Assembly (NCBI GenBank): GCA_947384285.1
Contig: CANDGI010000026.1
Coordinates: 1 to 38,611, forward strand
Direction: 5' to 3'
Length of the DNA stretch: 38,611 bases
Origin: an uncultured Lachnospiraceae bacterium
GTDB lineage: Bacteria; Bacillota; Clostridia; Lachnospirales; Lachnospiraceae
This document shows, one piece after another, positions 1 to 38,611 of this stretch; the first letter of the stretch is position 1, and each line of letters begins with the position of its first letter. The notes beneath the pieces are model-generated. The model did not search any database and was not told where the DNA came from. It saw nothing but the letters and a program-made list of their open reading frames with translations. Made by a program: the position numbers and the translations under genes.

Positions 1-32
1 AAAAACATATCAAAATCTTTTTCAAAAAGTTC

Positions 33-61
33 TTGACATATCACCAGAATGCTATTATTGT
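33..61 (+). promoter_or_regulatory. Possible rightward sigma-A promoter
   Basis: A perfect -35 hexamer TTGACA lies at 33-38, and 17 bases later there is a weak -10, TATTGT, at 56-61. No convincing coding region follows on the plus strand, so it may be fortuitous in this AT-rich block. It overlaps the first operator copy at 60-73. Confidence 0.3.
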
Positions 62-138
62 GATATATTTATCTCTTTATATGATAAATATATCACTTGT
101 TTTCCTTTGTGTCAATAGAAAAGAGATAAATATATCGC
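60..138. promoter_or_regulatory. Three operator-like repeats
   Basis: A perfect 14-bp inverted repeat is formed by GTGATATATTTATC (60-73) and GATAAATATATCAC (83-96), separated by 9 bases. A third copy, GATAAATATATCGC, lies at 125-138. Each half-unit is itself nearly palindromic (GATA-N4-TATC), so each could bind a repressor dimer. The copies overlap the -10 and flank the leftward promoter at 87-115. This arrangement fits a repressor-controlled gene just left of the window. The regulator is not identified. Confidence 0.55.
87..115 (-). promoter_or_regulatory. Leftward sigma-A promoter overlapped by operators
   Basis: On the minus strand a perfect -35 TTGACA (110-115) is followed after 17 bases by TATATT (87-92). 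The -10 lies inside the operator repeat at 83-96, and the second operator at 60-73 covers the likely start of transcription. The controlled gene would be beyond the left edge of the window. Confidence 0.55.
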
Positions 139-143
139 ATTAT

Positions 144-662
144 TTATCCAAAACAATAGAATCCACGCTTCGTGAGACTTCTATTGCACGAATAAATAAC
201 GGGATGCACAATTGCCTGCACCCCGTTGTTTTCATCTTGAATCAGCCCTAAAGCCGCATTGATTGTCGTGCTTTTTCCTGCACCGTTTTCTCCAATCAGT
301 CCCACAATGGAGCCGCTGGGAACGGTGAACAAAACATGATCCAAAACAAAATCCTGATAAGTTTTGGTAAGTCCTGATACCATGAACGCATTTGCCATCG
401 CTGCGATTCGTTTCACAAGCAGTTTCCCATCATGCCGGAATATGATAATATCTCCTGTCTCCAGATTGGAATATATCCGACATCCCATGAACTGCTTCTT
501 ATTTTTCCTTCCTCTATACTGATCCAGGAGCCTGCGGTTTTCTTCCTGTCCTTGAAGCCGATTCGCTTCTACTTCTTTCCCGGTCGCTTGACTGCCATTG
601 TTCTCCATCTCCTTATCCTTTTGGGCAATAAAAAAATGCATCAGAGTGAATAGACAAGTCAA
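144..662 (-). pseudogene. Chimeric gene remnant: truncated ABC transporter ATPase
   Basis: This 172-codon frame looks like a join of unrelated pieces. Its second half begins like a normal ABC transporter ATPase of the ABC-2 export type. It shows an SGLTKTY start, then the Walker A motif GLIGENGAGKSTT at about residues 123-135. It stops about 25 residues later, so the signature motif, Walker B and H-loop are all missing and it cannot be a working ATPase. The first half has a segment, GDIIIFRHDGKLLVKRI, that faintly resembles signal peptidase I or another S26-type peptidase; that reading is weak. The 3' end runs into a terminator-like hairpin at 198-227. I infer a deletion fused two neighbouring genes. 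It is probably decaying, though a small expressed peptide cannot be excluded. Confidence 0.6.
198..227 (-). terminator. Hairpin at the end of the ABC remnant
   Basis: AACGGGATGCA (198-208) and TGCACCCCGTT (217-227) form an 11-bp stem with an 8-base loop. The single mismatch is A-C in plus-strand RNA but a G-U wobble in minus-strand RNA. The minus-strand product is followed by ATTTATT, so the hairpin suits a leftward terminator. It lies inside the 3' end of the remnant frame. Confidence 0.5.
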
Positions 663-694
663 AATGTGTCCCTTATTTTTCTGCAGTTCCCCAT

Positions 695-1540
695 TTAAGA
701 AAAATACTCAAATTCAAAAGAAGCCCTGTCTGTTTCAAAAGCAAACAGGGTGCATCCCTTTTTGCGAAACCGATAGAACGCCCGGCAGGATAGGCTTTCG
801 CGAATTGTCCTTACCATGTTTCCTTTGGAGGGAGCCTTCAAGGGCTGTTCAGACGCTTCCAGCAGCCAAGCCTCCAATTCCAGGCTGCCCTGTGTCACCC
901 GAACCATTTTATTTTGAACCAAAGCAGCCCGTGCTCCCAGATACGTAGCTATTCTATATTCTTTTCCCTGCCATAATACAGCACCTATGATACCAATAAA
1001 ATGAATGCCCGCCATGGGAATATCCGCCACTGACAGCATTAACGCCCCGCCCATAAAACAACACTGGGTCCAAATATACTTTTTGGGGAATGACCGTCCC
1101 TGATCCCCCTCCCAATATCCCAAGGCATTCTGAAAAGAATATTTCTGTCCATTGATGCGCACATTTCCCGTAACCGTATGCCGCATACTCCATACGCTGT
1201 GGCGGCATTCCATGAAGGGCACTAACGCAAACGGCCCCATAATATCATATTTTAAAGGGAAAAGCTTTCCAAAATCCAATCTGCCCTGAATGGCCAGCTG
1301 CGGCGTGTGTATTGACAGATAAATACCTTTTTCCCCAAACCGATTCTCTCCAATGAAAATTTTTTTCTTTGTACGCCGAAAGGAACCAGCGGCAAAGGCA
1401 ACCATCCATGCATCATGATCCGTAATAACCTGAATGGAACAGGTACGCTTGTTCCCTGCCCTGTGAACGGCGGGTATGACTGCTAATGTCTGTGTATCAG
1501 ATTGGCATTTCAAATACCAGCCATAAAAGAAATTATGCAT
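695..1540 (-). CDS. Tocopherol cyclase-like protein
   Basis: The 281-aa protein resembles bacterial members of the tocopherol cyclase family (PF14249). The best visible signature is GYWEGDQGRSFPKKYIWTQC around residues 142-161, a tryptophan- and glycine-rich stretch typical of these beta-barrel proteins. Plant members close the chromanol ring of vitamin E. Clostridia do not make tocopherol, so the real substrate here is unknown, and a lipid or isoprenoid ligand is only a guess. No signal peptide or clear membrane helix is visible. The ATG at 1540 has a GGAG Shine-Dalgarno sequence 8 bases upstream. It stands apart from the gene train to its right, behind a strong hairpin (1570-1635). Confidence 0.75.
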   Translation of the reverse strand: MHNFFYGWYLKCQSDTQTLAVIPAVHRAGNKRTCSIQVITDHDAWMVAFAAGSFRRTKKKIFIGENRFGEKGIYLSIHTPQLAIQGRLDFGKLFPLKYDIMGPFALVPFMECRHSVWSMRHTVTGNVRINGQKYSFQNALGYWEGDQGRSFPKKYIWTQCCFMGGALMLSVADIPMAGIHFIGIIGAVLWQGKEYRIATYLGARAALVQNKMVRVTQGSLELEAWLLEASEQPLKAPSKGNMVRTIRESLSCRAFYRFRKKGCTLFAFETDRASFEFEYFS

Positions 1541-1569
1541 ATGCTTATCTCCATGAAAAAATAATATTT

Positions 1570-1635
1570 AGGAACTGGCAGGGAACCACTTTTAAATAGT
1601 ACGCAGGATATAAAAGTGATTCCCTGCCAGTTCCT
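1570..1635 (-). terminator. Large stem-loop ending the leftward gene train
   Basis: A 25-bp inverted repeat with one mismatch has arms at 1570-1594 and 1611-1635 and a 16-base loop. The mismatch is A-C in plus-strand RNA but G-U in minus-strand RNA, which suggests the structure is kept in the leftward transcript. Downstream on that strand comes a weak U-rich run. It sits between the HD gene and the tocopherol-cyclase-like gene and most likely ends the long transcript. The stem is longer than a typical terminator, so a folded repeat element is an alternative. Confidence 0.6.
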
Positions 1636-1679
1636 TATTTTTCCACAAATAAGCCTGATTTATTCATCTAACAGGAAAA

Positions 1680-2327
1680 TTATGTAATATCAAAATAAGG
1701 GCTTCCAATCATCAAATCTTCTGCCAGGATATCTGCAAATTCAGCCGCTATCCGCTTCTTTTTCTCCCAAAACATCTTTGCCCTTTCGGTAACCATGGGA
1801 TTTGGCTCTGGTTTATTGGAACTTTCCATAATGTGGTAATAGGCCTCCGCATAGCTTTTTACATGATCATTTCCCATGGCCATGCAGTCCCACACAATGC
1901 CCATGGCGCCCTCCTCGTCCAGCAAATCTGCTTCCAACAGCAAGGTCAATTCCAGGCTTATGTTCCCACTCTGCAGCAAGGCTTTATTGGAATGGGCGTA
2001 AATCAAACGCTCCACCTGCTCCCTGAATCTATCTTCCATCTGATGTGACAGGGCATACGCATGAAATGCCCTGCCGCTTCGCACCGCATGATGGTCATTG
2101 TCGTGGTCTGCATACCCAATATCATGAAAAATCGCGGCTGTACACAGCATCTCCTGGTCTACGTCCTCCATTCCCTCTGTCAGGCGGAAGCACCAATGCA
2201 AGACCCGGATGGTATGCTGGAAACGGGAACGGAACGGATGCCGGGGATTCAAGGAAAACAATCCTCCATTCTGGGTCAGATACTCTTTTACATACATCAG
2301 ATATTCCATGTATTTCTCATTTACCAT
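1680..2327 (-). CDS. HD-domain phosphohydrolase
   Basis: This is a 215-aa HD-superfamily protein. The fold's metal ligands are visible: an early His in FQHTIRVLHW, the HD pair in AIFHDIGYADH, a downstream His in IYAHSNK, and an Asp in LLEADLLDE. Family members are metal-dependent phosphohydrolases acting on nucleotides or related phosphoesters; the substrate cannot be told here. The frame can be extended to 2348, but the ATG at 2327 has a strong AGGGAGGT sequence 5 bases upstream and the upper ATG has none, so 2327 is chosen. It is the last gene of the leftward train, 102 bases after ung, and is followed by the large hairpin at 1570-1635. Confidence 0.75.
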   Translation of the reverse strand: MVNEKYMEYLMYVKEYLTQNGGLFSLNPRHPFRSRFQHTIRVLHWCFRLTEGMEDVDQEMLCTAAIFHDIGYADHDNDHHAVRSGRAFHAYALSHQMEDRFREQVERLIYAHSNKALLQSGNISLELTLLLEADLLDEEGAMGIVWDCMAMGNDHVKSYAEAYYHIMESSNKPEPNPMVTERAKMFWEKKKRIAAEFADILAEDLMIGSPYFDIT

Positions 2328-2428
2328 ACCGCACCTCCCTGTTTTCATTTCACCATGCCAACCCTTTGCCAGGTTTTATGTCTGTTCCCGCCATAAAAGC
2401 CGGAGGTTTTCTTCTATCATAAATAAAA

Positions 2429-3103
2429 TTATAAATCTTCAATCTGCCAGTCAATGGGTTCTGCTCCATTGGCCTTAAGGAATTCATTTGCCTGGCTGAA
2501 ATGCTTACATCCAAAAAATCCCCGGTAGGCTGACAGAGGGCTTGGATGGGGCGCTTTTAAAATCAAATGCTTGGGATTGGTCAGCATGGAGCTTTTTCCC
2601 TGAGCCGGCCTGCCCCACAGCATAGATACAATGGGCCGGTCCTGGGCATTCACCGCATGGATAATCGCATCCGTAAACTGCTCCCAGCCCTGCCCCTGAT
2701 GGGAATTGGCCTGATGCGCCCGGACAGTGAGGACGGTATTGAGCATAAGTACGCCCTGCTTGGCCCATTTCACCAAATACCCGTTGTTGGGTATCCGGCA
2801 TCCCAAATCATCCTGCAGCTCTTTATAAATGTTCTCCAAAGAAGGCGGAGGCTCCACCCCTGGCTTCACGGAAAAGCAAAGGCCGTGGGCCTGGCCTTCA
2901 TTATGGTATGGATCCTGGCCCAGAATCAATACTTTTACCTGGCTTAAAGGAGTTAAGTGCAGTGCATTGAAAATGTCATCTGCAGGGGGATAAATGATTC
3001 TGGTATTATATTCTTCTTTTACAAATTTATAAAGCTTGGCGTAATAAGGCTTCTTAAATTCTTCCCCAATGGCCTCCACCCAATCATTTTCCAGCATTCC
3101 CAT
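2429..3103 (-). CDS. ung: Uracil-DNA glycosylase, family 1
   Basis: Ung removes uracil from DNA to begin base excision repair. The 224-aa protein has the normal bacterial length. The water-activating loop GQDPYHNEGQAHG carries the catalytic Asp (about residue 65). The uracil-binding MLNTVLTVRAHQANSH segment and the C-terminal APHPSPLSAYRGFFGCKHF loop with its catalytic His are also intact. Two in-frame ATGs exist. The one at 3103 has AAGGAG 8 bases upstream, whereas the one at 3109 is only 2 bases from it, so 3103 is preferred. It follows hisF by 15 bases and is probably co-transcribed with the his pair. Confidence 0.97.
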   Translation of the reverse strand: MGMLENDWVEAIGEEFKKPYYAKLYKFVKEEYNTRIIYPPADDIFNALHLTPLSQVKVLILGQDPYHNEGQAHGLCFSVKPGVEPPPSLENIYKELQDDLGCRIPNNGYLVKWAKQGVLMLNTVLTVRAHQANSHQGQGWEQFTDAIIHAVNAQDRPIVSMLWGRPAQGKSSMLTNPKHLILKAPHPSPLSAYRGFFGCKHFSQANEFLKANGAEPIDWQIEDL

Positions 3104-3118
3104 AATCATTTCTCCTTA

Positions 3119-3880
3119 TCACAGTCTTACCGGCACGCCCTTCTGTGCCAGATATCTCTTTAGTTCCATAATTTCCAATTCCTTGTAATGAAACAGGGAC
3201 GCCGCCAGGGCAGCATCTGCTCCTCCCTGGGTGAGGGCTTCGTAGAAATGTTCCTCCCTGCCCGCTCCCCCGGATGCAATCACAGGTATGGCAACATGGT
3301 CTGCGATGGCTCTGGTCAACTCCAAATCATATCCAGCCTTTGTGCCGTCACAGTCCATGCTGGTTAAAAGAATTTCCCCAGCTCCCAGCTCACCTGCCCG
3401 CACTGCCCATTCTACGGCATCCAGCCCTGTATCCATCCGTCCGCCGTTTTTGTAAACATTCCATCCGCTGCCATCCTCACGCCGCTTTGCGTCTATGGCA
3501 ACCACCACGCACTGGCTGCCAAACTTGTCCGCAGCATCATGGATTAATTCCGGTGTATTGATAGCAGATGAATTAATCGAAATCTTATCCGCACCCTCCC
3601 GCAGGAGCGCTTTGAAATCATCTACGGTACGGATGCCGCCGCCTACGGTAAAAGGAATAAAAACCGTTTCTGCAACCCTGCGCACCATATCCACCACGGT
3701 ATTCCTGGCATCCGAGGAAGCTGTGATATCCAAAAACACCACCTCATCCGCCCCCGCCTTGTCATAAGCCGCTGCAACCGCAACCGGATCGCCTGCATCT
3801 TTCAGGTTCACAAAATTAACGCCCTTTACCACCCGGCCGTTATGTACATCCAGACAGGGAATGATTCTCTTTGTAAACAT
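3119..3880 (-). CDS. hisF: Imidazole glycerol phosphate synthase cyclase subunit HisF
   Basis: HisF is the (beta/alpha)8-barrel subunit that uses ammonia from HisH to turn PRFAR into imidazole glycerol phosphate and AICAR in histidine biosynthesis. The 253-aa length is standard. The catalytic Asp11 is in [12 protein letters not shown], the second catalytic Asp is in [10 protein letters not shown] at about residue 130, and phosphate-binding loops are seen in FTVGGGIR and [14 protein letters not shown] good GGGGAGG site precedes the ATG at 3880. It lies 2 bases after hisH, as expected for partners in one complex. No other his gene is in the window, so this pair is detached from a full his operon here. 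Confidence 0.98.
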
Positions 3881-3882
3881 CC

Positions 3883-4497
3883 TTACACCTCCCCTATCCT
3901 GGCAAAATTCTGTAGTATCTTAAGGCCCATGGCGCTGCTTTTCTCTGGATGGAACTGACATGCAAAGACATTCCCCTGTTCCACGGACGCATGGATATTC
4001 ACGCCGTATTCGGCAGAGGCCGTTACAATATCCTCCTCTTGCGCTTTCAGATAATAGGAATGGACGAAATATACGAACGTCTCCTCCGGCATCCCCTGGA
4101 ACAATCTTCCCTGGCTCTGCAGATGCAGGGAATTCCAGCCGATATGGGGGATTTTTAATCCAGGCGCATCTGGTATTTTCAGAATCTTCCCTTCCAGAAT
4201 ATGAAGCCCCTCTACGCCGCCGCACTCTTCGCTTCCTTCAAATAATAACTGCAGGCCAAGACAGATGCCAAGGAATGGCGTCTGCCTGTCTGCCGCTTCA
4301 CGGATTACCTTATCCAGTTCAAATCTCTTTAGATGCTCCATCGCTTCCCCAAAAGCGCCTACGCCGGGAAGGATTACCTTATCTGCCGACAGGATTTCCC
4401 TGGGGCTGCGGGTAATGCAGCTTTCCTCGCCCAGGAATTTCAATGCCTTTTCCACGCTTTTCAGATTTCCTGCATCATAGTCAATGATTGCTATCAT
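3883..4497 (-). CDS. hisH: Imidazole glycerol phosphate synthase glutaminase subunit HisH
   Basis: HisH is the class I glutamine amidotransferase that supplies ammonia to HisF. The 204-aa protein has the nucleophilic Cys in [12 protein letters not shown] at about residue 79, and the His and Glu of the triad in CQFHPEKSS near residue 183. The N-terminal [18 protein letters not shown] is typical of the family. The ATG at 4497 has a GGGAG site 7 bases upstream. It is 14 bases downstream of the acidic repeat protein and 2 bases upstream of hisF. Confidence 0.98.
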
Positions 4498-4511
4498 ATC
4501 CCCACTCCCGT

Positions 4512-6197
4512 CTATTCCTCTGAAAGCCCAAGTTCTTTGATAATATCATACAGCTCATAGGTATAATCGTCCTTCTCATGGATGCCGTACAGCTCCCTTG
4601 CCTGATCCAGCGTCATACTGTAATTTTCAGAAAGCAGCTTTTCCAGTTCCGCAAGCATGTTCTCATACTCAGCGGCCGCACCTGCTTTTGATGCGTCAGA
4701 AGCATTTTTATCATATCTGCCTACCCCGCAAATCAGCGCGCTTAACGCCTCTGCATGCATTCCCTGCTTCTGGTACATATCGTACACCCGAAGCTGCTGC
4801 TGCACGTAAGCGGTATATTTTGCCTTATTGTACAGCTCTTCATCTACCGCCTTCACTTTTGCCCCCTGGGTAAAACAAGTGTACGCTTCTACATAATTTC
4901 CTTCTTCATAGTATTCTTTCGCACTGGCAACATCCATAGAGTAACCGATCTGGCTGCTGAAAAGATTGATTAGGACCACCAGGGAAACTCCGATGAGCAT
5001 AATTAAAATAACAGGCTTCCTTGGAAGGGGCTTGCTCTTTTCTACAGCCTTCGGTTCTTTTACCTTCTTCTCTTTCTTGGGCTTGGCGAGCTTTTCCTGT
5101 TCCTTCCTGGCCTTCTTCTCGGCTTTTGCCTGTTTCTTCTCCGCCTTCTTCTGGGCTTTCTTTTCTGCCTTTTCCTTCTTTTTCTGGGCTTTTTTTGCCT
5201 TCTCATCTAATTCCGGCTTGCCCTTCTTGCCTTCCAGCTCCCGTAAAATTTCTATATTCTCATCAGAGATTTTATCCATCTCGCCGATTTCAGGTATTGC
5301 TTTTTCCTCTTCCTCTTCGTCATCCTCGCCGAATAAAGCCAAAGATAATCTCTTAAAAAATCCCAGCTTCTCCCCGTCCTTCTCTTTTTTCTTCTTGCCT
5401 TTTTTCCCTTTCTCCTGCTCTTCCTCCTCTGCCAAAACGCTGTCCAGCTCTTTTCTGCCGCTTTGGGCTTCCTCATCTTCTGTGCCATCGCTAAGATCCA
5501 GCTGGCCAATCTCATTTGCCAGATCCCTTGTCATTGCCTCCAGCTCGTCCACGGGCATATCTCCATCCTCCAAAGGATCCCCGGCGTCTTCGCCCAAATC
5601 CGAAAACATATTCTCAGACCCCAGTCCCATATCTTCTGCGCCATATCCTGACATATCGCTCTCATCCATGGTATTCACCATATACTCCTGGCTGTCCGAA
5701 TCCATGCCGAAACTTCCGATATCGCCTAATCCCAGCTCTTCCTCTGAAAAATTATCCAATGGCTCTTCGGCAGGCAGATCGCTCTCTCCCAGAGTATCCA
5801 CTTCGCCAAAAGCATCCACGTCTCCGAACGTATCTACGTCGCCAAAAGTATCCGCGTCGCCAAAAGTATCCGCGTCGCCAAAAGCATCCGTATCACCGAA
5901 AGTATCAATATCACCAAGAGTGTCCACTTCGTCCGGGTCATCCAGTGTAGCGTTTTTTACATTGCTTACAATATTGTCAATATCCTCCATATCAAAGTCC
6001 AGGCTATTCTCTGGCTCTGAATCCGGCTTTTTCCTGCTTTTCTCAAATTCCCGTAGGAAATCATTTTCATCATCATCATTATCGGGAAAAGAATGATTAA
6101 ATTCCTCCAGAAAATCATCATCTTCCTCTTGAATTTCTTCCGGACTTCCTTCTACTCCCCGTAATAATCTGTCCAGGTAATCTTCCCTTTCGTTCAA
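4512..6197 (-). CDS. Acidic repeat protein with one membrane helix
   Basis: No function is recognised. The roughly 561-aa protein has four parts. The N-terminal half is strongly acidic and contains about eight tandem hexapeptides of the form F-G-D-x-D-x. Next comes a long lysine/alanine/glutamate-rich coiled segment. Then there is one membrane helix (VILIMLIGVSLVVLINLF) about 400 residues in. The C-terminal domain of about 150 residues is helical and looks like TPR-type repeats (YYEEGNYVEAYTCFTQGAK). With no signal peptide, the charged half should be cytoplasmic and the TPR part outside. The longest frame starts at a GTG at 6206 that overlaps the Shine-Dalgarno sequence GGAGG. The TTG at 6197 is 7 bases from that site and is preferred. 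Confidence 0.6.
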   Translation of the reverse strand: MNEREDYLDRLLRGVEGSPEEIQEEDDDFLEEFNHSFPDNDDDENDFLREFEKSRKKPDSEPENSLDFDMEDIDNIVSNVKNATLDDPDEVDTLGDIDTFGDTDAFGDADTFGDADTFGDVDTFGDVDAFGEVDTLGESDLPAEEPLDNFSEEELGLGDIGSFGMDSDSQEYMVNTMDESDMSGYGAEDMGLGSENMFSDLGEDAGDPLEDGDMPVDELEAMTRDLANEIGQLDLSDGTEDEEAQSGRKELDSVLAEEEEQEKGKKGKKKKEKDGEKLGFFKRLSLALFGEDDEEEEEKAIPEIGEMDKISDENIEILRELEGKKGKPELDEKAKKAQKKKEKAEKKAQKKAEKKQAKAEKKARKEQEKLAKPKKEKKVKEPKAVEKSKPLPRKPVILIMLIGVSLVVLINLFSSQIGYSMDVASAKEYYEEGNYVEAYTCFTQGAKVKAVDEELYNKAKYTAYVQQQLRVYDMYQKQGMHAEALSALICGVGRYDKNASDASKAGAAAEYENMLAELEKLLSENYSMTLDQARELYGIHEKDDYTYELYDIIKELGLSEE

Positions 6198-6262
6198 AGA
6201 TCCCACCTCCGGTGATTTATTCTATTTACACATTGTATCATATTTTCGTCCAATACACAAAT

Positions 6263-7627
6263 TTAATTCTTAAAACTATGTACAGGCGCTGGTATCCTGC
6301 CGCTGCGGCTGATAAATGCTTCGCAGCCATACTTATTGACAGGCATAATCGGCGCATGCCCTAACAGGCCGCCGAATTCCACAACCTCCCCTACCTGTTT
6401 CCCGATTACCGGAATCAGGCGGACTGCAGTGGTCTTTTGATTAATCATGCCAATGGCCATTTCATCTGCAATAATACCGGAAATTGTGGATGCTGGCACA
6501 TCCCCTGGGATGGCTATCATATCAAGCCCTACTGAGCAGACGCAGGTCATAGCTTCCAGCTTCTCCAGCGTCAAGGCTCCTGCTTCCACTGCATCTATCA
6601 TCCCCTGATCCTCGCTGACCGGGATAAAAGCACCGCTTAATCCTCCAACATAGGAGGATGCCATAATGCCGCCTTTTTTTACCTGGTCATTTAAAAGCGC
6701 CAGGGCGGCGGTGGTGCCAGGCGCTCCCGCATATTCCAGGCCGATTTCCTCCAAAATCCCAGCTACCGAATCTCCCACAGCCGGCGTAGGCGCCAATGAC
6801 AAGTCGATGATGCCAAAGGGAATTTTCATCTTCCGGCTGGCCTCCTGTGCCACAAGCTGCCCCACACGGGTAATCTTAAAAGCGGTTCTTTTAATGGTTT
6901 CACAGAGAGTCTCAAAATCTTCTCCCCGCACCCGCTCCAAGGCTTTTTTCACAACTCCAGGCCCGGATACCCCCACATTGATGATGGCGTCCGCCTCCGT
7001 CACTCCATGGAAAGCGCCTGCCATAAAGGGATTATCATCCGGCGCATTGCAAAAAATTACCAGCTTCGCACAGCCAAGGGAATCCTCCTCCCTGGTCAGT
7101 TCCGCTGTCTTAAGCACAATTTCACCCATCAGCTTTACCGCATCCATATCAATCCCTGTCTTTGTGGAGCCCACATTGATAGAGCTGCAGACACGTTCGG
7201 TCTCAGAAAGAGCCTGGGGAATGGAACGGATCAAATCCTCATCCCCCTTTGTCATCCCCTTGGATACCAGCGCAGAATACCCGCCGATGAAATTTACGCC
7301 CACTGCCTTTGCCGCCTGATCCAATGTTTTTGCAATCGTCACAAAATCCTCCGGCGTTTTGCAGGCTGCCTGCCCAACCAGTGCAATGGGCGTTACGGAA
7401 ATCCGCTTATTTACAATGGGAATCCCATATTTACGCTCAATCTCAGCCCCTGTTTCCACCAAATCTGCGGAAACCCTGGTGATCTTATTATAAATATTTT
7501 CATTGAGAACCTTCAAATCGGAATCTATGCAGTCCAACAGGCTGATGCCAAGGGTGATTGTCCTAACATCCAGATTTTCCTGCTCTATCATTTTATTGGT
7601 TTCATTTACTTCCCAGATATTTATCAT
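6263..7627 (-). CDS. DUF711 / PFL family protein (UPF0210)
   Basis: The 454-aa protein matches the DUF711 (UPF0210) family in length and sequence, including the conserved start [20 protein letters not shown]. Members have a fold related to pyruvate formate-lyase, but their biochemical role is not established and no glycyl-radical motif is evident. The GTG at 7630 and ATG at 7627 are both possible starts. The ATG is 7 bases from AAGGAG and gives the usual MINI start. It is 11 bases downstream of the ACT-domain gene, a pairing common in Firmicutes, which suggests the ACT protein senses a ligand for this one. Confidence 0.9.
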
Positions 7628-7638
7628 CACGCTGCTCC

Positions 7639-7923
7639 TTAAATTCTGTGCATTTTATTAAAAATTTCTTCCCGCTGGCATTTGATGGCTACGCCGATTT
7701 CTTTTCCTGCCTGTTCCAATTCCTCTGCACACTGGTAAAAAGGCTTGGACGCCTTTTTCATATCCACAATCATCATCATATTAAAAAAATCCTGTACAAT
7801 GGTCTGGCTGATGTCCAGTACATTGATGCTGTTTTCCGCAAGATAGGTGCATACCTTGGCAATAATTCCCACCGTATCCTTTCCTACCACCGTAATAATT
7901 GTTCTTTCTGCTTTCTTTTCCAT
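7639..7923 (-). CDS. ACT-domain protein (UPF0237)
   Basis: This small single ACT-domain protein of about 94 aa opens with [36 protein letters not shown] (in two parts: the [11 protein letters not shown] ligand loop and the NVLDISQTI strand). ACT domains bind amino acids or similar small ligands and regulate a partner. The frame extends to a TTG at 7956 inside the previous gene. The ATG at 7923 has GGAGG about 11 bases upstream and gives the usual family start, so it is preferred. It is directly upstream of the DUF711 gene, and the two are likely one functional unit. Confidence 0.88.
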
Positions 7924-7945
7924 AGTTTTACTGTCCTCCGTTCCA

Positions 7946-8743
7946 TCAAAACTCAACCAAATCCGAAACCACGTCGCGTTTGGCTACATGTATGGGAAAA
8001 TCCTTGGCATGGTATGGATTATCTGCCAGATCGATTTCCAAACGCACCGTCTCATAGGCAAGCCGCTCGTAATTATTTTCCTTGCTCAAATGCCCCAGAA
8101 TGACCCCTTTAAACCCGTCATGGAGCACCTCGCTTAAAAGCTGCCCGGACAATTCATTGGACAAATGCCCCTTATCCCCCAAAATCCGCTGTTTTAGGTA
8201 ATAAGGGTAAGTTCCCACCTGCAGCATATGCACATCATGGTTTGCCTCTAACAGCAGCAGATCCAGATGCTGCAGTTTTTCTATTATGTAATGGTCAAAT
8301 TTCCCCAAATCCGTCATGACCGCCATAGATTTTTTCCCCTGCCGCAACACGAAAGCAGTGGGCATTGCGGCATCATGGGAAATGGAAACCGGGCTTACGG
8401 TAATATCTCCAATGGTAAAATCCCTATCCGGCTCGATTTCCCGGAACAGCCCTTCTGGAATCTCACCGATGCTTTTGCAATTTAAAATGGCCTTCCAGGT
8501 TCCCCTTGTGGTATAAATAGGGATGCCATACCGCCTGGATATGACCCCAAGCCCGCTGATGTGGTCGGAATGCTCATGGGTGACAAGAATTCCGTCTGCT
8601 TCCTTTGTGGTATGCCCAATTTCATTGAGCCCCTCCTCAATCCGTTTTCCGCTGATTCCGGTATCTATCAGAAGGCTTGTGGTATCTGTTCCGGCAAAAA
8701 TGCAATTGCCGCTGCTGCCGCTTGCAATACTGCACAATTTCAT
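7946..8743 (-). CDS. MBL-fold metallo-hydrolase, WalJ/YycJ type
   Basis: The 265-aa metallo-beta-lactamase-fold protein has the metal-binding motif THEHSDHISGL at about residues 54-64 and further ligands in SISHDAAMP, LLLEANHD and VILGHLSKENN. The opening MKLCSIASGSSGNCIF is characteristic of the YycJ/WalJ group, associated in Bacillus with the WalRK two-component locus and suspected of nuclease activity. No walR or walK gene is near. It starts 5 bases after the end of the coaE/ftsA-like ORF and is clearly co-transcribed. Confidence 0.88.
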   Translation of the reverse strand: MKLCSIASGSSGNCIFAGTDTTSLLIDTGISGKRIEEGLNEIGHTTKEADGILVTHEHSDHISGLGVISRRYGIPIYTTRGTWKAILNCKSIGEIPEGLFREIEPDRDFTIGDITVSPVSISHDAAMPTAFVLRQGKKSMAVMTDLGKFDHYIIEKLQHLDLLLLEANHDVHMLQVGTYPYYLKQRILGDKGHLSNELSGQLLSEVLHDGFKGVILGHLSKENNYERLAYETVRLEIDLADNPYHAKDFPIHVAKRDVVSDLVEF

Positions 8744-8748
8744 ATTTC

Positions 8749-11700
8749 CTAATCCTCCCAGTAAATCTCAATCACATCCCCGTACTTTAGGGATGCGGTA
8801 TAGGAAGGCGTTTCACCATTGAGTTTTGTCACAATGGCTCTTCCTTTCCCTGCATTCAAGTCAAAGGAGATGGCATCAAAGACATCCACAAATACATAAG
8901 AGGTTTTTCCCCGCAAGGTAACAGCTGCATTATTTACAATGACCTGAAGGGAAGCCGCTTCCGGCTTTGCTTTTACAGGCGCTGCCTCCGGTTTTCTGCG
9001 GATTGTGGGGCGGATATCGCTTTCCGTTGTCTGCTGGGACTGCAGGAACTTTTCTTCTAATTCCTCCTGGGTAAGTTCCCGCTCCTTTTCCTGTCCTGAC
9101 AGCTCTGGCGCCTGCGGCTCTTTCCCTGCAGCCTCCATTTTGGATAACTGCTCCTGCTCCTTCTCTTTCGTTTCCTCTGGCTCTTCCTGCAAGGTCTTCG
9201 GCTGTGCTGCCTCCTCTGCTGCCTGGGCTTTTTCCTTCTCCTGGTTTTCTATTTCAGCTCCTTTATCATCCGCCTTCTTCTCTTCTGGATGTTCTGCCGC
9301 TGCATCCATTGCTGCTGGCTCTGCTGTTTCTTTCGATTTTTCCTCTGTTATCTTTCCAGCTGCCGATTCCTTTCTTTTTTCCTCTGCTGTGTTTCCTTCC
9401 CTGTCGGCTCCTTCCACTGGCTTTCCTGCTTCTTCCTTGGCAGTTTCTCCTGCTGGTTCTTTTTCCGCTGTACCTGCCGCTTCTTCCTGGGCTGTCATTT
9501 CTTCTGTGCTTTCCGAAACAGCATCCCCTTCCTGCCCGGCTGGCTGCATCTCCTCCGGCTGCCTGTAAACGCCTTCAATTTCGGACAGGGGCGTCCGGTA
9601 GGAAATAACCTCCCACTCCAGTGAAAAATTCTCATAAACCTGTGTATCCAAATCTGCCGGCTTATTATTTACCAGGATTTCACTGTCCAAATCAATTTCC
9701 ACATCCATAAATTCCATAATCTGGGCAACCGTATAGAAACTGCGCATTTCCACCCAGTCATTTTCCTGGATCTCATAATAGGGCGGCTCCAGGCTTCCGT
9801 TTACCTCTGCGAATTTCGGGCAGGTAATCATCCTTCCGTTCACTTCAAAGGTAATGACTACCCTGCCGTATTCCTCCAGCTCCTCTAACCGGCAAACGGC
9901 TGCCTCGCCTACCGTAGACGGTTCAATGATAATATCGCTGTTGGGCTCTAAGGTTGCGTTAATGCTGGTTACCCTTCCGTTCACGCGCACTACCGCAGAC
10001 TCTCCCGGCTCACCCCGGACAATCCGCTTCTTCCCGTTGACATAAAAATTAATCTCTTTTCCTCTTCTTGGGAACAGCTGCTCATTGGGGAAGCCTGCAC
10101 GCAGGGCGGCATCTACAATCGTCAGCTTATTGTTGTCGTACAATTTAATCCTCTCTCCGTTAAAGCGCACAAAGAGGAAATTATTTTTCTGGTCATAATA
10201 GCTGATGCAGATGCCAATGGGCGTAACCAAAAGAGGATCCTTGCGAATCTCCTCCTGTTCAAAATGGATTTCCTGCAGCACTTCCTCTCCTCTAAGCGCC
10301 ACACGTTCCAGCGGAAGATCCAGTTCAGAAGCCAGGTGCTCCACGAATCCATGAACCTTTCCGCCGCCCCCGACAATAAAGGTTGCGCTGACCGTTTCCC
10401 CGCCGTTTAATTCTTTGATTTTTGCCGCAATATCTTCTGTAAGGCCAAATACCAGGGGCTGTATCAAATCCCATACTTCCTCAGCCGTAATCGTATGTTT
10501 AATCATCATGATATCCTGGTATTCAATTTCCTTTTCTGTGGTGGAGCTTAGCTTGATGTGCTCCGCCGTCTTAAAATCTACCAGGTAATGCTGTACCAAA
10601 AGCTCTGTAATCTCGTCCCCGGCGCAGGGAATCATGCCATAGGCTATGATGCTGCCGTCCCTGGTCACAGAGATATCGCTTGTGCCCGCGCCTACGTCTA
10701 CCAAGGCGATATTTAACATACGGAAGGTCTCTGGAATGGCCACGTTGATAGCAGCGATAGGCTCCAGGGTCAAGCTTGCAACCTTAAGGCCTGCAAGCCC
10801 TACCGCGGAATAAAGCCCATCTACCACGTCCTCCGGCAGGAACGTAACAATGATATCAGCGCTGACTACCTCCGCTTTATGCCCCTCCAGGTTGGAAAAG
10901 ATATCTCCGTTCAAATAATATTTTACGACAGAATATCCGACGCAGTAAAATTTAAAATTCGTATCGTTATTTTCATTTAAAATCTGCTGGGCTTTTTCAA
11001 TTCCCAAAAGATCCAGGGTGTGCACATCCTCCCCGGTGACTACAACCTCTTCCTGAAAGCTGTATTCCACTGTGGTTGTAACCGTCTTTAACACCCGGCC
11101 CGCTGCGGCAATGCATACTTCACTTAAGGGCATGTGGATCTGTTCTTCCAAAGCGCTTTTTACCCGGCCTACCGTCCGGCCCACCCGGCCGATGTCATGA
11201 ATCTGCCCATCCAGCATAGAACGAGTCTCATGCTCTCTGGAAAACTGGGCAAGCACATAAAAATCATCTTCGTTCTTATAGCCAACGGTGCCCACAACGT
11301 TCCTGGTACCGATATCCAGTCCAAATACCAAAGGAACTCCCTCTAACTGCTGTTCCATCTTATTCAGTTCTCCTTTATTTTTAATTGCCTGGGCAACCTG
11401 GTAAAAGGTTTCCTCCCTGGTTCCGTTATTATCTATAATCACCTGGCAGTGCTTTTGGTATTCACTGTCGGAAAGCTGGCTTTTGAACATGCTTTCCACC
11501 TGTTCCTCGGAATAGCCCCTGGAACGCATCAGCCGCTTTTTCCTGACCTCCTCCGAAGTCTTTACATACCACAGTTCATCACAAATCTCATTATAATTGT
11601 CCTCAATCAAAAGTGCCGCTTCCACAATCACATAATCCAGGATCCCCATGCGCTCCTGCTCTGTAATCTGCCCCAGAATATATTCTTTGACGGCTGGATG

Positions 11701-11964
11701 CATCACCTCATTGACCCGTTTTCTCAATTCATCAGAACTGAATATCGCTGCTGCCAATGCCGAACGGTTTATCGTTTCATCTTCATTATACACTTCCACT
11801 GGAAGGAACTTCAGCAATTTCCGGTAACAATCACTCCCCGGCTCCATCAGCATCCGTGCGATTTTGTCTGCTATCAGGTTTTTTACCCTGTAATTCTGTT
11901 CCAAATATTCCAAGATGGCGGATTTTCCTGCTCCAACTCCGCCAGTAATCCCAATTACCTGCAT
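8749..11964 (-). CDS. coaE: Fused ORF: dephospho-CoA kinase + FtsA/PilM-like ATPase
   Basis: One uninterrupted 1071-codon frame covers two unrelated proteins. Residues 1-200 are a complete dephospho-CoA kinase (last step of CoA synthesis), with the P-loop GGVGAGKS at 8-15. From Met203 (position 11358) begins an actin-like ATPase of the FtsA/PilM type, with FGLDIGTRN, LVDVGAGTSDIS and VGGGGK motifs. This is followed by a beta-rich region, a long Glu/Ala-rich linker (about residues 810-990) and a small C-terminal domain. At the junction an internal AAAGGAG (11370-11376) precedes the ATG at 11358, exactly as if the second gene were separate. One extra A in the A5 tract at 11378-11382 would end coaE at once with TAA. 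The fusion may be real, a one-base mutation, or a sequencing error. The long tail suggests a cell-envelope role for the second part. Confidence 0.85.
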   Translation of the reverse strand: MQVIGITGGVGAGKSAILEYLEQNYRVKNLIADKIARMLMEPGSDCYRKLLKFLPVEVYNEDETINRSALAAAIFSSDELRKRVNEVMHPAVKEYILGQITEQERMGILDYVIVEAALLIEDNYNEICDELWYVKTSEEVRKKRLMRSRGYSEEQVESMFKSQLSDSEYQKHCQVIIDNNGTREETFYQVAQAIKNKGELNKMEQQLEGVPLVFGLDIGTRNVVGTVGYKNEDDFYVLAQFSREHETRSMLDGQIHDIGRVGRTVGRVKSALEEQIHMPLSEVCIAAAGRVLKTVTTTVEYSFQEEVVVTGEDVHTLDLLGIEKAQQILNENNDTNFKFYCVGYSVVKYYLNGDIFSNLEGHKAEVVSADIIVTFLPEDVVDGLYSAVGLAGLKVASLTLEPIAAINVAIPETFRMLNIALVDVGAGTSDISVTRDGSIIAYGMIPCAGDEITELLVQHYLVDFKTAEHIKLSSTTEKEIEYQDIMMIKHTITAEEVWDLIQPLVFGLTEDIAAKIKELNGGETVSATFIVGGGGKVHGFVEHLASELDLPLERVALRGEEVLQEIHFEQEEIRKDPLLVTPIGICISYYDQKNNFLFVRFNGERIKLYDNNKLTIVDAALRAGFPNEQLFPRRGKEINFYVNGKKRIVRGEPGESAVVRVNGRVTSINATLEPNSDIIIEPSTVGEAAVCRLEELEEYGRVVITFEVNGRMITCPKFAEVNGSLEPPYYEIQENDWVEMRSFYTVAQIMEFMDVEIDLDSEILVNNKPADLDTQVYENFSLEWEVISYRTPLSEIEGVYRQPEEMQPAGQEGDAVSESTEEMTAQEEAAGTAEKEPAGETAKEEAGKPVEGADREGNTAEEKRKESAAGKITEEKSKETAEPAAMDAAAEHPEEKKADDKGAEIENQEKEKAQAAEEAAQPKTLQEEPEETKEKEQEQLSKMEAAGKEPQAPELSGQEKERELTQEELEEKFLQSQQTTESDIRPTIRRKPEAAPVKAKPEAASLQVIVNNAAVTLRGKTSYVFVDVFDAISFDLNAGKGRAIVTKLNGETPSYTASLKYGDVIEIYWED

Positions 11965-11990
11965 ATGCCAAAACTCCTTTGTCTATATTT

Positions 11991-14711
11991 TTAATGTGCT
12001 TCATACCAGCTTCTGCCCTGGTTCATGTCAATCTCCAATTTTACTGAAAGCTCCGCTGCCGCTTCCATCTCTCTTTTGAGAATCTCTTCCACCTGCTCAA
12101 TCTCCTCTTCCCAAGCCTCAATCAGCAGTTCGTCATGTATCTGCAGAATCAACTGGGAACGCAGCCCCCTCTCCTGCAGGGATTCCCCTACACGGATCAT
12201 TGCAATCTTGATAATATCCGCCGCGGTTCCCTGGATGGGTGAATTCATTGCCACCCGCTCCCCAAAGGATCTCTGCATGAAATTGCTGGAAGACAGCTCC
12301 GGCACAGGCCTTCTCCTGCCAAACATGGTGGTGACATATCCCTGTTCCTTCGCCTCCTTCACCTGCCGGTCCAAAAACTGCTTCACGCCTGGATAAGTCT
12401 CAAAATAAGATTCAATATACTGGGCGGCTTCTTTCTTCGTTATGCTCAAATCCTGGCTTAAGCCAAAGGAGCTAATCCCGTATACAATTCCAAAATTCAC
12501 CGCTTTTGCATTCCTTCTCTGCAGGGATGTCACTTCATCAAATGGCACATGGAACACCTGGGATGCCGTGATTCTGTGAATATCCTGCGCCTGCCGGTAA
12601 GCGTCAATCAGGTTCGCATCCCCTGACATATGGGCAAGCACCCGAAGCTCAATCTGGGAATAATCCGCATCAATCAGGACACATCCTTCCCTTGGGATAA
12701 ATACCTTCCGTATCTGCCGCCCCAAATCCATCCGTATGGGGATGTTCTGCAGATTCGGCTCTGTGCTGCTAAGCCTTCCTGTGGCCGTGATGGTCTGGTG
12801 AAAGGTAGAACGTATCCGCCCATCCCCTTCAATATAATTGGCAAGGCCGTCTGCATAGGTGGATTTCAGCTTCGTAAGCTGGCGGTATTCCAAAATCTTT
12901 GATACCAAAGGATAGTCCCCGGCCAGCTTGTCCAATACATCCGCTGCAGTGGAATACCCGGTCTTTGTCTTCTTCCCGTAAGGCATTTTTAATTTATCAA
13001 ACAGGATCACGCCCAATTGCTTAGGCGAATTGATGTTAAATTCCTCCCCTGCCTCCTGGTAAATCTCCTGCTCCAGCTCTTTTATCTTCCCGGAAAGGCT
13101 CTCTCCGTAAGATTTCAGCTCATCCCCATTGACCAAAACCCCAGCCTGCTCCATGTTATGAAGGGTATATGCCAGCGGCATCTCAATCTTCTGGTATAAC
13201 TGCCACATACCGGCGCTTTTCAGCTTCCTCTCCAACCCTTCTGCCGCCTGATAAGCAGCCGCTGCCGCAAAGGCGCCGTACTGGAATAATTCTTTCTGCC
13301 TCTGGACGGCCGCCTGGGCAAATGACAGTTTTCCCAGCAGATCCCCCCGGGAAGGCACCATCAAATCCAGATATTCTTTTGCCACATCATCATACGTATA
13401 ATCATTTTTCAGAGGATTTAACAGATAGGCGCCGATTAATACATCTGCAATCTTTGCCCTGCTCTCATGTTCCACCTTAAGCCAGGGAAGCTGGGACTTT
13501 AAATCAAAGGTTGCCGCTGACCTTACAGTCCCAAAAAGCTGCAAAAGCTGCTGCGCCAAAAAATCTCCTGGCAGCTTCTCCCCTGCCCATATAAAAAATA
13601 TTTTTTCTTCTCCAAAAGCCAGGGCAAGCCCCAGGATTTCTTCTTCTTTTCCTGTTTTGCCGCTGCCGCCCTCTGCCAAAAAGCGCTCCAGCGTCATCTG
13701 CCCTTCCCGCTCTGCAATCTCTTTGTCTGCAAAAAGCATGAAACCTATACGTTCCGCTTTCCCCGCTTCCTTTAATATTTTTTCTGCCTCTGGAAGCTCT
13801 GTTATTTCCTTAAAATACTGCTCCACAGGAGCCGCTGGTGCTTCCACCTGGAAACGGCTCAGCATATTTTTAAATTCCAGCTTTTTCATCCATACATATG
13901 CTTCCGGCGTAAATAAATCTCCCAGCGCCGCCTGCTCCAATTGATATTCTACTGGAGCATCCGTTACAATCGTGGCAAGGGTTTTGCTCATCTGCGCCAA
14001 ATCATAATGCTCCCTCAGATTGTTCTGGGCTCTTTTGGGCTTAATCTCATCCACATGCTCATAGGCAGATTCGATGCTCCCATAAGCTGCAATCAAGGCC
14101 GTGGCTGTCTTCTCGCCAATCCCCGGCACGCCGGGAATATTATCCGCGGAATCTCCCATCAGCGCTTTTACATCAATAAATTCTTTCGGCGTTACCTGAT
14201 ACTTTTCCTTTACATCCTTTGCATAATAATCTTCAATCTCCGTCCCGGTACGTTTTGTCTTTGGAATGCGTATCTTGATATGCCCGCTGGCAAGCTGCAG
14301 CAAATCCCGGTCCCCGGACACCAGGGATATGGAAAGCCCTTCCCGCTCACAGCGCGCCGCAAGGGTTCCTAGAATGTCGTCTGCCTCGTACCCCTCCTGC
14401 TCCACAATTACAACGCCCATGGCCTTGAGCACTTCCTTTATCACAGGAACCTGCTGCCTTAACTCTTCTGCCATGGGCTTCCTGGTTCCCTTGTAAGCGT
14501 CATACATCTTATGCCGGAACGTAGGCGCATGCACATCAAAAGCCACGGTCAGGTAATCCGGCTTTTCCTCCTCCAGGATACGGAACAGGATATTTAAAAA
14601 TCCATATACCGCGTTGGTGTGAAGCCCTTCTGCGTTGGTGAGATCCGGTATCCCAAAAAAAGCCCGGTTTAAAATGCTGTGCCCGTCAATCAATACTATT
14701 TTTTTGCTCAT
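11991..14711 (-). CDS. polA: DNA polymerase I
   Basis: The 906-aa family A polymerase serves repair and Okazaki fragment maturation. The N-terminal 5' nuclease is intact (SGDRDLLQLAS, then the helix-hairpin-helix GDSADNIPGVPGIGEKTA). The central 3'-5' exonuclease domain is degenerate: where active enzymes have the DxE metal-binding motif this one reads GFMLFADKE, so proofreading is probably absent, as in Bacillus-type Pol I. Polymerase motifs A (DADYSQIELR, about 680), B (RRNAKAVNFGIVYG, about 735) and C (QIHDELLIEAW, about 860) are complete. It starts at ATG 14711 after an AAGGAA site and leads the long leftward train. Confidence 0.97.
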   Translation of the reverse strand: MSKKIVLIDGHSILNRAFFGIPDLTNAEGLHTNAVYGFLNILFRILEEEKPDYLTVAFDVHAPTFRHKMYDAYKGTRKPMAEELRQQVPVIKEVLKAMGVVIVEQEGYEADDILGTLAARCEREGLSISLVSGDRDLLQLASGHIKIRIPKTKRTGTEIEDYYAKDVKEKYQVTPKEFIDVKALMGDSADNIPGVPGIGEKTATALIAAYGSIESAYEHVDEIKPKRAQNNLREHYDLAQMSKTLATIVTDAPVEYQLEQAALGDLFTPEAYVWMKKLEFKNMLSRFQVEAPAAPVEQYFKEITELPEAEKILKEAGKAERIGFMLFADKEIAEREGQMTLERFLAEGGSGKTGKEEEILGLALAFGEEKIFFIWAGEKLPGDFLAQQLLQLFGTVRSAATFDLKSQLPWLKVEHESRAKIADVLIGAYLLNPLKNDYTYDDVAKEYLDLMVPSRGDLLGKLSFAQAAVQRQKELFQYGAFAAAAAYQAAEGLERKLKSAGMWQLYQKIEMPLAYTLHNMEQAGVLVNGDELKSYGESLSGKIKELEQEIYQEAGEEFNINSPKQLGVILFDKLKMPYGKKTKTGYSTAADVLDKLAGDYPLVSKILEYRQLTKLKSTYADGLANYIEGDGRIRSTFHQTITATGRLSSTEPNLQNIPIRMDLGRQIRKVFIPREGCVLIDADYSQIELRVLAHMSGDANLIDAYRQAQDIHRITASQVFHVPFDEVTSLQRRNAKAVNFGIVYGISSFGLSQDLSITKKEAAQYIESYFETYPGVKQFLDRQVKEAKEQGYVTTMFGRRRPVPELSSSNFMQRSFGERVAMNSPIQGTAADIIKIAMIRVGESLQERGLRSQLILQIHDELLIEAWEEEIEQVEEILKREMEAAAELSVKLEIDMNQGRSWYEAH

Positions 14712-14905
14712 AAATGCTAATTCCTTCTATCTTCGTCTGCAGGTTATCTGTCTCTTTACGGATTTCATCTCCAGCTTTTCACCCATAATCATTTCTATTT
14801 TACACCATATGACCCAGATTTAAAAGTTATAAATTCACGAAAAATTAAAAATATGCCACGCCAAACCCCAAAAAGTCCTGCCAAATCGACAAAAAAATAT
14901 ATTTC

Positions 14906-14934
14906 TTTACGTTTTTTAGGGAATATGGTATAGT
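14906..14934 (+). promoter_or_regulatory. Promoter of the diguanylate cyclase gene
   Basis: TTTACG (14906-14911) and TATAGT (14929-14934) are separated by 17 bases, a good sigma-A spacing. The start codon follows 33 bases after the -10. The promoter reads away from polA, so the two genes are divergent. Confidence 0.65.
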
Positions 14935-14967
14935 TTATGATAGTTTGATAATAAAGAGGTAGAAACA

Positions 14968-16047
14968 TTGAACAGATTAAATGATATGCTGAAACGAATT
15001 CTTACTGGTGAGCTTCCAATCACCAACAATATAAAATACCATATTGCCGTTTACTCTCTTGCGGCAGTCCATGGCATATTTATGTTCTTTTTCCTGTTCA
15101 CAGGAATTTATTTTATGGCAGCATATAACTTTCTAAGCACCGCAGCATATCTTCTCTGCAAAAAACTGCTGAAAAAAGAGGCTTATCCTTTGATCTATTA
15201 TATTACCTGCGGAGAAATTATTTTAAATACCATTTTTACTACATTGGCTATTGGCTGGGAAAGCGGCTTCTCCCTATTTCTGCTTGCCCTTGTGGCTGCC
15301 GGCTTTTATATTTCCTATACCTTTCCCCGGCATCGGATTGCAAGCCCTTTCATCTGCGGCATTTTTGCCTCCATTACATATTTTGTCTGCTATTTGTTAG
15401 GCCGGTTCCTTGTGCCCTGGCATTTTATTGCAGGCAGCTGGATGTGCCATGCCCTTTATGTTTTTAATTCCTTCTGCACCCTGGCGTTTATCACAGTTTT
15501 CTCCATATTATTTATGGTAGACATCCGTGTCTCCCAGAATAAACTGTTTGAAGAAAACAAGATGCTTGGGCGGATTGCCGGGATTGACGCGCTGACCAGG
15601 CTGTATAACCGCTGGAGCATGGAAAACTTTCTCTCGGATGCTTTCTTGGCAGAACATCCTTTCTGCCTTGTCATGTGCGACATTGATGATTTCAAGAGAG
15701 TCAACGATACCTACGGGCATGAATGCGGAGATGAAGTGCTCAAAGACATTGCAGAAATTATCAAAAGCTATGTGCCAAAAGGCAGCTATGTATGCCGCTG
15801 GGGCGGCGAAGAATTCCTAATCCTGCTGAATGGATACAGCCGGGAGGAATCTGCAGCGCTTGCAGACAGTATCCGCTGTTTTGTGGAAACACACAATTCC
15901 GAGTTCCAGGGGATTCAGATTCCCCACACCATAACCATGGGCGTGGCCCATCATCACAAAAACCAGACCATAGAATCTACCATTGCAAGAGCCGACATGA
16001 AACTGTACATCGGAAAACGCAATGGAAAAAATGTGGTTATCTCATAA
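14968..16047 (+). CDS. Membrane-bound diguanylate cyclase (GGDEF)
   Basis: The 359-aa protein has a membrane part of about six helices in residues 25-195, followed by a GGDEF domain that makes cyclic di-GMP from two GTP. The catalytic motif is RWGGEEF, and the nucleotide and metal site is in CDIDDFKRVNDTYGHECGDE. The RxxD inhibitory site normally found just before the motif is absent (the residues there are PKGSYVC), so product inhibition is unlikely. The membrane part probably senses a signal but matches no sensor domain I can name. It starts at TTG 14968 with AAGAGGT upstream. It is the only clear plus-strand gene of the host part. Confidence 0.88.
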   Translation: MNRLNDMLKRILTGELPITNNIKYHIAVYSLAAVHGIFMFFFLFTGIYFMAAYNFLSTAAYLLCKKLLKKEAYPLIYYITCGEIILNTIFTTLAIGWESGFSLFLLALVAAGFYISYTFPRHRIASPFICGIFASITYFVCYLLGRFLVPWHFIAGSWMCHALYVFNSFCTLAFITVFSILFMVDIRVSQNKLFEENKMLGRIAGIDALTRLYNRWSMENFLSDAFLAEHPFCLVMCDIDDFKRVNDTYGHECGDEVLKDIAEIIKSYVPKGSYVCRWGGEEFLILLNGYSREESAALADSIRCFVETHNSEFQGIQIPHTITMGVAHHHKNQTIESTIARADMKLYIGKRNGKNVVIS

Positions 16048-16059
16048 AAACGGCAGAGG

Positions 16060-16151
16060 GGCTGCCATGCCTGAATCCGAACCTCTCCCGCAGCGGTTCG
16101 GGGAGTTAGGGATGAAACGCATCAAAAGGCTGCCATGCCTGTAATCCGAAC
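16060..16151. repeat. Direct repeat between convergent genes
   Basis: A 23-base sequence GGCTGCCATGCCTG-AATCCGAAC at 16060-16082 recurs with one inserted base at 16128-16151. The spacer contains a further hairpin (CCGAACC / GGTTCGG). The block separates the convergent GGDEF and aminopeptidase genes and looks like a partially duplicated terminator region. Confidence 0.5.
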
Positions 16152-16167
16152 TTCACGCACAGCAGCC
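16124..16167 (-). terminator. Terminator of the aminopeptidase gene
   Basis: On the minus strand GGCTGCTGTGC (16157-16167) pairs imperfectly with GCATGGCAGCC (16128-16138) and is followed by TTTT (16124-16127). It lies just after the stop codon of the aminopeptidase gene at 16175. Confidence 0.5.
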
Positions 16168-16174
16168 CTCCTTC

Positions 16175-17965
16175 TTAAATTTCCCTTGTATAAATTTTCA
16201 GCCACTCCCTTTCCTCTTCTGTCAGGAAGGGAGAGATTTTTTCATATACCATCTTGTGGTAGTCATTGAGCAGCTTCCGCTCTCTGGCTGTCATTTCCTC
16301 TGGAATCACTGCATCCAGATCAATGGGCGCATAGGTGATTGTCTCAAATTCCATAAACTGCCCATATTCATTTTTTTCCGCTTTCTTGCAGATAAGTTCA
16401 TTTTCTGTACGGATTCCATATTTCCCTTCCAGATAAACGCCTGGCTCGTCTGTGGTAACCATGCCTTCCTCCAGCACACAGCTATCGTCCCGTTCCGGCA
16501 CAATTTTCCACCGGAATCCGTTTGGCCCCTCATGGACATTTAACAGGTAACCAATCCCATGGCCTGTTCCGCATTTATAATCCAGTCCAAGGTTCCACAA
16601 AGGCCCTCTGGATAAAATATCAAGGTTCAATCCCCGGCAGCCATGCAGAAATTTTGCTGCTGCAAGATTCAAATTGGAGCGGCAGACTGTAGTAAAATGA
16701 AACTTTTCTTCTTCTGTCAAAGCTCCAAGGGCCATCGTCCTGGTTATGTCTGTACTTCCATCCAGATAATGTCCGCCAGAATCCACCAGCAAGAATCCTT
16801 TTGGCTTTAACCTGGCATTCGACTCCGGCGTGGCAGTATAATGCATCATCGCTGCATTGGCGCCATAGGCGCTGATGGTATCAAAGCTCAAATCCACAAA
16901 CAATTCCTGCTCTCTCCTGCGCGCTTCCAAATAATCAGAAGCGGACATCTCTGTTATCTCCATTTTGCCAATATTCGTCTTTAGCCAATACATGAATTTT
17001 GTAAAGGCAGCACCGTCTTTGACATGGGCATTCCGGATATTGGCAAGCTCTGTCTCATTCTTTACCGCTTTCATCATTTCTGTGGGGTTCGCTTCCTGCA
17101 CCACCGTTACATTATCATTCAGGTTGTGGAAAATGCAGTAATTTACAATATTTTTATCCAGCAAAACGGTCTTATGCTCTGGAATCTCCTTTGCATAACC
17201 GTAAATCCCTTCATAGGGCCGTACCGTTATCTGGTTTTTCCGGCAGTAATCCTGTAATGTTTCATCCAATATTTCCTCGTGGATAAACCAGAAGCATTCC
17301 CGCTCTGTCACCGCCGCAAAAGACAGTGCCACCGGAACATGGTCAATGTCCCCGCCCCGGATGTTAAACAGCCATGCAATATCGTACAAGGAAGTAAGAA
17401 TATGTATTTCCGCTCCCTTTTCCGTCATTTTTTCCCGCACTCTCTTTAACTTGTCCGCTGTGCTCTCTCCGGCATACTTTTCTTCCAGTATATACACCGG
17501 ATGCTTGGGCAGTTCTGGCCGTTCTTTCCATATCATCCCCACCAAATCTTCTGATACGAAAACACTTCCCTGCTTGTCCTTTGCAGTTTTTTCATAATCC
17601 TCCCCGTCCTTGGCATTCATCACCCGTCCGTCAAATCCAAGGCATCCTCCCTGGGGTAAATTCTTTTCCACAAATTCCTTTACCGTGGGAACTCCTTCCT
17701 CTCCCATCCGGTACAAAGCAACCGGGCCTCCTGCAAGCTGCCGCTCGGCCTGGATAAAATATCTGCCATCCGCCCAAAGGCCCGCTTCTTCCTTTGTCAC
17801 CACTGCGGTTCCAGCTGAGCCGGTAAAACCTGTGAGATATTTTCTGGCTTTAAAATAATCTCCTACATATTCTGATTCATGGAAATCAGATGTAGGCACA
17901 ATGTACATATCAATATTTCTCTCCTGCATCTTAGCCCTGAGCGCTTCGATTCTCTCTGCTGACAT
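16175..17965 (-). CDS. Xaa-Pro aminopeptidase (M24B, long form)
   Basis: The roughly 596-aa metallopeptidase removes N-terminal residues that precede proline. It is of the long three-domain aminopeptidase P type: two creatinase-like N-terminal domains, the M24 catalytic domain, and a C-terminal extension. Metal ligands are visible in VDSGGHYLDGSTDITRT (two Asp), GTGHGIGYLLNVHEGP (His), DEPGVYLEG (Glu) and GIRTENEL (Glu). There is no signal peptide, so it should be cytoplasmic. The longest frame begins with GTG at 18007. The ATG at 17965 has AAGGAG 7 bases upstream and gives the typical MSAERIEALR start, so it is used. Confidence 0.93.
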   Translation of the reverse strand: MSAERIEALRAKMQERNIDMYIVPTSDFHESEYVGDYFKARKYLTGFTGSAGTAVVTKEEAGLWADGRYFIQAERQLAGGPVALYRMGEEGVPTVKEFVEKNLPQGGCLGFDGRVMNAKDGEDYEKTAKDKQGSVFVSEDLVGMIWKERPELPKHPVYILEEKYAGESTADKLKRVREKMTEKGAEIHILTSLYDIAWLFNIRGGDIDHVPVALSFAAVTERECFWFIHEEILDETLQDYCRKNQITVRPYEGIYGYAKEIPEHKTVLLDKNIVNYCIFHNLNDNVTVVQEANPTEMMKAVKNETELANIRNAHVKDGAAFTKFMYWLKTNIGKMEITEMSASDYLEARRREQELFVDLSFDTISAYGANAAMMHYTATPESNARLKPKGFLLVDSGGHYLDGSTDITRTMALGALTEEEKFHFTTVCRSNLNLAAAKFLHGCRGLNLDILSRGPLWNLGLDYKCGTGHGIGYLLNVHEGPNGFRWKIVPERDDSCVLEEGMVTTDEPGVYLEGKYGIRTENELICKKAEKNEYGQFMEFETITYAPIDLDAVIPEEMTARERKLLNDYHKMVYEKISPFLTEEEREWLKIYTREI

Positions 17966-18010
17966 TGGCATTCTCCTTTTCACTTCCATTACTCTGCTTT
18001 TCACCACACC

Positions 18011-18085
18011 GGCCTGCCCTTAAGCATAACTTTAAGCTTTTACAGCATCAGCCCGCCCTTAAGCACAACTTTAAGCTTTCACGGC
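18011..18085. repeat. 39-bp tandem duplication at the ridA 3' end
   Basis: Positions 18011-18046 and 18050-18085 are the same 36-base sequence in 31 of 36 positions, offset by 39 bases. The right copy contains the last codons and stop of ridA, so the left copy is a duplicated gene end. Both copies contain paired HindIII-like palindromes. Confidence 0.65.
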
Positions 18086-18451
18086 AATGGCTTCAATTTC
18101 CACCAATCCGCCTTTGGGCAGTTTTGCCGCCTGGACACAGGAACGCGCTGGCGCTTCCCCTTGGAAATACTGGGCATAAATCTCATTTACCTTCGCAAAA
18201 TCATTGATATCATCCAAAAATACGTTGGTCTTTACTACCTGCTCTAAGCCGCTTCCTGCAGCCTCCAAGACAGCTGTAAGATTTTTCAGGCTCTGATGGG
18301 TTTGTGCCTCCACTCCCTCTGGCAGTTCGCCGCTTTCTGGAATCAATCCCAGCTGCCCGGATGTAAAAATTAATCCGCCTGCTTCTACTGCATGGACATA
18401 AGGCCCTACTGCTGCCGGCGCTTTTGGTGCATGAATGGTTTTCTTCATCAT
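18071..18451 (-). CDS. ridA: RidA family enamine/imine deaminase
   Basis: The 126-aa protein belongs to the YjgF/YER057c/UK114 family, which hydrolyses reactive 2-aminoacrylate and similar imines formed by PLP enzymes. Family signatures include APAAVGPYVHAV near the start, GLIFTSGQLGL, the VVKTNVFL strand and the C-terminal PARSCVQAAKLPKGGLVEIE with the substrate-binding Arg. It forms trimers in known members. Two adjacent ATGs begin the frame after a GAGG site, and the first (18451) is used. A good promoter lies at 18492-18520. Confidence 0.93.
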   Translation of the reverse strand: MMKKTIHAPKAPAAVGPYVHAVEAGGLIFTSGQLGLIPESGELPEGVEAQTHQSLKNLTAVLEAAGSGLEQVVKTNVFLDDINDFAKVNEIYAQYFQGEAPARSCVQAAKLPKGGLVEIEAIAVKA

Positions 18452-18491
18452 CTATTTCCTCTTTTCTATAATATAAATTTTTATCTTTCTC

Positions 18492-18520
18492 ATTCTACCA
18501 CGTTCTAAAAACTCATTCAA
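18492..18520 (-). promoter_or_regulatory. Promoter of ridA
   Basis: TTGAAT (18515-18520), a 17-base spacer and TAGAAT (18492-18497) with an extended TGG before the -10. It reads leftward into ridA, 40 bases away. Confidence 0.6.
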
Positions 18521-18553
18521 TGTAGAAATATATAAAAAAAGAGAAAAAAACGC

Positions 18554-18582
18554 TTGCTTTTTTTGGGCGTATATGGTAATAT
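18554..18582 (+). promoter_or_regulatory. Promoter of tRNA-Leu
   Basis: TTGCTT (18554-18559) and TAATAT (18577-18582) are separated by 17 bases, with an extended TGG just before the -10. It reads rightward into the tRNA about 55 bases away. A small hairpin (GCTTCT-GTG-AGAAGC, 18606-18620) lies in the leader. Confidence 0.6.
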
Positions 18583-18637
18583 ACATTTTGTTCGGATGAA
18601 TAATTGCTTCTGTGAGAAGCGATTGGTTCTGAAGCAT

Positions 18638-18720
18638 GCCGGCGTGTCGGAATGGCAGACGAGGCAGACTCAAAATCTGTTGTGGGCAACCACGTGCGGG
18701 TTCAAGTCCCGCTGCCGGCA
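18638..18720 (+). tRNA. tRNA-Leu (anticodon CAA)
   Basis: The 83-base gene folds into a class II tRNA with a long variable arm. The acceptor stem pairs GCCGGCG with TGCCGGC, the discriminator is A, and the T arm is GCGGGTTCAAGTCCCGC. The anticodon loop CTCAAAA gives anticodon CAA for UUG codons. No CCA is encoded. The adjacent integrase makes its 3' end the likely attachment site of the element. Confidence 0.97.
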
Positions 18721-18732
18721 GTTCTTTTAGAT

Positions 18733-18770
18733 GCTGAATTCCTTGGAAAATAAGGGGTTCGGCTTTTTTT
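18733..18770 (+). terminator. Terminator after tRNA-Leu
   Basis: GCTGAATTCCTT (18733-18744) pairs with AAGGGGTTCGGC (18752-18763), using G-U pairs, followed by seven T. It ends the tRNA transcript and lies between the tRNA and the integrase, so it is either element-derived or inside the attachment region. Confidence 0.75.
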
Positions 18771-18783
18771 ATGTCTGGATTCT

Positions 18784-18802
18784 TTTGAGAACCTTTGAGA
18801 AC
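18784..18802. repeat. Tandem TTTGAGAAC repeats beside the attachment region
   Basis: TTTGAGAAC (18784-18792) is followed directly by CTTTGAGAAC (18793-18802), just beyond the integrase stop and 64 bases from the tRNA. Short direct repeats at this place often serve as arm-type sites for tyrosine recombinases; that role is inferred. Confidence 0.35.
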
Positions 18803-18803
18803 T

Positions 18804-20063
18804 TTATTTCACTGCTTGCATAATTTCCCTGTTTATGTTTGACATCACATTGATTTTATACTGGTTATCAGATACATCATACGTATAATTTGAATTATTT
18901 ACCTTTTCTGTATGCCCAAGGATCGAAGATGCAACAATTGAAGATACCCCTTCACACCGCATCTTTGAATTTAATGTTCTTCTCAAGGCATGTATGCTTT
19001 TTGTCTGGATTCCTGCCTGAATACATTTATTCCTCATACAATCAGATATTACTCTTGCATGAATCCGTCCATTTTCATTTGCAAATACATATTCGCATAA
19101 ATATCCATAACCTGTCTCAACTTTTTTAACCTGTTTTAACAATGCTTCTATTTCTCTACTCATTGGAATGAACCGTGGCTTTGCATTTTTCGTTGTATCT
19201 ATAAAATATGCTTTCTTTTCCCTATCATACTTTTCAGATCTATCAACCAGGATATATTTTTCTTTAAAATTAACATTTCCCCAAATCAAACCAGCTAATT
19301 CACCAACTCTCATTCCAGTTAACGAGGCTAACTCTATTGCATAAGGTGGTATATAGTTTGGTTTATTCCTATGATCCTGTGCGATAATATCGTACAATAA
19401 CTTCATTTGTTCATCCGATACAACTCTTTCTTCTGCTGTTTTCCCTATCTGAACTTTACAATGCTTCCTTAATACCGGGAAATCTATACTTTCACACGGA
19501 TTTACCTGGATTATTTTGTCTTTTTGTGCCTTTTGAAAAATTCCATTCAACATCCCAAACATGGTTTTTGCTGCCCGATAGGACAACTCTTTTTGCCTAA
19601 TCCTATTAATCAGGAAACAATATAAGATTTCATCGTCAATTTTAGAAATGTCCATAAATTCAATTGTGCTATCTTCAAAAAATCTAACATAATCACAATT
19701 ATATCTATTTATTGTATTATTCGAAACACCACAATCTAATTGTCTTTGAATCCATACATTATATCTTTCCTTAAATATGATAGGTTCCATTTTCAAATTT
19801 TTGTAGTATTCAATAACTACATTCTCAATCTCTTTCTTTGAACTTTTTTTCTTCTTTACTCTCCCTTTTTTATCATCCGGCAGATATGTATACCATTTTC
19901 CATCTTTGCCCTGCCAAATCTTATATTGATGCTTCTTTAAAAATTCATCTCTTTTCATAGATTCCATGCTATTTTGTACATCATCCATGTTTAGCATACC
20001 ACTTTTTATCATGAACTGCAATATTTCAGTGCTTTTCCCATATTGCAGGTTTTCTGTTTCCAT
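18804..20063 (-). CDS. Tyrosine recombinase (element integrase)
   Basis: The 419-aa protein is a phage/ICE-type integrase. Residues 1-75 resemble an arm-binding region (KHQYKIWQGKDGKWYTYLPD). Residues 90-200 form the SAM-like core-binding domain. The C-terminal catalytic domain has all expected residues: Arg in TGMRVGELAGL, a Lys after the beta strands, HALRR, the second His in LGHT, and the nucleophile Tyr in SNYTYD. It is transcribed toward tRNA-Leu with its stop 83 bases from the tRNA end, the usual layout for integration at the tRNA 3' end. Its composition is clearly more AT-rich than the host genes. It starts at ATG 20063 with a weak AGGA site. Confidence 0.95.
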   Translation of the reverse strand: METENLQYGKSTEILQFMIKSGMLNMDDVQNSMESMKRDEFLKKHQYKIWQGKDGKWYTYLPDDKKGRVKKKKSSKKEIENVVIEYYKNLKMEPIIFKERYNVWIQRQLDCGVSNNTINRYNCDYVRFFEDSTIEFMDISKIDDEILYCFLINRIRQKELSYRAAKTMFGMLNGIFQKAQKDKIIQVNPCESIDFPVLRKHCKVQIGKTAEERVVSDEQMKLLYDIIAQDHRNKPNYIPPYAIELASLTGMRVGELAGLIWGNVNFKEKYILVDRSEKYDREKKAYFIDTTKNAKPRFIPMSREIEALLKQVKKVETGYGYLCEYVFANENGRIHARVISDCMRNKCIQAGIQTKSIHALRRTLNSKMRCEGVSSIVASSILGHTEKVNNSNYTYDVSDNQYKINVMSNINREIMQAVK

Positions 20064-20109
20064 GTTGTTTCCTATGTTACGTCACCTCTGTATCGTTTTT
20101 ATATTGTAA

Positions 20110-20136
20110 ATGCAGCAGGGTTCTCCCCCACTGCAT
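20110..20136. other. Hairpin upstream of the integrase gene
   Basis: ATGCAG (20110-20115) and CTGCAT (20131-20136) form a stem with inner GGG/CCC pairs. It lies 47 bases upstream of the integrase start and could be a terminator for the upstream genes or a control structure; no clear T-run follows. Confidence 0.4.
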
Positions 20137-20239
20137 GTAATTGTATATTTTTCAAATATTTTATCTTCATAAATGTTATATGTTCTGTTTTTATGTTACC
20201 TTTGCTGTTTTGTTCCTGTTTCTTCAATTATGTGATATA

Positions 20240-20263
20240 GGGACAGACATAAAATGCCGTCCC
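20240..20263. other. Hairpin downstream of the coiled-coil gene
   Basis: GGGAC (20240-20244) pairs with GTCCC (20259-20263), and flanking ATAT/TATAT extends the stem with one bulge. It may end transcription after the coiled-coil gene, though no U-run follows. Confidence 0.4.
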
Positions 20264-20298
20264 ATATGGTTTTACATTGCTAACTTTACCTGTTTATT

Positions 20299-20559
20299 TT
20301 ACTTACATTTTCGTTTCATTTCTTCTTTTAGTTCCGTCATTTCTTTAATCAGTTCCACGTATTCCTGTTTCATTTCGCTTACTTCTTCAATTAATTCCGT
20401 GTATTCCTGGTATGCCTGTTCTGTAAGCGTCATCCTGTGTTCCATACTTTCACGGCTGTATGCTTCTAATTGTTCCTTCAGCAGCCTGTTTTCTTCCTCC
20501 AGGCGGTTTATGATGTTTTGTTGTGTCTGGATTTTTCTGTCTTTATTGGTTAAGTACAT
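20299..20559 (-). CDS. Small coiled-coil protein
   Basis: The 86-aa protein is almost entirely heptad-type coiled coil, from IINRLEEENRLLKEQLEAY to the Lys-rich end. No domain is recognised. The frame extends upward to a GTG at 20625, but the ATG at 20559 has AGGAGG 8 bases upstream, so it is chosen. That site lies within the end of the preceding gene, giving a 17-base overlap and likely translational coupling. It is the last gene before the integrase. Confidence 0.7.
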   Translation of the reverse strand: MYLTNKDRKIQTQQNIINRLEEENRLLKEQLEAYSRESMEHRMTLTEQAYQEYTELIEEVSEMKQEYVELIKEMTELKEEMKRKCK

Positions 20560-20833
20560 GGTTATCGCCTCCTGTTTCTGTTGTTTTTGCTTCATCTGAA
20601 CAGAAGATTTTGTATAATACCCCACGTATGGTATTGATGGCGTTTGTCTGTGCCGTTATTATACTGGAAAGGAATATTATAACCTGGCCATCTAATTCTA
20701 ATCCGTTCTCTTCCAATGCAGATATATTGCTATTAAGGCTGTCTGAAAATCCAGATAAAACATCATCGCTTCCTGTCTCATGGAAGCTTCCCATTATCAT
20801 GTTGTCGATATCTTCTCTTGTTATTTTGTCCAT
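20543..20833 (-). CDS. Uncharacterised 96-aa protein
   Basis: No family is recognised. From ATG 20833 (AAAGGA 10 bases upstream) the protein is 96 aa, with an acidic N-terminal half (REDIDNMIMGSFHETGSDD) and an amphipathic or weakly hydrophobic helix, GQVIIFLSSIITAQTNAIN, near residue 60. The frame could extend to 20908, but the upper part is just the arm of a perfect inverted repeat (20854-20900), so that start is rejected. It lies between the tape measure gene and the coiled-coil gene, with which it overlaps. A tail- or lysis-related role is possible only by position. Confidence 0.6.
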   Translation of the reverse strand: MDKITREDIDNMIMGSFHETGSDDVLSGFSDSLNSNISALEENGLELDGQVIIFLSSIITAQTNAINTIRGVLYKIFCSDEAKTTETGGDNHVLNQ

Positions 20834-20853
20834 TCTTATTCTGTCCTTTCTAA

Positions 20854-20900
20854 ATTCAGGATGCACACCGCCTGATATAAGGATCGTGTGCATCCTGAAT
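20854..20900 (-). other. Perfect 15-bp inverted repeat after the tape measure gene
   Basis: ATTCAGGATGCACAC (20854-20868) and GTGTGCATCCTGAAT (20886-20900) are perfect complements with a 17-base loop. The structure sits between the tape-measure stop at 20948 and the start of the 96-aa gene at 20833, whose Shine-Dalgarno sequence follows at once. It could be a partial terminator or an RNA processing site that lowers downstream expression. Confidence 0.6.
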
Positions 20901-20947
20901 TTCTTCAATTTAATCTTAGTAAATTGTGGATATATGCAACTGTGTCT

Positions 20948-21201
20948 TTACCGTCTCCCAACATACTTGTACTTGCTAAGTGAATTGTAGTTTTTATTAA
21001 ATTTCTCAATACTCATGCATTCCACGGCCTTTTCAAATGTCCGGTCTTTAATCAGCGAATCCCTGAATTCCTTGTAATTTGTTACGTTGGGAAGGTTCAA
21101 ATCATTTATGTTGATATTCACGTCCCCGCTGCTGTACTGGCTGTTCTCAATAATGGATGCCGGGATGGGAAGGGTCATGGGTGTGGCAGTCTTTGGGGGG
21201 G
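20948..21201 (-). pseudogene. Out-of-frame C-terminal end of the tape measure protein
   Basis: A frame starting inside the tape measure gene continues 84 codons past the C7 tract at 21195-21201. It reads GIPPKTATPMTLPIP, then DVNININDLNLPNVTNYKEF and ends LSKYKYVGRR. The NINDLNLPNVTNYKEFRDSL segment has the look of the C-terminal end of clostridial tape measure proteins. Removing one C from the tract would join it to the main frame. It has no good start of its own (the ATG at 21178 lacks a Shine-Dalgarno sequence), so it is best read as the severed end of the gene rather than a separate small gene. Confidence 0.7.
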
Positions 21202-24200
21202 ATTCCTGGCACTCCGAATTTCTCCATCAGGAATTCCGTTGGCATCTGTGAGATTTCCCACAGCCGCTTTGACATCTCGTTTGTGAACACCATGTCTCCC
21301 TGTCCTACCGTTGTCAGAATCCCTTCGTCCTTTTTGAAATGAAGCTCGTCTCCGTTCTCGCCAAGGAAGGCTGGCTGGCCATAGGGGATGTTTCTGGTGC
21401 CCGCATGGAATCCTTTTACTCCGATGGATTTCAGTTTCTTGTAAAGGCTCCCGGAGGATTTCTGGCTGTCGTATGTTACGCCAAGCCTTTTTGCAAGCTC
21501 CTTCATCTGTTTGGTGGTCAGGATCTTCTTCCCGTACTTGTCATAGAGCTTCTTGTTCACGTCGGAAAGCTCCCCGCGTTTTGATTTCGTGCTTTTCAGG
21601 TGTCTGTCCAGGTATTCATTCACTATGGTTAATTCCTTGATTGCCTGTGCCTGCTTTGCCGCTTCTGTTTTCCTCTGGGCTTCCTGCCCATCCTTTCCGT
21701 CCTGGATAGCCCCTGCATTCCCTGGGATCTGTATAACAGACGGCTTTTCCAGCCCTCCCTTTGGAACGCTGCCTGCCCCGTCAGCCCCTGCATTGGATGC
21801 CGGCTTGTTTGCTGCTGCATTGCTGCTCCCCGGTGACCCGTTTGTGGTTTCAGGGTTCCCACCGTCCACAGCCGTGTTTGTGTTTGCGGAAGATGCCATC
21901 CGGTCTGCATAAGCTGTCATTTTTGCATGGAAATCCTTCAGCTCTGCAAGGACTGCCGCAACGGATGAAGCGATTCCCGTCCCGTCCAGAAGCTTCCCGA
22001 ATTCCTCCGTTGGCGTGTAGCCGATCCCCGTCATCAGGGACAGGATGGACTTGCAGGTCTCACTGGCTGTGCGTTCCATGCCCTCCTCCAGCTTCCCGAA
22101 ATTCTCTGCAAGGGAATCCACAATGATCTGGATGGATTCGTCAAAGTTTTCCTGGAGGTCTGTAAGCATTTCTTTTGTGCCGGAGAGGTATTTGTCGTAC
22201 TGGGTCTCCTGCAAATCCCGTTCCGCTTCCTCTAAGGACACTTTTAAGGTCTGGATTTTTGCCCTTGCCTCTTCCGACATGTCTCCGGCGTAGGCTTCCA
22301 TCTGCTTCCGGATGCCTGCCAGTTCCTTTGCCTTGTCTGCAATGTTTTTCTGGTAGTCGAACGCGTCCTTTTCTTTGTCCAGAAGCTCTTCATAATCGCT
22401 GATTAAGTTTTCCAGCCTGCCGGAGAGGGCTTCGTATCCCTGGGCGTAAAGGTCTATCACGGCGTATTTCTCTTCCTGTGCCGCTTTGGTGCATTCCCGG
22501 TAGGATTTCAGCAGTTCGTCTTTCCGGTCAACCAGTTCTTTGCTGTAGGGGTCTTTTTCTAGTTCCTTGTTGATTTTTTGGATTTCAGAGGCATAGTCCT
22601 TGGCCTGTTTCCGGTAGGATTCATAATTGCCTGCATGGAGGAACGCGGCCGCTTTCCCTCGGTCTGTCAGCCATCCGATGTCTTCTCTTGCAGTGTCTTC
22701 CCTGGACAGTTCTCCGATTAAGAAATCCGTCTCGGAAATGGTGTTTTTCATTCTGCTTTCTAAGTAGTCAAAATTGTCCCATTCGATCTGCCGCATCTGT
22801 TTCTGGAACTCTGCAAGGGACACGGCGGATTCCTCAATTGCGTTGGTCACGTCGTCAATCTTTCCGCACGCTTCGTACCATTCGTCTGAGAACTTTGTGA
22901 CTGCGCCCGTGCTTACGGACTGGTTTAAGGAATCCGCAAGGTCTTTCCGTTTCTGTGCCAATGTCTGGTTGGTTTTCTCTTCATTCTCTGCCAGCCGTTC
23001 ATAGTATTTTCTGCTTGTCTGGTATCCTTTCGCCTGGGCAATGTCCATGGAATTGTTGAGCCGTGTTGCCCTTTGTTCAAAGACGCTGATTCTGTGCCCG
23101 TAATCCTTGTCGATGTTTTCCATCTTCTCCAGGGCAAGGGCTGCTTTCTCTGTCTTGGAGGTCTGCGCGTACAGGTCTGCGGCGGCTTTTGCGGCGTTCA
23201 TGGATTCCAACGCTTCATTGTAATTGGAGCATGCAAGCCCGAAGCTGTCGGAGACTGCATATGCTTTTTCCAGGCAGTCCGCTGGGATTAAAATGTTCCT
23301 GCTTGCAAATTTAGTTTTGATTTCATTTATGACGGCGTTCCCGGATGACTTATTGATTGCATTCTTTGCGCTGTGGAAATCTGTCGCAGACGCATTGTAT
23401 GCCGACTGGTATGTGGACGCATTCTGGGAGATGTTTGAGATCTGCCTGTCCACATATTTGTTCTTTGCGCCTGCAAAGGTCTGGTTCTTTGCAGTTGCGG
23501 CATACAGTTCGTTTTCCGCATCCCTGCCGGATACTGTGTTTTCTGCTTTTTCACGCTTTGCCTGTAAGGCCGCGGCATACGCCTGTGCTTTGGCAAGTGT
23601 TTCCGCCTCTTTTGCGCTTAATTCATTTTCCACGGCTTCATTGTAGGCTTCGCAGTTGTAATAGTAGGACAGGTTGTTCTTTAAGTATTTCTGGCAGTAT
23701 TCCTTGACCGCTTTCAGGGAATCCGCGTCAATCTTTTTCCCGGCCTTGATTGCTGCAGCTGCTTTTTTTAACCGTTTTTTCAGCTTCCTGTCTTTCAGCT
23801 TCTGATAAGATTTCTCTTTTGCGAAAGAGGCTTTCCCTGCGGCTGTTTTTCGGTCTTTGGCGGCATTCTTTGCGGACTGGGTCTGTGCGTTTGCATTTGC
23901 ATTGCTTAGCCGCATCTGTGTGTCTATGTTGTGGTTCTTTGCGGATGTTGTTTCAGCGTTGGGAAGTGTATTCCTGTCTGCTTTGGACTGGTTTGCGTCC
24001 AGGGCATTGCTCAACTGTTCCTGCCGTAAGGCTTTCTTCTCTTCCTGGGCGGTGAGGGCATACATTTCCAGGTTTAATTTGTTTTCTTCTTCCGCATTCT
24101 TGCTGGCGTTATAAGAGATGCAGTAGGAGAGGAGCGCGTTCAGTTCTTTGTATTCTTTTCCCTTTGCGGATTTTAATGCCCCCACAATTCCGTTTATGGT

Positions 24201-27200
24201 GGAGGCGGACACAAGTTTTCCTGCTTTGACTTTTGCAATGGCTTGGGTGAAGAGCTTTTTGTTCTTTTTGGAGACATCCTTTTTGTTTGCTTTGCGAATT
24301 TTGTTCCCATAAGAGGCGCGGTCTTTGCTTTTTTTGTTGTATGCAGACTGGAGGTTTTTCTGCCTCGTGTCTATGTTCTTTGCTTTATTGTTTAATAAGC
24401 GGTTCTTCCTGGATGATGTGGAAGCCGTGGACAGTTTTGCATCTGTTTTTTCGTCGGCGGTGTCCTTTGCGCTGTTTCCGGCTTCTTCATTCTGCTTTGC
24501 AAGGGAGGCGGATGCAGCAGCGTTTTCAGCCATGGACTTTGTTAAATCCTGTATGGATTCATTGTTTGAATTGATCCGTCCGTTGTACCCATGCCATGCT
24601 TCGGAGCCTTTTGTGACAGTCTTCTGGAGTTCTTTCAGCTTTTTGTTCTGCTTGATGATGTTTGCAATCTGGGACTGTGCGTTTTTATTAAGTTTTGCAT
24701 AGTCCTTTGCGCTTGCGGAGAACCCCCATGTTTCCTTGAAATCCATGGTGTTCTGGATGCGTTTGGCTGTGGATTCCAGTCTGCCCAGGAGCTTTTCGTA
24801 TTTGGTGATGAGGAGTTCTATTTTTTCACGGGCAAGCTCTTTCTGGGTCTTTTTGAGTTCTTCTAGTTTTTCCTGGCATTCCAGGGCTTTTTCATACCAC
24901 TCTTTGTAATTTTTGATCCGTTCTTTCAGCCCGTCATCCGCAACATCCGCAATATTGATGCTGCCATCCCGGACTTGTGCTGCCCAAGGCTCTTCCAATC
25001 CGATGCTGTTCGCCCTCGCAATGTACTTGTTATAACCCTGTCTCTGGATATCAATTTCCTTTGTTATTTCGGATACTGCCTTTTTGTATTCCCTTCCCCT
25101 GGCGGTAAAGCTGCGGAAGGTTTCTTCTGCGCGTGTCTTTAACCGTTCAATGGCTTTTTCCACACGGGAGATTGCAGTCTCAATGAAGTCAAACACTTCT
25201 ATGGATTCTTTTTCTTCTTTGCTGGAGCCGAATTTTCCAGAACCGGATTTCCCAGACTTCCCCGACCCTCCTGTGCCGCCTGATTTTGCATAAAACTGGG
25301 ATGCATCCAGCTTTGCACCTTCCAACTGTGCGGAAAGTGTGGATTTCAGCCCATTCTCAAAAGCATTCACCGCTACATCCCTTGCTGCGTTGCCGACTTT
25401 GCCCCCAAGCGTGTTTGTGTCGAACTGCATGGACTTGAAGTTCAGAAGCGCATTTGCAAGGGCTTGGATATAGGAAGTGGACGCGCCTGCTGCATTTGCG
25501 ATTGCAACAATCTGGTTCACGTCGTCCGTGGTGTCAATGGTGATGCTGTTCACGTCCATCTTGGAGATGGCAAGTGCTGCAAGGCTTTCAGAAGTTGCAG
25601 CGGCTTCTTGGTTTTCATGCAATAGCGCGCCAATCTCTTCCCATGTAACGTCAGAAAGTTTCCTTCCTGCAAGTGCCGTATTGTCTTTTGCGAGAGTAAG
25701 CCATTCTTCCTGCAAAGCAAGCCTGGAGGCTACTAATTCTGCTGCATTTACAACACCATTTTCCTCCAGCATTGCGACAGTGGCCTTCTCTGTTTCAGCG
25801 GTTAGATTATCCCAGATGCCGCTGCTGTCAATGACAGAGGTTGCAAGGTCGTCAAAGGCTTTCTGGCACGCGTTGATGTCATCCGGGTTCTTGGTGACGG
25901 TTTTGATAAAGTCGTCATAGACTTTCCCTGCGCCGCCGAAGACTTTTTCAAATTCTTCATTGTTCAGGATGGAAGACCAGTCAAATTCCTCCCCGTCCTG
26001 TACATCGTCGTAAACTTCCATGAGGGTTTTGAGGTTGTCGGACAGGGACTGCACGCCGTCCAGGGAGGATTTGTAGGATGGCGGTTCCGGCGCTTCTGTT
26101 TCTGAAATGTCTTTTTGCAGTATGCCCCATTCCGCAAGCAGCTCCAATACTTCCTGTATCCCTTCTGCATTGCCGTCCGTAATAATCCCGTATTCTTTTG
26201 CTTTATCAATCAGTGAGTTGAAAACAGCTTCCCCCTCCTGCAAATCCTCCGTCTGGAGCATTGCAAGGACATCATTTTCTGTTTTCCCTTGTAACCCGCT
26301 TATGTCAAAGTCAGGGATTATTTTTGTCTTGAATTCCCATTGCCCCACCATGGACTGTAATTCCGGGTGCATGGATTTGAAGTAGTCTGCAACCCCTGCG
26401 TCCCCGCTTTCCAACGCCATGGAAACTGCATCCGTGATTATTTCTGCATAATCCTCTGCTGCTTTTGCTGCTTCCTGTTCGTCTCCCAGAACTGCCGCAT
26501 CCTGGTATTTCTGGTAAGCCCCATTAATATCATTGAATGCGCTTTTATAAGCCGCCTTTTGGGATATCTCTTCATAAAGGATGTAACTGTCGCACATCTC
26601 TTTATAATTCTCTGAAACTTCTTTCGCGGCATTTGCAAGGTCTGTCAGATAATTCCTGAAATTATTAGTGGACAGTGGGTTTGCGTCGGAAAACATTTCC
26701 TGGAGTTCCAAAAGTTTTTCATGCATTTCACTTGCGTTCCCGGACAGTTCCACAAACGGGTTGTTGGAGGCTGTTCCTTTCGTTCCATAAGTGATTTCCA
26801 TCCCATTGTCTTCGAATAATTTCTTGAATTCTTCTATCTCTTCCGGGTTTAATCCGGTTGTGGCCACGGATAAATCCAGTTTCACCTTATAATCGCCATA
26901 TTCTGATAACATGCGGTCTATGTTGTCAGAGTATCCTTGGACAAAGTTTGCGGCGTTGTTTGCAAATCCGCCATCGTTGAATTCGTTCTTTGCTTCCTGC
27001 CACTGTTTCTGCGCTAATTTATCAAAAGCCTGTGACTGTTCGTTGACCACTTCCGTAATCAAGTCGATTGCGCTTTTCTCACTGCCGTATTTTTCGATTA
27101 ATTCGTCCTGGATTAACATAAGGGTTTTGCGGGCTTCTGTGACATCGGAGATGGAGGAGCTGGAATCATTGAGCACCGCCTGCAGCTCTTCCACTTTAGA

Positions 27201-29429
27201 TTTGTAGCTGTCAATGTCGGATTTTGCGCTGCTGAAAGTGTTGCTTACTTCATCTGCTTTCTGCGCAACGTCACCTGACACACGGATGAAGTTTGAAACC
27301 GCTGTTGCAACCGCCTGTATGCCAAGGCTTAACCCTAACGTTAATGCGGAATTTAAAAGGACTGTTTTAATCCTTAATGAATCCGTTGATACACCACAGG
27401 AAGCCAGATAGGATCGGTATCCTGCTAATGATGCAGGGGCTTCTACGGATGTTGTCTGGAGATATGCTTTTAGTTGTTCGTTGTTTTGGACAATTGCACC
27501 ACCAAATGTTTCAATATCTGCTGTACCAGATACTAATTTTCTATTCCAACCACTAATAGCCGTTTCAGCTTCCCTGAAATGTTTCTGCTGTGTCTTGAAT
27601 GCTGTAATATCAATACCCATAATATTTCCTTGAATATCCATCTTATGGGTATCCTTATTAAATACCTGCGTTATGCCATAATTCTTATTAAGTGCTGTCA
27701 TCCCTGCCTGAAATGTGGTGAGGATAACTGGGATTGCCCCTATTGTATCGGATAGTTTTTCAAACGACTGAATAGCATTGTCAAGGAATGACACGCCGCC
27801 TTTTATAGCATCCTTGTCTGTGATGGATGCCACAAAGCTGTCCCATGTATTCTGCAAAGAATTCATGCGGCCTTCCCATGAATCTGCGGTCTTATTTGCT
27901 TCCTCCAGTGCGGAGCCTGTGCCCTGTGAAAACTCGCCAACCATCTTTTCATATAAATCCCATCGGCTTAAAAGGGCTGATAGTGCGTTTGCATGGTATT
28001 TATTCCCAATGTCCGAAATTAACCCCTGTTTTTCTGCACTGTTATCTGGCAAGGAATTATAGACCTCTGATAAATCTTTCAGTATGTCCATCGGATTACG
28101 AAGTGTGGCAACCCCGTCTTTTATATATTCCAATTCCACGCCCAATGAATGGCATCTGGCTTCCACTTTCTTAAGCTGCTCTTCGTCAATCATTTCCCCG
28201 TCAAACTCGCCCGACACTTGCTGCAAATTTAATACAATACTCCTGAATGCCCTGCCCATTTCGGAGCCGCTTCTTTTTGTCGTTGCGATCATGGCCGCTT
28301 CTGCCGCCGTAAGTTCTTCTATAGCAACTCCCGCATTAGCCGCGAATGAAGCTGAAACACGTATACTATCGGAGATATCTGTCAATGACGCGCTGTTTTT
28401 GTTTGAAATATAGTTCGCCCCGTCAAGGGCAGCATTTAATTTTTCGACACTCCCGCCATATTTATATGCCGCATCCGTTGCCAGCAGGTAATTATTCGCC
28501 ATTTCTGCCGTCATATCGCCGCTACTTTGCGCCAATAATGAAAGCTGCCCAAGTTCCTTTGACAGTGTTTCGTACCCAGACCTTGCCATTTCCTGAACCG
28601 CTGTAAGGTAATTCCCCGAAACTTGGCCAAATTTGCTTGCAACAGCAAAGGCTTCATCCCCTAATTCCTTTAACTGCTGCTTTGTCATCTCACTGGTCTT
28701 GCTAATTTCTGTAAGTATTGTATCATTCGTTTTGAGTGTATTTAAAGATTGGCGGAATTTATTTACAGCAACAAATGAAAGCCCACAGTAATTTCCCACT
28801 TTAACAATATTTCCCAACATCCCTTTAATCCTGTCAGTCGTAGAAACAGCCGCATAGCCTGTGGCTCTTACACCTGATGTAAATACCTGGAACTGGTCTG
28901 TTGCATCCCTTAATTCATCCCTGTTGCTGACCGCTTCAATCACACCACGAATCCGTTCCGCCTCACCAAGCCAATAGGAAGATTCATTAATTTTTGTATG
29001 TTTATTTGTAAATGTAGCAAACTGGTTTAACAGTTTTTCTCTTTTTAGGTCAATATTTACGCTGATCGGATTCCTGTCCGCAAATTCCCTTGCCTGGGAA
29101 ACAGCGCGTCTTACCTGCGCGTTTAACCTATCGCCTGTACTGTTCAGATTGAGGTTAATATCCCTTGCCGACACATTCCTCAATGCATTGTTAATTTCCC
29201 TGTTCAACTGGCGGCTGTCCATCTTCGCCTGTATCTTTATCTGCCGGAGGTTCCCTTCCATCTGACGGATGGTCTGATTCACTCCATTCTTTGTGTCGCC
29301 TTTCGCCAGAATCCCGACAAGCCTTAATTTCCGTATGCTTTTCTCCAATTCCTTAATCTGGGCATTAATCTGTGTTTTGCTCTTCTGCTGATCCAACAAG
29401 GCCAACAATTCAATTACAAATTCATTCAA
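21147..29429 (-). CDS. Giant phage tail tape measure protein
   Basis: Tape measure proteins fill the tail tube of siphophages and set its length. At 2,760 aa this one is very large. Residues about 230-560 match the TP901-type core (EISKTSEMTKQQLKELGDEA, then AMIATTKRSGSEMGRAFRS). A hydrophobic stretch near residue 700 (ALTLGLSLGIQAVATAVSNF) may act in membrane insertion. The rest is helical and coiled-coil, with three divergent repeats of about 150 aa at roughly 1685-2120. The ATG at 29459 has no Shine-Dalgarno sequence; TTG 29429 follows AAGGAGG by 11 bases and is preferred. The 3' end is out of frame because of a C7 tract at 21195-21201; one base fewer would give about 2,826 aa. No tube, chaperone, distal tail or baseplate gene flanks it. 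Confidence 0.85.
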   Translation of the reverse strand: MNEFVIELLALLDQQKSKTQINAQIKELEKSIRKLRLVGILAKGDTKNGVNQTIRQMEGNLRQIKIQAKMDSRQLNREINNALRNVSARDINLNLNSTGDRLNAQVRRAVSQAREFADRNPISVNIDLKREKLLNQFATFTNKHTKINESSYWLGEAERIRGVIEAVSNRDELRDATDQFQVFTSGVRATGYAAVSTTDRIKGMLGNIVKVGNYCGLSFVAVNKFRQSLNTLKTNDTILTEISKTSEMTKQQLKELGDEAFAVASKFGQVSGNYLTAVQEMARSGYETLSKELGQLSLLAQSSGDMTAEMANNYLLATDAAYKYGGSVEKLNAALDGANYISNKNSASLTDISDSIRVSASFAANAGVAIEELTAAEAAMIATTKRSGSEMGRAFRSIVLNLQQVSGEFDGEMIDEEQLKKVEARCHSLGVELEYIKDGVATLRNPMDILKDLSEVYNSLPDNSAEKQGLISDIGNKYHANALSALLSRWDLYEKMVGEFSQGTGSALEEANKTADSWEGRMNSLQNTWDSFVASITDKDAIKGGVSFLDNAIQSFEKLSDTIGAIPVILTTFQAGMTALNKNYGITQVFNKDTHKMDIQGNIMGIDITAFKTQQKHFREAETAISGWNRKLVSGTADIETFGGAIVQNNEQLKAYLQTTSVEAPASLAGYRSYLASCGVSTDSLRIKTVLLNSALTLGLSLGIQAVATAVSNFIRVSGDVAQKADEVSNTFSSAKSDIDSYKSKVEELQAVLNDSSSSISDVTEARKTLMLIQDELIEKYGSEKSAIDLITEVVNEQSQAFDKLAQKQWQEAKNEFNDGGFANNAANFVQGYSDNIDRMLSEYGDYKVKLDLSVATTGLNPEEIEEFKKLFEDNGMEITYGTKGTASNNPFVELSGNASEMHEKLLELQEMFSDANPLSTNNFRNYLTDLANAAKEVSENYKEMCDSYILYEEISQKAAYKSAFNDINGAYQKYQDAAVLGDEQEAAKAAEDYAEIITDAVSMALESGDAGVADYFKSMHPELQSMVGQWEFKTKIIPDFDISGLQGKTENDVLAMLQTEDLQEGEAVFNSLIDKAKEYGIITDGNAEGIQEVLELLAEWGILQKDISETEAPEPPSYKSSLDGVQSLSDNLKTLMEVYDDVQDGEEFDWSSILNNEEFEKVFGGAGKVYDDFIKTVTKNPDDINACQKAFDDLATSVIDSSGIWDNLTAETEKATVAMLEENGVVNAAELVASRLALQEEWLTLAKDNTALAGRKLSDVTWEEIGALLHENQEAAATSESLAALAISKMDVNSITIDTTDDVNQIVAIANAAGASTSYIQALANALLNFKSMQFDTNTLGGKVGNAARDVAVNAFENGLKSTLSAQLEGAKLDASQFYAKSGGTGGSGKSGKSGSGKFGSSKEEKESIEVFDFIETAISRVEKAIERLKTRAEETFRSFTARGREYKKAVSEITKEIDIQRQGYNKYIARANSIGLEEPWAAQVRDGSINIADVADDGLKERIKNYKEWYEKALECQEKLEELKKTQKELAREKIELLITKYEKLLGRLESTAKRIQNTMDFKETWGFSASAKDYAKLNKNAQSQIANIIKQNKKLKELQKTVTKGSEAWHGYNGRINSNNESIQDLTKSMAENAAASASLAKQNEEAGNSAKDTADEKTDAKLSTASTSSRKNRLLNNKAKNIDTRQKNLQSAYNKKSKDRASYGNKIRKANKKDVSKKNKKLFTQAIAKVKAGKLVSASTINGIVGALKSAKGKEYKELNALLSYCISYNASKNAEEENKLNLEMYALTAQEEKKALRQEQLSNALDANQSKADRNTLPNAETTSAKNHNIDTQMRLSNANANAQTQSAKNAAKDRKTAAGKASFAKEKSYQKLKDRKLKKRLKKAAAAIKAGKKIDADSLKAVKEYCQKYLKNNLSYYYNCEAYNEAVENELSAKEAETLAKAQAYAAALQAKREKAENTVSGRDAENELYAATAKNQTFAGAKNKYVDRQISNISQNASTYQSAYNASATDFHSAKNAINKSSGNAVINEIKTKFASRNILIPADCLEKAYAVSDSFGLACSNYNEALESMNAAKAAADLYAQTSKTEKAALALEKMENIDKDYGHRISVFEQRATRLNNSMDIAQAKGYQTSRKYYERLAENEEKTNQTLAQKRKDLADSLNQSVSTGAVTKFSDEWYEACGKIDDVTNAIEESAVSLAEFQKQMRQIEWDNFDYLESRMKNTISETDFLIGELSREDTAREDIGWLTDRGKAAAFLHAGNYESYRKQAKDYASEIQKINKELEKDPYSKELVDRKDELLKSYRECTKAAQEEKYAVIDLYAQGYEALSGRLENLISDYEELLDKEKDAFDYQKNIADKAKELAGIRKQMEAYAGDMSEEARAKIQTLKVSLEEAERDLQETQYDKYLSGTKEMLTDLQENFDESIQIIVDSLAENFGKLEEGMERTASETCKSILSLMTGIGYTPTEEFGKLLDGTGIASSVAAVLAELKDFHAKMTAYADRMASSANTNTAVDGGNPETTNGSPGSSNAAANKPASNAGADGAGSVPKGGLEKPSVIQIPGNAGAIQDGKDGQEAQRKTEAAKQAQAIKELTIVNEYLDRHLKSTKSKRGELSDVNKKLYDKYGKKILTTKQMKELAKRLGVTYDSQKSSGSLYKKLKSIGVKGFHAGTRNIPYGQPAFLGENGDELHFKKDEGILTTVGQGDMVFTNEMSKRLWEISQMPTEFLMEKFGVPGIPPKDCHTHDPSHPGIHY

Positions 29430-29460
29430 TGTTTCTGTTTCCTCCTTAATTTTAAGCATA

Positions 29461-29489
29461 ATAAAAGAGAGACCATGAAATAATCTCCC
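29461..29489 (-). terminator. Weak terminator-like hairpin before the tape measure start
   Basis: On the minus strand GGGAGA (29484-29489) pairs with TCTCTC (29467-29472, one G-U), followed by TTTTAT. It sits just upstream of the preferred TTG start and could attenuate transcription into the tape measure gene. Confidence 0.35.
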
Positions 29490-29514
29490 TAAAAATTTAC
29501 AGTATTCTTTTTAA

Positions 29515-29736
29515 TTAGCATATCCTTTTGCAGCGTTTACACTGAAACAGCAATTTACCACGCTTCATTCCCACAGCTTCAAAATCAGACGAATTACAAT
29601 ATCTGCATGTCTTTTGGGATTGTTTTTTAATCAATTCATCTCTTTTATCTTTTGGCAATGTATCAAGATATGAATAATATACGTGCTCAACAAGGAATGC
29701 AAACGCAAAGCACCCAATAACAATCAACAGCACCAT
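29515..29736 (-). CDS. Membrane-anchored zinc-ribbon protein
   Basis: The 73-aa protein has one N-terminal membrane helix (VLLIVIGCFAFAFLVEHVYY) followed by a charged linker and a four-cysteine zinc ribbon (CRYC and CKRC, 19 residues between pairs). It is not a known family to me. It starts at ATG 29736 with GAGG 8 bases upstream, 16 bases after the next gene, and lies directly upstream of the tape measure gene in the same operon. Confidence 0.65.
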   Translation of the reverse strand: MVLLIVIGCFAFAFLVEHVYYSYLDTLPKDKRDELIKKQSQKTCRYCNSSDFEAVGMKRGKLLFQCKRCKRIC

Positions 29737-29752
29737 ACACTATACCTCATAA

Positions 29753-30238
29753 TCAGAACTCCCTTTTACAACGGTTGCATACCCTTTTTGCTTTCCCGCT
29801 CCCTAAGAAGCCCGTCCAGATAGAAAATCCACGGTTCATCATGGTATATTCCGTACCTCCGCACCTTGGGCAACGGATGGGGGTTTCTTTCGGCGGCGCA
29901 AATGCATCTGGGACGTATTTCCTTAGTTCCTTTTTTGCAGCATCACTTTTTCCATTTATATCCCTTGGTGGAGCTTGGAATTCTTTTATTAGGTAAAATA
30001 TATCTCCATCCTTTTGCAAATCTATAGGTTTTTCCTCTAAAGATGTTATTTCAGTTTTATTACCCTTTTTATCTTTCAACCCATAATAATACCAAGTAAT
30101 CCAATCAGATCTATCTTCTGCATCTACATTTTCCTCTTCATCATCAAATGATGCTCCACAAACAGGGCAACTCTCAAAATTTTTTGCGACTTCAAATTTG
30201 AATTCAGCACCGCATTTCCCACATGTAATCTTTGCCAT
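29753..30238 (-). CDS. Double zinc-ribbon protein
   Basis: The 161-aa protein has two zinc ribbons. The N-terminal one is CGKCGAEF ... CPVCGASF. The C-terminal one is CPRCGG ... CNRCKREF. Between them lies an acidic linker and a segment with WITWYYYGLKDKKGNKTEIT. The C-terminal ribbon resembles that of the neighbouring membrane protein. No family is recognised. ATG 30238 follows a GGGGGTG site, and the strong promoter at 30285-30313 drives it, so it is the first gene of the tape-measure operon. A role in DNA, RNA or protein binding during late expression or assembly is inference from the ribbons only. Confidence 0.6.
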   Translation of the reverse strand: MAKITCGKCGAEFKFEVAKNFESCPVCGASFDDEEENVDAEDRSDWITWYYYGLKDKKGNKTEITSLEEKPIDLQKDGDIFYLIKEFQAPPRDINGKSDAAKKELRKYVPDAFAPPKETPIRCPRCGGTEYTMMNRGFSIWTGFLGSGKAKRVCNRCKREF

Positions 30239-30284
30239 ACCCTACACCCCCAATCACTCTTTCTTCCATATATATTATGTTTTC

Positions 30285-30313
30285 ATTATACCACCTCCAT
30301 TTGATTGATGCAA
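30285..30313 (-). promoter_or_regulatory. Promoter of the zinc-ribbon/tape measure operon
   Basis: Minus strand TTGCAT (30308-30313), 17-base spacer, perfect TATAAT (30285-30290) with extended TGG. The first start codon is 47 bases downstream. The weak -35 with a strong extended -10 would suit activation. Confidence 0.65.
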
Positions 30314-30663
30314 TCATATGTTTGCTTCCTTTCCATATTTAAATATCATTTTTCCACATCATCCAAAACACGAACATACTTTCCGCTTTACACCATTTCA
30401 CCATTGTGCTATCATTAGTTCCATATTAAGTTTTTATTGTATCATGTTGATATTTTACACTTCTTTCAAAAAACGTAAAATTTTGCTTATTTTTTCAAAA
30501 ATTTAGTGTTTTTTTAAGTTTTTCTCGTTTTTTTTTGCTTATTTTTTGGTTTTCTATAATTTTTACTATTTTAGGGTTCCTGTTACTATTTGATTTTCAG
30601 AATTATAATTTCATTTTCAGAATCCGGATTCCTGAGAAATGGGTGCTTGGTTTACTTGGCTGC
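30314..30663. other. AT-rich gap with an imperfect palindrome
   Basis: No convincing gene is seen in these 350 bases, which are T-rich on the plus strand (several runs of 6-8 T at 30470-30550). At 30615-30639 there is a near-perfect palindrome around AATCCGGATT, and its ATTTTCAGAAT arm occurs twice (30593-30603 and 30613-30623). It could be an operator for the HTH protein or the 3' hairpin of that gene. Confidence 0.4.
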
Positions 30664-30852
30664 TTAATTATTCAAAAGATAGTCCTGCAATTTCACGAAT
30701 AAATGTGGGTACAGATCAATTTTATTGTTTTTGAATTTACTAAGGGTATCTTTATTCATCCCAATTACCTTACATATATAACTGGCTTTTTCTCTTTCTA
30801 AACGTTGATGTAACATTGTTCGTAATTCTTCTTGTGTCAAAACTTCTTTCAC
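30664..30852 (-). CDS. Small helix-turn-helix protein
   Basis: The 62-aa protein carries a Cro/XRE-like helix-turn-helix: an N-terminal helix, then ASYICKVIGMNKDTLSKFKNNK as turn and recognition helix. Its size is that of a small phage repressor or activator. The frame begins at GTG 30852, only 2 bases after AAGGA. A TTG at 30840 is better spaced and gives 58 aa, so the start is uncertain. It lies at the boundary between the late-type operon and the regulatory right arm, which fits a control function. Confidence 0.6.
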   Translation of the reverse strand: MKEVLTQEELRTMLHQRLEREKASYICKVIGMNKDTLSKFKNNKIDLYPHLFVKLQDYLLNN

Positions 30853-30871
30853 CTTCCTTTTTATTCATGGA

Positions 30872-30987
30872 TAATATTTTCTATAAAAAAATTGAAACTA
30901 ACACCCAGCCTAGGAGTTGTAGAGGCTCCGTGTATCGGCTGGGCGGCCTACACGCATATTGGGAGTATATGCAGCAGGGCTTTTTAC
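30872..30987 (+). ncRNA. Candidate structured RNA
   Basis: A locally GC-rich stretch in AT-rich DNA forms nested hairpins: CCCAGCC (30904-30910) with GGCTGGG (30937-30943) enclosing GGAG/CTCC, then GCATAT (30954-30959) with ATATGC (30967-30972), then GGGC followed by TTTTT (30978-30985 region). A -10-like TAATAT at 30872-30877 precedes it. This could be a small plus-strand RNA of about 100 bases diverging from the HTH gene. The first stem is also followed by a T-run on the minus strand, so direction is not certain. Confidence 0.35.
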
Positions 30988-31293
30988 ATCTGTTATTTGT
31001 TTTGAATGATTTCTGTACGCCTAAGTGGAGTTTCAGCGCACATAATGGCTGATGTGGTTTTGAGGCACACACCAGCCTGATTACATTATTTAATTGTATG
31101 GATTTATGTAAACTGCCATATGCAGCAGTTTGCGTTTGGCAAGGGGAATTTTGCAAACAACCTTTTCCACATGCTGTTCTTCCCCTGTGCCGTCATAGTA
31201 GATATTTAAAACAAAAAACATTTTGAGGAAACAAATTTTTCTTTCTTGTCCCTCTATTTTATATATACTGGATTATATAAGTAAGTGCACCTT
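30988..31293. other. Hairpin-rich non-coding stretch
   Basis: Further stems occur here: GGCTGATGTG (31047-31056) with CACACCAGCC (31068-31077), whose mismatch becomes G-U on the minus strand; AAACTGC with GCAGTTT around 31110-31131; and GTTTGC with GCAAAC around 31129-31157. Together with 30904-30985 they make a stretch of about 250 bases dense in stems, suggesting one larger structured RNA or an origin-like region. Confidence 0.4.
31090..31221 (-). CDS. Possible 43-aa protein
   Basis: A minus-strand frame from ATG 31221 encodes 43 aa with a protein-like stretch (EEQHVEKVVCKIPLAKRKLL). There is no Shine-Dalgarno sequence and it overlaps the hairpin-rich stretch, so it may be chance or a decayed gene. 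Confidence 0.2.
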   Translation of the reverse strand: MFFVLNIYYDGTGEEQHVEKVVCKIPLAKRKLLHMAVYINPYN

Positions 31294-32895
31294 TTAGCCG
31301 ACATTATACATAAAAATTTCATGATTTTTATTTGCACTACTAATAACACGCCTTTCTTTCGGCACTTCATAATATATCATCCTCTCTTTATCACAAAAAT
31401 AGAAATTCATATACCCACCATAAACCATTACATTCTCCTTATTTATTTTATAATGAATTGGTTTTTTTACATTTCTGTTTGACCACAATTTAATATTTAA
31501 AAAAATATCTTGGAAATAAGCCTCCCAAAACCCATTATCCCAATCTTTAAGGCTTTTCATTTTATACCCACCAAAGTGATTCTTCCTATATTCATTTTCT
31601 TTCTTTTGATAACATGCTATCATTGTATTTGCTATGTTAAATAATGCTTCCCTTTTATCATCCACTAAATCGTAATCGTTGTCTGATATTAAATTAACCA
31701 TATCATACTTCTTTCCCTTTCCTTTAGAGATAACATCAAGAACCATTTCTTCATATTTTTTTATTATATTGAAATAATTATCAAAATCACTGCCATTCAT
31801 ATCACTATTAATAAAATCAATGCTTTTTCCATATATTTCATAACCTGCCCTGCCAAACATTTTGATATACGACTTTTCATTCAGCTCATATAAACACCGC
31901 CCCGATTCTTTTTTATAAATACCCATACTTTCTTTTGCTTTCCCTATTTTATAATTTAATGAATAGAATAAATGGTCTAACAACCGTTGTTCTATAAGTT
32001 CCATATCCGCTGATATGTTTTCCTGATCAACATTCAGATTGTGCCTGTACCTGATTATTTCCTGTAATGTTTCTTGTGTCACAGGACGCATACCAAGACC
32101 CAATTCCATATCATCATCTTTGTTCACTATAAAAGTATCTTTACAATTCATTATGGTTTCGATGATTGCTTTAATGTCACAAGCGTTTGCCTTAAAAAGC
32201 ATACATACATCATTTCTTTGTAACCATTCCAAGCAAGTTGAATAAGGAGTTATCCGCGACACCTGGCCGTCCATTTCTGTCCAGATCCGTTTTGAATATT
32301 GGTCAAAATATGAAACTTCTTCCCCATTTTTCATATCTATGTACGTTTCTGGCACATTCTTACATAGGACTCTATTATAATTCCCTATTTCTTTCGATAA
32401 GTAGTATTTAATGTTTCCCAATAATGTAACTCCATTTATAATATCAATATTACTTCCCGACAGCTTCCCTTGGAATAATTTAACCACTATTTCTTGCATT
32501 GCCTCTTCCAACTCCAAAGTATCATATTTACCACTATGGAACTTTTTATATCCATGGGAATCTATCTTCTTGCCATTCTCATAACCTGTAAAGATGCCAT
32601 TTTTACTATAATAATATTTCGCCTTACTTACCTTATCATTTAAACATGAAAAGGAAAACACCACTTTTAATTTACGACTATTACGCTTATATTCTATTTC
32701 ATTTTCAACTAACCCTGCATCTAAAACATTCTCTGTATGGGACAATTTATATTCTTCTTCTAATTCCACTATCCGCTTAGTCTCGCCGACTTTTTTCCCA
32801 ACTTCCATAAATACCTCGTCTAATGCTGATTTATCACCTGACTGGTATCGGATATAATTTTGATATAGCCTTTCCACTTCTTCTGACTTTTTCAA
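31294..32895 (-). CDS. Uncharacterised 533-aa protein, faintly sigma-factor-like
   Basis: No family is firmly recognised. Residues 1-30 (EEVERLYQNYIRYQSGDKSA) and 125-185 (LELEEAMQEIVVKLFQ, then LLGNIKYYLSKEIGNY) are spaced and styled like region 2 of sigma-70 factors, where a similar Q-E-I-x-x-K-L-[FW] segment contacts the -10. The likeness is weak and no clear region 4 helix-turn-helix is seen. The rest is helical and charged, with few aliphatic core repeats. It starts at TTG 32895 with GGAGG 10 bases upstream. It follows the 184-aa gene by 206 bases that hold two hairpins, so it may or may not share the SOS-type promoter at 33949-33977. Confidence 0.5.
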   Translation of the reverse strand: MKKSEEVERLYQNYIRYQSGDKSALDEVFMEVGKKVGETKRIVELEEEYKLSHTENVLDAGLVENEIEYKRNSRKLKVVFSFSCLNDKVSKAKYYYSKNGIFTGYENGKKIDSHGYKKFHSGKYDTLELEEAMQEIVVKLFQGKLSGSNIDIINGVTLLGNIKYYLSKEIGNYNRVLCKNVPETYIDMKNGEEVSYFDQYSKRIWTEMDGQVSRITPYSTCLEWLQRNDVCMLFKANACDIKAIIETIMNCKDTFIVNKDDDMELGLGMRPVTQETLQEIIRYRHNLNVDQENISADMELIEQRLLDHLFYSLNYKIGKAKESMGIYKKESGRCLYELNEKSYIKMFGRAGYEIYGKSIDFINSDMNGSDFDNYFNIIKKYEEMVLDVISKGKGKKYDMVNLISDNDYDLVDDKREALFNIANTMIACYQKKENEYRKNHFGGYKMKSLKDWDNGFWEAYFQDIFLNIKLWSNRNVKKPIHYKINKENVMVYGGYMNFYFCDKERMIYYEVPKERRVISSANKNHEIFMYNVG

Positions 32896-33031
32896 TAATT
32901 AATTCCCTCCACATCCACAATTTAAAAAATCATCCACAACAACGCTTACACTTATATATTCTCTTTTCCTTCTCCAAAAGCATCATAACTTAACAGATAA
33001 TCCATATAATCAAAGGATCAGACAGTCGGAA

Positions 33032-33073
33032 CGGAAAATTTCTCCGAAGAATGGTATTGTTTTCCATAATACC
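33032..33073. other. Two small hairpins between the 184-aa and 533-aa genes
   Basis: GGTATT (33053-33058) pairs with AATACC (33068-33073), and a palindromic CGGAAAATTTCTCCG lies at 33032-33046. No U-run follows on the minus strand, so they may be a weak terminator or a processing site. Confidence 0.35.
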
Positions 33074-33101
33074 GATATGACTTGTCCATCATATTTTGAA
33101 A

Positions 33102-33656
33102 TCAGAAAAACTTAACTTCTCCTTCATTGGACGCAAACTTAAATGCTTTCATCATACTTTCATACAAACCAATAAACGATGCTTTCTCTTCTAACCGCCC
33201 ACTATATAACTTGGCATCTTTATAATATTTTTTTAATTCAGCATATGCTTTTTTTGATGTTTCCATATCAACTACACGTTTATAATTCTCAAAATCAATT
33301 AATTCTTGAAAAGCCAAATCTTTCTTAAAATCGTAAAGGTTGTTTAGCCATTCATAATAATTTTCAATGTAACAGCTGTGTACCATATATGATCTTTCTT
33401 TGGAACTGTTTACCTTCTCATAAGCAACAATGTCAACTACACAATCACTTTCAAAATATTCTGTTTCTCTATGTATCACTCTAAATTTTTTATAAAAAAT
33501 CTCCTTTTCAAAATTCATATAATAATAACCATTAAAAACACTATATATATCACCCAAATCATTACATTCGCATATGCTATTTTTATCAAACTGAAAAGTC
33601 TGACCATCTATTAACCTACTTACAAATTCTTTTCTAGGTTTACACAATCCAAACAT
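33102..33656 (-). CDS. Uncharacterised 184-aa protein
   Basis: The protein is soluble, mixed alpha/beta and rich in Tyr, Phe and Glu (DIYSVFNGYYYMNFEKEIFY, then YEWLNNLYDFKKDLAFQELI). No known motif or membrane helix is visible. The C-terminal third is helical. ATG 33656 has GGAGG 8 bases upstream. It is the first clear gene downstream of the LexA-box promoter at 33949-33977, about 285 bases away, so it is a candidate damage-induced gene of the element. Confidence 0.55.
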   Translation of the reverse strand: MFGLCKPRKEFVSRLIDGQTFQFDKNSICECNDLGDIYSVFNGYYYMNFEKEIFYKKFRVIHRETEYFESDCVVDIVAYEKVNSSKERSYMVHSCYIENYYEWLNNLYDFKKDLAFQELIDFENYKRVVDMETSKKAYAELKKYYKDAKLYSGRLEEKASFIGLYESMMKAFKFASNEGEVKFF

Positions 33657-33693
33657 TCATCCATCCTCCAATCATTTAATTACTCTCTACTAT

Positions 33694-33804
33694 TTACTTC
33701 TCCATCCATTCCCACATTTTTCTCAAAACTGCGAAAAACATATAAAATCCAAACAATATTAAAATATCTTCAAAAAACCAAAAAATCCGTAACAAAAACA
33801 ACAC
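33694..33804 (-). CDS. Possible 36-aa hydrophobic peptide in the SOS leader
   Basis: From GTG 33804 a frame of 36 codons reads as one hydrophobic helix (WFFEDILILFGFYMFFAVL) followed by a charged, tryptophan-rich end (RKMWEWMEK). It ends 38 bases before the 184-aa gene. A 16-aa frame (33855 to 33805) stops with TAG directly before the GTG in the same phase, which would allow coupling. No good Shine-Dalgarno sequence precedes either. T-rich DNA favours such frames by chance, so support is limited. Confidence 0.3.
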   Translation of the reverse strand: MLFLLRIFWFFEDILILFGFYMFFAVLRKMWEWMEK

Positions 33805-33811
33805 CTAAAGC

Positions 33812-33832
33812 AGTCTCATTTTTGAAACTGCC
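33812..33832 (-). other. Hairpin in the SOS leader
   Basis: GCAGTCTC and GAAACTGC form a short stem with one mismatch and an AT loop within the 5' leader of the SOS-type transcript, overlapping the 16-aa frame. It could affect leader translation or early termination. Confidence 0.35.
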
Positions 33833-33926
33833 CTAAATCCATGAATCATTCCCATATGCTATTTCCGTTTAATGAATTTCTTTGAATCTGCGTGTTGTAT
33901 GTTTTGAATAGTTACAAAAATAATTC

Positions 33927-33977
33927 AAACATACGTTCTGTATTTGTAATTATATAGAATGTATGTTCTGCTGTCAA
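33927..33977 (-). promoter_or_regulatory. SOS-type promoter with two LexA boxes
   Basis: Minus strand: perfect -35 TTGACA (33972-33977), 17-base spacer, perfect -10 TATAAT (33949-33954). In the spacer lies GAACATACATTC (33957-33968). Just downstream of the -10 lies GAACGTATGTTT (33927-33938). The Gram-positive LexA consensus is GAAC-RNRY-GTTY; the second box fits it fully and the first has one mismatch. Box centres are 30 bases apart, about three helical turns. The terminator at 33991-34019 insulates it from the gene to the right. It reads toward the 184-aa gene. Confidence 0.75.
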
Positions 33978-33981
33978 GTGC

Positions 33982-34019
33982 AAAAAAATACCAGCCACCT
34001 TATTATTTTTGATGGCTGG
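33982..34019 (-). terminator. Terminator of the 188-aa membrane protein gene
   Basis: CCAGCCA (33991-33997) pairs with TGGCTGG (34013-34019). On the minus strand the hairpin is followed by TATTTTTTT. It ends the gene at 34027 and sits directly before the SOS-type promoter. Confidence 0.8.
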
Positions 34020-34026
34020 CCAATGT

Positions 34027-34593
34027 TTAATATAATGTATTCATTTCTTTAAGAAGTAACCCTATACTTTTATCTATTACCTCATTCGCATTTATCACCG
34101 TTTTATTTATTTCATCTGTTGCCATTGTAGTATCTGCCTGCTTCAAATATTGCTCTCCTATCTTTACAAGGTTATCTGAACAATTTTTCATTTCCTGTTT
34201 AAAATAAGTTAATTTAATATCACAATTAAAAGATTCAAGCATAACATTGTATGTATCTTTCCAAGATGCAATACAGCCATTCATGTTGCTAATAGATTTG
34301 AGGAAACCATTATACCTTTTTCTTCGTTCATCAGGGTTCCTTTTATTTAATGCATTTTCAAGATCAAGTGATACTTCCATAACATCATTTTTTATCTCAT
34401 GTAACCAATTTAATATTTTCACAAAATAATCAAGTTGCAGATTCTTTTTTCTACATATTAAATCTCTTTTCTTACTCAAAGAATCATTCATAAATATGGC
34501 AAACAATGCTACAACTGTTGGCATAATACCTTTAAACAATTCTAATGATAAATCAATCCACGGATAACATTTTACAAAATCTTGATACGTCAT
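34027..34593 (-). CDS. Membrane-anchored protein, unknown function
   Basis: The 188-aa protein has one N-terminal membrane helix (FKGIMPTVVALFAIFMND) followed by a long, mostly helical cytoplasmic domain (residues 45-188) with charged stretches. No catalytic motif is visible. The frame extends to 34650, but ATG 34593 has GGAGG 6 bases upstream and is chosen. Proteins of this shape are common as accessory genes in mobile elements, but no role is known here. Its own terminator follows at 33991-34019. Confidence 0.6.
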   Translation of the reverse strand: MTYQDFVKCYPWIDLSLELFKGIMPTVVALFAIFMNDSLSKKRDLICRKKNLQLDYFVKILNWLHEIKNDVMEVSLDLENALNKRNPDERRKRYNGFLKSISNMNGCIASWKDTYNVMLESFNCDIKLTYFKQEMKNCSDNLVKIGEQYLKQADTTMATDEINKTVINANEVIDKSIGLLLKEMNTLY

Positions 34594-34646
34594 ATAATCC
34601 CTCCAAAAATAATATGACTGAATCATACCACACCAACCACCAATAT

Positions 34647-34931
34647 TCAATTGTCAAAGTCCCAAAATTTACCAAATTTCAACATCAATCCAGTTCCAAC
34701 ACCTGCTAATTTTGCAAGTTTTGAATTTGTTTCATTATCTGTGCGATTATTCTGGACTTCCACCAAATTTGGTGTAATTCCACTTTTTTGGTCGTATTGA
34801 TTACCATGATATTCTGCTTGTTTTTCTTTTGCTTTCTTTTCGTAGTAAGCACGTTTTTTCTCAACAACTGCAATTCTTTGAAAGGAAGATAAGTTTCTTC
34901 TTCCAAGTTGAATATCAAGCATCCATTCCAT
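34647..34931 (-). pseudogene. Remnant of a ParB-like protein
   Basis: The 94-aa frame contains WMLDIQLGRRNLSSFQRIAV, followed by KKAKEKQ and NSKLAKLAGVGT. In element-borne ParB-like proteins a QLGRRNL-type block directly follows the ParB nuclease domain, and a short helix-turn-helix (KLAKLAGV) follows it. Here the N-terminal ParB domain is missing and the end (FGKFWDFDN) is abrupt, so both ends appear lost. It has a usable GAGG site before ATG 34931, and expression as a small DNA-binding protein is possible. It is not a piece of the intact ParB gene at 36086-37054, which lacks this block. Confidence 0.55.
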
Positions 34932-35249
34932 CTTTATCATCCTCGGGAAGCTAATCCACTTACGATATATAGTACATATCTAATATTTTTATTCTATATA
35001 TTGTATTCTTATTTGGTTAAAAGACACATTTCATTGACAGAACTTATAAATTTAGAACCTATCTTTTATCTAGTCATAATTCCCAATACTTACATAACTG
35101 ACTTTTCCCTTACATTTTTATGTAGATATTTTTCATATAAAAGTTTCAAACTAATAAATCATTTTCTTTACTTTTTTTATTGTATATATTACAATACATA
35201 TAATAAATTCTTAGCTTTACATAGTTTTTATAATGAAAGGAATAAATCT
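34932..35249 (+). promoter_or_regulatory. AT-rich divergent intergenic region with a promoter
   Basis: This gap separates a leftward remnant from a rightward membrane gene. At 35179-35195 ATTGTA and TACAAT form an inverted repeat, and just after it lies a -10 TATAAT (35199-35204) with a weak -35 TTTATT at 35176-35181. The repeat overlaps the spacer, as an operator would. The rest shows no gene or clear structure. Confidence 0.45.
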
Positions 35250-35723
35250 ATGTCAAATGAACAACAGAATAATCAACCATTATCCGAAGAATATGCTACT
35301 ACTATTTCATTACTTAATATATATTTAGAAGAATGGCGTTTGCGTGATCAATTAATTTGGTCACAAATGTATAGATTTTTTTATGCAATACTTATAATAA
35401 TATTACTTCCAAATCTTGATTTTTATTTAAAATCAAATTTACCAAGTTTACCAATATCTATTTTTAGAATATTGGGGTTGATTTTTTCTTTTATATTTCT
35501 TTATGTTTCATGGGGATATACTGTTCGACTTCATGCAATAACTGATACATATCAAAATATAATCAATACACTCCCAAAAGAATATCAAAGAAAAAGTATT
35601 CAAGAGTTTAAATATAAAGGAATAAACATTGGAAAATTTTTTAAGCTGCGATTAGATCGTGTGATATGTATAACATTATTTCTTCTTCTACTTTCTTTAT
35701 CATTAATTTTAATGATCATTTAA
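35250..35723 (+). CDS. Small multi-helix membrane protein
   Basis: The 157-aa protein has about four membrane helices in two pairs (FFYAILIIILLPNLDFYL and ILGLIFSFIFLYVSWGY; then ICITLFLLLLSLSLILMII at the end). The soluble N-terminus and a loop with YQNIINTLPKEYQRKSI are charged. The layout vaguely recalls RipA-type small membrane proteins, but I cannot assign it. The long frame starts at 34908, but ATG 35250 has GAAAGG 9 bases upstream and is chosen. It is the only plus-strand gene of the element's right part and stands alone between its own promoter and terminator, a layout typical of cargo genes. Confidence 0.6.
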   Translation: MSNEQQNNQPLSEEYATTISLLNIYLEEWRLRDQLIWSQMYRFFYAILIIILLPNLDFYLKSNLPSLPISIFRILGLIFSFIFLYVSWGYTVRLHAITDTYQNIINTLPKEYQRKSIQEFKYKGINIGKFFKLRLDRVICITLFLLLLSLSLILMII

Positions 35724-35768
35724 AACTTCATAAAAATCCTATCTCATCATCCTATAACCACAAACCCA

Positions 35769-35806
35769 GTGCCTTTGACACCACCAGTCTAAAGGCACAT
35801 TTTTTA
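35769..35806 (+). terminator. Terminator after the membrane protein gene
   Basis: GTGCCTTT (35769-35776) and AAAGGCAC (35791-35798) form a perfect 8-bp stem followed by ATTTTTTA. It separates the plus-strand gene from the convergent 80-aa gene. Confidence 0.8.
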
Positions 35807-35812
35807 TTATCA

Positions 35813-36055
35813 TCATTCCTTCTTATTTCCCTCCAACCATTCAGCCATATCAATAATCTCCGTCTTGCCACTACAATTTACCAGCCTAACCCTAAAATCT
35901 TCAAAATATGAAATGTCCCACAATTCACTCTCTTCCACATCATCAATATTCAGATCCGTTTGTTTTGCTTCTAAATATGAATGCAGCCATTGAATGCTTG
36001 TTACTTCATAAACCTTATTTGCTACTGATATATATTTTATTTTTGTGTTGTTAAT
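35813..36055 (-). CDS. Unlisted 80-aa protein with probable AUU start
   Basis: A minus-strand frame of 80 codons has a protein-like sequence (KIKYISVANKVYEVTSIQWL, then FEDFRVRLVNCSGKTEIIDM and AEWLEGNKKE), but it has no ATG, GTG or TTG near its start. A perfect GGAGG (36065-36069) lies exactly 9 bases before ATT at 36055, so AUU, a rare but known initiation codon, is the best start. The next upstream in-frame codon set ends in TAG. It lies 30 bases downstream of the ParB gene, in the same operon. No family is recognised. An alternative is a gene whose normal start codon has mutated. Confidence 0.55.
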   Translation of the reverse strand: MNNTKIKYISVANKVYEVTSIQWLHSYLEAKQTDLNIDDVEESELWDISYFEDFRVRLVNCSGKTEIIDMAEWLEGNKKE

Positions 36056-36085
36056 TGCTTGAATCCTCCACTAATCAAATGTTTT

Positions 36086-37054
36086 TCATTCCTTTTTATA
36101 TTGCTTATGTAATTCACTTATTTTTTCATCCATCTCATTCTCTGTTATTTTCCCATTTATTTTATCCCGCACAACATCATACATTTTATTCATAATCATC
36201 TGATTGTGCTTTATTACATTAAGCCGCTCATCTGTTAAGTAATGGGTAATATCTCCACTCTTATCGCCATAATTAGTGTCAAATAATGTATCTAACCAAA
36301 ATTGTGAAATATACCAATCGCTGCTTCTTGATTTCATATTAGATATTAAGAAAAGATATAACTTCAATTCTTCATCCGTATACTCTTTTCTATATTTTTC
36401 TTCCTGGCATACATAACGGCATTTAACAGTTGTTAAGCCTAAATCCCTACAAGCTCTTACCCTTTCATGACCGTCAATAATTGTTTTATCCCGTGCTATC
36501 AATACAGGACACGTGATTCCATACTTATTTATATTATTAAGAAACATGATCCAATCCGCACCAGTACGCATACCAAAATATTGTTCATAATCAGGTAACG
36601 GTCTTAAATCCTTAATACAGATTTCATAAATTGATTCGTCTAACTTTTTATCAACCACACTTTCTGCAATCTTCTGGTTTTCATTAATAGTTTTTTTAAT
36701 AACCTTTTTTATTTCTCTTGTAGACATTGATTTTAAATCATGATTCTCAATAAATTCTTCTCTTTTTTCGGTTGGCACGTCTAATAACAAACCAACTTTT
36801 GTTACCTCCAAATTGGAAATCGCTTGCGAATTTGTGCCAAATTCTTTTGCAATCCTCATAAACTGATTCGCCGTTCTTTGACTAAAAGCAACTCTATTTT
36901 CCAACCATGAACCCCATTCTCCATGAGATAACCGCTTTTTCGCCTCTATTAACTTATAACCAATCTGAATCATATTTTCTGCCGTTTGATTTTTTAGTGT
37001 AATGATTTCCTTTTCAATTTTCTCTAATTCTGTTTTTACAATAACTGTATTCAT
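36086..37054 (-). CDS. DUF3102/ParB-like protein
   Basis: The 322-aa protein combines a DUF3102-like N-terminal domain (LKNQTAENMIQIGYKLIEAK, then HGEWGSWLENRVAFSQRTAN, about residues 15-70), typical of mobile elements, with a ParB-type nuclease domain near residues 150-215. That domain shows IKDLRPLPDYEQYFG and the conserved IIDGHERVRACRDLGLTTVKCR. The C-terminal 100 residues are helical. Such proteins act in partition, replication or transcription control of elements; no ParA is in view. ATG 37054 follows AGGAG by about 12 bases. The 80-aa gene follows in the same operon. Confidence 0.75.
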   Translation of the reverse strand: MNTVIVKTELEKIEKEIITLKNQTAENMIQIGYKLIEAKKRLSHGEWGSWLENRVAFSQRTANQFMRIAKEFGTNSQAISNLEVTKVGLLLDVPTEKREEFIENHDLKSMSTREIKKVIKKTINENQKIAESVVDKKLDESIYEICIKDLRPLPDYEQYFGMRTGADWIMFLNNINKYGITCPVLIARDKTIIDGHERVRACRDLGLTTVKCRYVCQEEKYRKEYTDEELKLYLFLISNMKSRSSDWYISQFWLDTLFDTNYGDKSGDITHYLTDERLNVIKHNQMIMNKMYDVVRDKINGKITENEMDEKISELHKQYKKE

Positions 37055-37184
37055 ATAATTACCGCTCTCCTTTATTTATCACTTTGTTTAAACCAACCGC
37101 TCCTAAAATCAAATGGCAGAGATAAAGAAGTCCCTTGTAATCCCCTTTACCGTCCGACTGACAGGCCATTATTCCACATTAAAA

Positions 37185-37892
37185 TCATTCAACAATCTGA
37201 ATATGGCTTACTTTTTTCGGCTTCAAGATATTGCCAGTCTGGTTATTCTTCATGATTCCTGTTTCTTTATCCATTGTATATACCGGGACTCCCCGATCCT
37301 CAAAAAACTTCTCCATTATCCCTTTGCCAGTCTGTGCCTTATACATTGCACTCATTGCACTTGTATATTCCATGTAAGCATGTCTCAAATCAGCGTTATA
37401 ATAATCCCACAATAGTTCGGATAATTCATCACGGCCAATCGGTTTATCCAAATCCATGTTATTCAAAACTTCCATAGTGGAGAAATAATCTTTCTCTTCC
37501 CACTTATCACCTTTGTAATATTTTTCTATCGGGAATGCAGTTACGAAATTCCTCAATGTCAGGCATCCTAAAATCGTAAATATGCTGTCAATCACCGTAA
37601 ACCTAACCTGTTCTTCCGCCAACGTCCTTCCTTTATCAATGCCAAGTTTCATATTCTCCCTTGTAACATCACGCATAGAGCAGATATATTTGATGCCAGT
37701 AAGTCCAATTTTTGCAAGTTCATCTTGTGGCAAGTCACATATTTTGCCCTTTCTTCCTGTGCATGATTTCTCCAATGCTGAAATATACTGGCGTTTCCAG
37801 CATTCATTTAATTTAGCAACTCGGTAAACACGATCCGTTTCTTTGCTTTTATCTTTATCTGTTGAATTGATTATTGTAAATTTACTGCTCAT
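37185..37892 (-). CDS. Uncharacterised 235-aa protein
   Basis: No family is recognised. The protein is soluble and mostly helical, with segments VRFTVIDSIFTILGCLTLRNFVTAFPIEKYYKG and DELSELLWDYYNADLRHAYM (quoted in part), and a basic C-terminus. ATG 37892 has AGGAG 10 bases upstream. It lies between ParB and ClpX on the same strand, and the three may form one maintenance or early operon. A replication or regulation role is only inferred from position. Confidence 0.5.
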   Translation of the reverse strand: MSSKFTIINSTDKDKSKETDRVYRVAKLNECWKRQYISALEKSCTGRKGKICDLPQDELAKIGLTGIKYICSMRDVTRENMKLGIDKGRTLAEEQVRFTVIDSIFTILGCLTLRNFVTAFPIEKYYKGDKWEEKDYFSTMEVLNNMDLDKPIGRDELSELLWDYYNADLRHAYMEYTSAMSAMYKAQTGKGIMEKFFEDRGVPVYTMDKETGIMKNNQTGNILKPKKVSHIQIVE

Positions 37893-37960
37893 ATAATTAT
37901 TTCTCCTATATTCTGTATTTGTGGACGATAGCTTTTCGTTGACGACTTATTTTATTCCAC

Positions 37961-37973
37961 CCGAAAGTTTCGG
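37961..37973. other. Short hairpin after the clpX-like gene
   Basis: CCGAAA-G-TTTCGG forms a small palindrome directly after the stop of the ClpX-like gene (37982). It lacks a U-run; a weak terminator is possible. Confidence 0.3.
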
Positions 37974-37981
37974 CTCGGATT

Positions 37982-38611
37982 CTACGCAATTTTCTTATTC
38001 CATTTACTATAAATCACTGCTTCCTCAATTCCATCCACCACGCCAGGAGTTATAACAACCTTTTTCGCATCTGGCATATCTGGCACTTTAAACATAATAT
38101 CTTTCAGAAAAGTTTCAATAATGCTCCTTAATCCTCGCGCGCCTATTTTTCGTTCGTCTGCTTTAGATGCTATTTTATTTAATGCCTCTTCTGTTACTTC
38201 CAGTTCCATGCCATCCATTCTGAATAATTCCTGATACTGCTTTACAATGGCATTCTTTGGCTCTGTCAATATCCTAACCATATCTTCGATACTTAACGGA
38301 TTCAAAGTACAGATTACAGGAAGCCTCCCTATTAATTCAGGCATAAGTCCAAATGAATTTAAATCCTTTTGCTGCACATCCGATAAATCCACTTTACAGT
38401 CATCATGCACACCTTTAACATCTGCGCCAAACCCGATAGATTTACCCTTATTATTTCTCTGCTCAATAATCTTTTCCAGCCCATCAAAAGCACCACCGCA
38501 AATAAACAAAATATCGCTCGTATCAATGTTTACACATTCTCCTTGTGGATGTTTTCTGTGTGTAGACGTCACAGATGATACAAGGATATTGAATTGCACC
38601 ATGATTCTACA
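37982..38611 (-). CDS. ClpX-like AAA+ unfoldase, C-terminal part (cut by window edge)
   Basis: About 210 C-terminal residues of a ClpX-type unfoldase are visible. Present are the RKH loop (RKHPQGE), sensor 1 (ILFICGGAFDGLEKII), the arginine-finger segment PELIGRLPVI (usually PEFIGRLPVI) and sensor 2 in IGARGLRSIIETFLKDIMF. The Walker motifs, zinc domain and IGF loop would lie beyond the edge. Compared with typical ClpX, about seven residues are missing between VQ and RKH, near the second pore loop. Host clpX normally sits with clpP, tig or lon; here the neighbours are element genes, so this is an element-encoded paralogue. The first ATG in view (38602) is internal. Confidence 0.8.
   Translation of the reverse strand, partial: CRIMVQFNILVSSVTSTHRKHPQGECVNIDTSDILFICGGAFDGLEKIIEQRNNKGKSIGFGADVKGVHDDCKVDLSDVQQKDLNSFGLMPELIGRLPVICTLNPLSIEDMVRILTEPKNAIVKQYQELFRMDGMELEVTEEALNKIASKADERKIGARGLRSIIETFLKDIMFKVPDMPDAKKVVITPGVVDGIEEAVIYSKWNKKIA

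Follow-up and report, generated by a model that had tools for sequence, protein, structure and literature searches.

A predicted LexA-controlled SOS promoter with a terminator-like leader hairpin in an integrated phage-like element of a Lachnospiraceae genome

The window, by which we mean the whole stretch of 38,611 nucleotides that was analysed, carries part of an integrated element whose left end lies at a tRNA-Leu gene (18637–18721) and an integrase gene (18804–20063) and whose right end is off the contig. We call the element phage-like from its sequence. Recombinase genes follow its tape-measure-like gene, as they do in two related loci (L050 and L054), and no tail-tip genes were recognisable in these three; in D16-36 (L051) tail proteins follow the tape measure, so some of the relatives are phage-like. 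Relatives were found through the 235-aa gene of the window (37185–37892), which gave 14 loci (L015–L028). The terminator, promoter and pair of LexA-type boxes described here recur in L022, L024, L053 and L056, referred to below as the four further copies. The features of the window are as follows.

33989–34020, tail to about 33981, minus strand: intrinsic terminator of the upstream 207-aa gene (10-bp stem, 11-base loop, -17.2 kcal/mol)
33972–33977, minus strand: -35 element TTGACA, identical in the four further copies
33957–33968, minus strand: LexA box 1, GAACATACATTC, in the spacer; all 12 bases are shared by L053, and L024, L022 and L056 have related boxes at this point
33949–33954, minus strand: -10 element TATAAT from the promoter scan, 17-base spacer from the -35
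33927–33938, minus strand: LexA box 2, GAACGTATGTTT, after the -10; an 8/8 box at the equivalent place in the four further copies
33657–33942, minus strand: untranslated leader of about 285 nt, its start placed by inference about 7 nt after the -10
33803–33838, minus strand: conserved terminator-like hairpin, ATTTAGGGCAGTTTCA-AAAA-TGAGACTGCTTTAGGT, 16 pairs, then GTTGTTTTTGTTA
33102–33656, minus strand: 184-aa protein, product of the first gene behind the leader; a GGAGG stands 7 nt ahead of its ATG
31294–32895, minus strand: 533-aa protein, at the position of the phrog_8308 protein of relatives
21147–29459, minus strand: 2770-aa tape-measure-like protein (PF10145, E 7.1e-14)

A preliminary description, made from the letters of the sequence, had proposed a consensus sigma-A promoter with a 17-bp spacer that carries two SOS boxes, one in the spacer and one just after the -10, and that follows a terminator. 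All of this is present. The promoter at 33977–33949 on the minus strand scores 12/12 and is the only site to do so among 61 promoter-like sites between 29500 and 38611, where 49.5 are expected. Box 2 is a full fit to GAAC-RNRY-GTTY, the only one on the contig, while box 1 departs from it at one base, an A for G in the GTTC half; an operator of the GAACN4GTTC type that marks Gram-positive SOS promoters overlaps the promoter, with box 1 one base off. The box starts are 30 bases apart, or 2.9 turns at 10.5 bp per turn, so the proposed placement on one face of the helix is roughly right. The terminator ends in a T-rich tail, TATTTTTTTG, and was missed by a simple scan for loops of up to 8 bases. 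The claim that the promoter reads into the 184-aa gene stands in part: the frame does lie downstream, but the -10 ends 292 bases ahead of its ATG (33656), and the leader with its terminator-like hairpin lies between.

A single box of this kind means little. Full fits to the bare box number 21, counted strand-wise, in the 3.23 Mb genome, fewer than the 29 found for a reversed-pattern control, and many of them lie in coding sequence; the bare box is not rare, and the weight therefore rests on the arrangement and its conservation. We examined the arrangement in 400 first-order Markov copies of positions 18601–38611. A promoter of at least 10/12 whose spacer contains a box of at least 7/8 and whose -10 is followed by a second such box occurs in 0/400 copies and once in the window; the strict box has a mean of 0.13 per copy against 1 observed, and promoters of 12/12 number 7 in total over the 400 copies. 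With the same arrangement conserved in four further loci, we give almost no credence to the reading that the boxes fell by chance on a constitutive promoter.

In scans with LexA matrices, proposed as a check in the preliminary description, the ranks of the two boxes depend on the matrix. When the matrix draws on relatives alone (11 boxes), the window boxes rank first and second, and each score is expected 0.017 times. With seven sites of the host assembly they rank first and fourth, and a score like that of box 1 is expected 1.2 times. Two of these seven sites lie on contig C59 and are a relic of a mobile promoter; when the ranking was repeated with the five recA and lexA sites only, the boxes ranked second and sixth, so that, judged by the few known host sites, box 1 is weak. 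The C59 site (G000; L037, 992/1026; L062) is a third host two-box promoter, located beside a toxin–antitoxin pair that is 83–86% identical to one in L022, and it matches the promoters of related elements. Given this neighbour and this match, we count it as mobile and not as core SOS.

Most prophages sense DNA damage via their own cleavable repressor or antirepressor. We recognised neither, nor a portal, capsid or terminase, among the window proteins scanned. The boxes might be operators of an element-encoded repressor that uses a LexA-like palindrome, in which case induction would depend on that repressor. The operators are strong and repeated in the element; the part of it that was scanned has no recognisable repressor gene, and its right end is off the contig. 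The host genome argues otherwise. It has a lexA gene (E 6.8e-24), whose absence the preliminary description had named as grounds for giving up LexA control, and a recA gene as well. The host recA promoter consists of TTGACA and TAATAT, with GAACATTAGTTC immediately behind this -10 element. The lexA region contains a divergent TTGACA–TATAAT promoter into a LysM-protein gene, in which the final base of the -35 is also the first of AAATGTATGTTC (6/8), and AAACAAATGTTC (7/8) follows 31 bases on. The same box is thus found at the host recA gene and lexA region, placed alike in element and host promoters, and in sequence the element promoter is built like those of recA and lexA/LysM. We regard a repressor of the element's own as improbable, and direct control by host LexA as very likely from the sequence. 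Because the host has lexA and recA, because its SOS promoters are similar and because the box pair is conserved in relatives, the promoter is likely to be repressed by host LexA and induced by DNA damage.

Conservation of the operator extends over the four further copies and L015, and in L021 it is decayed. The spacing of the box pair is 30 in the window, L024 and L053, 31 in L022 and 36 in L056. Box 1 is 7/8 in the window, L024 and L053 and 6/8 in L022 and L056, and box 2 is 8/8 in the four further copies and 7/8 in the window. Upstream of the promoter in the four further copies, and of the boxes in L015, stand similar terminators whose end reads GGT-A-T(5 or more). The boxes of L015 are three in number, all 8/8 and in the corresponding position, and the scan recognised no promoter on the box strand. 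The decayed copy in L021 reads TTGATA-17-TATAAT, with two 6/8 boxes 23 apart. No cassette was found in L016, L023, L026 and L027 (41% identity) despite at least 4 kb of sequence after the 235-aa gene, and L027 has a single promoter-less LexA-type site. In L017 and L025 the sequence beyond the 235-aa gene amounts to only 575 and 2491 bases. In L018, L019, L020 and L028 the match to the 235-aa protein is partial (37–39%), and these loci have single sites at most. The exact promoter pattern is rare, as among 397 family genomes it occurs in the window's own genome only and in no viral contig; the stricter box pattern likewise matched no viral contig. A search of 392 genomes of the order with the leader and promoter DNA returned 10 short matches besides the own genome; the realigned ones share 14–29 bases or nothing, and we set these aside as chance or single boxes.

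The leader is partly conserved in the four further copies and in L026. Its hairpin has a folding energy of -18.6 kcal/mol and a z-score of -6.9 against base shuffles. A hairpin model (R1) trained on the window, L022, L024 and L026 matched the unseen L053 (E 2.5e-11), and among the 397 family genomes its sole match besides the own genome was L056 (E 5.4e-9). As a test of prediction, both unseen copies proved to have the terminator, TTGACA, a box, TATAAT and a box directly upstream. The promoter is upstream of five of the six hairpins. The exception is L026, which keeps the leader hairpin and a homologue of the 184-aa gene and has no LexA boxes; together with L016, L023 and L027, which lack the cassette, it indicates that LexA control is dispensable in the family. 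R1 did not find the hairpin in L015 or L021, although both have boxes. Across the four training copies no pair is changed on both sides; each change affects one side of a pair, and L026 has two broken inner pairs. The hairpin resembles an imperfect terminator and probably acts in attenuation or processing.

The genes that follow vary, but the hairpin and its U-rich tail stay conserved. This would also suit a leader that is itself the functional product, either as a small RNA of about 140 nt, induced in the SOS response and with its end at the hairpin, or through a 36-aa hydrophobic frame (33804–33694) that starts in the 3' arm of the hairpin. The tail, GTTGTTTTTG, is a poor terminator tail, and Rfam gave no match up to E 1 in 29000–38611. 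The frame, which we considered as a conserved SOS membrane peptide gene, is not kept in the leaders of L022, L024, L026, L053 and L056, and we rejected it in that role. A functional leader product is in our judgement rather unlikely; we prefer a leader that attenuates or is processed ahead of the coding genes.

The first of these genes encodes the 184-aa protein, which among the loci compared has a homologue only in L026 (64% identity). It matches no Pfam or PHROG family; the L026 copy reaches only sub-threshold matches, to PF18273 (E 0.0014) and to two PHROGs (about 0.005). We considered the 184-aa protein as a known antirepressor and rejected this, as it has no family match and no relative in viral contigs or phage records. 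A match in G121 (39% over 73 residues, with two stops inside the frame) was judged to be chance. By sequence comparison the 184-aa gene is not the usual target of the cassette; elsewhere the cassette is followed by other genes. The 533-aa protein had no Pfam or PHROG match and no relatives were found for it. Structure models of the 184-aa and 533-aa proteins have mean pLDDT values of 32.8 and 32.2 and are useless. A 62-aa protein of the window has counterparts in L015, L022 and L024 (28–46%) and a weak match to a CII-like family, and a 161-aa protein has sub-threshold zinc-ribbon matches. The tape-measure-like protein was matched in 6 of the 8 genomes or records searched, the own genome included. 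No strong terminator was predicted from the 184-aa gene to 29500, where the minus strand has only two 5-pair candidates, so transcription perhaps reaches the tape-measure-like gene. Weaker LexA-like sites lie ahead of the 161-aa/tape-measure unit in four elements (window, 30372 and 30312; L024, 11888; L054, 817; L022, 18933), and not in L058; they are possibly a second SOS input, or chance.

In relatives, the unit behind the boxes holds a different protein. A phrog_8308 protein of 947–1112 aa is encoded by the first gene after the leader in L024, L053 and L056/L058 and by the fourth in L015 and L022, where GmrSD-like and two ParB-like genes lie between the LexA boxes and the phrog_8308 gene (L015, 12785–15954; L022, 12194–15028). 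The phrog_8308 family, which has no named function, was matched in L015, L022, L023, L024, L026, L053 and L058. A DxDxD metal-binding motif is present in all six rows of the protein alignment and in L058, and the protein with this motif lies downstream in five box-bearing relatives (L015, L022, L024, L053 and L058). The L015 protein matches PF05183, the RNA-dependent RNA polymerase family (E 3e-17), which the proteins of L053, L022, L024, L023 and L026 do not. The L024 protein reaches phrog_4291, annotated 'RNA-dependent RNA polymerase', at E 0.005, and the L015 protein alone reaches the solved RNA-dependent RNA polymerase 2 at E 0.02; the profile of the phrog_8308 alignment matched no solved structure. 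These features suggest that the protein of the relatives is probably a two-barrel RNA polymerase. In several relatives a tape-measure gene follows the phrog_8308 unit on the same strand. The polymerase-like gene also occurs in L023 and L026, without LexA boxes, and by eye only in L027.

The genome of the window gave no match to the phrog_8308 alignment, in an assembly that is 83% complete and an element that runs off the contig; as a positive control, G606, which is absent from the alignment, was matched at 2.2e-92. We considered the 533-aa protein as a diverged polymerase and rejected this, as it cannot be aligned with the phrog_8308 alignment (hhalign probability 0).

These findings bear on what the unit is for. 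It could be a damage-response or accessory (cargo) unit under LexA control, in which the 184-aa protein acts in the SOS response without phage release. The 184-aa gene is lineage-specific, the genes after the cassette vary among relatives and include GmrSD-like and ParB-like genes, and the window's assembly has no recognised gene of the phrog_8308 type. Set against this are the phrog_8308 protein in the five box-bearing relatives and the tape-measure gene downstream on the same strand in several. We take the cargo unit seriously and rate it somewhat below an even chance. The lytic switch put forward in the preliminary description is plausible, as is a late-gene role, given that a tape-measure-like gene lies downstream and that relatives have a polymerase-like gene.

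We conclude with good confidence from the sequence that the integrated phage-like element has an SOS promoter here, predicted to be repressed by host LexA and induced by damage, with a probably attenuating leader before the 184-aa and 533-aa genes. In the model we favour, host LexA would bind the spacer box and the box over the transcription start and thereby block RNA polymerase. Upon DNA damage, LexA self-cleavage stimulated by RecA would free the promoter. The leader hairpin and U-rich stretch would then probably stop part of the transcripts early, as an attenuator or processing site, and read-through would yield the 184-aa and 533-aa proteins and might continue to the tape-measure-like gene. 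Since five box-bearing relatives have the phrog_8308 protein in the unit, damage may ancestrally have switched on phage transcription machinery and this in turn late genes. More tentatively, and as a reading that we hold to be less likely than not, gut Lachnospiraceae phages of one family may have placed their late programme under host LexA. A portable cassette of terminator, double-box SOS promoter and attenuator hairpin would then stand before the phages' own two-barrel RNA polymerase, which, once switched on by DNA damage, would transcribe the tail genes; in the window the slot would be taken by the 184-aa and 533-aa genes, which may do the same job otherwise.

Phage promoters under host LexA are of a kind already known from SPbeta and GIL01. 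In SPbeta, yolC and yolD have pairs of GAACN4GTTC boxes 30 bases apart (-127/-97 and -64/-34), LexA binding was measured with a Kd of 3.9 nM, and the yolD boxes lie one beside and one after the -10 (PMC8270828). SPbeta is similarly a prophage of a Gram-positive host with box pairs 30 apart, but box 1 of the window is about 10 bases further downstream than in yolD. SPbeta has its own RNA polymerase, YonO, for late genes, no box is listed for yonO in the SOS-box table, and lexA can be deleted without activating the prophage (PMC8270828). The boxes described here differ in that they head the unit that in relatives holds a polymerase-like gene, behind a conserved hairpin leader. At promoter P1 of GIL01, host LexA represses directly via SOS boxes (PMC4551915; PMC6182141), much as we predict for the element; LexA holds the phage lysogenic, and mutation of dinBox1 commits it to the lytic cycle (PMC4551915). 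The GIL01 boxes are downstream of the start, one of them a half-site, and the phage protein gp7 helps LexA (PMC4551915; PMC6182141), whereas no gp7-like helper was identified in the element of the window.

Clostridial LexA operators were searched as GAACnnnnGTTT/GTTC and GAACnnnnnTTT/nTTC (PMC4234289), patterns that cover both window boxes; the regulon described there comprises host genes, and the word 'phage' is absent from the main text of that paper. The phrog_8308 protein of the relatives resembles single-chain two-barrel phage RNA polymerases (PMC10770324) in its DxDxD motif and, for L015, its match to PF05183. The likeness is remote: the other members miss PF05183, and none was found in the window's genome. 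Among open PubMed Central papers, searches on YonO with SOS, on LexA with phage polymerases and on TubZ in Lachnospiraceae prophages returned nothing describing such a cassette. To the extent that these searches reach, two things are new: a promoter of this type is followed by a conserved hairpin leader, and its unit includes a polymerase-like gene. Host LexA itself apparently governs a promoter whose unit, in relatives, includes a polymerase-like gene, and the hairpin leader may be a second gate; this offers a way of predicting which gut prophages respond to DNA-damaging drugs.

Several other features of these elements may be recorded. Between the 97-aa and 322-aa (DUF3102) genes of the window, about 1.1 kb (34908–36054) has no convincing gene, and positions 37982–38611 encode a ClpB/AAA-like protein (PF10431, PF07724) that is cut by the contig end and is conserved in most relatives that reach that far. 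A second LexA-type promoter, with the order box, TTGACA, box in the spacer, TATACT, is present in three relatives (L053, 5588/5621; L059, 7818/7851; L022, 2101/2124), and the C59 site of the host chromosome is a relic of this promoter. In L053 (Parablautia muri) the second promoter precedes a TubZ/FtsZ-like gene (PF00091) and a small frame that resembles a helix-turn-helix protein, and the same locus carries Lar-like restriction alleviation and AbiH-like abortive infection genes (786–2087 and 3860–5161).
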